From Gammaproteobacteria bacterium (GTDB lineage: Bacteria; Pseudomonadota; Gammaproteobacteria; S144-34), in the NCBI GenBank assembly GCA_026989495.1, contig JALSJE010000098.1, positions 1-54,038 on the forward strand: DNA of 54,038 nucleotides, written 5' to 3'. The notes beneath the pieces were generated by a model. That model was not told where the DNA came from. It ran no database searches and was given only the letters and a program-made list of their open reading frames with translations. Positions within the stretch are counted from its first letter, which is position 1. Each line of letters begins with the position of its first letter. The position numbers and the translations under genes are program-made. This document shows positions 1-54,038 of this stretch, in pieces.

Positions 1-40
1 GCGGGGCTTCCCCGTGCGAAAGTAGGTCATCGCCAGGCAC
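1..40 (+). rRNA. rrf: 5S ribosomal RNA, 3' end (partial)
   Basis: The first 40 bases match the 3' end of bacterial 5S rRNA: a GGGG-CTTC-CCCG hairpin, then GCGAAAGTAGG, then a CGCCAGGCA terminal strand. The 5' part lies outside the window. A strong terminator follows at once, as expected for the end of an rrn operon. Confidence 0.9.
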
Positions 41-46
41 CCAACC

Positions 47-89
47 CGAGGCCCCGGGGCTCGACGAGAGTCTCGGGGCCTCGTCTTTT
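47..89 (+). terminator. Rho-independent terminator of the rrn operon
   Basis: Arms CGAGGCCCCG (47-56) and CGGGGCCTCG (74-83) form a perfect 10-bp stem, with further pairing inside the loop, followed by the T-rich tract TCTTTT. It sits 7 nt after the 5S rRNA end. Confidence 0.93.
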
Positions 90-124
90 GCGCGCACGGG
101 GAAGCCCCGCGGCCGATTCCCCCC

Positions 125-189
125 GTGGGGCCGGCAGGATGCCGGCCCCACAGGGATCGGACGCCTGTTCGGCTGGAAGCCGGCCCTAC
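125..189. repeat. Interspersed REP-like hairpin repeats (two units)
   Basis: Unit 1 (125-151) is a perfect 11-bp inverted repeat, GTGGGGCCGGC / GCCGGCCCCAC, with a 5-nt loop. Unit 2 (171-189) is, on the minus strand, GTAGGGCCGGCTTCCAGCC. The unit-2 sequence recurs almost exactly at 20122-20145 and 40811-40834 on the plus strand, so it is a dispersed family. Bases 90-300 otherwise hold no recognisable gene. Confidence 0.75.
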
Positions 190-300
190 GAGGGTCGGGC
201 GCCGGGCCGGCGGGGCGCCGGCACCACGGGCGACAGGGAGGAGGTCGATCGGCTAGAGGCGGTATCATCCCTCCCGGACCCGACGCGTGACCCCTGCGGC

Positions 301-567
301 ATGGACGACATCCCCGAACCGGTGCGCGAGTGGCTGCGGACGAGCCCCGAGCTCGCGCGCCTGTGCACGCAGAACGGCTGGATCGATCCCGGCTCGATCC
401 GCGCGGAGGTCGTCGACCGCGGCCCCGATGGCACCCTGGTGCTCGCCGTCTGCTTCGAGGAGGTCGTGGTGGAGGCCGCCGGCTGCGTGGGCACCACCGT
501 GCCCTGCTACGGACGCGTGCGGATCCGCCTCGACGGCGACCGTCTCCTCGGCGCCGAGATCCTCTGA
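301..567 (+). CDS. Small hypothetical protein (88 aa)
   Basis: An 88-residue soluble acidic protein beginning MDDIPEPVREWLRTSPE and ending RVRIRLDGDRLLGAEIL. There is no signal peptide, membrane segment or motif that I recognise. It has two cysteines in a CVGTTVPC arrangement. The reading frame is open much further upstream, but the ATG at 301 is preferred because the upstream translation would run through the REP hairpins and is low complexity. No strong ribosome-binding site is visible. It lies between the rrn terminator and a PEP-CTERM gene, which gives no functional hint. Confidence 0.55.
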   Translation: MDDIPEPVREWLRTSPELARLCTQNGWIDPGSIRAEVVDRGPDGTLVLAVCFEEVVVEAAGCVGTTVPCYGRVRIRLDGDRLLGAEIL

Positions 568-576
568 TCCATGGGC

Positions 577-594
577 TGTCGACGGCTTTTACAC
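577..594 (+). promoter_or_regulatory. Upstream activator element 1 (candidate PrsR site)
   Basis: The sequence TGTCGACGGCTTTTACAC has TGT-N11-ACA ends. Seventeen of its bases (578-594) recur exactly on the minus strand at 29251-29267, and a variant lies at 18829-18846. The TTTTACA core starts 81 bp before the -24 GG of the promoter at 667. All three copies precede PEP-CTERM genes. Binding by PrsR is inferred. Confidence 0.7.
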
Positions 595-666
595 TTCGTG
601 CCCATCGGGCGTGGCGCATCGTCCGTGCCGGACGCAAGTCCCTGTGGCGTCGAGGGCTTATCGAGC

Positions 667-682
667 CGGAACGGAGCTTGCA
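667..682 (+). promoter_or_regulatory. Sigma-54 (-24/-12) promoter of the protease gene
   Basis: CGGAACGGAGCTTGCA has GG at 668-669 and GC at 680-681 separated by exactly 10 nt, and a good -12 box (TTGCA). The -24 box is weaker than the TGGCAC consensus. The predicted start, near 693, is about 30 nt before the gene. The call rests mainly on its fixed position relative to the element at 577-594. Confidence 0.6.
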
Positions 683-724
683 AAGGGTTGCGGGACTTCC
701 ATCCATCGCACAGGGAGGCAAGGG

Positions 725-1873
725 ATGCGTGCGATCTCGTCCTCTTTCCAGTCGCTTTTCCACTCCGAGGGCGGCACCGGGGCTGCGCGCTTGGTGGTGC
801 GCTGCGGGGTCGCCGCCCTGACGCTCGCGGCCGCATTGCCGGGCCCGGCATGGGGGGTGGGCATCGGGGTGGACGGCCCCGGGCCGGGTGGCGAGGCCTG
901 GCTGAGCTACGAGTACGCGCCGCGTCTCACGGTGGCGGACGATCCCGCGCTGCACGAGGTCGCGCCCGGCGGCGCCTACGACGGCGTCGGCAGGCTCGTC
1001 GTCGAGTGGTCCGGCGGCACGCGGGTGGGCTGCTCCGGCGCGCTCATGCCCGGCGGGCGCCATGTCCTCACCGCCGCGCACTGCCTCACCGACGGTTCCG
1101 GCGCGCTGGTGGCCACGGGCGGCACGGTCCGGTTCGAGGGCGATGCGGGGACCTACGACATCGCGCTGTCGGCCTTCTATGTGCATCCGGGCTGGAGCGG
1201 CGTGGCGCTCGCGGGCGACGACGTGGCGCTGGTCGAGCTCGCCGCGCCGGCGCCGGACGAGATCACCCGTTACGGCCTCTACACCGGCAGCGACGAGATC
1301 GGCCAGGTGGGGACCATCCTGGGCTACGGCGTCTCGGGCACCGGCGCCACCGGCGAGGATCCCGCCGCCTATCCCTTCGGCACAAAGCGCGCCGGCCTCA
1401 ACGTGTACGATATGCTCGCCGACGATCTGCTCGAGGCCTTCGGCCTCGTTCCGGGCATCGATTTCCAGCCGGGCGCCATGCTCGCCTACGATTTCGACAG
1501 CGGCGATCCCGCCAACGACGCCTTCGGCCACTTCTTCGGGCTGGACGATACCGGGCTGGGTGACGACGAGGCGCTCTCGGCCTCGGGCGATTCGGGCGGT
1601 CCGGTCCTGATCGGCGGGCTCGTGGCGGGCATCACCTCCTATGGCCTGCGGGTCGAGGACCTGTCGGGCTATTCCACCGACGTCAATGGCGCCCTCGACA
1701 GCAGCTTCGGCGAGATCGGCGTGGACATGCGGGTGAGCTACTACGCCGATTTCATCTATGCGGTGCTGGGCGCCCCTCCGTCCTCCGGCGGCAGCGTGCC
1801 GGCGCCCGCGCCGCTGGCGCTGCTCGGGGCCGGGCTGGCCGCAGGGGCGCTGGCACGGCGCCGCCGTGCCTGA
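725..1873 (+). CDS. Secreted trypsin-like serine protease with PEP-CTERM-type sorting tail
   Basis: A 382-aa chymotrypsin-fold (S1) protease. The catalytic triad is visible: His119 in LTAAHC, Asp165/166 in GDDVAL, and Ser290 in GDSGGP. A Sec signal peptide covers about residues 1-45 (hydrophobic run, ending near GPAWG). The C-terminus is VPAPAPLALLGAGLAAG followed by an Arg cluster, a variant PEP-CTERM signal (motif, transmembrane helix, basic tail) that an exosortase would process. The ATG at 725 is preferred over earlier in-frame codons because GGAGG lies about 8 nt upstream and the signal peptide begins here. A sigma-54-type promoter and upstream element precede it. The substrate is unknown; processing of matrix or surface proteins is plausible. 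Confidence 0.9.
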   Translation: MRAISSSFQSLFHSEGGTGAARLVVRCGVAALTLAAALPGPAWGVGIGVDGPGPGGEAWLSYEYAPRLTVADDPALHEVAPGGAYDGVGRLVVEWSGGTRVGCSGALMPGGRHVLTAAHCLTDGSGALVATGGTVRFEGDAGTYDIALSAFYVHPGWSGVALAGDDVALVELAAPAPDEITRYGLYTGSDEIGQVGTILGYGVSGTGATGEDPAAYPFGTKRAGLNVYDMLADDLLEAFGLVPGIDFQPGAMLAYDFDSGDPANDAFGHFFGLDDTGLGDDEALSASGDSGGPVLIGGLVAGITSYGLRVEDLSGYSTDVNGALDSSFGEIGVDMRVSYYADFIYAVLGAPPSSGGSVPAPAPLALLGAGLAAGALARRRRA

Positions 1874-1966
1874 GGCACGCGGGAGGGTGTCCTGCAGGCG
1901 CGGGTCCCGGCCTGCCGGGCCCCGCGTCTTCCGTCTCCTCGACGGACCGGTTCACCTGCGGGCGGC

Positions 1967-3025
1967 ATGAGGCACATGAGGACGGGGCGGATGCGTGGCG
2001 TGACGGCCGCGCTGCTTGCCGCCGGCGCGCTCGCCGGGGGCGGCGAGTCCCGGGCCGTGCCCGTGACGCTGGATGCCTCGTCCGAAGGCGGGAGCCCCGC
2101 CTTCGACGCGTTGCTGGAGCTGCCGGGGGCACCCAACGGCGTGGGCGTGGTGCTGCTGCACGGCCGCGGCGGCAATCCCGACAGCGCCGTCGTGCGCCAG
2201 CTCCGCACCTGGCTGCCGGGCGAGGGCTACACGACGCTCTCCATCCGGCTGCCGGAGCCGGCCGATCTCGACGGCGACGGCCGGCCCGACTTCGCCGAGT
2301 ACGAGGCGGACGTGGCCGGGCCGGGCACGGTCTTCCCCGAGTCCTACGCCCGCATCCGCGCGGCGCTGGATCACCTGGAGGGGCTCGGGGTGGGGCGGGC
2401 CTTCCTCGTCGGCTTCAGCATGGGATCGCGCATCGGCGCGGCGCACGTGGCGCGCGGGCAGGCGGACGAGATCCCGCTGCTCGGCTTCGCCGGCATCGGC
2501 ATGCGGGCCAACTCGGTCGATCCGCTCAACACGGCCTCGGTGCTCGACGAGATCGCCATCCCCGTCCTCGACCTGTACGGCGACGGCGACCTGCCCGCGG
2601 CCGCGACCGCCGCGCTGCGCGCGGCCGCCTACGGTGGCCCCCCGGGCGCCTACACGCAGGTGGTGCTGGACTGCGCCGACGGGTTGACCGTGCAGGCATG
2701 CCACAAGCTGGTCGGCCTCAAGGGGGCGGGCAGCGGCCGCGAGCTCGAGCGCGCCGTCGCGGCCTGGATGGCGTCGGTGCGGACGGCCGCCGTGCCCGCG
2801 CCCCCGACGCCCGTCCTCCTGCTTGCGGGGCTCGCGCTGGTCGGGCTCGCGGTGAGAAGGGCCCGACGAGGGCCTAAAATGGCGGCGTGGGCGGGGATTG
2901 CCGGGCAGCGCTGGCGCTGGGGGCCGTGCTCGCGTGCGGGTGCGCGGGGGTGGCGGATGCCGTGCCGCCCGCGCCGTTCGCCGACGTCCACGTCCATTAC
3001 AACTGGAACCAGGCCGAGACCCTGA
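1967..3025 (+). CDS. Secreted alpha/beta hydrolase with internal PEP-CTERM-like tail
   Basis: A 352-aa protein with an N-terminal signal peptide, VVLLHGRGG (oxyanion region) near residue 60 and nucleophile elbow GFSMGS (Ser151), so an alpha/beta-hydrolase-fold enzyme. Near residue 270 it carries VPAPPTPVLLLAGLALVGLA then VRRARR, a PEP-CTERM-type signal. Unusually, the frame continues for about 50 more residues of low-complexity Arg/Trp-rich sequence and overlaps the next gene by 139 nt. Either this is a real extension or a sequence error has hidden a stop just after the Arg cluster. It lies 93 nt downstream of the protease gene and may be co-transcribed. Confidence 0.75.
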   Translation: MRHMRTGRMRGVTAALLAAGALAGGGESRAVPVTLDASSEGGSPAFDALLELPGAPNGVGVVLLHGRGGNPDSAVVRQLRTWLPGEGYTTLSIRLPEPADLDGDGRPDFAEYEADVAGPGTVFPESYARIRAALDHLEGLGVGRAFLVGFSMGSRIGAAHVARGQADEIPLLGFAGIGMRANSVDPLNTASVLDEIAIPVLDLYGDGDLPAAATAALRAAAYGGPPGAYTQVVLDCADGLTVQACHKLVGLKGAGSGRELERAVAAWMASVRTAAVPAPPTPVLLLAGLALVGLAVRRARRGPKMAAWAGIAGQRWRWGPCSRAGARGWRMPCRPRRSPTSTSITTGTRPRP

Positions 3026-3798
3026 GCCCCGAGGCGGCGGTCGCGCGCCTGCGCGAGGCGGGCGTGGTGCTGGCGGTGGTCGCCTCCAGCCCGCCGGAGC
3101 TCGCCCTGCGGCTGGCGGAGGCGGGGCCGGGGTGGGTGCTTCCCCTGTTCAGCCCCTACATCGATCCCGTGCGCCGCCACGTCTGGCACCGGGTGCCGGG
3201 GGTGCTCGAGGCGGCCCGGGCGGCGCTCGCGGGCGGCCGCTACGTGGGCATCGGCGAGGTGCACGTGACGTCGGGGCTCGGCCCCCGGCGGGACGATCCG
3301 GTCCTCGACGGCCTCATGGCGCTGGCCGAGCGCCGGGGTGTGCCGTTCATGATCCACACCGAGGCCTCCGACTACCGCTTCTTTCTCCCGCTGTGCCGCA
3401 GGCGCCCGCGGCTGCGCTTCCTGTGGGCGCACGCAGGCGGCATCCTGCCGCCGGAGCAGGTGGCACGCCTGCTCGAGGCCTGCCCGAACGTCTGGATCGA
3501 GCTTTCGGCACGCGATCCGTGGCACTATGGTGGGATCGTGGGCCCCGCGGGCGCGCTGCGGGCCGGGTGGCATGAGCTGGTGCTGCGGTTCTCCAGGCGG
3601 GTGATGACAGGCTCCGATCCGGTCTATCCGGGCCACGAGATCCATCACTGGGATCGCCCGGACACGGGCTGGGACCTGCTCGCGCGGCTGCTGGGCTTCC
3701 ATCGGCGCTGGATCGCCGCGCTCCCGGCGGACGTGGGCGAGCGCGTGCGGCTGCGCAACGCCCAGGACTTCTTCGGCGTCCCGGGGCGGGCACCGTGA
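2887..3798 (+). CDS. Amidohydrolase-type TIM-barrel lipoprotein
   Basis: A 303-aa protein starting at a GTG. The N-terminus has a short hydrophobic stretch and a VLAC lipobox (Cys17), suggesting a lipoprotein. The mature part opens with FADVHVHYNW, the metal-binding HxH of amidohydrolases. Later it shows GIGEVHV, MIHTEA, WAHAGG and MTGSDPVYPGH, which fit the further His/Asp ligands of a metal-dependent TIM-barrel hydrolase. The substrate is unknown. It ends in a GTGA overlap with birA, so the two are probably translated together. The start overlaps the long tail of the upstream hydrolase. Confidence 0.75.
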   Translation: MGGDCRAALALGAVLACGCAGVADAVPPAPFADVHVHYNWNQAETLSPEAAVARLREAGVVLAVVASSPPELALRLAEAGPGWVLPLFSPYIDPVRRHVWHRVPGVLEAARAALAGGRYVGIGEVHVTSGLGPRRDDPVLDGLMALAERRGVPFMIHTEASDYRFFLPLCRRRPRLRFLWAHAGGILPPEQVARLLEACPNVWIELSARDPWHYGGIVGPAGALRAGWHELVLRFSRRVMTGSDPVYPGHEIHHWDRPDTGWDLLARLLGFHRRWIAALPADVGERVRLRNAQDFFGVPGRAP

Positions 3799-4790
3799 GC
3801 GGCGGCCTGACCTGCCTCTCGCCCCGCACCGCGGCCCTGGCGCGCCGGCTGGCGGACGGGCGCTTCCATTCGGGCACCGAGCTGGCCCGCGAGCTCGGGG
3901 TCAGCCGCGCGGCGGTCTGGAAGCATGTCGGGCGTCTCGCGGCCCTCGGGCTCGACGTGCACGCCGTGCGGGGCAAGGGCTACCGCCTGGCGCAGCCGCT
4001 GGAGCTGCTCCGCGAGGCCGACGTGCGTGCCGCGCTCGCGCCCGCGGCGGCGTCGCGGCTGGCCCGGATCACCGTCCTCGACGTGGTCGACTCCACCAGC
4101 CTGTGGCTTGCGCGCCGGCCGGGCACGGCGCCGGAGGCCTGCCTCGCCGAGTGCCAGACCGCCGGGCGTGGCCGGCGCGGGCGGCGCTGGATCTCGCCCT
4201 ACGGCGCGGGCCTGTGCCTCTCGCTGCGCTGGCGTTTCGAGGCGGGGCCGGCGGCGCTCAGCGGGCTGAGCGTGGCGGTGGGCGTGGCCGTGGCCGAGGC
4301 GCTGGCCGACGGCGGGGCGGAGGGGGTGGGCCTGAAGTGGCCCAACGACCTCGTCCACGGCGGCGCCAAGCTGGGCGGCATCCTCGTCGACCTGGCGGGT
4401 GAGGGCACCGGACCGACCACCGTGGTGGTGGGGGTGGGCATCAACGTGCGCATGCCCCCGGACCGCGCGCTGCCGGTGGAGACGCCCTGGACGGAGCTCG
4501 CCGCGCTCCCGGGGCCACCCGACTGCTCGCGCAACCGGCTGGCGGGCCGCCTCCTCGGCCGCCTGGTGGCGGCCCTGGAGCGCTTCGCGGCAGCGGGGCT
4601 GGATCCCTTCCTGCCGGGCTGGCGCAGCCGCGACGTGGTCGCCGGGCGCACGGTGGAGATCGTCGGTGCCGGCTGGCGCGAGCGGGGCACCGCGCAGGGC
4701 ATCGACGGCAGCGGCGCGCTGCTCCTGCGCACCGAGGCCGGACTGCGGCGGCTCGCCACGGGCGAGGTGAGCGTCCGGGGATGGCGATGA
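3795..4790 (+). CDS. birA: Bifunctional biotin-protein ligase / biotin operon repressor
   Basis: A 331-aa protein with the full BirA layout. An N-terminal winged helix-turn-helix (about residues 10-70, with LARELGVSRAAVWKHV) is followed by a catalytic domain containing the biotinyl-adenylate loop GRGRRGRRW (124-132) and KWPNDL (181-186), and a small C-terminal domain ending TGEVSVRGW. It activates biotin with ATP and transfers it to the biotin carrier protein of acetyl-CoA carboxylase. The DNA-binding domain implies that it also represses bio genes. It starts in a GTGA overlap and overlaps coaX by 10 nt. Confidence 0.95.
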   Translation: MSGGLTCLSPRTAALARRLADGRFHSGTELARELGVSRAAVWKHVGRLAALGLDVHAVRGKGYRLAQPLELLREADVRAALAPAAASRLARITVLDVVDSTSLWLARRPGTAPEACLAECQTAGRGRRGRRWISPYGAGLCLSLRWRFEAGPAALSGLSVAVGVAVAEALADGGAEGVGLKWPNDLVHGGAKLGGILVDLAGEGTGPTTVVVGVGINVRMPPDRALPVETPWTELAALPGPPDCSRNRLAGRLLGRLVAALERFAAAGLDPFLPGWRSRDVVAGRTVEIVGAGWRERGTAQGIDGSGALLLRTEAGLRRLATGEVSVRGWR

Positions 4791-5563
4791 GGCTGCTGGT
4801 CGACCTGGGCAACACACGCCTGCGCTGGGCCGCCCTGGACGCGGCGGGGAGGCTGGGACGGGTGGCGTCCGTGGTCCATGCAGGGCGTTCGCTCGGCGAC
4901 GTGCTGGAGGGCGCGTGGGCAGGGCTCGCGCCGCCCGAGGCCGTGCTGCTTTGCAGCGTGGCGGATGCGGCGGCGAGCGAGGCCGTGGTGCGGTGGTGCC
5001 GGCAGCGCTGGGGGGTACTGGTGGAGCGGGTCGAGGCCCGCGCCGAGGGGTGGGGCGTGCGCAACGCCTATCACGAGCCTGCGCGGCTCGGGCCGGACCG
5101 CTGGGCGGCGCTGGTGGGTGCCCGGGCCCTCTTCCCGGAGCGCCCCGTGTGCGTCGTCGATTGCGGCACGGCCGTGACCATCGACGTGCTGGATGCGCAG
5201 GGGCGGCACCTCGGTGGGCTCATCACGCCCGGCCTCGCCCTCATGCGCCGGGCGCTGGCCGCCGGCACCGCGGCCATCGGTGAGGCCGAGGCCGGCGGCG
5301 GCCGTCCCGAGGGGGTGTCCCTGCTCGCGCGCAGCACCCGCGACGGCGTGACCGCAGGCACCCTCTGTGCCCTGGTGGCTCTGGTGGACCGGGTGAGTGC
5401 CGATCTCCGCGCGGAGCTGGGCGAAGGGCTGGTGCGGGTGCTCACCGGCGGAGACGCGGTCGCGGTGGCGGGGCTCCTCGCCGAGGCGTGGCGCCACGAG
5501 CCGACGCTGGTGCTGCAGGGGCTGGCCCGGATGGCCGCCGTGGCGGCGGCGGAGGCGCCATGA
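4781..5563 (+). CDS. coaX: Type III pantothenate kinase
   Basis: A 260-aa ASKHA-fold kinase that phosphorylates pantothenate, the first step of coenzyme A synthesis. The N-terminal phosphate loop DLGNTRLRW, the DRWAALVGA motif and the CGTAVTIDVLD-HLGG-ITPG block are all typical of CoaX. Length is normal for the family. The start overlaps birA; an ATG two codons further on (4787) is equally possible. The birA-coaX pairing is widespread in Gammaproteobacteria. Confidence 0.95.
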   Translation: MAMRLLVDLGNTRLRWAALDAAGRLGRVASVVHAGRSLGDVLEGAWAGLAPPEAVLLCSVADAAASEAVVRWCRQRWGVLVERVEARAEGWGVRNAYHEPARLGPDRWAALVGARALFPERPVCVVDCGTAVTIDVLDAQGRHLGGLITPGLALMRRALAAGTAAIGEAEAGGGRPEGVSLLARSTRDGVTAGTLCALVALVDRVSADLRAELGEGLVRVLTGGDAVAVAGLLAEAWRHEPTLVLQGLARMAAVAAAEAP

Positions 5564-6210
5564 GGGCCAGCGGGCTGCGCATGGCCGTCTACGCCCTGGC
5601 GCTGGCCAACCTGGTGGTGCTGCTGTGGCACCTGCCCCGGGAGCCGGCCGCCCGGACCGCACCGCCGCCCCTGCAGGCGCCGCCCCTGAGGCTGGTGGAC
5701 GAGCCGGCCCCACCGGCGGCTGCCGGGCCGGTGTCGCCCGGGACGGCCGAGGCCGGGGCGGCCTCCGGGTGCTGGCGCCTCACGGCCGCCTCGGCGGAGA
5801 CGGCCCGTGCGCTTGCCGAGGCGGCGCGGGCGGCCGGCCTCGCCGTGGAATTGGCGCAGGAGAGGGCCCGCGAGACCGTCGGCTACTGGGTCTACCTTCC
5901 GCCCTTTCCGGACCGTGCCGCAGCCCGGGCGGCGGTGGCGGACCTGGCGGCGAAGGGCGTGCGCGACGTCCAGCTCCTGGGGGGTGCCCGTGCCAACGCC
6001 GTCTCCCTGGGGCTGTTCCGGGTGCGGGCGCTGGCGGAACGCCGTCGCGCGCAGATCGCGGCCCTGGGCTTCCAGCCCGTGATCGAGGTGCACGAGCGCG
6101 AGGTGCAGCGATGGCGCGTGGTGCTGCGGGGAAGGCGCGCCGATGCGGCGCACCTCGCCCGCCGGCATGGCGTGCGCCTGCGCGCCTGCTCCGCCGCCCC
6201 GGTGGGGTAG
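5560..6210 (+). CDS. SPOR-domain membrane protein downstream of coaX
   Basis: A 216-aa protein with one N-terminal transmembrane helix (about residues 6-25), a Pro-rich linker (30-65), and a region reading GCWRLTA...YWVYLPPFPDRAAARAAVADL...GLFRV, which looks like a degenerate SPOR repeat. SPOR domains bind denuded septal peptidoglycan. It starts in an ATGA overlap with coaX; the frame is open earlier, but that part is shadow sequence inside coaX. Genes of this type commonly follow coaX in gammaproteobacteria. Confidence 0.78.
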   Translation: MRASGLRMAVYALALANLVVLLWHLPREPAARTAPPPLQAPPLRLVDEPAPPAAAGPVSPGTAEAGAASGCWRLTAASAETARALAEAARAAGLAVELAQERARETVGYWVYLPPFPDRAAARAAVADLAAKGVRDVQLLGGARANAVSLGLFRVRALAERRRAQIAALGFQPVIEVHEREVQRWRVVLRGRRADAAHLARRHGVRLRACSAAPVG

Positions 6211-6226
6211 AATCCCACGTCGCCCG

Positions 6227-6302
6227 GCTGGCGTAGCTCAATCGGCAGAGCGCCCGCCTTGTAAGCGGACGGTTGTGGGTTCGAGTCCCACCGCCAGCTC
6301 CA
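6227..6302 (+). tRNA. tRNA-Thr (anticodon UGU)
   Basis: A 76-nt cloverleaf. The acceptor stem is GCTGGCG / CGCCAGC, followed by discriminator T and an encoded CCA. The D-arm holds GCTCAATCGGCAGAGC, the anticodon loop CTTGTAA gives UGU, and the T-loop is GGTTCGAGTCC. It starts 16 nt after the SPOR gene. In E. coli the matching thrU is followed by tyrU-glyT-thrT-tufB; none of those follow here. Confidence 0.97.
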
Positions 6303-6332
6303 GACCTCCCGCGCGCTCTCCCAACACGTTGA

Positions 6333-6351
6333 CCTGAAAAGGCCTTTCAGG
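6333..6351. repeat. Short inverted repeat downstream of tRNA-Thr
   Basis: Arms CCTGAAA (6333-6339) and TTTCAGG (6345-6351) enclose 5 nt. There is no T-tract, so it is a poor terminator candidate. It resembles the core of the hairpin at 36486-36521. It could be an operator or an RNA-processing hairpin. Confidence 0.4.
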
Positions 6352-6370
6352 GCCACAGCGATCCTGCGCC

Positions 6371-6388
6371 TGTAAGCCTTTTCCTACA
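6371..6388 (+). promoter_or_regulatory. EPS operon operator A (TGTAAGC-N5-CCTACA)
   Basis: TGTAAGCCTTTTCCTACA is an imperfect palindrome that matches the site at 29344-29361 in 16 of 18 positions. It lies about 155 nt upstream of the priming sugar transferase gene, and the other copy lies about 146 nt upstream of the export lipoprotein gene. The protein that binds is not known; PrsR is one candidate. Confidence 0.7.
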
Positions 6389-6467
6389 CGCTGCGTTTGC
6401 GCGGACCTACACCTGCATGCGAGTTCCAAGCTATGGGTGGCTGGGGCCGTGTGCTAGCGTGCCCTAC

Positions 6468-6492
6468 CGCGCCACGGGCCGCCCGTGGCGCG
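6468..6492. repeat. 25-nt perfect palindrome in the leader of the sugar transferase gene
   Basis: Arms CGCGCCACGGGC and GCCCGTGGCGCG (12 bp each) flank a single central base, about 50 nt before the start codon. As DNA it could be an operator. As RNA it would need an opened loop of 3 nt or more. There is no T-tract after it. Confidence 0.55.
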
Positions 6493-6541
6493 TGGTCGTC
6501 CCGGCCCGCCAAGGGCCGCGGAAGGGGGAGCGAAGGGAGTG

Positions 6542-8083
6542 ATGGAGCCTGTGCGAGAGCCGGAAGTGGACGCGTCCGCCCCGGTGCAGGACGCGGAAGG
6601 GGCCGGCGCGGGCCGCAGCCCCTCGCCCGTGTACCTGCCGGGGAGGGCGGGCGCGGTGCTGGAGGCGCGCCCGGCCCGGCTGCGCGTGCGCTACCTGCGG
6701 CTCTTCGGCGGCCACGTCTCGCTCCTGACCACGCTGCTGGTGTTTTCGGAGCTCGCCCTGTTCGTAGGGGGCGCGTACGGGGCGGCCTGGCTGCGCTTCG
6801 ACGGCGACATGGCGGCGGCGCAGGCCTGGGCCGGCCCCCTCGGCCCGCGCGCCGCCGTGATCGCGCTGGCGCTCGCCGCCGGCATGGCGGCCATGGGCCT
6901 CTACCAGCGCGATTTCCGGGAGGACTGGCTGGGCACGGGCCTGCGGGCGGCCGTGGGGCTCGGGCTCGGCGCGCTGCTGCTCACCCTGGTCTACTACGCG
7001 CTCCCCGATCTCGAGATCGGACGCGGCATCCTTGCCCTCACCCTGGCGCTCGCCCTGCCCGGCTCGCTCGGTCTGCGCGCGCTCCACTTCGGCCTGCTCG
7101 GCGAGCGCGGCCTGCGGCGCCGGGTGCTCGTGCTCGGCGCCGGCACGCAGGCGGCCACGCTGCTGCGGCTGCGCCGCCGCGCCGACCGCCGCGGCTTCGA
7201 GATCGTGGCCTTCGTCTCGGTGCGCGGCGAGGACGCCATCGGCGAGGGCGGACGCGTGATCCCGCACGACCGGCCGCTCGCGCGCATCGTGCGCCGCCAC
7301 GAGATCGACGAGGTGGTGGTGGCCGTGGACGAGCGCCGCGGCGGCCTCCCCATCCACGAGCTGCTCGACTGCCGCCTCGGCGGGGTGCAGGTGGTGGATC
7401 TGGCCACCTTCTTCGAGCGCGAGACCGGCCGCATCAAGCTCGAGAGCCTCTCGCCGAGCTGGCTGGTCTTCGAGGAGGGCTTCCATCACGGCTGGCTGCG
7501 CGACCGGGCCAAGCGTATCTTCGACGTGGCCGTGAGCCTCGCGCTGCTGGTGCTCGCCTCTCCCCTGATGCTGCTGGCGGCACTGGCCGTGCGGCTCGAC
7601 AGCCCTGGGCCGGTGCTGTTCCGCCAGGTGCGCGTGGGCCAGCACGGCCGGCCCTTCGAGCTGCTCAAGTTCCGCAGCATGCGGGCGGATGCCGAGGCCG
7701 ACGGGCGGCCGCGGTGGGCCACGCGCGGCGACCCGCGCATCACCCGCGTCGGCAGGTTCCTGCGCAAGGCGCGCATCGACGAGCTGCCCCAGCTCGTCAA
7801 CGTCCTGCGCGGCGAGATGAGCTTCGTCGGCCCGCGGCCGGAGCGGCCCGAGTTCGTGCGCGAGCTGGCCGCGCAGATCCCCTATTACAACGAGCGCCAC
7901 CGCGTGAAGCCGGGCATCACCGGCTGGGCCCAGATCTGCTACGGCTACACCGCCAACGAGCGCGACGCGCGCGAGAAGCTGGAATACGACCTCTACTACG
8001 TGAAGAACTACAGCCCCCTGTTCGACCTCTACATCCTGCTGCGCACCGTCGAGGTGGTGCTGTGGGGGCGGGGCGCGCATTGA
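6542..8083 (+). CDS. EPS priming sugar transferase (PEP-CTERM/exosortase-associated EpsB type)
   Basis: A 513-aa polyprenyl-phosphate sugar-1-phosphate transferase that starts EPS repeat-unit assembly on the lipid carrier in the inner membrane. The N-terminal half has several membrane helices, then a nucleotide-binding-like domain beginning [12 protein letters not shown]. From about residue 322 comes the bacterial sugar transferase domain: [59 protein letters not shown] and [10 protein letters not shown]. The ATG at 6542 has a GAAGGGAG ribosome-binding site, so it is preferred over an earlier in-frame start at 6485. It heads the operon that contains prsK-prsR-prsT. Confidence 0.92.
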
Positions 8084-8096
8084 AGGGAGGGTCCCG

Positions 8097-10175
8097 ATGG
8101 ATCCAGCGCCCGCGCTCGTGAGCTACGGCCTGGCGGCGGCGGCCTATGTGGCGCTCGCCGGCGTGCTCGCCGCCGGCCGGCGCGGCCGCCCCGGCGGCGA
8201 ATGGCTGCTCGGCGCCGCCGTGGCCACGGCCCTGTGGGGGGTGGCGCTCGCCGCCTACGTTGGATGGCGCCCGGCGGGCCTGCTGCTGCTCGCCGAGCCC
8301 GTGCGCCATGCGGGCTGGCTCGCCTTCCTGCTGTGGGTGCTGGCGGCCGGGACCGGCGGATGGCGCCGCATGCCCGTGCCGCCGCTCGCGGCGGCCGCGG
8401 CCGGCGCGGTGGGGCTCGAGACGGCCGCGATCGTGGCCTTCCCGGTGCTCCAGACGGCCGGCGACACCGCCGCCACGCGCACGCTCTTCGCCTCGGGGCT
8501 GCTCGCCACCGTGGTGCTGCTGCTGCTCGTCGAGCAGGTGTGGCGCAACACGCGCCCCGACCGCCGCTGGGCGGTGAAGCATCTGTGCGTGGCGCTCGCC
8601 CTCATGGCCGGCTACGACCTCTTCCTGGACGCGACGGGCCTGCTGCTCGGGCGGCTCGATCCCGCCGCGTGGGCCGCGCGCGGGGCGGTGGCGGCGCTGG
8701 CCGCACCGCTCCTCGCGGTCGCCGCGGCGCGCAACCCCCAGTGGTCGCTCGACGTCTTCGTCTCGAGGCGCATGGTCATGCATACGGCGACCCTGGTCGC
8801 GAGCGGGGCCTACCTGCTCGCGATGGCCGCGGCCGGGCACTGGATCCGCATCCGCGGCGGGAGCTGGGGCGGCGTGGCGCAGGCGGCCTTCCTCGCGGGG
8901 GCCGCGGCCCTGCTGCTGCTGCTGTTCACCTCCGGACGCCTGCGTGCGCGCGTGCGCGTCTTCCTCGACAAGCACTTCTTCAGCTACCGCTACGACTATC
9001 GCGAGGAATGGCTGCGCCTGACGGCCGCGCTCTCCGCCGGGGAAGACGGGGCCGCCCTGGGCGAGCGCATCGTGCGCGCGCTGGCGGCGCTGGTGGAGAG
9101 CCCCGCGGGGCTGCTGTGGCGGCGGGAGGGGTCGGGGTATGCGCCCTACGGCGGCTGGAACCTCGCCCTGCCCCGGGACCGTGTCGAAGGCGCCGACCCG
9201 CTGGTCGGCTTCCTGCGCGAGCGCGGGTGGGTGGTCGATCTCGCCGAGCTCGCCGCCCGGCCCGACCGCTACGGGGGCCTGGCCGTGCCCGCCTGGCTCA
9301 GGCGCATCGGGCGTGCCCGCTTCGTGGTGCCGCTCTTCCACGGCGAGGAGGTTGCCGGCTTCGTGGTGCTGGCCGAGCCGCGGGCGCCGGTGGAGCTCGA
9401 CTGGGAGACGCGCGATCTCCTCAGGACCGCCGGGCGCCAGGCCGCGAGCTACCTCGTGCTCGAGCAGGCGGCCGAGGCGCTCAGCGAGGCGCGCCAGTTC
9501 GAGGCCTTCAACCGGCTCGCGGCCGTCGTGGTGCACGACCTCAAGAACCTCATCGCCCAGCTCGAGCTCGTGGTGCGCAACGCCGCGCGCCACCGGAACA
9601 ACCCCGAGTTCGTCGCCGACGCCATGGCCACGGTCGAGAACGCCGTCGCGCGCATGGGCCGGCTCATGGAGCAGCTGCGCCGGGCGCGCGCCTGCGCCGC
9701 AGGCGAGCCCGTCAACCTTTCCGAGGCGGTCGAGCGGGCCGTGGCCGCGCGCGCCGGGGCGAGGCCGGTCCCGGAGCTCGCCGTCTGCGAGCCCGGGCTG
9801 TGGATCCGCGCCGAGCGCGAGCGGCTGCAGGCCGTGGTCGAGCACCTGATCCAGAACGCCCAGGAGGCCACCCCGCCGGACGGCCGCGTGCGGGTGCGGC
9901 TCGCGCGCCACGGCGAGCGCGAGGCCGTGGTGGAGATCGCCGACACCGGGGCGGGCATGAGCCCCGAGTTCGTGCGCGAGCGCCTGTTCCGTCCCTTCGA
10001 CACCACCAAGGGGGTGACCGGCATGGGCATCGGGGCCTATGAGGCGCGCGAGTTCACGCGCGCGGCCGGCGGCGAGGTGGAGGTGGAGTCCGCGCCCGGG
10101 GAGGGCACGGTCTTCCGCCTGCGCTTTCCGCTCGCGGCCGTGGACGTGGGCGCGCGAAGGGAGGCCGCATCATGA
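8097..10175 (+). CDS. prsK: PEP-CTERM system histidine kinase PrsK
   Basis: A 692-aa membrane kinase. About seven to nine hydrophobic helices fill residues 1-285. A GAF-like region spans roughly 300-470. The phosphoacceptor His480 lies in VVVHDLKNLIAQ, and the ATPase domain shows NAQEA, DTGAGM, LFRPFDTTK and GMGIGAYEAREF. This architecture and its position next to the sigma-54 regulator match PrsK of exosortase loci. The signal is unknown. GGGAGGG lies 8 nt before the ATG. It ends in an ATGA overlap with prsR. Confidence 0.93.
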   Translation: MDPAPALVSYGLAAAAYVALAGVLAAGRRGRPGGEWLLGAAVATALWGVALAAYVGWRPAGLLLLAEPVRHAGWLAFLLWVLAAGTGGWRRMPVPPLAAAAAGAVGLETAAIVAFPVLQTAGDTAATRTLFASGLLATVVLLLLVEQVWRNTRPDRRWAVKHLCVALALMAGYDLFLDATGLLLGRLDPAAWAARGAVAALAAPLLAVAAARNPQWSLDVFVSRRMVMHTATLVASGAYLLAMAAAGHWIRIRGGSWGGVAQAAFLAGAAALLLLLFTSGRLRARVRVFLDKHFFSYRYDYREEWLRLTAALSAGEDGAALGERIVRALAALVESPAGLLWRREGSGYAPYGGWNLALPRDRVEGADPLVGFLRERGWVVDLAELAARPDRYGGLAVPAWLRRIGRARFVVPLFHGEEVAGFVVLAEPRAPVELDWETRDLLRTAGRQAASYLVLEQAAEALSEARQFEAFNRLAAVVVHDLKNLIAQLELVVRNAARHRNNPEFVADAMATVENAVARMGRLMEQLRRARACAAGEPVNLSEAVERAVAARAGARPVPELAVCEPGLWIRAERERLQAVVEHLIQNAQEATPPDGRVRVRLARHGEREAVVEIADTGAGMSPEFVRERLFRPFDTTKGVTGMGIGAYEAREFTRAAGGEVEVESAPGEGTVFRLRFPLAAVDVGARREAAS

Positions 10176-11596
10176 GCAAGCGACGCACGAAGCCCGTGCT
10201 CCTGATCGTCGAGGACGACCCCGGGCTGCGCAACCAGCTCAAATGGTCCTTCGATGGCTTCGAGGTGGTGACCGCCGAGGACAGGCCGTCGGCGGTCGCC
10301 GCCGTGCGGCGGCACGAGCCCGCGGTGGTGACGCTGGATCTGGGGCTGCCGCCGGACCCGGGCGGCGTGAGCGAGGGCATGGCCGCCATCGCCGAGATCC
10401 TGCGGCTCGCCCCCCACACCAAGATCGTCGTCATCACCGGCAACGACGCCAAGGACGCAGCCGTGCGCGCGGTGGCCGAAGGCGCCTACGACTTCTACCA
10501 GAAGCCGGTGGACCCGGACATCCTGCGGCTCACCGTCGAGCGCGCGCGCCGGCTCCACGAGCTCGAGCTCGAGAACCGCAGGCTGCAGCAGGCCGCCCGC
10601 CCCGCCCTGGAGGGCATCGTGGCCTCCAGCCCCGCCATGCTCAAGGTCTGCCGCCTGGTGGAGAAGGTGGCCCCCACCGCCGCCACCGTGCTGCTGCTCG
10701 GCGAGAGCGGCACGGGCAAGGAGCTGCTGGCACGGGCCCTGCACGAGCTCAGCGGCCGCGCGGGGCGGATGGTGGCCATCAACTGCGCGGCCATCCCCGA
10801 GACGCTGCTCGAGAGCGAGCTCTTCGGCTACGAGAAGGGCGCCTTCACCGGCGCCACGCGCAGCACCCAGGGCAAGATCGAATGCGCCGACGGCGGCACG
10901 CTGTTCCTGGACGAGGTCGGCGACCTGCCGCTGAGCCTGCAGGCCAAGCTCCTGCGCTTCCTGCAGGAGCGGGTGGTCGAGCGCCTCGGCAGCCGCCGCG
11001 AGATCCCGGTGGACGTGCGCGTGGTGTGCGCCACCAACCAGGACCTCGAGGCCCTCATCGCCGAGGGGCGCTTCCGCGAGGACCTCTACTACCGCATCAA
11101 CGAGATCACCGTGCGCATCCCGCCCCTGCGGGAGCGGCCGGGGGATGCGGTGCTGCTCGCGCGCGCCTTCATCGAGCGCCACGGGCGCGAGCACGGCAGC
11201 CGCGTCACGGGGCTCTCGCCCGAGGCCGCGGCCGCCATCGACGCCTACGAATGGCCCGGCAACGTTCGCGAGCTCGAGAACCGCATCAAGCGCGCCCTCA
11301 TCCTCGCCGAGCACAGCCGCCTCACCGCCGAGGACCTGGAGCTGCCGGTGCCCGCGGAGCAGGACGCGCCCCTCAACCTGCGGCGGGTGCGCGAGGAGGC
11401 CGAGCGCAAGGCGGTGGCGCACGCGCTCGCTCGCGCCGAGGGCAGGGTCCAGCGCGCCGCCGAGCTCCTCGGCATCACGCGCCCCACCCTCTACGCCCTG
11501 ATGAGCAAGTACGGTATGCAGCCGCCACGCGGCAACGGCACCTCCGGCGGGGAGAACGGCGCCCCGGAGCCGGCCCGGGCGGCAGGGAGGCAGTGA
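10172..11596 (+). CDS. prsR: PEP-CTERM system sigma-54 response regulator PrsR
   Basis: A 474-aa NtrC-type enhancer-binding protein. The receiver domain has the phosphorylatable Asp56 (TLDLGLPPD). The AAA+ domain has Walker A GESGTGKE near 177-184 and the sigma-54-contacting loop GAFTGA at 223-228, followed by the Walker B-type LFLDEVGD. The C-terminal Fis-type helix-turn-helix contains RAAELLGITRPTLYALM. Once phosphorylated by PrsK it should bind upstream elements and open -24/-12 promoters. The elements at 577, 18829 and 29251 are natural candidates. Confidence 0.95.
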   Translation: MSKRRTKPVLLIVEDDPGLRNQLKWSFDGFEVVTAEDRPSAVAAVRRHEPAVVTLDLGLPPDPGGVSEGMAAIAEILRLAPHTKIVVITGNDAKDAAVRAVAEGAYDFYQKPVDPDILRLTVERARRLHELELENRRLQQAARPALEGIVASSPAMLKVCRLVEKVAPTAATVLLLGESGTGKELLARALHELSGRAGRMVAINCAAIPETLLESELFGYEKGAFTGATRSTQGKIECADGGTLFLDEVGDLPLSLQAKLLRFLQERVVERLGSRREIPVDVRVVCATNQDLEALIAEGRFREDLYYRINEITVRIPPLRERPGDAVLLARAFIERHGREHGSRVTGLSPEAAAAIDAYEWPGNVRELENRIKRALILAEHSRLTAEDLELPVPAEQDAPLNLRRVREEAERKAVAHALARAEGRVQRAAELLGITRPTLYALMSKYGMQPPRGNGTSGGENGAPEPARAAGRQ

Positions 11597-11598
11597 GC

Positions 11599-14451
11599 AT
11601 GGTCGTGCACCCCGTTCTTCCGGCAGCGCGCGGCGGCCGGCCGCGCCCGTGCGTCCGCGCTCGAGCGCGCATCGCCGTGCTACTCGCTGCGCTCGTCGTC
11701 TCTCCGCTGGCCGGGGCCGCGGGCAGCGGCGATGACGCCGCTTCCCGGGCGCGCGCCGCCCTCGCGCGGGGCGAGCCGCGCACGGCCGTGATCCTGCTCA
11801 AGGACCACCTGCGCCGGGCCCCGGACGACGCCGGGGCCCGCGCGCTCCTGGGGCAGGCCCAGCTCCGTCTGGGCGACGCCCCCGCCGCGGAGCAGTCGCT
11901 GCGGCGCGCCGCCAGGCTGGAAGCGCCCCGGGCCCTGTGGGCGGTGCCATTGGCGACGGCGGTCATGGTCCAGGGGCGTCTCGACGAGGCGGAGCGCATC
12001 GTCGCCGACGAGCGCGGGCTCACGGACGAGCCGCTGGCCGCGGCGCGTGTCCTGCGCGGCCAGATCGCCCTGGTGCGCGGCGACGGGAAGGCCGCCCGGC
12101 AGGCCTTCGACGCGGCGCTCGCCGTGCGCCCAGGCCACCCCGGGGCGCTGGCGGGGCTGGCCGCGCTCGCCCTGCGCGCGGGAGACGCCGAGGCCGCCCT
12201 GCGCCACGCGCGCGCGGCCATCGAGGCCGGGCCCGGCAGGATCCAGGGCTGGCTCGCGCTCGCCCGCGCGGAGCTCGCGCGGGGCCGCCGGGAAGCCGCC
12301 CTCGAGGCCTACGGCAAGGCGGTCGAGGTGGCGCCGGACGATCCGCGGGGCCTGCTGGGACGCGCCGCGGTGGCGCTGGACCTGGGGCGGCTGGAGCAGG
12401 CGGGAAAGGACGTGGCCGCCCTGCGCCGGCGCTGGCCCGCTCTCCTGCCCGCCCGCTACCTGGCCGGCTATCTCGCCCTGCGCCAGGGGAAGCTCGAGGA
12501 AGCCGAGGATGTCCTGCAGCGTCTGCTCCAGGTGGCGCCGGACCATCCTCGGGCGCACTATCTGATGGGCCTGGTGCAATACCTGCGCGGCCGCGACAGC
12601 CTGGCCATCGAGCACCTCGGCCGCTTCCTGCGGCGCCACGCCGACGACCTGCCCGCCCTCAAGCTCCTCACCGCCGCCCACATCCGCGCGGGCGAGCCCG
12701 AGCGGGCCCTGGAGCGGCTCGGCCCGGCGCTGGAGCGCCATCCCGACGATCCCCAGCTCCTGGTGCTCACGGGCACCGCCGAGCTCGCCCTGGGCCGGCT
12801 CGACGCGGGCAACGCCCGCCTGGAGCGGGCGGTGGAGCTCGCCCCGGAGGCGGCGGCGCTCCGGCTGCGGCTCGCGCTGGGCCGCATCGCCGCCGGCGAG
12901 CTCGGCGCCGCCGCCAGGGACCTGGAGGCCGCGGTGGAGGTGGGCAAGGCGCCCCTGCCCCAGGCCGACGTGATGCTCGCGTACGTGCGCCTGCGGCAGG
13001 GCGACACGGCAGGCGCCCTCGAGGTCGCTCGCCGCATGCGCGAGCGCTATGGGGCGGATTCCCCGCTCCCGGACATGGTCGAGGGCGCGGTACGGCTCGC
13101 GCTCGGCGAGGCCGCCGCCGCGCGCCGCGCCTACGAGGCCGCGCTCGCGAAGCGGCCCGATCTCGTGGGCGCCAGGCTGCGGCTGGCGCGCCTGGACGCG
13201 GCGGAGGGCAAGCCGGAGGCGGCCGAGCGGCGCTACCGCGAGGTCCTGAAGGCGCATCCGGGCGAGCCGCGCGCGGCCGCGGCGCTCGCGGCCCTGCTGG
13301 AGGCCCGCGGCCGGCGCGGGGAGGCCGAGCGGCTCCTGGGCGAGGCGCTCGAGCGCCGTCCCGGCGCGCTCGCCCTGCACGCGGCCCTGGTCGGCCTGCA
13401 CCTGCGCGCGGGCGCGCGGGACAAGGCCATCGCCGCCGCGCGCGCGGCCGCCGACCGCTGGCCGGAGTCACCGGCGGCGCTGGTGCTGCTCGGCCGGGCC
13501 CAGCTCGCCGCCGGCAGGGCGCGGGAGGCCGCCGCCACCTTCGCCAGGGCGGCAGGGCTCGCCAGGCGCCCGGCCGGCATCCGGCTGCTGCTGGCCGAGG
13601 CGCGGCTCGCCGCCGGCGATGCACGCGGCGCCCTGAGGGCGGTCGAAGCGGCGCGGAAGGAAAATCCCCGTTCCCTGCCCGCGGCCTCGCTGGAGGTGCG
13701 CGCCCTGCTCGCCCTCGGCCGCACGGACGAGGCGCTCGCGCGCGCGCGCGAGATGCAGGGCTGGACGGACCGTCCCGGGGCGAGGGCCGCGGGCCTGGCC
13801 CTGGAGGGGGCGGTGCACGAGGCCGCGGGCCGCCATGCCGAGGCCGCCCGGGCCTATGCCGCCTGGCGCGAGGCCGCCCCGGGCGACCGCCGCGCGGTGG
13901 CCGCGCTCGCCCGCGCCCTGGAGCGCGCCGGCCGGCACGCCGAGGCGGCCGACGCGCTCGCCGCCTGGCTCGCCCGCCATCCCGACGACCACGCCATGCG
14001 CCTCGTGCTCGCGGGCCTCTACGACGCGCTGGGGCGGAGCGAGGCCGCCCAGGCCGAGTACGAGCGCTTGGCCGGCCTCCCCCGGCCCAATGCGGTCGTG
14101 CTCAACAACCTCGCCTGGCTCTACCTGCGCAAGGGCGACCCCCGCGCCCTGGAGACCGCCCGCCGGGCCTACGAGCTGATGCCCGAGAACCCGGCGGTCA
14201 TGGACACCTACGGCTGGGCGCTGGTCAAGGCGGGCAAGGTGGCCGAGGGTCGCCGCATCCTGGAGTCGGCCGCCCTCTACAGCCCCGACACGCCCGAGAT
14301 CCAGTACCACCTGGCCGAGGCCCTCCACCGCAGCGGCGACGCCGCCGGCGCCCGCAGGGCCCTCGGCAAGGCGCTCGCGCCCGGCGCCGAGTACGAGGAG
14401 CGGCCCGCGGCCCGGGCGCTCGCCGAGCGCCTCGGCGCGCCCGCGCCATGA
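11599..14451 (+). CDS. prsT: PrsT-type TPR protein, first copy (no lipobox)
   Basis: A 950-aa periplasmic protein made almost wholly of TPR repeats, of the kind always found with PrsK/PrsR (PEP-CTERM TPR lipoprotein family). An N-terminal signal sequence (hydrophobic AVLLAALVVSPLAGAAG) is present, but no lipobox cysteine follows, so this copy is probably soluble periplasmic or signal-anchored. The ATG at 11599 lies 8 nt after GGGAGG; the GTG at 11593 is an alternative. The frame is open far upstream only as a shadow of prsR. It ends in an ATGA overlap with a second copy. The likely role is as a scaffold for EPS or protein export. Confidence 0.88.
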   Translation: MVVHPVLPAARGGRPRPCVRARARIAVLLAALVVSPLAGAAGSGDDAASRARAALARGEPRTAVILLKDHLRRAPDDAGARALLGQAQLRLGDAPAAEQSLRRAARLEAPRALWAVPLATAVMVQGRLDEAERIVADERGLTDEPLAAARVLRGQIALVRGDGKAARQAFDAALAVRPGHPGALAGLAALALRAGDAEAALRHARAAIEAGPGRIQGWLALARAELARGRREAALEAYGKAVEVAPDDPRGLLGRAAVALDLGRLEQAGKDVAALRRRWPALLPARYLAGYLALRQGKLEEAEDVLQRLLQVAPDHPRAHYLMGLVQYLRGRDSLAIEHLGRFLRRHADDLPALKLLTAAHIRAGEPERALERLGPALERHPDDPQLLVLTGTAELALGRLDAGNARLERAVELAPEAAALRLRLALGRIAAGELGAAARDLEAAVEVGKAPLPQADVMLAYVRLRQGDTAGALEVARRMRERYGADSPLPDMVEGAVRLALGEAAAARRAYEAALAKRPDLVGARLRLARLDAAEGKPEAAERRYREVLKAHPGEPRAAAALAALLEARGRRGEAERLLGEALERRPGALALHAALVGLHLRAGARDKAIAAARAAADRWPESPAALVLLGRAQLAAGRAREAAATFARAAGLARRPAGIRLLLAEARLAAGDARGALRAVEAARKENPRSLPAASLEVRALLALGRTDEALARAREMQGWTDRPGARAAGLALEGAVHEAAGRHAEAARAYAAWREAAPGDRRAVAALARALERAGRHAEAADALAAWLARHPDDHAMRLVLAGLYDALGRSEAAQAEYERLAGLPRPNAVVLNNLAWLYLRKGDPRALETARRAYELMPENPAVMDTYGWALVKAGKVAEGRRILESAALYSPDTPEIQYHLAEALHRSGDAAGARRALGKALAPGAEYEERPAARALAERLGAPAP

Positions 14452-17312
14452 ACGCCGCCGCCCGCGCCGCCGCCGCTCTCGTTTGCGCCGCGCTCCTGGC
14501 CGCGCTCGGCGCCTGCGACCGTGCCGGCGCCCCGGCCGATCCGGCCGAGCGGCTCGCCGCCGCCGAGCGGGCCTTCCGCGAGCAGGACCTGCGGCGGGCG
14601 GTCGTCGAGCTCAAGGCGCTGCTGGCCGAGCGTCCCGACGAGGCACGGGCGCGCCTGCTCTTGGGCCGCGCCCATCTCCGTCTCGGCGACGGCGCCAGCG
14701 CGGAGAAGGAGCTGCGCCGGGCGCTGGAGCTGGGCGTGCCCTACGAGACGCTCGCGGTCGAGCTGGCCCGGGCGCTCCTCGTCCAGGGACGCTACGGCGC
14801 GGTGGCCGCGCTGGGCGGTGAAGGGCTGTCCCGGCGCCGGCGGGCGGAGCTGAAGGGCGTCCAGTGCCTCGCCGCCCTGGGCGCGGGCGAGGTGCGGGAT
14901 GCCGAGCAATGCCTCGAGCAGGCCGAGCGGCTCGACGCCCACGCCCGCTGGCCGGTCTTCGCACAGGCGCGCCTGCTGCAGGCGCGGGGGCGGCTGGCGG
15001 AGGCCGTGGCGCTGCTGGCGCGGCTCGCCCACGAAGGCCCGGACGATGCCGTGGCGGAGGCTGCCGCCACGGCGCTCGGGCGCATCGAGCGTGTGCGCGG
15101 CCGGCTGGAGGCCGCGGGCAGAGCCCTGGCGCGCGCGCTCGAGCTGAACCGGGCCAACCACGCCGCCCGGGTGGAGCGCGCGCTCCTCCACCTCAGGCGG
15201 GGCGAGCTCGAGGCGGCCGACCGCGATCTCGCCGTGCTGGCGAGGGCCGCTCCCACGCATCCGCGGGTCCTCTACGCCCGGGGCATGCGGGCGCTCGTCG
15301 CGGGCGACATGGAAACGGCTCTCGGCCTGCTGACGGACGCCGCCCGCGAGGCCGCCTCGGATCCCGCCATCGCCGTCGCGCTGGGTCTGACCCATGCGCG
15401 GATGGGCCACCGCGAGCAGGCCGAGCAGGAGCTGCGCCGCGCGGTGGGGCTGCGGCCCGGGAGCCTCGCGCCGCGCCTCGCGCTGGGCAGGCTCCTGCTC
15501 GCCTGGGGCGAGCCCGGGCGGGCGCTGGCGCTGGTGCGGGAGGCCCCGGCGCCCCTGCAGGGCCATCCCCTCCTGCGTGCCCTGAAGGGCGGCGCGCTCG
15601 TCGCCCTCGGCCGGCGCGAGGCGGGGGTGGCCGAGCTGGAGGCGGCCGCGGCGGCGCTGCCGCCGCCGTCCCGGCTGCGCCTGGCCATGGGCATCGCCCG
15701 GGCCGGCGAGCTGGAGCGCGCCCTCGAGCTGACCCGTGACGCCCTCGAGGCCGTCGCCACCCCGGCGGGAAAGGAGGCGGCCGACGGCGGGCCGTCGGGC
15801 GCCGGGTCCGCGCAGGCCCGCGACGTGATCGAGGCGGTTCTCGCCCTGACGGCCGGCCGCCCGGCGGCCGCGGAGCCCGCGGCGCGGCGCCTCGTCGCCG
15901 CCGAGCCGGGCCGGGGCGCGTACTGGTTCCTGCTGGGCCGTGCGCTGGAAGGCGCGGGCGGGCGTGGCCAGGCGCGCGAGGCCTATGCGCGGGTGCTCGA
16001 CATCGAGGGCACCCACCTCCCGGCCATGCTCGCCCTCGCCCGCCTGGCCCGCGCCGCCGGGGCGCGCGACGAGGCCCGGCGCTGGCTCGAGCGCGCCCAC
16101 GCGGCCACGCCGGATTCGGCCGAGCCCGCCCTGCGCCTCGCCGCCCTGGCCCGCGAGGAGCGCCGCCCGGACGAGGCACTGCGCTGGGCGCGCGAGGCCG
16201 TCCGGCGGGCGCCGCAGTTGCCCCGCGCGCGGCTGCTGCTCGGCCTGCTGCTGGCCGAGCGCGGCGACTGGTCCGGAGCGGCGGAGGCGGCCGAGGCCGT
16301 GCTGGCCGGCGGCCGCGACCATCCGCAGGCCCTCCTGCTGCTCGGCCGGGCGCGCCAGCGTCTGGGCGAGATCGAGCGCGCCGAGCGCGCCTACGCCCGG
16401 CTGGCGCGCCTGCGGCCGCAGGGCCACCGCGTCTGGATCCTGCTGGGCGGCGTGCGCGAGGCGCTCGGCCGCCCGGCGCAGGCCGAGCAGGCCTACCGGA
16501 AGGCGCTCGACGCTCCCGGCGGCGAGGTGCCGGCCCGGCTCGCGCTGGCGCGGCTCGCCGCCCTGCGGGGCGAGGCCGACGCGGCCCGGCGCTGGCTGGC
16601 GGGGCTCCCCCGGGAGGTCCTGGAGAGCCCGCCGGGCCTGGAGGCGCGCGGCCGCGCCGCGGCCGCGGCCGGAAGCTGGGAGGAGGCCGCCCGCCTTCTC
16701 GGCCGGGCCCGCCGGGGCGGCTACGGGGGGCGCCGCCTCATGCTCGCCCACGCCCGCGCCCTGTGGCGGGCCGGCGGGCGGGAGCGCGCCGTGCGCGAGC
16801 TGGAGGCCTGGGTCTCGGACCACGGCCGCGACACGGGCGTGATGAAGCTGCTCGCCCTCTGGCAGCGCGCGCTCGGGCGCGAGGCGCGGGCCATCGCCCT
16901 GCTCGAGCGGGTGCTCGAGGCCAGTCCCGACGACGTGGTGGCGCTGAACGATCTCGCCTATGCGCTGCGCGGGCGCGATCCGGAGCGCGCCTGGGCGCTG
17001 GTGAGAAGTGCGCTGTCGCGCGCCCCGGACAGCCCGGAGGTGCTCGACACCGCCGCGCGGGTGCTGCTGGCGCGGGGCAACGCGGCGGAGGCGGTGCGGC
17101 ATGCCGGGCGGGCCGTCCGGGCCCGGCCCGACGATGCGCGCCTGCGGCTGACCCTGGCCGAGGCGCTGGCGGCCGCCGGGCGCCGGGAGGAGGCGCTGGC
17201 GGAGGCGCGCCGCGCCGCGGAGGAGCGCGGGGGGCTGTCGGAGCGCGAGCTCGCCTCGGCCCGCGCGCTGCTCGAGCGGCTCGGGCGCGGCGAACAGGGG
17301 GCAGGCAGATAG
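14448..17312 (+). CDS. prsT: PrsT-type TPR lipoprotein, second copy
   Basis: A 954-aa TPR-repeat protein, nearly the same length and layout as its upstream neighbour. The N-terminus, MNAAARAAAALVCAALL followed by AALGAC, has a clear lipobox (Cys23), so it should be a lipoprotein, the expected form of PrsT. Tandem TPR units run to the end, including DDVVALNDLAYALRG, which parallels NAVVLNNLAWLYLRKGD in copy one. The two copies overlap by 4 nt and probably arose by duplication followed by divergence. It is the last gene of the rightward operon and faces a leftward gene 25 nt away. Confidence 0.88.
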   Translation: MNAAARAAAALVCAALLAALGACDRAGAPADPAERLAAAERAFREQDLRRAVVELKALLAERPDEARARLLLGRAHLRLGDGASAEKELRRALELGVPYETLAVELARALLVQGRYGAVAALGGEGLSRRRRAELKGVQCLAALGAGEVRDAEQCLEQAERLDAHARWPVFAQARLLQARGRLAEAVALLARLAHEGPDDAVAEAAATALGRIERVRGRLEAAGRALARALELNRANHAARVERALLHLRRGELEAADRDLAVLARAAPTHPRVLYARGMRALVAGDMETALGLLTDAAREAASDPAIAVALGLTHARMGHREQAEQELRRAVGLRPGSLAPRLALGRLLLAWGEPGRALALVREAPAPLQGHPLLRALKGGALVALGRREAGVAELEAAAAALPPPSRLRLAMGIARAGELERALELTRDALEAVATPAGKEAADGGPSGAGSAQARDVIEAVLALTAGRPAAAEPAARRLVAAEPGRGAYWFLLGRALEGAGGRGQAREAYARVLDIEGTHLPAMLALARLARAAGARDEARRWLERAHAATPDSAEPALRLAALAREERRPDEALRWAREAVRRAPQLPRARLLLGLLLAERGDWSGAAEAAEAVLAGGRDHPQALLLLGRARQRLGEIERAERAYARLARLRPQGHRVWILLGGVREALGRPAQAEQAYRKALDAPGGEVPARLALARLAALRGEADAARRWLAGLPREVLESPPGLEARGRAAAAAGSWEEAARLLGRARRGGYGGRRLMLAHARALWRAGGRERAVRELEAWVSDHGRDTGVMKLLALWQRALGREARAIALLERVLEASPDDVVALNDLAYALRGRDPERAWALVRSALSRAPDSPEVLDTAARVLLARGNAAEAVRHAGRAVRARPDDARLRLTLAEALAAAGRREEALAEARRAAEERGGLSERELASARALLERLGRGEQGAGR

Positions 17313-17337
17313 GGCGGGGGCAGGAGGACCGCGCGCC

Positions 17338-18582
17338 TCAGTGGCGCCCCGGATGGGAGCGCAGTCCCGGGTCGCGCATGAAGCGGATGCGCTCCTCGCT
17401 GAACTCGCACCAGCCGTCGCTGGCGAGGCTCTCCAGGTAGCGCCGGGCCAGGCGCTCGTCCACCCCCGCCGTGCGGGCGAGCTCCGCGGGGCCGGCCTGC
17501 ACGCAGCGGGCGGCCTCGCCCGCCCCCTCGCGCTGGCCCCGCGCGGGGCGGGCCACCTCGTAGAGCGCCCGCAGCGCATGGTCGAGGCGCTCCTCGGTGG
17601 TGCCGTAGGCGAGCATGAGGGCGAGCTCGTCGGTGCGGCGGATGCGCTCGGCGAAGAGGTGGAGCAGCTCGTGGGCCCGGGCGGGGTCGCGCCCGATCTG
17701 CGCGTGGAAGTCCTCGCGCCGGATCGCCACCACCTCCACGTTGGTCGTCGCCGTCGCGGTGGCCGAGCGCGGCCGGTCGTCCACCAGCGCCAGCTCGCCG
17801 AAGAGCTCTCCGGGCCCGAGGGTGGAGAGCGTGAGCACGCGGCGCTCCTGCGGCGAGTAGCGCGTGATGCGGACCGTGCCCATGTCGATGAGATAGCACT
17901 CCGCCGCCCGGTCGCCCTCGCGGAAGATGACCTCCCCGGCGCTGTAGAGCAGCCGCTCGGCGTGGGTGGCGAGCTGGGTGAGGGTGGCCTCGCTGTGCTC
18001 CAGCCGCTCGAAGGCCCAGGCGTGGAAGTCGGCGAAGCGGCAGGCCATGGGCACGATGTGCTCGCCGATCTCCCCGATCCAGATCTTCCCGGCGAGCGGC
18101 CGGAAGCCGATGCGCCGGTACATGGCCGCGCTCTTGTGGTTGACCGAGGCGATGACGTGGGTGGTGCCGTGCTGCACCCCGAGCGCGGCCGCGACCTTGA
18201 ACAGGGCGCGGAAGATGTCGCGGCGCTTGCGCCACGGCCTGCGGATGGCGAGCATGCTGGCGCTGGCGAGACGGGCCTGTCCCCCTTGGCGCCCGCTCTC
18301 CTCGGCGGCCTGGGCGCGGTAGGCTGAGAAGTCCCAGAACAGCTCCGAGGGCAGCCCGGCGCCGGTGTCGTCGTTCAGCCTGAGCGTGGCGATGGGCTCG
18401 GCGCCCTCGTAGGCGATCAGGTTGAAGCAGCCGGGGTGGGCGTCGTAGCGGTCGGTGATGTAGGGCGGCGCGTGGGCGGCGCCGCCGAAGTAGCCCTCCT
18501 CCTGGGCGTAGACGTGCCAGCGCAGGTGGAAGACGTCGTCCATCTCCTGCGCGCTGCGGGCGATCTTGACCCGGATGGGCAT
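17338..18582 (-). CDS. FeeM-like N-acyltransferase fused to a CRP-like cyclic-nucleotide-binding regulator
   Basis: A 414-aa two-part protein. Residues 1-200 resemble the N-acyl amino acid synthase/autoinducer-synthase (GNAT-like) family seen near exosortase genes: FHLRWHVYAQEEGYF, IATLRLNDD, LASASMLAIRRPWR, VIASVNHKSAAMYRRIGFRP. Residues 208-330 form a CRP-type cNMP-binding barrel (GEVIFREGDRAAECYLIDMG, GPGELFGELALVDDRPRSAT). Residues 345-400 look like a winged helix (AELARTAGVDERLARRYLE). It may make an acylated signal under nucleotide control, or be a sensor that lost catalysis. It is convergent with prsT and divergent from the PEP-CTERM gene at 19033. Confidence 0.8.
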   Translation of the reverse strand: MPIRVKIARSAQEMDDVFHLRWHVYAQEEGYFGGAAHAPPYITDRYDAHPGCFNLIAYEGAEPIATLRLNDDTGAGLPSELFWDFSAYRAQAAEESGRQGGQARLASASMLAIRRPWRKRRDIFRALFKVAAALGVQHGTTHVIASVNHKSAAMYRRIGFRPLAGKIWIGEIGEHIVPMACRFADFHAWAFERLEHSEATLTQLATHAERLLYSAGEVIFREGDRAAECYLIDMGTVRITRYSPQERRVLTLSTLGPGELFGELALVDDRPRSATATATTNVEVVAIRREDFHAQIGRDPARAHELLHLFAERIRRTDELALMLAYGTTEERLDHALRALYEVARPARGQREGAGEAARCVQAGPAELARTAGVDERLARRYLESLASDGWCEFSEERIRFMRDPGLRSHPGRH

Positions 18583-18828
18583 GGCGCTGCGTCTCGCTCC
18601 CCGTTCGCCAGTAGGATCGGCAGGACAGGCGGGGGATTTAGCCCGGTCTTCGAACGGAACCTGCGGCTCCCGCGCCAGTCCCGAGGGGCCGGCGCGCCGT
18701 CAACCACGTTCGCCAAGTGCCTATCCTAGCATGGGGTTCCGCCGGCGCCGGTTCGTCCGTCACCGAATTGCAGCCGGTCGCCCGGTGGCCGCTCCGCCGG
18801 CGAGGCCGTCCTGTCTCCGCCGCGTGGC

Positions 18829-18846
18829 TGTTCAAGGATTTTACAG
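18829..18846 (+). promoter_or_regulatory. Upstream activator element 3 (candidate PrsR site)
   Basis: TGTTCAAGGATTTTACAG shares TGT-N8-TTTTACA with the element at 577. Its TTTTACA starts exactly 81 bp before the -24 GG at 18920, the same spacing as in the protease promoter. Confidence 0.65.
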
Positions 18847-18899
18847 TTTTTGTGGGGCAGCCTCCCCCAACCCTTCGGTCTGCATAAAATATTCAGGCG

Positions 18900-18912
18900 A
18901 ATCAAAACGATA
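18900..18912 (+). promoter_or_regulatory. IHF-like site between activator element and sigma-54 promoter
   Basis: AATCAAAACGATA matches the IHF consensus WATCAA-N4-TTR except for one base in the TTR part. It sits in a locally AT-rich stretch between the upstream element and the -24 box, where IHF often bends sigma-54 promoter DNA. Confidence 0.45.
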
Positions 18913-18918
18913 TGTGAT

Positions 18919-18934
18919 TGGCACGGGGCGTGCA
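18919..18934 (+). promoter_or_regulatory. Sigma-54 (-24/-12) promoter of the PEP-CTERM gene at 19033
   Basis: TGGCACGGGGCGTGCA has a perfect -24 box (TGGCAC) and a GTGCA -12 box, with GG and GC separated by exactly 10 nt. The predicted start is near 18945, giving a leader of about 88 nt before an AGGAGGAAG ribosome-binding site. Confidence 0.88.
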
Positions 18935-19032
18935 TCCCCTGAGGGCGAGAGCGGGTCCGGGCGGGCCCGCGGGGAAAACGGAAGGACAGCAGTCAACGAA
19001 ATCCAGGCGGATCCAGGAGCCAGGAGGAAGCC

Positions 19033-19974
19033 ATGAAGACCCGGTTCAAGAAGACCCTGATCGCCTCGGCCGCCGCCGCGGCGTTCGGCCTTTCCGGCGC
19101 GGCGGGCGCCGTCGAGTTCCTCTTTGACGCCGACGCCGGCGGGACCGACTTCGGCTACGTGAACTCGCCCCTCGATCCGAGCGCGGGCGACTACCGGCCC
19201 GTCAACCTCTTCGGTCTGCGGGCCAAGTCCAACTACGACGTCGTCATCGACACGGGCGTCGCCGGCGGGGTGGACACGATCGACGCTGGCGACACCTTCA
19301 CCGAGAGCATCCTGTTCAACCTGGAGCGGACCGTCGACAGCGGGGGCAACACGGTCTGGACCTACAACATCAAGCCCTCCGGGGGCGGGTTCAGCGTCAC
19401 GAGCAGCTTCGTCTACTTCGACGTGCAGCTCTCGGGCGTGATCAGCAGCTATTCGGGCGGCGCCGACGGTCCGACGAGCCTGGCCTGCCTCGGGCTGGGG
19501 ACCTGCAGCGTCGTCGACGACGTCTTCGACTTCGACTTCACCGGCGGCACGATCGACATCTACTACGACGACGACGCCACGCCCGGCGGCGACATGCTGC
19601 TCGCCTCCCTCACCGTGACCGGCGGCGGGGCCGACAACTTCTCCTTCGACAACCCCACCGCCACGGCCGACATCGGCGTCATCGCCGAGTTCGACTGGGT
19701 GCTCGACGGTGTCTTCTCCTACCTCGGCGGCACCGACTTCGCCGACGCGCTGGCGGCAGGCACTGTCATCACGGCGCTGGCGGACGCCTCCGTGAACCTG
19801 GAGGGCGTGGGCGGCGCGCCCGGCCTGGGTACGGGTGGCGGCGACCTCATCATCCTGACCGTTTCGGACAACGGCACCACGGCCCGCATCCCCGAGCCCG
19901 TGAGCGCCGCGCTGGTGGGGCTCGGCCTGCTCGGCATCGGCGGCCTCGCGCGCCGGCGCCGCCGGGCGTCCTGA
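19033..19974 (+). CDS. PEP-CTERM sorting-domain protein
   Basis: A 313-aa secreted protein with a Sec signal peptide (MKTRFKKTLIASAAAAAFGL, cleavage near GAAGA) and a canonical C-terminal IPEPVSAALVGLGLLGIGG-L followed by ARRRRR. The mature part is acidic, low in cysteine and rich in Gly/Asp/Ser/Thr, as in EPS-matrix PEP-CTERM proteins; the fold is unrecognised. A flocculation-associated PepA-like role is possible but not shown. Strong AGGAGGAAG lies just before the ATG. It is driven by a near-perfect sigma-54 promoter and followed by a strong terminator, so it is monocistronic. Confidence 0.9.
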   Translation: MKTRFKKTLIASAAAAAFGLSGAAGAVEFLFDADAGGTDFGYVNSPLDPSAGDYRPVNLFGLRAKSNYDVVIDTGVAGGVDTIDAGDTFTESILFNLERTVDSGGNTVWTYNIKPSGGGFSVTSSFVYFDVQLSGVISSYSGGADGPTSLACLGLGTCSVVDDVFDFDFTGGTIDIYYDDDATPGGDMLLASLTVTGGGADNFSFDNPTATADIGVIAEFDWVLDGVFSYLGGTDFADALAAGTVITALADASVNLEGVGGAPGLGTGGGDLIILTVSDNGTTARIPEPVSAALVGLGLLGIGGLARRRRRAS

Positions 19975-20001
19975 GCCCACGCCGAACCGGGTCTGCCTTC
20001 G

Positions 20002-20033
20002 GCCGCCGGCCCCCGGGCCGGCGGCTTTCTTTT
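20002..20033 (+). terminator. Rho-independent terminator of the PEP-CTERM gene
   Basis: Arms GCCGCCGGCCC (20002-20012) and GGGCCGGCGGC (20015-20025) form an 11-bp stem followed by TTTCTTTT. Confidence 0.9.
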
Positions 20034-20121
20034 GCGGGTCCTCCGCTCCCGGGGGTGGCCACCCTCCAGCTCCGGCCCCCGTGGGGGCCAGCCTCCAGCC
20101 GCTTCCGGCGCCCCCCTCCCC

Positions 20122-20145
20122 GTGGGGCCGGCTTCCAGCCGGCCC
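20122..20145 (+). repeat. Interspersed REP-like hairpin repeat
   Basis: Begins GTGGGGCCGGCTTCCAGCC and continues GGCCC; identical over 24 nt to 40811-40834. A degenerate copy lies just upstream (about 20074-20106). On both strands the inner GGCCGGCTTCCAGCCGGCC can form a hairpin. Confidence 0.75.
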
Positions 20146-20162
20146 GGCGCGGGGGGCGGGAA

Positions 20163-21290
20163 TCAGGGCTCGGGGGCCGGACCCCGGCCTTCGGCGCCCC
20201 GCGGCGGGCCGTCCACCAGCAGGGCCTCGAGGGGCAGGCGCAGGCTGCGGGCGCGGGCCGGGCGGCCGTAGCCCAGCCGCCCCAGGAAGACGGCGCGGCG
20301 CGCGCCCTCGGGTCCGAGCAGGCCCTCGAGCCGGGCGGCCACCTCCCGGGCGCGCTCGAGGGCGCGCCGGCGCGTGGCGAAGGCGATGCCGCGGCGCGCG
20401 TAGGCGGCGAAGATCAGGGGGGTGGTCTGGGGCTGGAGCCGCAGGCCGCAGCGGGTGGCGGCGAGCCAGAAGCGCTGCACGGCCACCCCCGCCGCCGCGT
20501 GGTCCTCGGGCCGCTCCGGCTCGTGCGGGGCGAGCAGGGCGAAGTGCGCGCCGCACAGGAGCCCGGGGAGCAGGTCCATCTCGATGCGCGGCCACCAGGT
20601 GCCGGCGAGCCAGCGGTTGAGCCGGTCCACCCGGCGCCAGCTCGCCAGCGCCCAGCGCATGACCGCCCTGAGGAGGGGATCGACGCCGAGCGCGCGGTCC
20701 GGGATGCCCCATTCGCTGTGGCGCCGGCCCCAGCGGATGACCTCGCGGTGCTCCCGCCAGGCCTCCTCGATGGTGAGCCGGATCCAGGCGCTGCGGAAGT
20801 AGAGCAGCGCCATGCGCGCCCGCCCGGCCCAGCCGCCGATCCAGCGCACGCGGTAGCCCTCGGGGAGGCTCGCCTCGAGCGCCCGCCGGTGCGCCGCCCG
20901 CGGCGGGCGCGGGCGCATGGGCGTGCGGCGCACGCTGCGGCGGCGGATGGCCCCGGCCAGGGGGTCGGGGCTGATGCCGGGATCGGCCTCCAGGCGCACG
21001 TCGAAGGTGGGGCGGACCCAGGGGGCGTCCGGGCGCAGCGTCCAGGAGGCCCGCACCCCGCGGGCGGCGGCGGCCAGCCGCAGCGTCTCCAGCAGGGCGC
21101 CGAGGGCGAGCAGGCTCGCATGGCCCTCGAGGTCGTACACGCAGCGCTCGCCGATGCGCCGCCCGTGCACCACGACATGCCCCGGCCCCGCGAGCTCGAA
21201 GCGCCAGACCTGCGTGTTGTCCCCGCTCGGCGCCCAGCGCGCCTCGTCGAGGATGGCCAGCACCGTCCCGCGGTCGGGCGGTGCCGTCAT
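20163..21290 (-). CDS. Nitroreductase-fold protein
   Basis: A 375-aa protein. The N-terminus has ILDEARWAPSGDNTQVWRF, the classic FMN-binding start of the nitroreductase family, and the region near residues 310-345 (LRLQPQTTPLIFAAYARRGIAF) resembles the second half of that fold. The middle is longer than in simple nitroreductases. The electron acceptor is unknown. The start codon lies inside the ThiF-like gene (ATGA-type overlap), so the two are translationally coupled. Fused ThiF-nitroreductase proteins are known in mycobacteria (Rv1355c type), which supports a joint function. The open frame extends further upstream only as shadow sequence. Confidence 0.8.
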   Translation of the reverse strand: MTAPPDRGTVLAILDEARWAPSGDNTQVWRFELAGPGHVVVHGRRIGERCVYDLEGHASLLALGALLETLRLAAAARGVRASWTLRPDAPWVRPTFDVRLEADPGISPDPLAGAIRRRSVRRTPMRPRPPRAAHRRALEASLPEGYRVRWIGGWAGRARMALLYFRSAWIRLTIEEAWREHREVIRWGRRHSEWGIPDRALGVDPLLRAVMRWALASWRRVDRLNRWLAGTWWPRIEMDLLPGLLCGAHFALLAPHEPERPEDHAAAGVAVQRFWLAATRCGLRLQPQTTPLIFAAYARRGIAFATRRRALERAREVAARLEGLLGPEGARRAVFLGRLGYGRPARARSLRLPLEALLVDGPPRGAEGRGPAPEP

Positions 21291-22168
21291 GGCGGCTGCC
21301 CCTCCCGCAGGCGGCGCAGCTTCCATCGCGCGTAGGCGAGCGCGGCCCGCTGCAGGGGATTGCGGTGCCCCCCGGGACGCCAGGTGCGGCGCGTGCGCAG
21401 CGTGTAGGCGTCCATCTGCACGGCCCACGGGGCGGGCAGCAGCGGCCCGCGCCCCAGCACGAGCTTCATCGCCTGCGCCGCGGCGAGGCCGGCGCACAGC
21501 TCGACCGCTATGCCCGTCGAGGGGCCGCGTCGTGCGGCGAGGTCCACCGCCGAGGGATCCACCAGATAGCCTCGATGGATCATGGCGGGCGCCAGCCCGA
21601 TCAGGAAGCGCAGGGCCTGCTCCTCGGGCGGGCGGCCGGCGAGCCCGAAATAGTCTTCGAAGCCCATGCCGTCCGGCACGAAGGTGACGAGCGCGGCGCT
21701 CAGGCCCAGCGGGCCCGCGATGACCGCCGGGATGCCGCGCCGGCGGCAGGCCTCGAACAGGGGGGGACGGAGGTCGAGGACGAAGAAGTCGAGGCCGTCC
21801 AGGTACACGTGGGCGCCGTCGAGGAAATCGTCGAGGCTGGCTTCGTCGACGCCCTCGCGCAGGATGCGCACGTCCGCCTCGGGGTTGATCGCGCGGACCA
21901 TCTCGGCGACGACCTCGGCCTTGGACCGGCCGAGCGTGTCCAGACGGGCGCCGGCCTGGCGGTTGAGGTTCGCGAGCTCGAACCGGTCGGGATCGGCGAG
22001 CGTGAAGGCGCCGACGCCGAGGCGGGCGAGGGTGAGCGCGTGGCTGCCGCCCACGCCGCCCACGCCGGCGATGGCGACGCGCGTGCGCCGCAGGCGCGCC
22101 TGCTCCTCGCGGGTGAGCCAGCCGATGTTGCGCGAGAAGGCGAGGGCGTAGTCGAAGGCGTCCGCCAT
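21287..22168 (-). CDS. ThiF/MoeB/E1-like adenylyltransferase
   Basis: A 293-aa Rossmann-fold protein with the nucleotide-binding motif AGVGGVGGSHALTLARLGV (from residue 34) and DPDRFELANLNRQAG, the signature of ThiF/MoeB/ubiquitin-E1 enzymes that adenylate a protein or peptide C-terminus. The CxxC zinc pairs of MoeB/ThiF are not seen. No ubiquitin-like or sulfur-carrier partner is encoded nearby. The ATG at 22168 is chosen because it begins the conserved region; the open frame upstream is a shadow. It is divergent from the LolA-like gene at 22313. Confidence 0.85.
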   Translation of the reverse strand: MADAFDYALAFSRNIGWLTREEQARLRRTRVAIAGVGGVGGSHALTLARLGVGAFTLADPDRFELANLNRQAGARLDTLGRSKAEVVAEMVRAINPEADVRILREGVDEASLDDFLDGAHVYLDGLDFFVLDLRPPLFEACRRRGIPAVIAGPLGLSAALVTFVPDGMGFEDYFGLAGRPPEEQALRFLIGLAPAMIHRGYLVDPSAVDLAARRGPSTGIAVELCAGLAAAQAMKLVLGRGPLLPAPWAVQMDAYTLRTRRTWRPGGHRNPLQRAALAYARWKLRRLREGQPP

Positions 22169-22244
22169 GGCTGCCGTCCACGCTGCGGGACCAGGCGAAG
22201 CATAGCCTGCCCCCGCGGGCGCCGCGACGGTGCGAACTCCGTCG

Positions 22245-22273
22245 TTGACCACCGGGTGGGCGGCCGGTATGTT
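22245..22273 (+). promoter_or_regulatory. Sigma-70-type promoter for the lipid-transport-like operon
   Basis: TTGACC (22245-22250), a 17-bp spacer and TATGTT (22268-22273) lie in the 144-bp divergent gap. The predicted start is about 35 nt before the ATG at 22313. Confidence 0.6.
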
Positions 22274-22312
22274 CGGCTGCACGTGCGGACGGTGCCAGGG
22301 AGCAGAGCCTCG

Positions 22313-23131
22313 ATGGGTGCGAGGGCGATGGGGGTTGCGGCGGCGCTGGTGCTCGCCGCCGCCGCGCACGCGGCGCTTGCGGCGGAGGCCGATCCGGAGG
22401 CGGCGGGGCGGGCGCTCGCCGAGCGCGTCTATGACCGGCCGGACGGGCGCGACCTCGCCACGCGCAGCGTCATGGTGCTGCAGGAGAAGGGCGGCCGGCC
22501 CCGCGTGCGCCGGATGTACACCTACCGCCTCGACCTCGGGGGCGGCCGCGTGCTGTCGCTGATCCGGTTCACCGCGCCCGAGGACATCGCGGGCACGGGC
22601 CTGCTCACCCTCGACCATCCCGGCGCGGCCACGGACCAGTGGCTTTATCTCCCGGCGCTCGGGCGCGTGCGGCGCATCGCCGGCGAGCGCAAGGGCGGGC
22701 GCTTCGTGGGCTCCGACCTCTATTACGAGGACCTGCGCGACCGCGAGCCCGACATGGACCGCCACCGCCTGCTGCGCAGGGAGAGGTTCCAGGGCGTGCT
22801 GTGCGAGGTGCTCGAGAGCGTGCCGGCCGAGCCGGGCAACTCCGTCTACGGGCGCCGCGTGAGCTGGATCCACCCGCAGACGCTGGTGGCGCTGCGCGTC
22901 GACTTCTTCCCGAAGCGGGGCGGCTCTCCGCTGAAGCGCCTGGTGGTGCACCGCATCCAGCGCATCCAGGGGTTCTGGACCGTGATGGATAGCACCATGA
23001 CGGAGCTGCGCAGCGGGCACCGCACGCGCGTGACGGTGCGCAAGGCGCTCTACGACCAGGGCCTGCCGGAGTCGCTGTTCACGCAGCGGGTGCTGGAGGA
23101 TCCGGCCGCGGAACGGAGGTTCCGGCCGTGA
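22313..23131 (+). CDS. LolA-like periplasmic protein (outer-membrane lipoprotein-sorting family)
   Basis: A 272-aa protein with an N-terminal signal peptide ending near ALAAEA. The mature part (TRSVMVLQEKGGRPRVRRMY, ENIAGTGLL-like DIAGTGLLTL, YLPALGRVRRI, GSDLYYEDLRDREPD) matches the LolA-like family that accompanies MMPL/RND transporters. Such proteins have a lipid-binding half-barrel and probably shuttle a lipid or lipoprotein across the periplasm. It starts the three-gene operon 22313-27787 and ends in a GTGA overlap with the next gene. An in-frame ATG at 22328 is an alternative start. Confidence 0.82.
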   Translation: MGARAMGVAAALVLAAAAHAALAAEADPEAAGRALAERVYDRPDGRDLATRSVMVLQEKGGRPRVRRMYTYRLDLGGGRVLSLIRFTAPEDIAGTGLLTLDHPGAATDQWLYLPALGRVRRIAGERKGGRFVGSDLYYEDLRDREPDMDRHRLLRRERFQGVLCEVLESVPAEPGNSVYGRRVSWIHPQTLVALRVDFFPKRGGSPLKRLVVHRIQRIQGFWTVMDSTMTELRSGHRTRVTVRKALYDQGLPESLFTQRVLEDPAAERRFRP

Positions 23132-25506
23132 GGCGCCCGGTCGCCGCCTGTCTTCTGCTGGGGCTGCTGGCCGGCTTCCCGGGCCCCTGGGGGCAGGGGC
23201 GGGCCGCCGCCGCGCAGGCCGCGCCCGCCCCCGAGGTCGTGGGCCAGTACCGCGCCCGCGGCGAGGCCGAGCGCGCGGCGGAGCGTCTGCGGCGCGGCGG
23301 GGCGCGCGTCGAGGTGCGCGCGGTCCGGCGCGAGCGGATCCTGCACCGCGTCCAGCTCGGCCCCTTCCCGGGCCGGCGCGAGGCCCTGGCCGCGGCCGCG
23401 CGCCTGCGCGACGCCGGCGTGCCGCACATCGTGCGCCGGGCCGCGCGCGCGCGCGGGCATCTGATCTCCCTCGGCGCCTACCGCGAGCCGGCGCGGGCGC
23501 GGGAGCTCGCGGACCGGGCGAGGCGGCTCGGGCTGCGGGGCGTGCGGGTGGTGCCCGTGCGGTACGAGGAGCGGCGCTTCCTGGTGGTGCGCCTGCCCGC
23601 CCGGGCGCAGCCGGCCCCGCGCCGCGCGGCCGGCAGGGCGGCGCCCGCCCGGGCGAGGCCGGCGCCCGTCCCGCCGCCGCGGCCCGCGCCGGTCCGGCAG
23701 GCGGAGCGCGCCGCCGCGGATGCCGGCGCCGGGCCCGGGCCCGCCCCCGAGGGGCCGCGCGTCTTCGCCTCGCGCCGGGCGGCCGAGGCCCATGCCGCCC
23801 GGCTCGTGGAGGAGGGGTGGCAGGACGTGCGCGTCGAGCCCCGGCGCGAGCGCGTCACGCTTCGTGCGGTGATCCTGCGGGTGTACCAGCGCTGGGCCGA
23901 CGCCCAGCGGGTGGCCGTGCGCGTGCGGCGGCTGGCGGGCCTGCCCGCCCGGGTGGTGCGTGACCGCTGGGAGCGCGGCTACATGGTGGTGGCGGGCGCC
24001 TACGCGAGCGCCTCACGGGCCGGGGCGGCCCACCGGCGCCTGCGCCGGGTCGGCTTCCGCAACGTGCGCGTCGTGCCCACGCGGGCGCGGCGCACGCTCT
24101 ATGCGGTGCTGGCGCGCCCGCCGGTGCCCGAGGTGGCCGAGCCGGCGGCGGCCGAGGCGCCCGAGCCCGAGCCGCTCGGCCCCAACGTGCTGGTCTTCGC
24201 CGGCGCCGAGCCGCTGCCCGCGGCGGCCGCGGCGGGCGAGGAGGCGGCCGCGGCCGGCGGGCCCGAGGCCGGGCTGCGGCTCGAGGCCGGCGGCTTCACC
24301 GACGGCGCCGCCCCCGCCGACGCCTGGGGCTACGCCCATGTGCGCCTGGGCCATGTCTGGCGGGGCGAGGGGCCGTGGGAGGCGAAGCTCGCGGTGCGTG
24401 GCGACGGCTACCGCCAGTGGGACGGCGCGGCGGCCTTCGCCGAGGGGCGGGCCGACTACGACGAAGTCTGGCTGCGCTGGCGCGGCGAGCGCCTGCGGCT
24501 GACGCTGGGCGCGCAGCGGGTGGTATGGGGCCGGGTGGACGAGATCCCCCCCACCGACCGCCTCTCCGTGCCGGACCTCAGGCGCTTCGTGCTCGACGAG
24601 CTGGCCGACCGCCGCCTCACCGTGCCCGCGCTGCGCCTGGAGTGGTTCGCGGGCGCCTGGAAGCTGGACATGCTCGCCGTGCCCCGGTTCCGCCCGGCGG
24701 AGCTGCCCGACCCCGACAGCGTCTGGCATCCCGTGGACCGGCGGGCGGGAAGGCTACTCGGCGTGAAGGACCATCCCGTGCTGGGCGCGCTGGTCCGCGG
24801 CGGGCGCTTCGGCGAGGACGACGACGGCGCCGGCGGGGGTGGGCTGCGGCTCACGCGTGCCGGCCATGGCGTGGATCTCGGCCTCACGCTGCAGCGCGCG
24901 CGCCGGGCGCTGCCGTACTGGGAGCTGGACGCCGCCGCCCGCGCCGTGCTGCTGGGCGGCGGCACGGTGCCGGCGGCCCTCGCCGCGGCCCCGGGCGATA
25001 CCTTCACGGCGCGCCATCCGTGGACCACGGTGGCCGGTTTCGACCTGGCGCTGGCGCGGGGCACCACCACCTGGCGGCTGGAGCTCGCCTGGAGCAGCGA
25101 CGAGCCGGTCACCCGCACCGATCTCTCGATGGACACCGTCCGCGCCGTGGACTGGGTCGCCGGCGTCGAGCTCTATCCGGGCGGCCGCGACATGCGCCTC
25201 AACCTGCAGCTGTCGGGCCGCCATCTGCTCGATGCCGGCAGCGTGCTCGACCGCACCCGCGTGCTGGCGCTGGGCGGCGCGCTGGAGGACACCTTCGCGC
25301 ATGGGCGCTGGCGCGCGCGGCTGCGCTTCTCCACCGACCTCGAGCGGCGCGACCTCTACCTCAATCCCGAGCTGGCCTGGCTCGGCTGGGAGCCCCACGA
25401 GCTCTACCTGGGCGCGCACGTGTTCGAGGGCAAGGGCGCGGAGACGGCCGGCGGCTTCCACGACGCCAACGATCTGGTCGTGATCGGCTGGCGCGCGCGC
25501 TACTGA
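23128..25506 (+). CDS. SPOR-repeat region fused to outer-membrane beta-barrel
   Basis: A 792-aa protein starting at a GTG with GGAGG upstream. After a signal peptide (residues 1-30), residues about 40-165 and 210-330 contain several SPOR-like repeats (RVQLGPFPGRREAL, LISLGAYREPARARELADRA, YMVVAGAYASASRAGAAHRRL), which usually bind peptidoglycan. From about residue 385 the sequence becomes an alternating amphipathic barrel (WEAKLAVRGDGYRQWDG, LRLTLGAQRVVWGRVDEIPP) ending in Tyr, like the DUF1302-type outer-membrane proteins found next to MMPL and LolA-like genes. The fusion would tether a barrel to the cell wall. I do not recognise this exact architecture. Confidence 0.72.
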   Translation: MRRPVAACLLLGLLAGFPGPWGQGRAAAAQAAPAPEVVGQYRARGEAERAAERLRRGGARVEVRAVRRERILHRVQLGPFPGRREALAAAARLRDAGVPHIVRRAARARGHLISLGAYREPARARELADRARRLGLRGVRVVPVRYEERRFLVVRLPARAQPAPRRAAGRAAPARARPAPVPPPRPAPVRQAERAAADAGAGPGPAPEGPRVFASRRAAEAHAARLVEEGWQDVRVEPRRERVTLRAVILRVYQRWADAQRVAVRVRRLAGLPARVVRDRWERGYMVVAGAYASASRAGAAHRRLRRVGFRNVRVVPTRARRTLYAVLARPPVPEVAEPAAAEAPEPEPLGPNVLVFAGAEPLPAAAAAGEEAAAAGGPEAGLRLEAGGFTDGAAPADAWGYAHVRLGHVWRGEGPWEAKLAVRGDGYRQWDGAAAFAEGRADYDEVWLRWRGERLRLTLGAQRVVWGRVDEIPPTDRLSVPDLRRFVLDELADRRLTVPALRLEWFAGAWKLDMLAVPRFRPAELPDPDSVWHPVDRRAGRLLGVKDHPVLGALVRGGRFGEDDDGAGGGGLRLTRAGHGVDLGLTLQRARRALPYWELDAAARAVLLGGGTVPAALAAAPGDTFTARHPWTTVAGFDLALARGTTTWRLELAWSSDEPVTRTDLSMDTVRAVDWVAGVELYPGGRDMRLNLQLSGRHLLDAGSVLDRTRVLALGGALEDTFAHGRWRARLRFSTDLERRDLYLNPELAWLGWEPHELYLGAHVFEGKGAETAGGFHDANDLVVIGWRARY

Positions 25507-25519
25507 CCTGGCCTGGGGG

Positions 25520-27787
25520 ATGGGGCTGGCGGCACGGGGGAGGCTCGCGGCGGCGGCCCTGCTGCTGCTGAACCTGCTCCCCCTGCCCGCCCTGCTCCGG
25601 CTGCACGTCGACAACGCCCCCGAGGTCTATTTCCCGGAGGAGGCGCCTGCGGTGCGCTTCGAGGCGGCGCTGCGCGCGCGCTTCCCCCAGGACGAGGTGC
25701 TGGTGGCGCTCCTCCGTCCGCCGGCGGGCACGGACCCGCTCGCGCTCTTCGACGATGCCTTCCTGGGCCGTCTCCAGGCGGTGGCCGAGCGCCTGGAGGC
25801 CCATCCCCTGGTGGACCGCGTCCTCACGCTCACCACCCTGGAGCACATCGAGGGCACGGCCGACGGCTTCACGGTGACGCCGCTGGCGGCGCCGGACGAC
25901 GGCCGCACCCCGCGGGAACGGCGCCGCCGGGCGCTCGGGGACCGCTTCGCCCCGGGATTCGTGGTGTCCCGCGACGGGGACACCGCCGCGCTCATCGTGC
26001 GCCCCGTCGGCCTGCGCGGCAGCGCCCAGCGGGTGGAGGTCCTCGAGGCGACGCGCGCGGCGCTGGCGGCCGAGGGCCTCGAGCCCTGGGTCGCGGGCCT
26101 GGCGGGGGAGGTCGCCCTGGCCGTGGCCCAGCTCGAGTCCATGGTGCGCGACTCGGCGACCTTCATCCCCGTCCTCGTGCTCACGGGGCTCGCGCTGGTG
26201 GGGTGGCTCTTCCGCCGCATGCTCGCGGTGGCGCTCACGGGGCTCGCGATCGGGGCCGTGGTGCTCAGCACGGTGGCCGTGATCGCGCTCTGGGGCCGGC
26301 CCTACACGCTGGTCTCGGCCATGATCCCGGCGCTGCTCACCGCGCTCACGGTCGCGCTCCTGATCCACCTCTTCAACGCGGTCCGTCTCGCCGACCGCCG
26401 GGGCCACCGTCGAGAGGCCCGGATACGGCGTGCCCTGGAGGAGATCGCGCGCCCCGCCCGCTACACCGCCCTCACCACCGCGGCCGGCCTCGGCTCGCTC
26501 GCCCTGAGCCCCGTGGCCCCGATCGCCACCTTCGGCATCGCGGCCGGCATCGGGGCGCTGCTCCTGTATCCGGTGGTCGTGGTGCTGGTCGCGGCGGTGC
26601 TCGCGCGCTACGACCGCGGGCGCTGGCCCGCCGGCGCCGGGGCGCGGTGGCTGGACCGGCTGGTGCGGCGCGCGGCGCGCCTCGGGATGCGGCGGGCCGG
26701 GGCCGTGGCCGCCCTCACGCTGGCCCTGTCGGCCGCCGCGGTCCCGGCCGTGCTCGCAGTGCGTGCCGAGACCGACCTCTACCGCTTCTTCGGCGAGGAC
26801 CACCCCCTCACCCGCGCCACGCGGCTCGCCGAGTCGAAGCTCTCGGGCGTGGGCACGCTGGAGGTCTATCTCGAGGGTCCGGGCCGCGACGCCCTGAAGG
26901 CGCCCGAGCGGCTCGCGGCCCTCCTCGCGCTGCAGGGCTGGCTCGAGGCCCAGCCGGAGGTGGACCGGACCGCCTCGGCCGCCGAGCTGGTGGAGGAGAT
27001 GAACTGGGCCTTCCATGGCGAGGATCCCGCCCACCGCCGGCTGCCCGGCTCCCGCCGCCTGGTCGCCCAGTACCTCTTCGTCTACGACGGGCGCGACCTG
27101 TGGGAGCTCGCCGACCGCGAGCTCGCCGCCGCCCGGCTCCCCATGAACCTCGCGATCCACGGTGCCAACGCCATCGAGGCCTTCATCGGGCGGCTCGAGG
27201 CGCGGCTGGAGGAATCGCCCCCGGCCGACCTGCGCTGGCGGGTCGCGGGGCTGGGGCGGCTCTTCGCCGACCAGGAGGACCTGCTGGTCACGGGGCAGCT
27301 CCGCAGCCTCGCCGGTGCGCTCGCGCTGGTCTTCGCGCTCATGCTGGCGCTCTGGCGCAGCCTGCGGGCGGCGGCGCTCTGCATGCTGCCGAACCTCGCG
27401 CCGGTGCTGCTCATCTTCGCGCTCATGGGCGGGCTCGGGGTGTGGCTGGACATGGCCACGGCCATGATCGCCTCCGTCGCCATCGGCATCGCCGTGGACG
27501 ACACCATCCACGTCTACGAGGGCTACCGCCGCCGGCGCGCGGCGGGCGTCGGCACGGTGCTGGCGCTCGGACGCACCTACGCCCAGGCGGGCCGCGCCAT
27601 CACCCTGACCACCTTCGTGCTCGGCGCGCAGTTCCTGCTGCTCGGTACCTCCGCCTTCGTGCCCACCGTGGAGTTCGGGCTGCTCAGCGCCGCGGGGCTG
27701 GTGGCCGCGCTCCTGTTCGACCTGCTGCTGCTGCCCGCCATCCTGGTGCTGGCCGCCCGCAGCCCGGACCGCCGGCGGCCCGCCTGA
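25520..27787 (+). CDS. RND-superfamily (MMPL-type) transporter
   Basis: A 755-aa inner-membrane protein with the MMPL/HpnN layout: one N-terminal helix, a periplasmic domain (residues 30-200), a block of five to six helices (about 205-360), a second periplasmic domain (415-590) and a final helix block (595-745). Conserved stretches include ALLTALTVALLIHLFNAVR and ASVAIGIAVDDTIHVYEGYR, the latter carrying the proton-relay-type Asp pair. It probably extracts a lipid-like substrate for the LolA-like protein and the barrel. It lies 13 nt after the barrel gene. Confidence 0.88.
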   Translation: MGLAARGRLAAAALLLLNLLPLPALLRLHVDNAPEVYFPEEAPAVRFEAALRARFPQDEVLVALLRPPAGTDPLALFDDAFLGRLQAVAERLEAHPLVDRVLTLTTLEHIEGTADGFTVTPLAAPDDGRTPRERRRRALGDRFAPGFVVSRDGDTAALIVRPVGLRGSAQRVEVLEATRAALAAEGLEPWVAGLAGEVALAVAQLESMVRDSATFIPVLVLTGLALVGWLFRRMLAVALTGLAIGAVVLSTVAVIALWGRPYTLVSAMIPALLTALTVALLIHLFNAVRLADRRGHRREARIRRALEEIARPARYTALTTAAGLGSLALSPVAPIATFGIAAGIGALLLYPVVVVLVAAVLARYDRGRWPAGAGARWLDRLVRRAARLGMRRAGAVAALTLALSAAAVPAVLAVRAETDLYRFFGEDHPLTRATRLAESKLSGVGTLEVYLEGPGRDALKAPERLAALLALQGWLEAQPEVDRTASAAELVEEMNWAFHGEDPAHRRLPGSRRLVAQYLFVYDGRDLWELADRELAAARLPMNLAIHGANAIEAFIGRLEARLEESPPADLRWRVAGLGRLFADQEDLLVTGQLRSLAGALALVFALMLALWRSLRAAALCMLPNLAPVLLIFALMGGLGVWLDMATAMIASVAIGIAVDDTIHVYEGYRRRRAAGVGTVLALGRTYAQAGRAITLTTFVLGAQFLLLGTSAFVPTVEFGLLSAAGLVAALLFDLLLLPAILVLAARSPDRRRPA

Positions 27788-28127
27788 TCACGCCTTACAC
27801 GCATCCGCCTCCGGGGCGGGAGGAGAGCGGCGCGGTCACCTTGCGGGCCCGTCTCCCGGCCGCGCGGAAGCCATGGTTCTCCATCGCCCGCCAGCAGCCG
27901 CGCCCAGGGCCGGCTGGAAGCGGTCCCCGCAGGGAAGTGGAACCGGCCCGGAGCTGGAGCCCCCCAAGAGGAAGGGCTGTGCAGGCAAGGCCCTGCAAAG
28001 GTCGTGCACCTTTTCGGGTGGCCTGGCGGCTCGTCCCTGTGCGCTCCGTGCTTTCGTGCCCCTTGCGCCGCACTTGCCGGAGGCGATGCGGCACGGTGAA
28101 GGGGATGCCACGACGACTGAAGAGCCC
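27788..28127. other. Non-coding gap after the transporter gene
   Basis: No convincing gene. A degenerate REP-like unit lies near 27909-27935. Weak stem-loops AAAGGT / ACCTTT (27997-28013) with trailing Ts might end the transporter operon. The rest is GC-rich without clear signals. Confidence 0.4.
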
Positions 28128-28159
28128 AAAAGAGCGGCGGCCCCATGGGGCCGCCGCTC
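28128..28159 (-). terminator. Rho-independent terminator of the vWA-like PEP-CTERM gene
   Basis: Arms GAGCGGCGGCCCC and GGGGCCGCCGCTC (13 bp, 2-nt centre) are followed on the minus strand by TTTT, about 75 nt after the gene's stop. Confidence 0.85.
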
Positions 28160-28232
28160 GGGAGTGGCCCTGCGGTGGGGCCCGGAACGGTTCCGGCGTT
28201 CCGGCGGCCCCACCTCCGTCCTCAGGTGCCGG

Positions 28233-29018
28233 TCAGGTCCTGATCAGGCCTTGCCGGCGGCGCATGCCCAGGGCCGCCAGGCCCGCGGCCAGCAGCAGCA
28301 GCGTGGCCGGCGCCGGCACGCCCGTGGGCGGCGTGGGATCGCCCGTGATCTCGAAGCGGATCTTGTCCTCCAGCACGGGCTCGAGGTCGGCGAAGCTCGA
28401 GGCGGGGAAGTCCGTGCTCGATCCGTAGCCGTCGTTCCACGAGCAGTCGGCCAACGCCCCGATACCGAGGCAGTTGACGGCCTCGTAGCCGGCCGCGATG
28501 GCGGCGGCGGTGGCGGTGGTGGGATCGAGCCCCCAGTTGTGGCCGCCGTCGGTCGAGACGTCGATCAGCTTCCGGAAATCGGGAGCGAACTCGCTCGGGT
28601 CCAGCGCCGAAAGGAAAGATTCGAGGTCGCTCATGGAGAGGTCGATACCGTCGCCGATGCTGGTGAGCGCACCGAGCTGGCTCATGGCGCCGATGGCACC
28701 CAGCAGCGCGGTGCGGTCGGCCTCGCTCTCGATGCGGATCGCGGTCTGCTCGAGCTGGGCGATGGTGGAGAACTGCACCACGTTGACCACCACGCTGCCG
28801 TCGGCCGGCAGGATCGTGGGATCGCCGAGCACCGACTGGTAGGCGGAAATCTGGGTGGCGAAATCGCTCGAGGAGATGCTGCCCGAGCCGTCGATCACGA
28901 TGCCGAGGGCCACCCGGATGGGGGCCGCGTGGACGGCGCCCGCCATGCCGAGCGCGAGAATCCCCGCCAGCAGGGTGCCCCATCGCCCCGGCCCCTTGCC
29001 AGTTCTCGAGTACTTCAT
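28233..29018 (-). CDS. vWA-like (DUF1194-type) protein with PEP-CTERM-type tail
   Basis: A 261-aa secreted protein. A signal peptide precedes GIVIDGSGSISSSDF, whose Asp43-Ser45-Ser47 form the DxSxS metal-ion-dependent adhesion site of von Willebrand A domains. Later TSIGDGIDLS and DVSTDGGHNWG fit the rest of a DUF1194-type vWA fold. The C-terminus VPAPATLLLLAAGLAALG then MRRRQ is a PEP-CTERM-type signal. Such proteins may mediate adhesion in the EPS matrix. It has its own sigma-54 promoter, IHF-like site and upstream element, and ends in a strong terminator. Confidence 0.88.
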   Translation of the reverse strand: MKYSRTGKGPGRWGTLLAGILALGMAGAVHAAPIRVALGIVIDGSGSISSSDFATQISAYQSVLGDPTILPADGSVVVNVVQFSTIAQLEQTAIRIESEADRTALLGAIGAMSQLGALTSIGDGIDLSMSDLESFLSALDPSEFAPDFRKLIDVSTDGGHNWGLDPTTATAAAIAAGYEAVNCLGIGALADCSWNDGYGSSTDFPASSFADLEPVLEDKIRFEITGDPTPPTGVPAPATLLLLAAGLAALGMRRRQGLIRT

Positions 29019-29160
29019 GCCGTCTTCCCCCCTTGTGGTCGTCCGATCGCCGCCGCGGCCCGGCGGGCCGACCGGGGATCAGGACCAGGAACCGCCTGGC
29101 TTCCAGGGGTCTGGTCCCGGTCACTCACCGGACCGCCCGGCCGCTCCTGTCCCCGGATAC

Positions 29161-29176
29161 AGCAGGATTGGTGCCA
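29161..29176 (-). promoter_or_regulatory. Sigma-54 (-24/-12) promoter of the vWA-like gene
   Basis: On the minus strand TGGCACCAATCCTGCT has a perfect TGGCAC -24 box and a CTGCT -12 box with exact GG-N10-GC spacing. The predicted start, near 29150, leaves a leader of about 130 nt that can fold (GGACCAG 29082-29088 with CTGGTCC 29111-29117). Confidence 0.85.
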
Positions 29177-29202
29177 GCTGGAAACTTTTCTTTTGTATAC
29201 AA

Positions 29203-29215
29203 TAACTTCTTGATA
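29203..29215 (-). promoter_or_regulatory. IHF site between activator element and sigma-54 promoter
   Basis: On the minus strand TATCAAGAAGTTA is a perfect match to WATCAA-N4-TTR. It lies in a short AT-rich island that stands out from the GC-rich surroundings, between the upstream element and the -24 box. Confidence 0.65.
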
Positions 29216-29250
29216 ATCTGGTGGCGTCGGTCCGCCCGAAAAGGGGTCTT

Positions 29251-29268
29251 GTGTAAAAGCCGTCGACG
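29251..29268 (-). promoter_or_regulatory. Upstream activator element 2 (candidate PrsR site)
   Basis: On the minus strand, CGTCGACGGCTTTTACAC is identical over its last 17 nt to 578-594. Its TTTTACA starts 83 bp before the -24 GG at 29175 (81 bp in the other two cases). Confidence 0.7.
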
Positions 29269-29343
29269 CCGAAGGCGGGGACGGCGTTCCCTGGCCTCCG
29301 GCTGGGCGGCCGGCCAACGCTGGCCACGGCCGGCACCGGCGGT

Positions 29344-29361
29344 TGTAAGCAATTTCCTACA
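29344..29361 (+). promoter_or_regulatory. EPS operon operator B (TGTAAGC-N5-CCTACA)
   Basis: TGTAAGCAATTTCCTACA matches the site at 6371-6388 in 16 of 18 positions. It lies upstream of the export lipoprotein gene in the divergent gap 29019-29507. Confidence 0.7.
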
Positions 29362-29390
29362 GGTGTTCGTGCCGGCGGCGACACGGCACT

Positions 29391-29410
29391 GTCTGTCCCC
29401 GCTGACAGAC
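29391..29410. repeat. Short inverted repeat upstream of the export operon
   Basis: GTCTGT and ACAGAC arms with an 8-nt spacer, about 100 nt before the export gene. A possible operator. A TAGAAT (29429-29434) that could serve as a -10 box lies 18 nt further on, but no -35 at proper spacing was found. Confidence 0.35.
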
Positions 29411-29507
29411 GCGGCCCCCACCCCTCCCTAGAATCCCGCCCAACGCAGCCGCCGGTCTGGCGGCGGCCGCCGGGGGGCGGCCATGCGGGAGAAGGGAGGG
29501 TCCATCC

Positions 29508-30143
29508 GTGAGCACCATCCGTACGAGCTGGTCCAGCCGGGCGATCCCGGCCGTTCTCGTCGCCGCCGCCACGATGCTGGCGGCCTGCGCGTCCGCACCC
29601 GCGGGCCCGGGACCCAAGGGGGACGCGGCCGCCGCCTCGCCACCCTACATCATCGGCCCCGGCGACACGGTGCAGGTCTTCGTGTGGCGCAACCCGGAGC
29701 TGTCGGCCACGGTGCCGGTGCGGCCCGACGGCAGGATCACCACCCCGCTGGTGGAGGACCTGCAGGCGAGCGGCAAGACCCCCACCCAGCTCGCCCGCGA
29801 CATGGAGCAGGCCCTCTCCAGGTACATCAAGAACCCCATCGTCACGGTGATCGTGACCGGGTTCGTGGGCCGCTACAGCGAGCAGGTGCGTGTGGTGGGC
29901 GAGGCCGCCCAGCCGCGCGCGCTCCCCTACAAGGAGGGCATGACCCTGCTCGACGTCATGATCGCCGTGGGCGGGCTCACCGAGTATGCCGCCGGCAACC
30001 GCGCCAAGCTGGTGCGCATGGTCGGCGGCAAGCAGCAGGTCTACACCGTGCGGCTCGAGGACCTGGTGCGCAAGGGCGACGTTTCGGCCAACGTCCGCAT
30101 CCTGCCCGGCGACGTGCTGATCATCCCCGAGGCCTTCTTCTGA
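29508..30143 (+). CDS. XrtA-associated polysaccharide export lipoprotein (Wza-like)
   Basis: A 211-aa outer-membrane lipoprotein (MLAAC lipobox, Cys27). YIIGPGDTVQVFVWRNPELS and VPVRPDGRITTPLVEDLQ form the Poly_export domain, and the SLBB-type segment EQVRVVGEAAQPRALPYKEG follows, ending LPGDVLIIPEAFF. Short members of this type serve as the outer-membrane channel in exosortase-linked EPS loci. The start is a GTG with GGGAGGG 10 nt upstream. It opens the operon that continues with the chain-length determinant and tyrosine kinase. Confidence 0.92.
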   Translation: MSTIRTSWSSRAIPAVLVAAATMLAACASAPAGPGPKGDAAAASPPYIIGPGDTVQVFVWRNPELSATVPVRPDGRITTPLVEDLQASGKTPTQLARDMEQALSRYIKNPIVTVIVTGFVGRYSEQVRVVGEAAQPRALPYKEGMTLLDVMIAVGGLTEYAAGNRAKLVRMVGGKQQVYTVRLEDLVRKGDVSANVRILPGDVLIIPEAFF

Positions 30144-30173
30144 GGCGCGGCGCGCCGTGCGGGGAGCCTGCCC

Positions 30174-31763
30174 ATGAACGAGCTCATCTTCCAGATCCAG
30201 TCGCTGGCGCGCGGCCTGTGGCGCTTCCGCTGGCTGGCCCTGGGCATCGCCTGGGCGGTCTCGCTCGCCGGCTGGATCTTCGTCGCCCGCATGCCGGACC
30301 AGTACCAGGCCACGACCCGTGTCTACGTGGACACGACCTCCATGCTCAAGCCGCTGCTGCGCGGCCTGGCGGTCCAGACCGACCTGCGCCAGCGCCTGCG
30401 CCTCATGACGCGCAGCCTCCTCAGCCGCCCGAACCTCGAGAAGGTGGCGCGCATGACGGACCTGGACCTCAACGCCCGCACCCCCGAGCAGATGGAGGCG
30501 CTCGTCAACGACCTCGCCCGGCGCATCAGGCTGCGCGACGCGGGCCGGGTCAACCTCTACACCATCAGCTTCACCGATCCGGATCCCGCGCTGGCCAAGC
30601 GGGTGGTGCAGGCGCTGCTCACCATCTTCGTCGAGAGCAACCTGGGCGACACGCGCCGCGAGAGCGCCACGGCGCTCAAGTTCCTGGACCAGCAGATCGC
30701 CGATTACGCCAGGCGCCTGGACGAGGCCGAGCGGCGGCTGATGGAGTTCAAGCGCCGCAACGTGGGCCTGCTGCCGGGCCAGGGAGGCGGCTATTTCGAG
30801 CGGCTCGAGAAGCTCCAGGCCCAGCTCGAGGAGGCGCGCCTCGAGCTGCGCCAGGCCGTCAACCGCCGCGACGAGCTGCGCCGCCAGCTAGAGGATGCCG
30901 AGGCGGCCGAGGAGTACGCCCTCGTCCCCGCGGTGCCCGCAGCGGCCACGGTCTCTCCCCTGGACGCGCGCATCCAGGCGCTCCAGGCCAAGCTCGACGA
31001 GCTGCTCCTCAAGTACACCGACCAGCATCCGGACGTGGTCGAGATCCGGCGCACCATCGCCGCCCTCGAGGAGCAGAAGCGCAAGGAGCTCGAGGCGCAG
31101 GCCGCGGCCGCCGGCGGCGAGGAGCCCGCCGCGGCCGCCAGCCCCGTGAGGCAGCAGCTCAAGCTGGCCCTGGCGGAGGCCGACGCCACCGTGGCGGCGC
31201 TTCGCGTGCGCGTGCAGAGCTACGAGCGCAAGCTCGCGCGGCTCAAGTCGCTGGTGGACACCATCCCCAAGGTCGAGGCCGAGTACAAGCGTCTCATGCG
31301 CGACTACGGGGTGACGAAGAAGAACTACGAGGCCCTGCTCGCGCGGCGCGAGTCGGCCAGGATCTCCGAGGAGGCGCAGCAGACCGCGGACGAGGTCAAG
31401 TTCCGCGTGATCGACCCGCCCCGCGTCCCGCTCGATCCCGTGGGACCGAACCGCGTGCTCTACATGAGCCTGGCCCTGGGCGCGGGCGTGGCCGCGGGCG
31501 TGCTCGCGGCGCTGGTGCTGACGCAGCTGCGGCCCACCTTCGACAGCCGCCGCGCCCTGCGCCAGGCCACCGGGCTGCCCGTGCTCGGAGGGGTGATGCT
31601 TGTGCGGACGCTGACGCAGCGCATCCGGCGCCGGGTCGAGGTCACCAGCTTCGTCTTCGCCGCCCTGCTGCTGGTTCTGGTCTATGGCGGGGTGCTCACC
31701 ATCTACATGGCCGACCTGCGGCTGGCGGAGGAGCTGCGGGCGATCGCGGGGAGGTTCCTATGA
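30174..31763 (+). CDS. XrtA-associated polysaccharide chain-length determinant (Wzz-like)
   Basis: A 529-aa inner-membrane protein with transmembrane helices near residues 20-40 and 425-445 (and again near 490-510), bracketing a long periplasmic coiled coil (about 165-410). N-terminal YQATTRVYVDT and the Pro-rich VIDPPRVPLDPVGPNR before the second helix are typical Wzz features. It sets EPS length and partners the tyrosine kinase, whose gene overlaps it by 4 nt (ATGA). Confidence 0.92.
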   Translation: MNELIFQIQSLARGLWRFRWLALGIAWAVSLAGWIFVARMPDQYQATTRVYVDTTSMLKPLLRGLAVQTDLRQRLRLMTRSLLSRPNLEKVARMTDLDLNARTPEQMEALVNDLARRIRLRDAGRVNLYTISFTDPDPALAKRVVQALLTIFVESNLGDTRRESATALKFLDQQIADYARRLDEAERRLMEFKRRNVGLLPGQGGGYFERLEKLQAQLEEARLELRQAVNRRDELRRQLEDAEAAEEYALVPAVPAAATVSPLDARIQALQAKLDELLLKYTDQHPDVVEIRRTIAALEEQKRKELEAQAAAAGGEEPAAAASPVRQQLKLALAEADATVAALRVRVQSYERKLARLKSLVDTIPKVEAEYKRLMRDYGVTKKNYEALLARRESARISEEAQQTADEVKFRVIDPPRVPLDPVGPNRVLYMSLALGAGVAAGVLAALVLTQLRPTFDSRRALRQATGLPVLGGVMLVRTLTQRIRRRVEVTSFVFAALLLVLVYGGVLTIYMADLRLAEELRAIAGRFL

Positions 31764-32584
31764 GCAGCATCGAGAAGGCCATGGAGCGGGCGGCAGGCGC
31801 TGCTGGGGGCGTCGTGGAGCGTCTCGTGGCCGCCCGGCGCGTCCGGGAGGAGGCCCCGCGCCACGACCTCGACCTCGGCCGCCTCAGGTCCATGGGCTAC
31901 CTCACGCCCGAGGACTCCGACGGGGCGCTCGCCGAGCAGTACCGGATCATCAAGCGGCCCCTGCTGATGAACGCCTTCGGGCGCGGTGCCGTCCCCATCG
32001 AGGGCGGCAATCTCATCATGGTCACGAGCTCGCTGCCCGGCGAGGGCAAGACCTTCACCACCTTCAACCTCGCCATGAGCATGGCCATGGAGCTCGACCA
32101 CACGGTGCTCGTCGTCGATGCCGACATCGTCAAGCCCACGCTCACCGAGCTGGCCGGCCTCAAGGGGCGGCCAGGGCTCACCGACGTGCTGGCCAGCGAC
32201 AGTGTCGGCGTGGGCGACGTGATCGCGCGCACCAACGTGCCCAAGCTGCGCATCATCCCGGCAGGCAAGGCCCACCCCAACTCGTCGGAGCTGCTCGCGA
32301 GCCAGGCCATGCGCACCCTCATGGAGGAGCTCGCCGAGCGCTATCCCGACCGGGTGGTGCTGTTCGACACCCCGCCCCTGCTCGCGGCGAGCCAGGCGAG
32401 CATCCTCACCTATCTCGTGGGTCAGGTCGTGGTCGTGGTGGAGGCCGGCCGCACGCCCCAGCCCGTGGTCAAGGAGGCCCTCGGGCTGGTGGACTCGTCC
32501 AAGGCCGTGGGCCTGGTGCTCAACAAGAGCCACGAGCGCGGCAGCGGGGACTACTACGGCTACTACGGCCATGGCGAAGCGTAG
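31760..32584 (+). CDS. XrtA-associated tyrosine autokinase (BY-kinase)
   Basis: A 274-aa cytoplasmic kinase. Walker A is SSLPGEGKTFTTFNLA, Walker A' VLVVDADIVKPTL, Walker B VVLFDTPPLL. A short C-terminal Tyr cluster (DYYGYYG) is the autophosphorylation tail. It works with the preceding chain-length protein to control EPS polymer length and export. The reading frame is open far upstream only as shadow. The next gene begins 14 nt before its stop. Confidence 0.93.
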   Translation: MSSIEKAMERAAGAAGGVVERLVAARRVREEAPRHDLDLGRLRSMGYLTPEDSDGALAEQYRIIKRPLLMNAFGRGAVPIEGGNLIMVTSSLPGEGKTFTTFNLAMSMAMELDHTVLVVDADIVKPTLTELAGLKGRPGLTDVLASDSVGVGDVIARTNVPKLRIIPAGKAHPNSSELLASQAMRTLMEELAERYPDRVVLFDTPPLLAASQASILTYLVGQVVVVVEAGRTPQPVVKEALGLVDSSKAVGLVLNKSHERGSGDYYGYYGHGEA

Positions 32585-33995
32585 CCTCTTGGGTGCCGCC
32601 CTCGGCGCAGCGTTCGGTGCATCGGCCGCCCAGGCGGGGGGCTGGGAGTTCGGCGCCTCGCTGGCCGGCCGCCTCACCTGGACCGACAACCTGCGTCTCG
32701 TCGCGGAGGGCGGGGAGAGCGCCGGCGTGCTCGAGGTGGCTCCGGCGTTCCGGGCCCGCCGCGCCGGGCGGCGCCTGCAGGTGCGTGCCGACTACCGACT
32801 GCAGCAGTTCCTCTACACCGAGGGGCTGGGCGCCGCCGCCACCTGGCACCAGTTCCAGGGCTCGGCCAAGGCCGAGCTCGTGCGCCAGACGGTCTATCTG
32901 GACGCCACGGCCGGCTACGGGCAGGTGCTCGCCGATCCCGACGGCACGGTGCCGGTGGGCAATCTCTCGCTTACCGCCAACCGCACCGACGCGGCCAGCC
33001 TCTCGGTCTCGCCCTATGCCGTCTTCCGCCTCGGCGACGCCGCCACCGGCAGGCTGCGGTACGGCCACCGGCGCGTGCGCACGGGCGTGCGCGGCGCCGA
33101 CAGCCGCATCGACGAATGGAGCGCGCGTCTGGCCGGCCCTCCCGGCGGGCGTCGCCTCGGCTGGGGCCTGGGCTGGATCCGCAGCGAGCAGCGCTTCACG
33201 GGCCGGCCGGACTTCGAGCGCGAGGTCGCCACCGCCGACCTCAGCCTCCGCCTCACGTCCAGTCTCAGCCTGGTGGTGAGCGGCGGGCGCGAGGACAACA
33301 GCTACCAGCGCGCCGCGGGCACGCCCGCTCCCGAGGGCGGCTTCTGGAGCGCCGGCCTGCGCTGGACGCCCAGCCGCCGCACCGCGCTCGAGCTGCGGCG
33401 CGGCGAGCGTTTCTTCGGCGGCACCGCGGCCGTGAAGGCCAGCTTCCGCACGCGCCGGGCGGTCCTCGACGCCAGCTATGCGGAGGACCTCGCCACCGTG
33501 CAGCGCCTCATCCTCGACCGCCAGCTCTTCGTGCTGACCGATCCCTTCGGCAACCCGGTGCTGGCCGGGGGGGTGCCGGTGGTCATCGAGATCAGCTTTC
33601 CCGCCCTCACGGCCGAGGTGTTCCTGCGCAAGCGCGGCACGCTCGCCTGGAGCTGGCGGCGCGGCCGCAGCAGCTACGGGCTCAGCCTCTACGACGAGCG
33701 GCGGGAGTACCAGACCACCGCCGAGACCGAGCGCGTGCGCGGCGGCAACGTCTCCTGGACCTGGCGCCTCGCGCGGCGCACCACCTCCACGCTCGCGCTC
33801 GCCGCGCAGCGGCGCGACCGCCGCGGCGGCGCCGGCATGGACGACTTCCGCTACGCCACGTGGGACCTGAGCCGGCGGATACGGCCGGATCTCAGCGGCT
33901 CGCTCTCGCTGCGGCGCCTCGTGCGCGACGGCAGCGGCGGGCTGCGCAGCTACGACCAGAACGTGATCACGCTGGGGGTGACGGCCACCTTCTAG
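32571..33995 (+). CDS. PEP-CTERM-system-associated outer-membrane beta-barrel protein
   Basis: A 474-aa protein with a signal peptide ending AAQAGG, followed by alternating amphipathic strands (TWTDNLRLV, GRRLQVRADYRLQQFLY, SRRTALELRRGERFFGG) and a C-terminal Phe, the outer-membrane barrel signature. It resembles the TIGR03016-type barrel regularly found between the tyrosine kinase and the ATPase in exosortase EPS loci. It may form or assist the EPS exit route. The start lies inside the kinase gene. Confidence 0.88.
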   Translation: MAKRSLLGAALGAAFGASAAQAGGWEFGASLAGRLTWTDNLRLVAEGGESAGVLEVAPAFRARRAGRRLQVRADYRLQQFLYTEGLGAAATWHQFQGSAKAELVRQTVYLDATAGYGQVLADPDGTVPVGNLSLTANRTDAASLSVSPYAVFRLGDAATGRLRYGHRRVRTGVRGADSRIDEWSARLAGPPGGRRLGWGLGWIRSEQRFTGRPDFEREVATADLSLRLTSSLSLVVSGGREDNSYQRAAGTPAPEGGFWSAGLRWTPSRRTALELRRGERFFGGTAAVKASFRTRRAVLDASYAEDLATVQRLILDRQLFVLTDPFGNPVLAGGVPVVIEISFPALTAEVFLRKRGTLAWSWRRGRSSYGLSLYDERREYQTTAETERVRGGNVSWTWRLARRTTSTLALAAQRRDRRGGAGMDDFRYATWDLSRRIRPDLSGSLSLRRLVRDGSGGLRSYDQNVITLGVTATF

Positions 33996-34014
33996 CTCCC
34001 GGGAGGACGAGGGC

Positions 34015-35127
34015 ATGTACGAAGGTTTCTACAAGCTGAGCGGCAAGCCGTTCTCGCTCACACCGGACCCGCGCTTCTTCTTCGGCAGCCGCGGCCACAA
34101 GCGCGCGCTGTCCTATCTGCGCTACGGTCTCAAGCAGGGCGAGGGGTTCATCGTGGTCACGGGCGACATCGGCGCCGGCAAGACCACGCTCGCGGCGCTG
34201 CTGTGCGAGGAGCTCGCCGACCAGGGCGTGATCGCCGGCCGCCTGGAGAGCACCCAGCTCGGGCCCACCGAGTTCCTCGCCATGCTCTCGGCCACGCTCG
34301 GCCTGCGCCACGAGACCGGCAGCAAGGTCACGCTCCTCAAGAACCTCGAGACCTATCTCAAGGCCCGCGCGCGTCAGGGCAAGCGCGTGGTGATCGTGGT
34401 GGACGAGGCGCAGAACCTCCCGGCCGAGACGCTGGAGGAGCTGCGCATGCTGTGCAACTTCCAGGTGGACGAGCGCCCCGTGCTGCAGGCCTTCCTGCTG
34501 GGGCAGGAGCAGTTCCGCGACGTGCTCGCGGACGCCGCCCTCGAGCAGTTCCGCCAGCGGGTGATCGCCTCCTGCCACCTGGGCCCCATGGACCTCGACG
34601 AGACACGCGCCTACATCGAGCACCGCCTGCGGCTCGTGGGCTGGCAGGACGACCCCAGGCTGAGCCCCGACCTCTACGCGGAGATCCACCAGTACACCGG
34701 CGGCATCCCGCGCCGCATCAATACCGTGGTGGACCGCCTGCTGCTGTTCGGCTACCTGGAGGAGCGCCACGAGCTGGACACCGAGGCCTTCGCCACGGTC
34801 CGCCAGGAGCTGCTCGAGGAGGGCTTCGGCGAGGACGCCGTCCGCCGCCGGCAGGCCGAGAAGGCCCGGGCCCGGCAGGAGGCGGACGCCCCGCAGCTCG
34901 CCATCGTCGATGGCCCCCTCACGGAAGAGCCCGCCGGAACGCCGCAGCAGCCCCAGCAGCCGGTGGCGCGCATCGTGCCCGTGGAGCCCGACGGGAGCCT
35001 GGCCGCGCGCGTGGCGGCGCTCGAGCGTCGCGTGGAGGAGCTCGAGGCCGTCGTCAGCGGCGCGCGCGAGGCCCTGCTGGAGGCGCTCGTGCTGGGCAAG
35101 CACGGCGCCCGGCGCAGGAGCAGGTGA
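34015..35127 (+). CDS. XrtA-associated ATPase (ExeA-like)
   Basis: A 370-aa AAA+ protein beginning MYEGFYKLSGKPFSLTPDPR, the typical ExeA/GspA start. Walker A is TGDIGAGKTTL (near residue 46) and Walker B VVIVVDEAQNL. The region YTGGIPRRINTVVDRLL is the sensor/lid part. The last about 45 residues form a coiled coil (AARVAALERRVEELEAVV). It probably powers assembly of the export machine. A good GGGAGGA site lies before the ATG. Confidence 0.9.
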   Translation: MYEGFYKLSGKPFSLTPDPRFFFGSRGHKRALSYLRYGLKQGEGFIVVTGDIGAGKTTLAALLCEELADQGVIAGRLESTQLGPTEFLAMLSATLGLRHETGSKVTLLKNLETYLKARARQGKRVVIVVDEAQNLPAETLEELRMLCNFQVDERPVLQAFLLGQEQFRDVLADAALEQFRQRVIASCHLGPMDLDETRAYIEHRLRLVGWQDDPRLSPDLYAEIHQYTGGIPRRINTVVDRLLLFGYLEERHELDTEAFATVRQELLEEGFGEDAVRRRQAEKARARQEADAPQLAIVDGPLTEEPAGTPQQPQQPVARIVPVEPDGSLAARVAALERRVEELEAVVSGAREALLEALVLGKHGARRRSR

Positions 35128-35149
35128 GCGCAGGGAAGGAGACAGGAAG

Positions 35150-36355
35150 GTGAGCGCCCCCGCCGCCAGGCTGCCGGCCGCGCGCCCCGCCCCCCCGCGC
35201 GAGGGCGGGCTCATGTGCGTGGTGGGCGCGCGCCCCAACTTCATGAAGGCCGCCCCGCTGCTGGCCGCCTTCGCCGAGGGCCCCACGCCGCTCCCCTGCT
35301 CCCTCGTGCACACGGGCCAGCACTACGACGCCGCCATGAAGGAGGCCTTCTTCCGCCAGCTCGCCATCCCCGAGCCCGACGTGGACCTGGGGGTGGGCTC
35401 GGGCAGCCACGCCTGGCAGACGGCCGAGATCATGCGCCGCTTCGAGCCGGTGCTGGCCGCGCAACGCCCGCAGCTCCTGATCGTCGTGGGCGACGTCAAC
35501 TCCACGCTCGCCTGCGCCCTCGTGGCGGCCAAGCTGGGGGTGCCGGTGGCGCACGTGGAGGCGGGCCTGCGCAGCTTCGACCGCGCCATGCCCGAGGAGA
35601 TCAACCGCGTGCTCACGGACCAGCTCTCGGAGCTGCTCTTCGTCACCGAGCCCTCGGCCCGCGAGAACCTGCTGCGCGAAGGGGTCGCGCCCTGGCGCAT
35701 CCATTTCGTGGGCAACGTCATGATCGACACCCTGCGCGCGCACGAGGCGCGCGCGGTGCCGGCCGCCGACACGCTCGCGCGGCTCGCGCCGCGCGCCGTC
35801 CGCCGCGCCGCCGAGCACGGCTACGCCCTGCTCACGCTCCACCGCCCGTCCAACGTGGACCGGCCCGAGGTCCTGCGCGGGATCCTGGAGGCGGTGGCGG
35901 TGCTCGCGCGGCGGCTGCCCGTGGTCTTCCCCGTCCATCCGCGCACGCGCGCTGCGCTCGCGCGGCTGGGGCTGGAGGACGATCTCGCCGCCGCGGGCGT
36001 GGCGCTCACCGGGCCGCTGGGCTACCTCGAGACGCTGGGCCTGATGCGTGAGGCGCGCCTCGTGCTCACGGACTCGGGGGGCATGCAGGAGGAGACCACC
36101 GCGCTCGGCGTGCCGTGCCTGACGCTGCGCGAGAGCACCGAGCGCCCCGTGACGCTCACCCACGGCACCAACACGCTGGTGGGCACGGACCCCGCCCGCA
36201 TCCGGGCCGCCGCCGGGCAGGCGCTGTCCGGCGCGCGGCCCGCGGCACGGATGCCGGAGCTCTGGGACGGGCAGGCGGCGCGGCGCATCCGCGCCGTGCT
36301 CGAGCGCTGGCTCCGCGACCGCGGGGCCCTGCGCCGCTGCGCCGCCGGCGCCTGA
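35150..36355 (+). CDS. wecB: UDP-N-acetylglucosamine 2-epimerase (non-hydrolysing)
   Basis: A 401-aa GT-B-fold epimerase making UDP-ManNAc for the polysaccharide. GARPNFMKAAPLL, VHTGQHYD, GDVNSTLACALVA, HVEAGLRSFDRAMPEEINR, LTLHRPSNVD and LTDSGGMQEETTALGVPC are the family signatures, including catalytic Asp, Glu and His residues. The GTG at 35150 has GGAAGG in front; an ATG at 35213, directly before the conserved VVGARPN, is a possible shorter start. It ends the export operon. Confidence 0.93.
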   Translation: MSAPAARLPAARPAPPREGGLMCVVGARPNFMKAAPLLAAFAEGPTPLPCSLVHTGQHYDAAMKEAFFRQLAIPEPDVDLGVGSGSHAWQTAEIMRRFEPVLAAQRPQLLIVVGDVNSTLACALVAAKLGVPVAHVEAGLRSFDRAMPEEINRVLTDQLSELLFVTEPSARENLLREGVAPWRIHFVGNVMIDTLRAHEARAVPAADTLARLAPRAVRRAAEHGYALLTLHRPSNVDRPEVLRGILEAVAVLARRLPVVFPVHPRTRAALARLGLEDDLAAAGVALTGPLGYLETLGLMREARLVLTDSGGMQEETTALGVPCLTLRESTERPVTLTHGTNTLVGTDPARIRAAAGQALSGARPAARMPELWDGQAARRIRAVLERWLRDRGALRRCAAGA

Positions 36356-36485
36356 GCCCGTCCCCAGGCCGCGCACCTTCGGTGCCCCTGCGTGCGGGGG
36401 AGGGCGGTAGCGTGCCTGCGCCCGGCCGAAGAGGCGCCTCCATGCCGGACGGCGCGACGGACGGCCCGGCGAGACGAGAAGGAAC

Positions 36486-36521
36486 GGAAGGTCTGAAAAA
36501 CCGTGATTTTTCAGGCCTTCC
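36486..36521. repeat. 15-bp hairpin between epimerase and deacetylase genes
   Basis: Arms GGAAGGTCTGAAAAA and TTTTTCAGGCCTTCC pair over 15 positions with one G-U, around a 6-nt loop. It could be a weak bidirectional terminator, although no T-tract follows. Its CTGAAAA/TTTTCAG core resembles the repeat at 6333. Confidence 0.6.
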
Positions 36522-36613
36522 CCGCGGCCAGGGACGGCCGCGGCACGGCCCATGCACGGGGAAGTGCATGACAATGCGACGAAAATCGAAACGGACCGCG
36601 CAGCACCCCAGCG

Positions 36614-36642
36614 CTGATCAATACGCGCAGCGGATTGATCAG
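36614..36642. promoter_or_regulatory. Operator-like inverted repeat (CTGATCAAT / ATTGATCAG)
   Basis: Perfect 9-bp arms separated by 11 bp, so half-sites are two helical turns apart, 25 nt before the deacetylase ATG. AT-rich against its surroundings, it looks like a site for a dimeric regulator. Confidence 0.6.
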
Positions 36643-36666
36643 AGTTTTCGAACGGTTCACGAGCCG

Positions 36667-37581
36667 ATGGAGAACGGAACGGACATCGTCAACGCCCTGA
36701 CCGTGGACGTGGAGGACTACTTCCACGTCACGGCGCTCGAGCCGCATATCCCGCGCAGCGCATGGGGCCGGTGGCCCGTGCGCGTGGAGGCCAACACCCG
36801 CCGCGTGCTCGAGCTGCTCGGGCGGCACGGCGCGCGGGCCACCTTCTTCGTGCTGGGCTGGGTGGCCGAGCGCTTCCCGGGCCTGGTGCGCGAGATCGCC
36901 GCCGCCGGCCACGAGGTCGCGAGCCACGGCTGGGACCATCGCCGCCTCACCGGGCTCACGCCCGAGGACTTCCGCCGGGACGTGCTGCGCGCGCGCATCC
37001 TGCTGGAGGACGTCACCGGCATGCCGGTGCGCGGCTATCGCGCCCCGAGCTTTTCCATCACGGCGCGCACGCGCTGGGCGCACGCGGTGCTGGCCGAGAC
37101 GGGCCATGCCTACTCCTCCAGCGTCTATCCCGTGCGCCACGACCTCTACGGCATGCCGGAGGCCCCGCGCGGGCCCTACCGGCCCGTGTCCGGCCTGGTG
37201 GAGGTGCCCGTCACGACGGTGCGGATCGCCGGCCTGACGCTGCCGGCAGGGGGCGGGGGCTTCTTCCGCCTCTATCCCTACGCCCTCTCGCGCTGGGCGC
37301 TGCGGCGGGTCAACCGGCGCGAGGGGCGCCCGGCCGTCTTCTACTTCCATCCCTGGGAGCTGGATCCCGCCCAGCCGCGCCCGCAGGGGCTGGGGCTGCG
37401 CACGCGGGTGCGCCACTACCTGAACCTCGAGCGCATGGAGGACCGTCTCGGGCGGCTGCTCGCCGATTTCCGCTGGGACCGCATGGACCGAATCTACGCC
37501 GGCCCCGGCCCCGGCGCGCGCGCATCCGCCGCGGAAGGTGCCGGGCCCGGCGCCGCCACGGGGACTTACGGGAGGGTCTGA
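36667..37581 (+). CDS. XrtA-associated polysaccharide deacetylase
   Basis: A 304-aa NodB-type deacetylase. ALTVDVEDYFHV holds the first metal Asp pair, EVASHGWDHRRL the SHxxxH zinc motif, GYRAPSFSIT the catalytic Arg motif, and FYFHPWELD the final His. It should remove acetyl groups from EPS amino sugars. No signal peptide is seen, as is usual for this exosortase-linked subfamily. The ATG at 36667 begins right before the domain; a longer start would run through the operator-like repeat at 36614. First gene of the operon. Confidence 0.9.
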   Translation: MENGTDIVNALTVDVEDYFHVTALEPHIPRSAWGRWPVRVEANTRRVLELLGRHGARATFFVLGWVAERFPGLVREIAAAGHEVASHGWDHRRLTGLTPEDFRRDVLRARILLEDVTGMPVRGYRAPSFSITARTRWAHAVLAETGHAYSSSVYPVRHDLYGMPEAPRGPYRPVSGLVEVPVTTVRIAGLTLPAGGGGFFRLYPYALSRWALRRVNRREGRPAVFYFHPWELDPAQPRPQGLGLRTRVRHYLNLERMEDRLGRLLADFRWDRMDRIYAGPGPGARASAAEGAGPGAATGTYGRV

Positions 37582-37584
37582 ACC

Positions 37585-38676
37585 ATGAACGTGGTGCTGA
37601 CATCCGAGGACATGGTGCTGGCCACCGAGCCGGTGGTGCGGCGCGCGCCGCTGCGCGTGCACGTGCTCGACGCCACCGCCGACGCGGCCGCCTGGGACCG
37701 CTTCGTCGTCTCCCGCCCGGAGGCGACCTTCTTCCACCTGGCGGGCTGGCGCGAGGTGGTCGAGCGCGTCTACGGTCACCGCAGCTTCTATCTCTACGCC
37801 GAGCGCGACGGGCGCATCGAGGCGGTGCTGCCGCTCGCGCGCATCCGCAGCCGCCTCTTCGGCGACGCGCTGGTCTCGACCCCCTTCTGCGTCTACGGCG
37901 GGGCCATCGGCGAGCCGCTGGCCTGCACCGCGCTGGAGGAGGAGGCCTGCCGGCTGGCCGAGGACCTGGGCGTGGACTACCTGGAGCTGCGCCACCGCGA
38001 GCGCCGCCATCCGGGCTGGCCCTGCCGCGACGACCTCTACGTCACCTTCCGCAAGGCCATCCACCCGGACCCGGAGCGCAACCTCGCCGCCATCCCGCGC
38101 AAGCAGCGCGCCATGATCCGCAAGGGGGAGAAGGCGGGGCTGCGCGCCGTCGAGGAGCCCGACGTCGAGCGCTTCTTCCGCGTCTACAGCGAGAGCGTGC
38201 GCAACCTGGGCACGCCCGTCTTCCCCAAGCGCTGGTTCCGGGCGCTGAAGGAGGTCTTCGGCCAGGCCTGCAGCGTGCTCACGGTCTACCGCGGCGCCGA
38301 GCCCGTGGCCTCGGTGATGAGCTTCCACTTCCGCGACGAGGTGCTGCCCTATTACGGCGGCGGCACGCGCGCCGCGCGCGCCCTCAAGGCCAACGACTTC
38401 ATGTACTGGGAGGTGATGCGGCGCGCCTGCCAGCGCGGGGCGCGGATCTTCGACTACGGCCGCAGCAAGGTGGGCACCGGCTCCTACCGCTTCAAGAAGC
38501 ACTGGGGCTTCGAGCCCGAGCCGCTGCGCTACGAGTACCACCTCGTGCGGGCCCGAGCCGTGCCGGACGTCAACCCGCTGAACCCGAAGTACCGCATGGC
38601 CGCGGCCGTGTGGCGCCGGCTGCCGCTCGCGCTCACGCGCCTCGTCGGGCCCATGATCGCGCGCGGCCTCGGCTGA
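37585..38676 (+). CDS. XrtA-associated FemAB-like protein (GNAT fold)
   Basis: A 363-aa protein of the FemAB/peptidoglycan-aminoacyltransferase-like type that recurs beside the exosortase deacetylase. FFHLAGWREVVERVYGH, IPRKQRAMIRKGEKAGL, PVFPKRWFRALKE and DYGRSKVGTGSYRFKKHWGF are characteristic. The likely reaction is transfer of an acyl or aminoacyl group to the EPS or its precursor. GGGAGGG lies 13 nt before the ATG. Confidence 0.88.
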   Translation: MNVVLTSEDMVLATEPVVRRAPLRVHVLDATADAAAWDRFVVSRPEATFFHLAGWREVVERVYGHRSFYLYAERDGRIEAVLPLARIRSRLFGDALVSTPFCVYGGAIGEPLACTALEEEACRLAEDLGVDYLELRHRERRHPGWPCRDDLYVTFRKAIHPDPERNLAAIPRKQRAMIRKGEKAGLRAVEEPDVERFFRVYSESVRNLGTPVFPKRWFRALKEVFGQACSVLTVYRGAEPVASVMSFHFRDEVLPYYGGGTRAARALKANDFMYWEVMRRACQRGARIFDYGRSKVGTGSYRFKKHWGFEPEPLRYEYHLVRARAVPDVNPLNPKYRMAAAVWRRLPLALTRLVGPMIARGLG

Positions 38677-38680
38677 TCCC

Positions 38681-39934
38681 GTGGGGACGCTCCTCTATCT
38701 GGCGCACCGCATCCCCTATCCCCCGAACAAGGGGGAGAAGATCCGTGCCTGGCACATCCTGCTGGGGCTGGCGGAGCGCTACCGTGTGGTGCTCGGCGCC
38801 TTCGTCGACGACCCCGACGACTGGGCGCACCGCCGCGCGCTGGAGGCGGTGTGCGCGGAGGTGCACCTGCGCCCGCTGCCCCCCCTGAGGGGCGCGCTGC
38901 GCGCGGCCGCGGCGCTGGCGGCGGGCGGGCCGGCCAGCGTGCGCTGGTTCCGCGACAGCGCGCTTGCGCGCTGGGTGCGCGGAGCCGTCCGGCGCCACGC
39001 CCCGGAGGCGGCCGTGATCTTCTCCTCGGCCATGATGCAGTACGCCCACGCGCTGCCGGCGGACCTGCCGGTGGTGGCCGACTACGTGGACGTGGACTCC
39101 GAGAAGTGGGCCGCCTACGGCGCGCGCCGGCACGGGCCCGCCGGCTGGCTCTACCGGCGCGAGGCGCGCACGCTCGCCGCCTGGGAGGGGCGCATGGCTG
39201 CGCGCGCCCGGGCGGTGGTCCTCGTCAGCGAGGCCGAGGCCGACCTGTTCGCCGCGAGGGCGCCCGAATGCGCCGGGCGGGTGCGCGCCGTGGGCAACGG
39301 CGTGGACCTGGAGCGCTTCCGCCCCGACCCGTCGCTGCCCGACCCCTATCCGCCGGACGCGCGGGCGCTGGTCTTCACGGGGCTCATGGACTACCGGCCC
39401 AACGTGGACGCGGTGCGCTGGTTCGCCGAGGCGGTGCTCCCGCGGGTGCGGGCCGAGGTGCCGGAGGCGGCCTTCTGGATCGTGGGCGCGCGGCCGGCAG
39501 AGGCCGTGCGCCGCCTGGAGCGTCTCCCGGGCGTGCGGGTGACCGGCGCCGTGCCCGACACGCGGCCCTGGCTCGCGCACGCGGCGGCCGCGGTGGCCCC
39601 GCTGCGCATCGCCCGCGGCGTGCAGAACAAGGTGCTGGAGGCCTACGCGATGGCGCGCCCCGTGGCGGCTACGCCGCAGGCGGCCGAAGGCATCGAGCTC
39701 CCGCCGGGCGCCGGGGACTGGATCGCCGGCGATGCCGATGGCCTCGCGCGGCGCGTCGTCGCCCTGCTGCGCGAGCCCCCCGGCCCGGCCTGGCGCGAGG
39801 CCTGCCGCCGCTGGATGGAGTCGCGCTACGCCTGGCGGCGCCACCAGGCGGCCTTCCTCGAGGTGGTGGAGGAGGCCATCGGCGCGCCGGCGCCTGCGGC
39901 GCGCGCCGCCGCGGCGGTGGCGGAGGCGGTCTGA
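38681..39934 (+). CDS. XrtA-associated glycosyltransferase (stp1 type)
   Basis: A 417-aa GT-B glycosyltransferase starting at a GTG. YLAHRIPYPPNKGEKIRAWH is the hallmark of the exosortase-linked family. GNGVDLERF, FTGLMDYRPNVDAVRWF and VLEAYAMARPVAATPQAAEGI form the nucleotide-sugar-binding half. It adds a sugar to the growing EPS repeat unit at the cytoplasmic face. Confidence 0.9.
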   Translation: MGTLLYLAHRIPYPPNKGEKIRAWHILLGLAERYRVVLGAFVDDPDDWAHRRALEAVCAEVHLRPLPPLRGALRAAAALAAGGPASVRWFRDSALARWVRGAVRRHAPEAAVIFSSAMMQYAHALPADLPVVADYVDVDSEKWAAYGARRHGPAGWLYRREARTLAAWEGRMAARARAVVLVSEAEADLFAARAPECAGRVRAVGNGVDLERFRPDPSLPDPYPPDARALVFTGLMDYRPNVDAVRWFAEAVLPRVRAEVPEAAFWIVGARPAEAVRRLERLPGVRVTGAVPDTRPWLAHAAAAVAPLRIARGVQNKVLEAYAMARPVAATPQAAEGIELPPGAGDWIAGDADGLARRVVALLREPPGPAWREACRRWMESRYAWRRHQAAFLEVVEEAIGAPAPAARAAAAVAEAV

Positions 39935-39936
39935 GC

Positions 39937-41514
39937 ATGGCGCGCGCGCAGGCCGAGGTGGCGCGGGGGATGGCGGGGACGGCCGCCGGCTGGCATGCGG
40001 CCGCGGCGGTGGCGCTGGGGCTCGCGCTGCTCGCGGCCATCTACCACGAGACCCTCGGCTCCATGGTCCGCATCTGGTGGCGCTCGGAGACCTTCGCCCA
40101 CGGATTCCTCATCTTCCCGATCAGCGCCTGGCTCGTCTGGCGCGAGCGCGCGGCGCTCGCCGGCCTGCCGCTGGCCCCCGACTGGCGGGCGCTCGCCGCG
40201 CTGGCCGTCCTCGTCCCCGGCTGGCTCGTGGCGCGCGAGGCCGACATCCTGGTGGGCGAGCAGCTCGCCTTCGTGCTCATGCTCCCCGTCCTCGTCTGGC
40301 TCGCCGCGGGCCGGGCCGTGGCGCGGCGGCTCATGTTCCCGCTGGGCTTCCTGGTCTTCGCCGTGCCCATGGGCGAGGCGCTGGTGCCTCCGCTCATGGA
40401 TTTCACGGCCGACTTCACCGTGGCGCTGCTCAGGCTCACCGGCATCCCCGTCTACCAGGAAGGCACCTTCTTCAGCATCCCCAGCGGGGACTGGGTGGTG
40501 GTGGAGGGCTGCAGCGGCGTGCGCTATCTCATCGCCTCGGTCACGCTGGGCACGCTCTACGCCTACCTCACATACCGCACGCTGTGGCGCCGCGCGCTCA
40601 TGGTGGCGCTCTCGGTGCTGGTGCCCATCGTGGCCAACGGCCTGCGCGCCTACATGATCGTGATGATCGCGCACCTGAGCGGCATGCGGCTGGCCCTGGG
40701 CGTGGACCATTTCATCTACGGGTGGGTCTTCTTCGGCGTGGTCATGTTCCTGCTCTTCTGGCTCGGCACCCTGTGGCAGGAGCGCGAGGCGGCTGGGCCG
40801 CTTCCCGGCCGTGGGGCCGGCTTCCAGCCGGCCCGCGCGGGCGGTCCCCGGCCGGCCCGCGCCCCGGCCGGGCGGATCGCCGCCGCCGCGGTGGCGGGGG
40901 CGCTGGTGGCGTCCGCTGGCCCGGCCGCGGCCGCCTGGCTCGACCGCAGCGTGCGCGCCGCCGCGGTGCCGGCGCTCGCCCTGCCCGAGCGGCTGGGCGC
41001 CTGGAGCGCGGCGCCCGACTTCACCCGCTTCGCCCCGCGCTACGTGGGGCACCTGGCCCAGGCGCGCCGCGCCTACGCGCGCGCGGGCGGGCCGCCCGTG
41101 CTCGTGCAGGTCTTCTGGTACAGCGGCCAGCGCCAGGGTGCGGAGCTGGTCAGCAGCGCCAACGTGCTCGTGCCGCAGAAGCATCCGGTCTGGCGCCAGC
41201 CCTGGGAGCGCAGCTTCGCGGCCGGCGGGCTCGTCGTGCGCGAGGCGCTGGTGCGCTCGGCCCGCGGCGAAAGCCTGCTGGCCTGGCGGCTGATGTGGAT
41301 CGATGGCCGCTGGACCGCGCGCCCCCTCGAGGCCAAGCTCTACGAGGTGCTGGCCGCGCTGCGCGGCCACCGCCGCGACGGGGCCGGCATCGTCCTCGTC
41401 ACCCCCCTCGACGGCATGGACGCCGCGCGCGCGCGCCTCGGGTCCTTCCTGGCGGTGCTGCGCGGCCCCCTGGACGCGCTGCTGGCCCGGGCATCGCGGG
41501 AGGCGGGCCGGTGA
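39937..41514 (+). CDS. xrtA: Exosortase A with C-terminal EpsI domain
   Basis: A 525-aa membrane protein. The exosortase half (residues 1-285) has about eight helices and the catalytic residues Cys192 (VVEGCSGVRY), Arg237 (NGLRAYMI) and His258 (GVDHFIYGW). It should cleave PEP-CTERM tails like a sortase and probably pass proteins to EPS. The C-terminal half (about 335-525) is an EpsI/DUF3485-type periplasmic domain, a usual XrtA arrangement. Residues 291-315 between them are encoded by a REP-like repeat (40811-40834) and read RGAGFQPAR. The ATG at 39937 sits just after the preceding gene. Confidence 0.94.
   Translation: MARAQAEVARGMAGTAAGWHAAAAVALGLALLAAIYHETLGSMVRIWWRSETFAHGFLIFPISAWLVWRERAALAGLPLAPDWRALAALAVLVPGWLVAREADILVGEQLAFVLMLPVLVWLAAGRAVARRLMFPLGFLVFAVPMGEALVPPLMDFTADFTVALLRLTGIPVYQEGTFFSIPSGDWVVVEGCSGVRYLIASVTLGTLYAYLTYRTLWRRALMVALSVLVPIVANGLRAYMIVMIAHLSGMRLALGVDHFIYGWVFFGVVMFLLFWLGTLWQEREAAGPLPGRGAGFQPARAGGPRPARAPAGRIAAAAVAGALVASAGPAAAAWLDRSVRAAAVPALALPERLGAWSAAPDFTRFAPRYVGHLAQARRAYARAGGPPVLVQVFWYSGQRQGAELVSSANVLVPQKHPVWRQPWERSFAAGGLVVREALVRSARGESLLAWRLMWIDGRWTARPLEAKLYEVLAALRGHRRDGAGIVLVTPLDGMDAARARLGSFLAVLRGPLDALLARASREAGR
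40811..40834 (+). repeat. REP-like hairpin repeat inside xrtA
   Basis: Identical over 24 nt to the intergenic copy at 20122-20145. It keeps the frame and encodes part of the linker between the exosortase and EpsI domains. Confidence 0.78.
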
Positions 41515-42695
41515 GGGCATCCGCGCGCCGCCCCCTCGTCGCCCACGTCATCTACCGCCTCCAGACGGGCGGCCTCGAGAACGGGCTGGTCAACCTCATC
41601 GACCGCCTGCCGCCCGAGCGCTTCCGGCATGCGGTGATCTGCCTCACCGGGGCCACCGGCTTCGCCGCCCGCCTGCGCCGGGCCGACGTGCCGATCGTCG
41701 AGCTCGGCAAGCGCGAGGGCAACGACCCCCTCATGCTCTGGCGCCTGTGGCGGCTCTTCCGGCGGCTGCGCCCCGCCGTGGTGCACACCCGCAACCTCGC
41801 CGCCCTCGAGGCCCAGCTCCCCGCGGCGCTGGCGGGGGTGCCCTGCCGGATCCACGGCGAGCACGGCTGGGACGTGCACGACCCCGAAGGCCGCAGCCGG
41901 CGCTACCGGATCGTGCGCCGGCTCTACCGGCCCTTCGTGCACCGCTACGTGACGGTCTCTGGGCATCTGCGCCGCTATCTCGTCGAGGCGGTGGGCGTCG
42001 CGCCGGAGGCGGTGGAGGCCATCTGCAACGGCGTCGACACCGGCCGCTTCCGTCCCGGCCGCGATCGCGGCGCGCTGCCCCCCGGCTTCGCCGGCGAGGG
42101 CGACGTGGTCTTCGGCTGGGTGGGGCGCATGGCGGAGATCAAGGATCCGGTGCTGCTGGCGCGGGCCTTCGTCCGGGCGCGCCGCGCCGGCGGGGAGGCC
42201 GCGGCGCGGATGCGGCTCGTGCTCGTGGGCGAGGGGGACGAGCGCGCGGCGGTCGAGCGCGCGCTCGCCGAGGGCGGGGCGCGCGAGGCCGCCTGGCTCG
42301 CCGGCGCGCGCGACGACGTGCCCGCCCTCATGCGCGCCTTCGACGTCTTCGTGCTGCCCTCGCGGGCCGAGGGCATCTCCAACACCATCCTCGAGGCCAT
42401 GGCCACGGGCCTGCCGGTGATCGCCACGCGCGTGGGCGGCAACCCCGAGCTGGTCGAGGAGGCCGTGACCGGGACCCTCGTGCCGCCCGGCGACGTGGAT
42501 GCGCTCGCCGCCGCCCTCCTGCGCTACGCCGGCGACGCGGCCCTGAGAGGCGAGCAGGGCCGCGCCGCGCGCGAGCGCGCCGAGCTGCGCTTCGGCATCG
42601 AGCGCATGGTGCGCCGCTACGAGTCGCTCTACGGGCGGCTGCTGCTCGAGCGCCTGGGCGGGGCGGTGGCGGGGCAGCCCGGAGGGGCGGCCTGA
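41511..42695 (+). CDS. XrtA-associated glycosyltransferase (stp2 type)
   Basis: A 394-aa GT4-family enzyme from a GTG that overlaps the xrtA stop. HVIYRLQTGGLENGLVNLID, HGEHGWDVHD, GWVGRMAEIKDP and FVLPSRAEGISNTILEAMA identify the exosortase-linked family and the catalytic E-x7-E region. It extends the EPS repeat unit. Confidence 0.92.
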   Translation: MRASARRPLVAHVIYRLQTGGLENGLVNLIDRLPPERFRHAVICLTGATGFAARLRRADVPIVELGKREGNDPLMLWRLWRLFRRLRPAVVHTRNLAALEAQLPAALAGVPCRIHGEHGWDVHDPEGRSRRYRIVRRLYRPFVHRYVTVSGHLRRYLVEAVGVAPEAVEAICNGVDTGRFRPGRDRGALPPGFAGEGDVVFGWVGRMAEIKDPVLLARAFVRARRAGGEAAARMRLVLVGEGDERAAVERALAEGGAREAAWLAGARDDVPALMRAFDVFVLPSRAEGISNTILEAMATGLPVIATRVGGNPELVEEAVTGTLVPPGDVDALAAALLRYAGDAALRGEQGRAARERAELRFGIERMVRRYESLYGRLLLERLGGAVAGQPGGAA

Positions 42696-42696
42696 G

Positions 42697-44628
42697 ATGT
42701 GCGGCATCGCGGGGCTGTTCGACACCCTGGGCCGGCGGCCGCCGCCGCAGGCCCTGCTCGAGCGCATGACCGACGTGCAGGCCCACCGCGGCCCGGACGG
42801 CCGCGGCCTGCATTGCGAGCCCGGCGTGGGCCTCGGCCACCGGCGGCTGGCCATCATCGACCTCGCGGCCGGCGCCCAGCCGATGAGCAACGAGGACGAT
42901 GCCGTCTGGGTCACCTACAACGGCGAGATCTACAACTTCCGCGAGCTCGCGCGCGAGCTGGAGGCGGCCGGCCACCGTTTCCGCACCCGCTGCGACACCG
43001 AGGTCATCGTCCACGCCTGGGAGGAATGGGGCGAGGCCTGCGTGGAGCGCTTCCGGGGCATGTTCGCCTTCGCGGTCTGGGACCGGCGCCGCGGGACGCT
43101 CTTCCTCGCCCGCGACCGGCTCGGCATCAAGCCGCTGCACTACGCGCTGCTGCCGGACGGCTGGCTCGCCTTCGGCTCCGAGCTCAAGGCGCTCGCCCTG
43201 ATCCCGGCCTTCCCGCGCGCCCTCGACGAGAGCGCCGTCGAGGACTATCTCGCCCTCGGCTACGTGCCGGACCCCAAGACCATCTATGCCGCCGCGCGCA
43301 AGCTCCCGCCCGCCCACACGCTCACCGTGCGCCGCGGCCGCCCGCTGCCCGAGCCGCGCCGCTACTGGCGCCCCGTCTTCGAGCCCGCCGCGCGCCTCGC
43401 GCCCGGGGCGGCCGCCCGGGAGCTGGCCGAGCGCCTGCGCGAGGCCGTGCGCATCCGCCTGGTGGCGGAGGTGCCGCTGGGTGCCTTCCTCTCCGGGGGG
43501 GTGGACTCGAGCAGCGTCGTGGCGATGATGGCCGCCGAGTCCGACGGGCCCGTGCGCACCTGCGCCATCGCCTTCGACGAGCGCGGCTTCGACGAGTCGG
43601 CGCACGCCGCGCGCGTCGCCGCCCACTGCGGCACGCGGCACCACGTCGAGCGCGTCCGCCCCGACGACCTGTGCCTGGTGGACGAGCTGGCCGCGCTGTA
43701 CGACGAGCCCTTCGCCGACAGCTCGGCGCTGCCCACGTGGAAGGTCTGCGAGCTGGCGCGCCGCCACGTCACGGTGGCGCTATCCGGCGACGGCGGCGAC
43801 GAGTGCTACGCGGGCTACCGCCGCTACCGCTGGCACATGCGCGAGGAGCGGCTGCGCCGGCTGCTGCCGGCGGGGCTGCGCCGCGCCCTCTTCGGCCCCC
43901 TCGGCCGGATCTATCCCAGGCTCGACTGGGCGCCGAAGCCGCTGCGCGCGCGCACCACCCTGCAGGCGCTCGCGCGCACGAGCCTCGAGGCCTACTTCCA
44001 GAACTTCGCGCTCCTGCCCGACCCCGAGCGGCGGCAGCTGCTGCATCCCGGGCTGCGCCGCCGGCTCGACGGCTACCGCGCCATCGAGGTCATGCGCCGC
44101 CACGCCGCCGAGGGCCCCCGGCATCCCCTCTCGCTGGTGCAGCACGTGGACCTCATGACCTACCTCCCGGGCGACATCCTCACCAAGGTGGACCGCGCCA
44201 GCATGGCGCACGCGCTCGAGGTGCGCGTGCCGGTGCTGGACCACGAGCTGGTCGAGTGGGCCGCGCGCCTGCCGCCCGGCCTCAAGATGCGGGGCACGAC
44301 GGGCAAATGGATCCTGAAGGAGGCCATGGCCCCCTGGCTGCCGCGCGAGATCCTGCACCGGCCCAAGATGGGCTTCGCCGTGCCGCTCGCGCGCTGGTTC
44401 CGCGGCCCCCTGCGCGAGCGCCTTCGCGAGGCCCTGCTGGGGCCGGCGCTGTCGGACGCCGGGCTGGTGGACCGCGGCGCCGTGGCCGCGCTGGTGGAGG
44501 CGCACCTCGCCGGCCGCCGCGACCACAGCGCCGCCCTCTGGGCGCTCCTCATGCTGGAGGCCTTCCTGCGGCGGGAGGCGGGTGCGGCGCCCGCCGCCCC
44601 GGCCGCCGCGGCGGGAGGGGCGGCGTGA
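42697..44628 (+). CDS. XrtA-associated amidotransferase (asparagine synthase-like, type 1)
   Basis: A 643-aa asparagine-synthetase-like enzyme with a full glutaminase domain: MCGIAGLF (nucleophile Cys2), then HRGPDGRG, and the synthase domain with the ATP loop FLSGGVDSSSV and SGDGGDECYAGYRRY. It probably amidates a sugar acid or acceptor in EPS. The start follows the glycosyltransferase stop by 1 nt. Confidence 0.93.
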   Translation: MCGIAGLFDTLGRRPPPQALLERMTDVQAHRGPDGRGLHCEPGVGLGHRRLAIIDLAAGAQPMSNEDDAVWVTYNGEIYNFRELARELEAAGHRFRTRCDTEVIVHAWEEWGEACVERFRGMFAFAVWDRRRGTLFLARDRLGIKPLHYALLPDGWLAFGSELKALALIPAFPRALDESAVEDYLALGYVPDPKTIYAAARKLPPAHTLTVRRGRPLPEPRRYWRPVFEPAARLAPGAAARELAERLREAVRIRLVAEVPLGAFLSGGVDSSSVVAMMAAESDGPVRTCAIAFDERGFDESAHAARVAAHCGTRHHVERVRPDDLCLVDELAALYDEPFADSSALPTWKVCELARRHVTVALSGDGGDECYAGYRRYRWHMREERLRRLLPAGLRRALFGPLGRIYPRLDWAPKPLRARTTLQALARTSLEAYFQNFALLPDPERRQLLHPGLRRRLDGYRAIEVMRRHAAEGPRHPLSLVQHVDLMTYLPGDILTKVDRASMAHALEVRVPVLDHELVEWAARLPPGLKMRGTTGKWILKEAMAPWLPREILHRPKMGFAVPLARWFRGPLRERLREALLGPALSDAGLVDRGAVAALVEAHLAGRRDHSAALWALLMLEAFLRREAGAAPAAPAAAAGGAA

Positions 44629-44752
44629 GCGCGGGGGTGCGGAGCGGCCAGGTGCGGCGAATCGACGCGCGCCCTCAGGCGGGGCGGCGGGTGCGGTTGC
44701 CGGGGCGGAGCCCAGTGTGCTGGCGGGTTTCCGCGGCACGGAGGGCGGCGGC

Positions 44753-45760
44753 GTGAGCGTGGCGAGGCTGCTCGCGCGTCCCGCGCCGGTGCCGGAGGGC
44801 GCCTACGCCCGCTGGCTGCTGGTGGTGGGCATGCCGCGCTCCGGCACCACCTGGCTCGGCAAGATCCTCGACAGCCATCCGGAGACGCTCTACCTGCACG
44901 AGCCCGACAGCCTCGACCCGCTGCCGCTGGCCCTCGCGCCCGAGCCCGAGGCGGCGCGCGCGCTCGCCCCGCGGCTGCAGGCCTGGGCCAGGGCGGCGCG
45001 GGCCGGCCGCCACGTCCGGGTCCACGGCAAGCTCCCCCTCTTCCGCAAGGCCTGGCGGGGGCCCGCGGGCGAGCTCGCCGCGCGCGCGAGCGTGCTCGCC
45101 GCCAAGGCGGCCGCCCGGCGCGGGCGCGAATGGCCCGTGCGGATCGGGCAGGTGCCGGAGGAGGCGCCCGTGATCTGGAAGTCCATCGAGTCGCTGGGGC
45201 GGCTCGGGGCCCTGCTCGCCGCCCTGCCCGGCCTGCGCGCGCTGGTGCTGGTGCGCCATCCCTGCGCCTACGTCGCCTCGGTGCTGCGCGGCGAGCGGGC
45301 GCGGCGCTTCGCGAGTGCCGTGCGCGCCGCCGACGACCGCGGCGTGTACGCGCAGCTCGCCGCCACGGGCGTGGCCCGCCGCCTCGGCGTGGACCTCGAC
45401 ACGATCCTGGACGGCACGCCCGAGGAGCGGCTCGCCTGGCGCTGGGCGCTCTTCAACGCCAAGGCGCTGGCCGAGGCCGAGCGCGGCCGCGTGCTGGTGA
45501 TGCGCCACGAGGACCTGTGCGAGCGCCCGCGGGAGGAGGCCGCGCGCGCGCTGGCCCATGCCGGCCTCGGGATGCACGAGCGGGTGAGCGCCTTCATCGG
45601 GTCGAGCACCCGCGGCGGCGACTCGGGCTACTACGGCGTGCGGCGCGACCCCCGCGCGGCCGCCTCCCGCTGGCGCCGCGAGCTGCCGGCCGAGGTGCAG
45701 GCCCGCGTCATGGACATCGCCGCCGCCACCCCGGCCGGCGCCCTGTACGACCTCTCATGA
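44753..45760 (+). CDS. Sulfotransferase-family protein
   Basis: A 335-aa protein. VVGMPRSGTTWLGKILDSHP is the 5'-phosphosulfate-binding P-loop of PAPS-dependent sulfotransferases, LVLVRHPCAYVASVL the 3'-phosphate-binding region and VLVMRHEDLCERP the later conserved block. It may add sulfate to EPS sugars. The GTG at 44753 has GGAGG 9 nt upstream; the 124-nt gap before it (44629-44752) shows nothing recognisable. Confidence 0.85.
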   Translation: MSVARLLARPAPVPEGAYARWLLVVGMPRSGTTWLGKILDSHPETLYLHEPDSLDPLPLALAPEPEAARALAPRLQAWARAARAGRHVRVHGKLPLFRKAWRGPAGELAARASVLAAKAAARRGREWPVRIGQVPEEAPVIWKSIESLGRLGALLAALPGLRALVLVRHPCAYVASVLRGERARRFASAVRAADDRGVYAQLAATGVARRLGVDLDTILDGTPEERLAWRWALFNAKALAEAERGRVLVMRHEDLCERPREEAARALAHAGLGMHERVSAFIGSSTRGGDSGYYGVRRDPRAAASRWRRELPAEVQARVMDIAAATPAGALYDLS

Positions 45761-46983
45761 GCCTGCGCGTCCTCCACGTGCTGGACCATTCGGTGCCGCT
45801 GCACAGCGGCTACAGCTTCCGCACGCGCGCCATCCTCGAGCGCCAGCGGGCCCTGGGCTGGGAGACCTTCCACCTCACCGGCCCCAAGCACCCGGCCGAC
45901 CGCCTCGAGGAGGCGGTGGAGGGCCTGCTGTTCCACCGCACGCCCGCCCCGCGGGGGCTGGCCGCGCGGCTGCCCGTGCTGGACCAGCTCGCCGCGATCG
46001 GCGCCCTGGAGCGGCGGCTCGACGAGGTGGTGCGCCGGGTGCGGCCGGACATCGTCCACGCCCACTCGCCGGCGCTGAACGGCGTGGCGGCGCTTCGCGT
46101 GGCGCGCCGCCACGGCCTGCCGGTCGCCTACGAGGTGCGCGCCTTCTGGGAGGACGCGGCCGTGGACCACGGCACGGCCACGCCCTGGGGGCCGCGCTAC
46201 CGCGCCACGCGCGCCCTGGAGACGTGGGTGCTGCGCCGCGCCGACGCCGTCTTCACGATCTGCGAGGGCCTCCGCGGGGAGATGGCCGGTCGCGGCATTC
46301 CGGCCGGGCGCATCACGGTCGTGCCGAACGCGGTCGAGCCGGAGCGCTTCGCGCAGGTGCGGCGTGAGGCAGGCTTCGCGCGGGCGCACGGCCTCGGGGA
46401 AGGGCCCGTCGTGGGCTTCATCGGCTCCTTCTACGCCTACGAGGGCCTGCCGCTGCTGGTCGAGGCCTTCGCGCGGGTCGCAGCCCGCCATCCCGCCGCG
46501 CGGCTGCTGCTCGTCGGCGGCGGGCCGGACGAGGCCCGGGTGCGCGATGCGGCCGCGCGCGCCGGGCTCGGGGACCGGGTCGTCATGCCGGGGCGCGTGC
46601 CCCACGACGAGGTGATGCGCTGGTACGCCCTGGTGGACGTCTTCGCCTACCCGAGGCTCCCCATGCGGCTCACGGAGCTGGTGACGCCGCTGAAGCCGCT
46701 GGAGGCGATGGCGGCGGGCCGGGCCGTGGTCGCCTCCGACGTGGGCGGCCACCGCGAGCTGGTGCGCGACGGGGAGACGGGGCTGCTGTTCCGGGCGGGC
46801 GATGCGGCCGCGCTCGCCGCCGCGCTGGACCGGGTGCTCGGCGCCCCGAAGCTGCGTGCGCGCCTCGGCGAGGCCGGGCGCGCCTTCGTGCGCCGCGCAC
46901 GCACCTGGGAGGCGAGCGTGGCCCGCTACGCGCCGGTCTACGGGCGGCTCGCGCGGAAGGAGGCGGCGCGCCATGCGGCCTGA
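45757..46983 (+). CDS. XrtA-associated glycosyltransferase (stp3 type)
   Basis: A 408-aa GT4 enzyme. HVLDHSVPLHSGYSFRTRAI at the N-terminus is distinctive of this exosortase-linked family. VPNAVEPERF, GFIGSFYAYEGLPLLVEAF and VTPLKPLEAMAAGRAVVASD follow. The ATG overlaps the sulfotransferase stop (ATGA). Confidence 0.92.
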   Translation: MSLRVLHVLDHSVPLHSGYSFRTRAILERQRALGWETFHLTGPKHPADRLEEAVEGLLFHRTPAPRGLAARLPVLDQLAAIGALERRLDEVVRRVRPDIVHAHSPALNGVAALRVARRHGLPVAYEVRAFWEDAAVDHGTATPWGPRYRATRALETWVLRRADAVFTICEGLRGEMAGRGIPAGRITVVPNAVEPERFAQVRREAGFARAHGLGEGPVVGFIGSFYAYEGLPLLVEAFARVAARHPAARLLLVGGGPDEARVRDAAARAGLGDRVVMPGRVPHDEVMRWYALVDVFAYPRLPMRLTELVTPLKPLEAMAAGRAVVASDVGGHRELVRDGETGLLFRAGDAAALAAALDRVLGAPKLRARLGEAGRAFVRRARTWEASVARYAPVYGRLARKEAARHAA

Positions 46984-48241
46984 GGCGCCGGCGGTCGTGA
47001 CGCTGTCTGCGCTCTTCCCGGGCGCGGCGCGGCCGCAGGCGGGGCTCTTCGTGCGCGAGCGCATGTTCCGCGTGGCGCGGCGGCTGCCGCTCACGGTCGT
47101 CTCGCCGGTGCCGTGGTTTCCGGGCCAGGGGCTGGTCCGTCTGCTGCGGCCCGGCTACCGCCCCATGCCGCCGCGGCTGGAGGTGCAGGACGGCATCGAG
47201 GTGCACCATCCGCGCTTCCTCGCCCTGCCCGCCGTGGGGCGCTGGCTGGACGGCTGGTCCATGGCGCTCGCCTGCCTGCCGCTGCTCAGGCGCCTGCGCC
47301 GCCAGCGCCGGCTCGAGGTGCTGGATGCCCATTTCGGCTATCCCGACGGCTTCGCCGCCGTCTGGCTAGCACGCAGGCTCGGCGTGCCCGTCACGATCAC
47401 CCTGCGCGGCACCGAGGTGCCGCTCTCACGCACCCGCCTGCGCGGGCGCCTGCTGCGCCGGGCCCTGCGGCGCGCCGACCGGCTGTTCGCGGTCTCGGGA
47501 TCGCTGGCGGCGCTCGCGCGCAGGCTGGGGGCGGATCCCGCGCGCGTCACCGTGGTGCCGAACGGCGTCGACGCCGGGCGCTTCCGGCCCGAGGACCGCG
47601 CCGCCGCGCGCCGCCGCTTCGGGCTGCCCGAGGAGGCGCCGGTGCTGGTGACGGTGGGGGGGCTGTGCGAGCGCAAGGGCTTCCACCGCGTCATCGAATG
47701 CCTGCCCGCGCTCGCGCGGCGCTTCCCCGGGGTGCGCTATCTCGCCGTCGGCGGGCCCTCGCCCGAGGGCGACTGGGGCCCGCGCCTGCGGGCGCTGGCC
47801 GCCTCGCTCGGCGTGGACGGGCGCGTGCGGTTCACGGGGCCCCTCCCCCCCGACGCGCTGCGCTGGGCGCTGTCGGCGGGCGACGTCTTCGTGCTCGCCA
47901 GCCGCAACGAGGGCTGGGCCAACGTGCTGCTCGAGGCCATGGCCTGCGGGCTGCCCGTGGTGGCCACCGACGTGGGCGGCAACCGCGAGGTGGTCTGCCG
48001 GCCGGAGCTGGGCATCGTGGTGCCCTTCGGCGACGGGGCCGCGCTCGAGGCCGCGCTCGCCGAGGCGCTCTCGCGGCGCTGGGACCGCGCCGCGATCCGG
48101 GCCCACGCCGAGGCGAACGGCTGGGAGGGGCGGGTGGAGACGCTGGTGGCCGCCTTCCGCGACCTGGCCGCCGGCCGTGCGGCGGAGGTGTCGCCGGCGC
48201 GCGGCGCCGCCGCGGGCACCGCGGGGGAGGGTGCCGCGTGA
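46973..48241 (+). CDS. Glycosyltransferase family 4 protein
   Basis: A 422-aa GT-B enzyme beginning inside the end of the previous gene (11-nt overlap). TLSALFPGAARPQAGLFVRE, VTITLRGTEVPLS, VVPNGVDAGRFRPEDR, TVGGLCERKGFHRVIE and NEGWANVLLEAMACGLPVVA are typical GT4 signatures. The specific sugar is unknown. Confidence 0.9.
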   Translation: MRPEAPAVVTLSALFPGAARPQAGLFVRERMFRVARRLPLTVVSPVPWFPGQGLVRLLRPGYRPMPPRLEVQDGIEVHHPRFLALPAVGRWLDGWSMALACLPLLRRLRRQRRLEVLDAHFGYPDGFAAVWLARRLGVPVTITLRGTEVPLSRTRLRGRLLRRALRRADRLFAVSGSLAALARRLGADPARVTVVPNGVDAGRFRPEDRAAARRRFGLPEEAPVLVTVGGLCERKGFHRVIECLPALARRFPGVRYLAVGGPSPEGDWGPRLRALAASLGVDGRVRFTGPLPPDALRWALSAGDVFVLASRNEGWANVLLEAMACGLPVVATDVGGNREVVCRPELGIVVPFGDGAALEAALAEALSRRWDRAAIRAHAEANGWEGRVETLVAAFRDLAAGRAAEVSPARGAAAGTAGEGAA

Positions 48242-49092
48242 GCGCCCGGCTGGCCGGCAGGCTCGGCCGGCGCGTGCGGCGCGGCGCACGGCTCGCGCTC
48301 AAGGGGCTCGTGCAGCGGGCGCGCCCGCGCGGCGATGCGGCGCCGCTGCTCCTGCTCGTGGCCGGCGTGCAGCGCTCCGGCACCAACATGGTGATGGACG
48401 TGCTCGAGCGCAGCCTCGAGACCGAGGTCTTCCACGAGCGCGACCCGCGCGCCTTCGACAACTACGAGATGCGGCCCCTGGGGGTGATCGCGGGGCTGCG
48501 CGAGCGCAGCCGCGCGCGCGTGGTCGTGGTGAAGGCCCTGTGCGAGCTCGACCACCTCACCTTCCTCATGGACCGGCTCGCCCCCGCCCGCGCGGTGTGG
48601 GTGGTGCGCGAGTGGCGCGACTCCGTGCGCTCCCAGCTCCGGTCCTTCCCCCGCCATCCGGGCTGGATCCGGCGCACGCTCGAGGACCCGGCCGAGGGCG
48701 GCTGGATCGGGCGCGGGCTGGTGGGGGGCGGGCTGCTGGAAAGGGCACGGCGGCTCGCTCCGCGGGACATGGACGACGTCACGGCGGCGGCGCTCTTCTG
48801 GTGGTTCCGCAACATGCTGCTCTTCGAGCAGGGGCTCGACCGCGACCCGCGCGTGCAGGTGCTGCGCTACGAGGACCTGGTGCGGGAGCCCGAGCGCGCC
48901 TTCGCGGCGCTGTTCCGCCACGCGGGGCTGCGTTTCGAGCCGTCCTGGGCCTCGGACGTGAGCCCGCGCTCGGTGGGGCGGGGCGCCGGGCTCGAGGCCG
49001 CGCCGGCGGTGGCGCGCGCCTGCGACGCCCTGCTCGAGCGCATCGGCGCCCTCGCCGGCGCCGCGACGGCGGAAGGGGAGGCCGCGGCATGA
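48238..49092 (+). CDS. Second sulfotransferase-family protein
   Basis: A 284-aa protein from a GTG overlapping the previous stop. VAGVQRSGTNMVMDVLERS is the P-loop, VWVVREWRDSVRSQLRS the 3'-phosphate region and VLRYEDLVREPERAF the late conserved block. It is distinct from the first sulfotransferase (RSGTN rather than RSGTT), suggesting a second sulfation site or acceptor. Confidence 0.82.
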   Translation: MSARLAGRLGRRVRRGARLALKGLVQRARPRGDAAPLLLLVAGVQRSGTNMVMDVLERSLETEVFHERDPRAFDNYEMRPLGVIAGLRERSRARVVVVKALCELDHLTFLMDRLAPARAVWVVREWRDSVRSQLRSFPRHPGWIRRTLEDPAEGGWIGRGLVGGGLLERARRLAPRDMDDVTAAALFWWFRNMLLFEQGLDRDPRVQVLRYEDLVREPERAFAALFRHAGLRFEPSWASDVSPRSVGRGAGLEAAPAVARACDALLERIGALAGAATAEGEAAA

Positions 49093-50459
49093 GCGGGCCC
49101 TGGACGCGGCTGGTGAGCGGCGTGCTCTTCCCGCTGCACGAGCGGCTCAAGGGACACGACACCGTGCGGGTGCGCCGCTGGCTCGAGCTCACCCAGTGGC
49201 TGCCGCCGGCGGAGCTGGAGGCGCTGCGGCTCGGGCGCCTGCGGGCCCTCCTCGAGCGCGCGGGCGCGCGTGTGCCGTACTACCGCGCGCTCTTCCGGCG
49301 CATCGGCTTCGATCCGGGCCGGGTGACCTCGCCCGCGGATCTCGCGCGGCTCCCCTTCCTCACCAAGTCCCTGATCCGCGAGCACGCCGAGGCGCTGAAG
49401 GCGGAGGACGCGCGGGGGCTCGCGCCCTTCAACACCGGCGGCTCCACCGGCGAGCCGCTGGTCTTCTGGATCGGCAGGGAGCGCGTCGCGCACGACGTGG
49501 CCGCCAAGTGGCGCGCCACGCGCTGGTGGGGTGTGGACGTCGGCGACCCGGAGATCGTGGTCTGGGGCTCGCCCATCGAGCTCGGCGCCCAGGACCGGCT
49601 GCGCGAGCTGCGCGACCGGCTGCTGCGCACCCGGCTCCTGCCCGCCTTCGAGATGTCGGACCGGCGCGTGCGCGAGTACCTCGAGGCCATCCGCCGCGCG
49701 CGCCCGCGCATGCTCTTCGGCTACCCTTCCGCGCTGGCGCATCTCGCCCGGCGCGCCGAGGCCTGGGGCCTGCGCATGGACGGGCTCGGCGTCGAGGTCG
49801 CCTTCGTCACCGCCGAGAAGCTCTACGAGGACGACCGCGCGCGCATCGCCCGGGTCTTCGGCTGCCGCGTGGCCAACGGCTACGGCGGCCGCGACGCCGG
49901 CTTCGTCGCCCACGAGTGCCCGGCCGGGCGCATGCATATCACGGCCGAGGACCTGATCGTCGAGATCGTGGACACGGACGGCGACGTGCTGCCCGCCGGC
50001 GAGACCGGCGAGATCGTGGTCACCCACCTCGCCACGGGCGACTTCCCCTTCGTCCGCTACCGCACCGGCGACCTCGGCGCCCTCGATCCCGAGCCCTGCC
50101 CCTGCGGGCGCACGCTCCCCGTGCTGAAGGAGGTGCAGGGGCGCGCCACCGACCTGGTGGTGGCCCGGGACGGGACGGTGATGCACGCGCTCGCCCTCAT
50201 CTACGTGGTGCGCGCCGAGCCCGGCATCGAGCGCTTCCGCATCGTGCAGGAGAGCCTGGAGCGCACGGTGGTCGAGCTCGTGCCGGGCCACGGCTTCGAC
50301 CCCGCCTGCCGGGAGCGCATCCGCGCCGGCATCGCCGCCCGCCTCGGCACCGGCGTCACGGTCGAGGTGCGCACCGTCGAGCGCATCGCGCTCACGCGCT
50401 CCGGCAAGCACCGCCACGTCGTAAGCCGCGTCGCGCCGCGGATGGGGGCAGCGGCATGA
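49089..50459 (+). CDS. CapK/PaaK-like adenylate-forming ligase
   Basis: A 456-aa ANL-superfamily protein of the phenylacetate-CoA ligase/CapK type often found in capsule and EPS loci. FNTGGSTGEPLVFW is the phosphate-binding loop, NGYGGRDAGFVAHEC the motif-5-like segment, and FVRYRTGDLGAL the ribose-binding Asp. LTRSGKHRHVV holds the late catalytic Lys. It may activate an acyl group for EPS decoration. ATGA overlap with the sulfotransferase gene. Confidence 0.88.
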   Translation: MSGPWTRLVSGVLFPLHERLKGHDTVRVRRWLELTQWLPPAELEALRLGRLRALLERAGARVPYYRALFRRIGFDPGRVTSPADLARLPFLTKSLIREHAEALKAEDARGLAPFNTGGSTGEPLVFWIGRERVAHDVAAKWRATRWWGVDVGDPEIVVWGSPIELGAQDRLRELRDRLLRTRLLPAFEMSDRRVREYLEAIRRARPRMLFGYPSALAHLARRAEAWGLRMDGLGVEVAFVTAEKLYEDDRARIARVFGCRVANGYGGRDAGFVAHECPAGRMHITAEDLIVEIVDTDGDVLPAGETGEIVVTHLATGDFPFVRYRTGDLGALDPEPCPCGRTLPVLKEVQGRATDLVVARDGTVMHALALIYVVRAEPGIERFRIVQESLERTVVELVPGHGFDPACRERIRAGIAARLGTGVTVEVRTVERIALTRSGKHRHVVSRVAPRMGAAA

Positions 50460-50474
50460 GGGAGGCGCCGGCCC

Positions 50475-51800
50475 GTGCGTGACCTGTTCGTCCTGGCGGT
50501 CGTCTTCGGCAGCGTGCCCGTGATCCTCGCCCGCCCCTGGATCGGCGTGCTCGTCTGGTCCTGGATCGCCTACATGAACCCGCACCGCCTCGCCTGGGGC
50601 ATCGCGCGCGACTTCCCCGTCGCCATGACGGTGGGGGCGACCACGCTGGCGGCGCTGCTGATCACGCGCGACCGGCGCCCGCCGCCGCTCACGCGCGAGA
50701 CGGTGGTGCTCGCGCTCTTCACGCTCTGGATGGTCGTGACCACCTTCTTCGCCCTCGAGCCGGATCCCGCCGCGCGCCAGCTCGAGAAGGTGCTCAAGAT
50801 CCAGCTCTTCACCTTCGTCACCATGATGCTGATCTTCACCCGCGAGCGCATCCACTGGCTCGTGTGGGCCATCGTGCTCTCCATCGGCTTCTACGGGGTC
50901 AAGGGCGGGATCTTCACCCTCGCCACCGGTGGCGCCCACCGCGTCCTCGGCCCCTACGGCACCTTCATCGGCGGCAACAACGAGATCGGCCTGGCCATGA
51001 TCATGGTGCTGCCGCTGATGCGCTACCTCCAGCTCCAGGCCCGGCGCGTGTGGGAGCGCAACCTCTGGTGGGCCGCCATGGGGCTCACCGGCATCGCCAT
51101 CCTGGGCACCCACTCGCGCGGGGCGCTGGTCGGCATTCTCGCCATGCTCGCCATGCTCGCCTGGCGCACGCGCCGCAAGCTCCTCTTCGTGCTGGCGCTG
51201 GCGGCGCTGGCGCCCGCCGCCTGGGACTTCATGCCCGAGAAGTGGCACGCGCGCATGGAGACCATCGAGCGCTACGAGGAGGACCGTTCGGCCCAGGGCC
51301 GCATCAACGCCTGGGGCTTCGCCTTCAACCTCGCCAAGGACCGTCCCCTGGTCGGCGGCGGTTTCGAGACCTTCCGCCCGCGCTGGTTCCTCGAGTACGC
51401 CCCCAACCCCTACAAGGTCCACGACGCCCACAGCATCTATTTCGAGGTGCTGGGCGAGCACGGCTTCGTGGGGCTCGCGCTCTTCCTGCTGCTGGGATGG
51501 TTCACGCTGCGCAGGGCAGGCCGCATCCGCAGGCTCACGAAAGGGCGCGAGGCGCTGCTCTGGGCGCACGACCTCGCCTCCATGATCCAGGTGAGCCTGG
51601 TGGGCTACGCCGTCTCCGGCGCCTTCCTCGGGCTCGCCTACTTCGACCTCTACTACGCGCTGGTGGCGATCACCGTGATGCTCGGCAAGGTGGTCGAGTC
51701 CGCGCGCGCGGAGGAGCCGGCGCCCGAGGCCGCGGCGCCGGCCCCGGTCCGGCCCGGCTTCCCGGCGCCCGAGGGCGGCAGGAGCGGCACGCGCCCATGA
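50475..51800 (+). CDS. XrtA-associated O-glycosylation ligase / Wzy-like polymerase
   Basis: A 441-aa membrane protein with about ten to twelve helices. WSWIAYMNPHRLAWGIA at the N-terminus is typical of the exosortase-linked O-ligase family. The large loop has THSRGALVGILAM and VGGGFETFRPRWFLEYAP...VHDAHSIYFEVLGEHG, the Wzy_C region. It may polymerise EPS or attach it to proteins. It starts at a GTG with GGAGG nearby. Confidence 0.9.
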   Translation: MRDLFVLAVVFGSVPVILARPWIGVLVWSWIAYMNPHRLAWGIARDFPVAMTVGATTLAALLITRDRRPPPLTRETVVLALFTLWMVVTTFFALEPDPAARQLEKVLKIQLFTFVTMMLIFTRERIHWLVWAIVLSIGFYGVKGGIFTLATGGAHRVLGPYGTFIGGNNEIGLAMIMVLPLMRYLQLQARRVWERNLWWAAMGLTGIAILGTHSRGALVGILAMLAMLAWRTRRKLLFVLALAALAPAAWDFMPEKWHARMETIERYEEDRSAQGRINAWGFAFNLAKDRPLVGGGFETFRPRWFLEYAPNPYKVHDAHSIYFEVLGEHGFVGLALFLLLGWFTLRRAGRIRRLTKGREALLWAHDLASMIQVSLVGYAVSGAFLGLAYFDLYYALVAITVMLGKVVESARAEEPAPEAAAPAPVRPGFPAPEGGRSGTRP

Positions 51801-53611
51801 CCGGGACGGAGGCCTTCCGCTGCGAGGGTGCGGCCGCGCCGGCGGACACGGTCGCCCCCGCGCGGCCGCCCGCGCCGGGGCTCGCCGGGCGGCTCGCGCG
51901 CGCCGGCGAAGGATTCCGCGCGGAAGTCTCGGGGGACGCCGCCGCCCGGGACGGCGGGCTGCACGCGGCCGTCGCCGGCCGCCCGCGCTGGCGCGATCCC
52001 GAGCTGGCGGGGCTCGCGGCGGAGGCGGGCGCGGCGCGGGCGCTGATCGAGGCCTGGCGCCGCCACGGCCCGCGTCTGCTCGAGCGGCTCGAGGGCCGCT
52101 TCGCCGTGGCGGTGCTCGAGACCCCGGCCGGCACGGGGCTGCTGGCCTGCGACCGGCTCGGGAGCCTCCCGGTATGCTGGGCCGAGGCGGCCGGCGGCGT
52201 GGTCTTCGCCACCCGCGCCGACGCGGTGGCGCGCGATGCCGCCGTCCGGGCGGGCCTCGATCCGCAGGCCCTCCACGACTACCTCCATTTCCACGTGGTG
52301 CCCGCGCCGGAGACGGTGCATGCCGGCGTGCGGCGGCTGCTTCCGGGCCATGCGCTGCGGATCGACGGCGGCCACGCGCGCGTCGAGCCCTGGTGGCTGC
52401 CCCGCTACGGCCGCCACGCCCGGGCGGCGGCCGCCACCCGCGCCGAGCTCCTCGGGCGGCTGCGGCAGGCGGTGCGGGCCGCCCTGGAAGGGGAGGCGGC
52501 GGTCGGCGCTTTCCTCAGCGGCGGCACCGACAGCTCGGCCGTGGCGGGGCTGGCGGCCGCCGTGCGCGGCGGGCCGCTGCCGGCCTTCTCGATCGGCTTC
52601 GACGCCGAGGGCTACGACGAGCTCGCCTACGCGCGCATCGCCGCCCGCCGGTTCGGTCTCGAGCATCATGCGCACTACCTCACGCCGGACGAGGTGGCGG
52701 AGGCCGCGCCGCGCATCGCCGCCCATTTCGACCAGCCCTTCGGCAACGCCTCGGTGGTGGCGGCATGGCGCTGCGCGGCGCTGGCGCGCGAGCACGGCGT
52801 GCGGCGGCTGCTCGCCGGCGACGGCGGCGACGAGCTCTTCGGCGGCAACGCCCGCTACGCCCGCCTCGAGCTGCTCGCGCGCTACGGCCGGCTGCCCGCC
52901 GTGGTGCGGCGTCTCATCGTCGATCCGCTCGCGCGCCCGGGCGGGCCCGGGCCGCTGCGCAAGCTCGCCCGCTACGTCGAGCAGGCCAGGCGCGATCCGG
53001 TCGAGCGCCTCGAGGACTACAACCTGCTGCGCCGCCTCGGTCCGGAACGGGTGCTCCATCCGGATCTCCTCGCGGCGGTGGACACGCACCGCCCCCTCGC
53101 GCTGCGCTCGGAGGCCTTCCACGGCGCGCTCGCCGACCACGATCTCGACCGCATGCTCGCCATGGACCTGCGCTTCACGCTGGCCGACGACGACCTGCAG
53201 AAGGTCGGCCGCGCCTGCGAGCTGGCGGGCGTCGAGGTGGCCTTCCCCATGCTGGACGAGGCGGTGGTGGACTTCGCCTGCGCCCTGCCGCCGCGCCTCA
53301 AGGCCACGCCCTGGCGGCTGCGCCCCTTCTACAAGCGCGCCATGCGCGGCTTCCTGCCGCGCGCGATCCTGCGCAAGCCCAAGCACGGCTTCGGGCTGCC
53401 CTTCGGCGTCTGGCTCACGCGCCACGCCGGGCTGCGCGCGCTCGCCCTCGGCAGCCTCGAGGCGCTGGCCGACCGGGGGATCGTCGCGCGTGCCTTCCTC
53501 GACGAGCTCGCCACCGAGCGCCTGCGCGAGCACCCCGCCTACTACGGCGTCATGGTCTGGGTCCTGATGATGCTCGAGCTGTGGCTGCAGTCGCGCGAGG
53601 TGAGGCCATGA
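51797..53611 (+). CDS. Asparagine-synthase-like protein with degenerate glutaminase domain
   Basis: A 604-aa protein. The synthase half is intact: FLSGGTDSSAVAGLA (ATP loop), LAGDGGDELFGGNARY and ILRKPKHGFGLPFGVWL. The N-terminal half keeps the glutaminase outline (RFAVAVLETPAG, ACDRLGSLPVCWAEA), but its N-terminus is MTGTEAFRCEG, without the essential Met-Cys nucleophile. It should therefore use free ammonia, work with the amidotransferase at 42697, or catalyse another ATP-dependent ligation. Starts 4 nt before the previous stop. Confidence 0.86.
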   Translation: MTGTEAFRCEGAAAPADTVAPARPPAPGLAGRLARAGEGFRAEVSGDAAARDGGLHAAVAGRPRWRDPELAGLAAEAGAARALIEAWRRHGPRLLERLEGRFAVAVLETPAGTGLLACDRLGSLPVCWAEAAGGVVFATRADAVARDAAVRAGLDPQALHDYLHFHVVPAPETVHAGVRRLLPGHALRIDGGHARVEPWWLPRYGRHARAAAATRAELLGRLRQAVRAALEGEAAVGAFLSGGTDSSAVAGLAAAVRGGPLPAFSIGFDAEGYDELAYARIAARRFGLEHHAHYLTPDEVAEAAPRIAAHFDQPFGNASVVAAWRCAALAREHGVRRLLAGDGGDELFGGNARYARLELLARYGRLPAVVRRLIVDPLARPGGPGPLRKLARYVEQARRDPVERLEDYNLLRRLGPERVLHPDLLAAVDTHRPLALRSEAFHGALADHDLDRMLAMDLRFTLADDDLQKVGRACELAGVEVAFPMLDEAVVDFACALPPRLKATPWRLRPFYKRAMRGFLPRAILRKPKHGFGLPFGVWLTRHAGLRALALGSLEALADRGIVARAFLDELATERLREHPAYYGVMVWVLMMLELWLQSREVRP

Positions 53612-54038
53612 GCATGGGCTGGGCCTGGGCCGCGCTCGCCGCCGCCGTGCTGGCCGCCTGGACGGCGGCGCTGTGGCCGTGGCGCCGGCTGCTTCCGCGG
53701 CTGTGGCGCGAGCCGGTGCTGGCGGTGCCGGTGGTGGTCCTCGAGAGCGACGACTGGGGCCCGGCCCCCGATCCCGCCGCCGAGGCCCGGGCGCTGGGCG
53801 CGCTGGCCGGGCTGCTGGCGCGGCACCGCGACGCCCGCGGCCACCCCGCCGTGATGACGCTCGGTATCGTCCTCGCCGCGCCGGACGGGCGGGCCTGGCG
53901 CGAGGCGGGTCCCGACGCGCTGGCACGCCAGGTCTGGCCGCGCGTGCGGCTCGAGGATCCTTCCCAGCGGCCCGTGCTCGGGGCCGTGCGCGAAGGGGCC
54001 CTGCGGGGCGTCTTCGTGCCCCAGCTCCACGGCATGGA
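53608..54038 (+). CDS. Partial membrane-anchored protein, possibly polysaccharide-deacetylase-like
   Basis: The first 143 codons of a gene cut by the window end. It begins MSMGWAWAALAAAVLAAWTA, one N-terminal helix, followed by VPVVVLESDDWGPAPDPAAE. The ESDDWG segment recalls the metal-binding start of some polysaccharide-deacetylase-like proteins in exosortase loci, but too little is present to be sure. The ATG overlaps the previous stop (ATGA), so it belongs to the EPS operon. Confidence 0.7.
   Translation, partial: MSMGWAWAALAAAVLAAWTAALWPWRRLLPRLWREPVLAVPVVVLESDDWGPAPDPAAEARALGALAGLLARHRDARGHPAVMTLGIVLAAPDGRAWREAGPDALARQVWPRVRLEDPSQRPVLGAVREGALRGVFVPQLHGM

Follow-up and report, generated by a model that had tools for sequence, protein, structure and literature searches.

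Three abutting genes in a 54,038-nucleotide stretch of gammaproteobacterial DNA (hereafter the window) encode a LolA_like carrier, an outer-membrane barrel with SPOR domains at its N-terminus, and an MMPL pump. Reading their sequences and surroundings together, we put at about one in two the probability that this operon is an envelope-spanning exporter for a lipid derived from an N-acyl amino acid, with its outer-membrane part holding it to peptidoglycan. In such a pathway, a synthase encoded nearby would acylate an amino acid with a long chain, and ThiF and nitroreductase proteins would presumably alter the product. The proton-driven MMPL pump would then extract the lipid from the inner membrane, and the LolA_like carrier would ferry it through the periplasm to the DUF1302-type barrel, which would hand it to the outer leaflet or to the outside, while the SPOR arrays (LysM domains in one relative) would fasten the barrel to peptidoglycan. 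Beyond the anatomy, fold predictions, conservation, genomic linkage, and motor and anchor exchange documented below, we infer transport itself, its direction, the substrate, the order of hand-over and the wall tethering.

Gene layout and component families

The three genes occupy positions 22313-27787 of the forward strand (Table 1), with the start of the SPOR-barrel gene overlapping the end of the LolA_like gene by 4 bases and a gap of 13 bases before the MMPL gene. A previous reading of this DNA from sequence alone had described a tight three-gene operon with its own sigma-70-type promoter, and both statements hold up. The promoter-like site, about 40 bases upstream of the LolA_like gene, is the only such site in 10 kb, where shuffling gives an expectation of 0.1, and its TTGACC box lies upstream of the LolA_like gene in both congeners, with a different second hexamer there. 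Upstream of the operon we found no sigma-54 promoter of the kind expected for PrsR-type control, window-wide matches being at chance level, and plasmid spread of the operon was rejected on just one match at 14% coverage.

The carrier matches LolA_like PF17131 in Pfam (E 2.8e-57, 193.8 bits against a gathering score of 30) and stands barely above the cut-off for PF07044 (DUF1329), while the Lol lipoprotein carrier family gave zero Pfam matches; solved relatives are 9tp6, 4z48 and 3bk5. The pump matches MMPL PF03176 (E 7.1e-24, 84.8 bits against 20.5) and carries a VDDTIH motif that does not vary across the family; D660-D661, the conserved Asp pair of the C-terminal half, is invariant in 18 relatives. 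Its best-scoring NCBIfam subfamily is HAE3 (TIGR00921), at 111.9 bits and below the cut-off of 351.9; identity as the hopanoid transporter HpnN was rejected at 50.7 bits against 751.85. In the middle gene, SPOR PF05036 (E 6.6e-16, three stretches, 58.9 bits against 21) and DUF1302 PF06980 (E 6.2e-6, 25.9 bits against 23.2) occur in one chain. Profile search thus bears out the domain calls of the sequence-only reading, and the parts of the complete path that it proposed, from inner membrane through periplasm to outer membrane, appear to be encoded.

Several MMPL pumps elsewhere in the family bear an N-terminal PAS domain (Table 1; the Pfam check covered L035, L037 and L049), and those of a Chromatiales-type clade have a C-terminal transposase-like helix-turn-helix as well. 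These are membrane transporters fused to sensor and DNA-binding-like domains.

Table 1. Positions of features in the window and in related loci (locus names prefixed L)
Feature	Position	Strand	Basis or remark
PEP-CTERM-box response regulator	10172..11596	+	TIGR02915
FeeM-type N-acyl amino acid synthase and cyclic-nucleotide-binding domain, one chain	17338..18582	-	PF21926, PF00027
PEP-CTERM protein	19033..19974	+	weak PepA likeness
Nitroreductase-family protein	20163..21287	-	recurrent neighbour
ThiF-family (PRK08223-like) adenylating enzyme	21287..22180	-	PRK08223, 422.7 bits; divergent neighbour, conserved across the family
Sigma-70-like promoter	22245..22273	+	TTGACC-17-TATGTT
LolA_like periplasmic carrier, signal peptide	22313..23131	+	272 aa, PF17131
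SPOR-barrel fusion protein	23128..25506	+	792 aa, PF05036 and PF06980
First SPOR-like array, residues 36-155	23233..23592	+	Pfam, shuffles, AlphaFold
Second SPOR-like array, residues 211-330	23758..24117	+	shuffles, AlphaFold
Predicted outer-membrane beta-barrel, residues 380-792	24265..25503	+	AlphaFold; porin/AlgE-like fold; aromatic residue last
MMPL/HAE3-type RND pump	25520..27787	+	755 aa, PF03176
XrtA/PEP-CTERM polysaccharide genes	29508..39934	+	export protein, chain-length determinant, outer-membrane protein, ATPase, deacetylase, FemAB, glycosyltransferase
Exosortase XrtA	40006..40782	+	TIGR03109
ABC-motor loci	L066:14-5313, L068:57-5560, L067:4039-8424, L072:3771-11648		
Barrel with two LysM domains	L052:7326-9368	-	
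PAS-MMPL pumps	L035:7189-10173, L037:7308-10280, L049:2341-4998		also L036, L038-L040, L043, L044
FeeM synthase with cyclic-nucleotide-binding domain, other loci	L033:1266-2777, L055:3217-4515		
ThiF and nitroreductase, one chain	L063:9558-11783		Pfam-checked; same single frame in L066, L068, L061, L064
O-methyltransferase-family gene	L062:4942-5967	-	Pfam-checked
O-methyltransferase-family gene	L065:11631-12695	+	similar

A barrel with a variable N-terminus

AlphaFold (25 sequences) models the SPOR-barrel chain with a mean pLDDT of 83, predicting strand-helix-strand repeats in both arrays (pLDDT mostly 85-97), linkers that are disordered, and a barrel that begins near residue 380 and runs to the end of the chain. 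It had been conceded beforehand that the repeats might not fold as SPOR domains; the predicted folds are of SPOR type, and the arrays share 42% identity over 81 aa. When the N-terminus was shuffled 2000 times, none of the shuffles reached the real score against any of nine distant relatives, and this result and the predicted fold rule out SPOR as an artefact of Arg/Ala-rich composition. The other early worry, that the fusion came from a sequencing join, is removed by a survey of genomes: two congeners, at 77% and 67% identity, have the same chain, and it recurs in other families at roughly 31-56% barrel identity. In one relative (G012) the SPOR stretch is kept (PF05036 E 1.3e-5) with a LolA_like gene directly upstream.

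Identity as FtsN was rejected (TIGR02223, 22 bits against a cut-off of 107.65), and a SPOR search in the PDB matched RlpA alone, weakly (E 0.21). In RlpA, denuded glycan is contacted by the conserved SPOR glutamine Q270 (PMC6895207). It is absent from the window repeats at the aligned position, and the canonical YxxQVGxF motif that includes it is found in three relatives (L055, L066 and L068). With this absence, and with about half of the family being without SPOR, the earlier suggestion that SPOR repeats position the exporter at division sites is not supported.

A SPOR-free relative is modelled with the same barrel (pLDDT 88, pTM 0.82). In Foldseek the barrel resembles AlgE and porins of 16 strands, with identities of about 6-12% and TM-scores by target of about 0.46-0.57, and matches to the full model include OmpC-MlaA and OmpM1, a porin by which the outer membrane is fastened to the wall. 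Since the barrel resembles both porins and the polysaccharide exporter AlgE, its fold tells little about substrate.

The barrel was present in 14 of the 369 genomes of a class sample, and a named genome collection overlapping that sample held 14 barrel loci, including Zooshikella, Halochromatium and Chromatiales MAGs. Across a comparison set of about 25 related loci, the LolA_like, barrel and MMPL genes occur together wherever there is enough flank, except in the very distant L056; gene order is LolA-MMPL-barrel in Halochromatium, and the pump is divergent in one genome. The N-terminus of the barrel carries SPOR in about half of the family, two LysM domains in one member and neither in the rest. 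Pfam calls SPOR on the barrel in the window genus, Zooshikella, L045, L047, L051 and L055, and a SPOR-like N-terminus uncalled by Pfam can be seen by eye in L054 and L056. In L052 the two LysM domains stand in SPOR's place, and the remaining N-termini are short, proline-rich or acidic linkers. On the barrel tree, which has many weak branches and a very long one for L056, the SPOR label must have been gained or lost at least 3 times, with 5 such changes as the simplest count. This marks the anchor as evolutionarily labile.

The core of pump, carrier and barrel is therefore conserved, while its putative wall-binding N-terminus is variable. The swap between SPOR and LysM at the same spot is our best evidence on the function of this extension, and suggests that it binds the wall. 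Tethering to peptidoglycan, the role first proposed for the N-terminus, is thus a likely one. The OmpM protein of Veillonella (8bym, 8byt) likewise joins a porin-fold barrel and an N-terminal peptidoglycan-binding domain in one chain. It differs in being a general porin and tether without a pump or carrier, and in its binding domain, which is SLH, not SPOR or LysM.

Synthase neighbourhood and exchange of the motor

The window synthase, 3.7 kb from the operon, matches the FeeM-type family PF21926 (E 4.3e-24, 85.5 bits against 27); it is divergent and falls below the TIGR03694 cut-off, which the L047 synthase exceeds. XrtA and TIGR EPS genes lie on the operon's contig. An all-against-all comparison of loci gave as recurrent neighbours ThiF, nitroreductase, TIGR03694 (exosort_acyl) acyltransferases, a TPR protein, the PEP-CTERM-box regulator and XrtA polysaccharide genes. 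ThiF and N-acyl synthase genes are each found within a few kb in 12 of the 25 loci, XrtA Wza/Wzz genes adjoin the operon in 8, and at least one of these three is nearby in 16, the rest being L056 and one Chromatiales-type clade. In the eight loci of that clade the operon has housekeeping neighbours, and a synthase was not found nearby. A homologue of the window synthase is placed between ThiF and LolA in the congener L033.

Within the 369-genome class sample, XrtA exceeded its cut-off in 11 of the 14 genomes with the operon, compared with 62 of the 355 without it (Fisher p 2e-6). For TIGR03694 the figures are 8 of 14 and 41 of 355 (p 9e-5). These p-values are optimistic, because the genomes are phylogenetically non-independent (three are congeners). 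The physical linkage, seen in several families, carries more weight: a synthase gene lies within about 1.2 kb of the operon in all eight operon genomes with TIGR03694. Most TIGR03694 genomes in the sample lack the RND operon; this speaks against our preferred reading, as do the Chromatiales-type clade, the divergent window synthase, the barrel fold that is uninformative on substrate and the missing SPOR glutamine. A linkage of N-acyl amino acid synthases to PEP-CTERM/exosortase genes was reportedly described by Craig, Cherry and Brady in 2011, and the same pairing of synthase and XrtA neighbourhood is seen here. It is these synthase neighbours that suggest an N-acyl amino acid lipid as the cargo, and enzymes with the TIGR03694 annotation have been reported to produce long-chain N-acyl amino acids (PMC9762135).

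The XrtA surroundings could also be taken to mean that the XrtA exopolysaccharide leaves the cell through the barrel as an AlgE-like pore, with the pump and LolA pair aiding its placing or lipidation. Adjoining Wza/Wzz genes in eight loci and the rank of AlgE among the best fold matches fit such a role. However, a Wza-type exporter (TIGR03027) and an outer-membrane protein (TIGR03016) are already encoded within the XrtA locus, Wza/Wzz genes are not nearby in several loci, and a hydrophobe carrier and MMPL pump are ill-suited to polysaccharide, which makes this reading very unlikely.

Further features of these loci concern the genes around the synthase. The synthase is fused to a cyclic-nucleotide-binding domain in the window (PF00027 E 1.2e-23) and in two other loci, a fusion that suggests lipid synthesis under the control of a nucleotide second messenger. 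ThiF and nitroreductase form one chain in several loci, and the window's two separate genes therefore probably share a substrate. An O-methyltransferase-family gene stands beside ThiF at two synthase loci, possibly for further modification of the lipid. The PEP-CTERM protein gene adjoining the nitroreductase gene has a weak likeness to the PepA flocculation protein (38.2 bits against 80).

A second comparison took in 20 synthase loci without the RND operon, 13 of which have a ThiF gene. In four (L066, L067, L068 and L072), genes for FtsX/MacB-type permeases lie close to the synthase together with those for a LolA_like protein and a DUF1302 barrel; an ABC ATPase accompanies them in L066, L068 and L072, and none was seen in L067. 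The barrel carries SPOR in L066 (36.1 bits, Pfam) and L068 (by sequence). All parts of L066 were scanned with Pfam, and the permeases and ATPase of the other three were called by eye from sequence similarity. Two more of these synthase loci (L063 and L080) have an MMPL gene beside ThiF. An ABC transporter (MacB/FtsX-type) thus replaces the RND pump at the same kind of locus, leaving carrier and barrel constant and the motor either RND or ABC.

Relation to known export systems

The closest described set is AmeABCD of Castellaniella defragrans, in which AmeA is a DUF1302 protein, AmeB has a LolA fold (DUF1329) and AmeD is of HAE3 type, and deletion of which lowers monoterpene tolerance (PMC6394551). 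Both systems encode a DUF1302 outer-membrane protein, a LolA-fold periplasmic protein and an HAE3-type RND pump together, and envelope-spanning export of a hydrophobe is proposed for Ame too. The differences are that AmeC (COG4447) is missing here, where just three genes abut; that the carrier here is mainly PF17131 and the Ame carrier DUF1329; that AmeA consists of a signal peptide and DUF1302, with SPOR unreported; and that Ame lies in a terpene-metabolism island, unlike the XrtA/N-acyl synthase locus here. Ame shows that three parts of this kind are able to handle hydrophobic compounds in the living cell.

This likeness also permits a reading as general hydrophobe efflux, in which the operon would be a tolerance pump for toxic compounds and its XrtA location would reflect regulation and not a shared substrate. 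The three functional parts are those of AmeA, AmeB and AmeD, and the Chromatiales-type clade keeps the operon without synthase linkage. Yet the linkage to synthase and ThiF elsewhere is tight and recurrent, and an ABC motor can substitute for the RND pump at the same kind of locus, so we regard general efflux as unlikely.

HpnN/MmpL-type lipid exporters share the MMPL/HAE3-type RND pump, HpnN acting without a dedicated periplasmic or outer-membrane partner (PMC6394551). The Lol system shares a LolA-fold carrier and, with the variant loci, a LolCDE/MacB-like ABC motor; it differs in that the carrier here is PF17131 and not LolA proper, the motor in the window is RND, and the recipient is a barrel where Lol has the lipoprotein LolB. 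The operon might accordingly serve envelope homeostasis, moving bulk lipid or lipoprotein between membranes at polysaccharide secretion sites, Lol-like or HpnN-like and with no special cargo, as the LolA fold, the pump's relationship to HpnN, the MacB/LolCE-type permeases and the OmpC-MlaA fold match would allow. A spread as patchy as 14 of 369 genomes is unlike housekeeping, however, the cut-offs for HpnN and other equivalogs are far from reached, and the carrier belongs to PF17131 with the Lol carrier family unmatched. We think this role quite improbable.

Dedicated export of an N-acyl amino acid lipid, our preferred reading, has an extension that we regard as a long shot. Archaeosortase joins its substrates to lipid, and by analogy the exporter could supply the lipid acceptor to which XrtA joins PEP-CTERM proteins, namely a ThiF-activated N-acyl amino acid that the RND or ABC motor flips outwards and the wall-anchored barrel inserts into the outer membrane. 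If true, the operon would belong to the acceptor pathway still missing for the bacterial exosortase.

Every part of the operon belongs to a known family, and the set of RND pump, LolA-fold protein and DUF1302 protein is known from Ame. The linkage to N-acyl synthase, ThiF, nitroreductase and XrtA and the ABC-motor version go beyond what the sequence-only reading saw. The combination of parts, the exchangeable motor and anchor, and the link to synthase loci look undescribed: the literature searched, outside which many subscription papers lie, contained no paper that links SPOR domains to DUF1302, exosortase to MMPL, or DUF1302 to both MMPL and LolA, and no published export machine for N-acyl amino acid lipids.

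The operon offers a probable example of an outer-membrane transport barrel that bears its own peptidoglycan tether. For years, exosortase-linked N-acyl amino acid synthases have had neither a known export route nor a known purpose for their product, and a conserved pump, carrier and barrel beside these synthases makes the question testable in cultured bacteria such as Zooshikella and Halochromatium.
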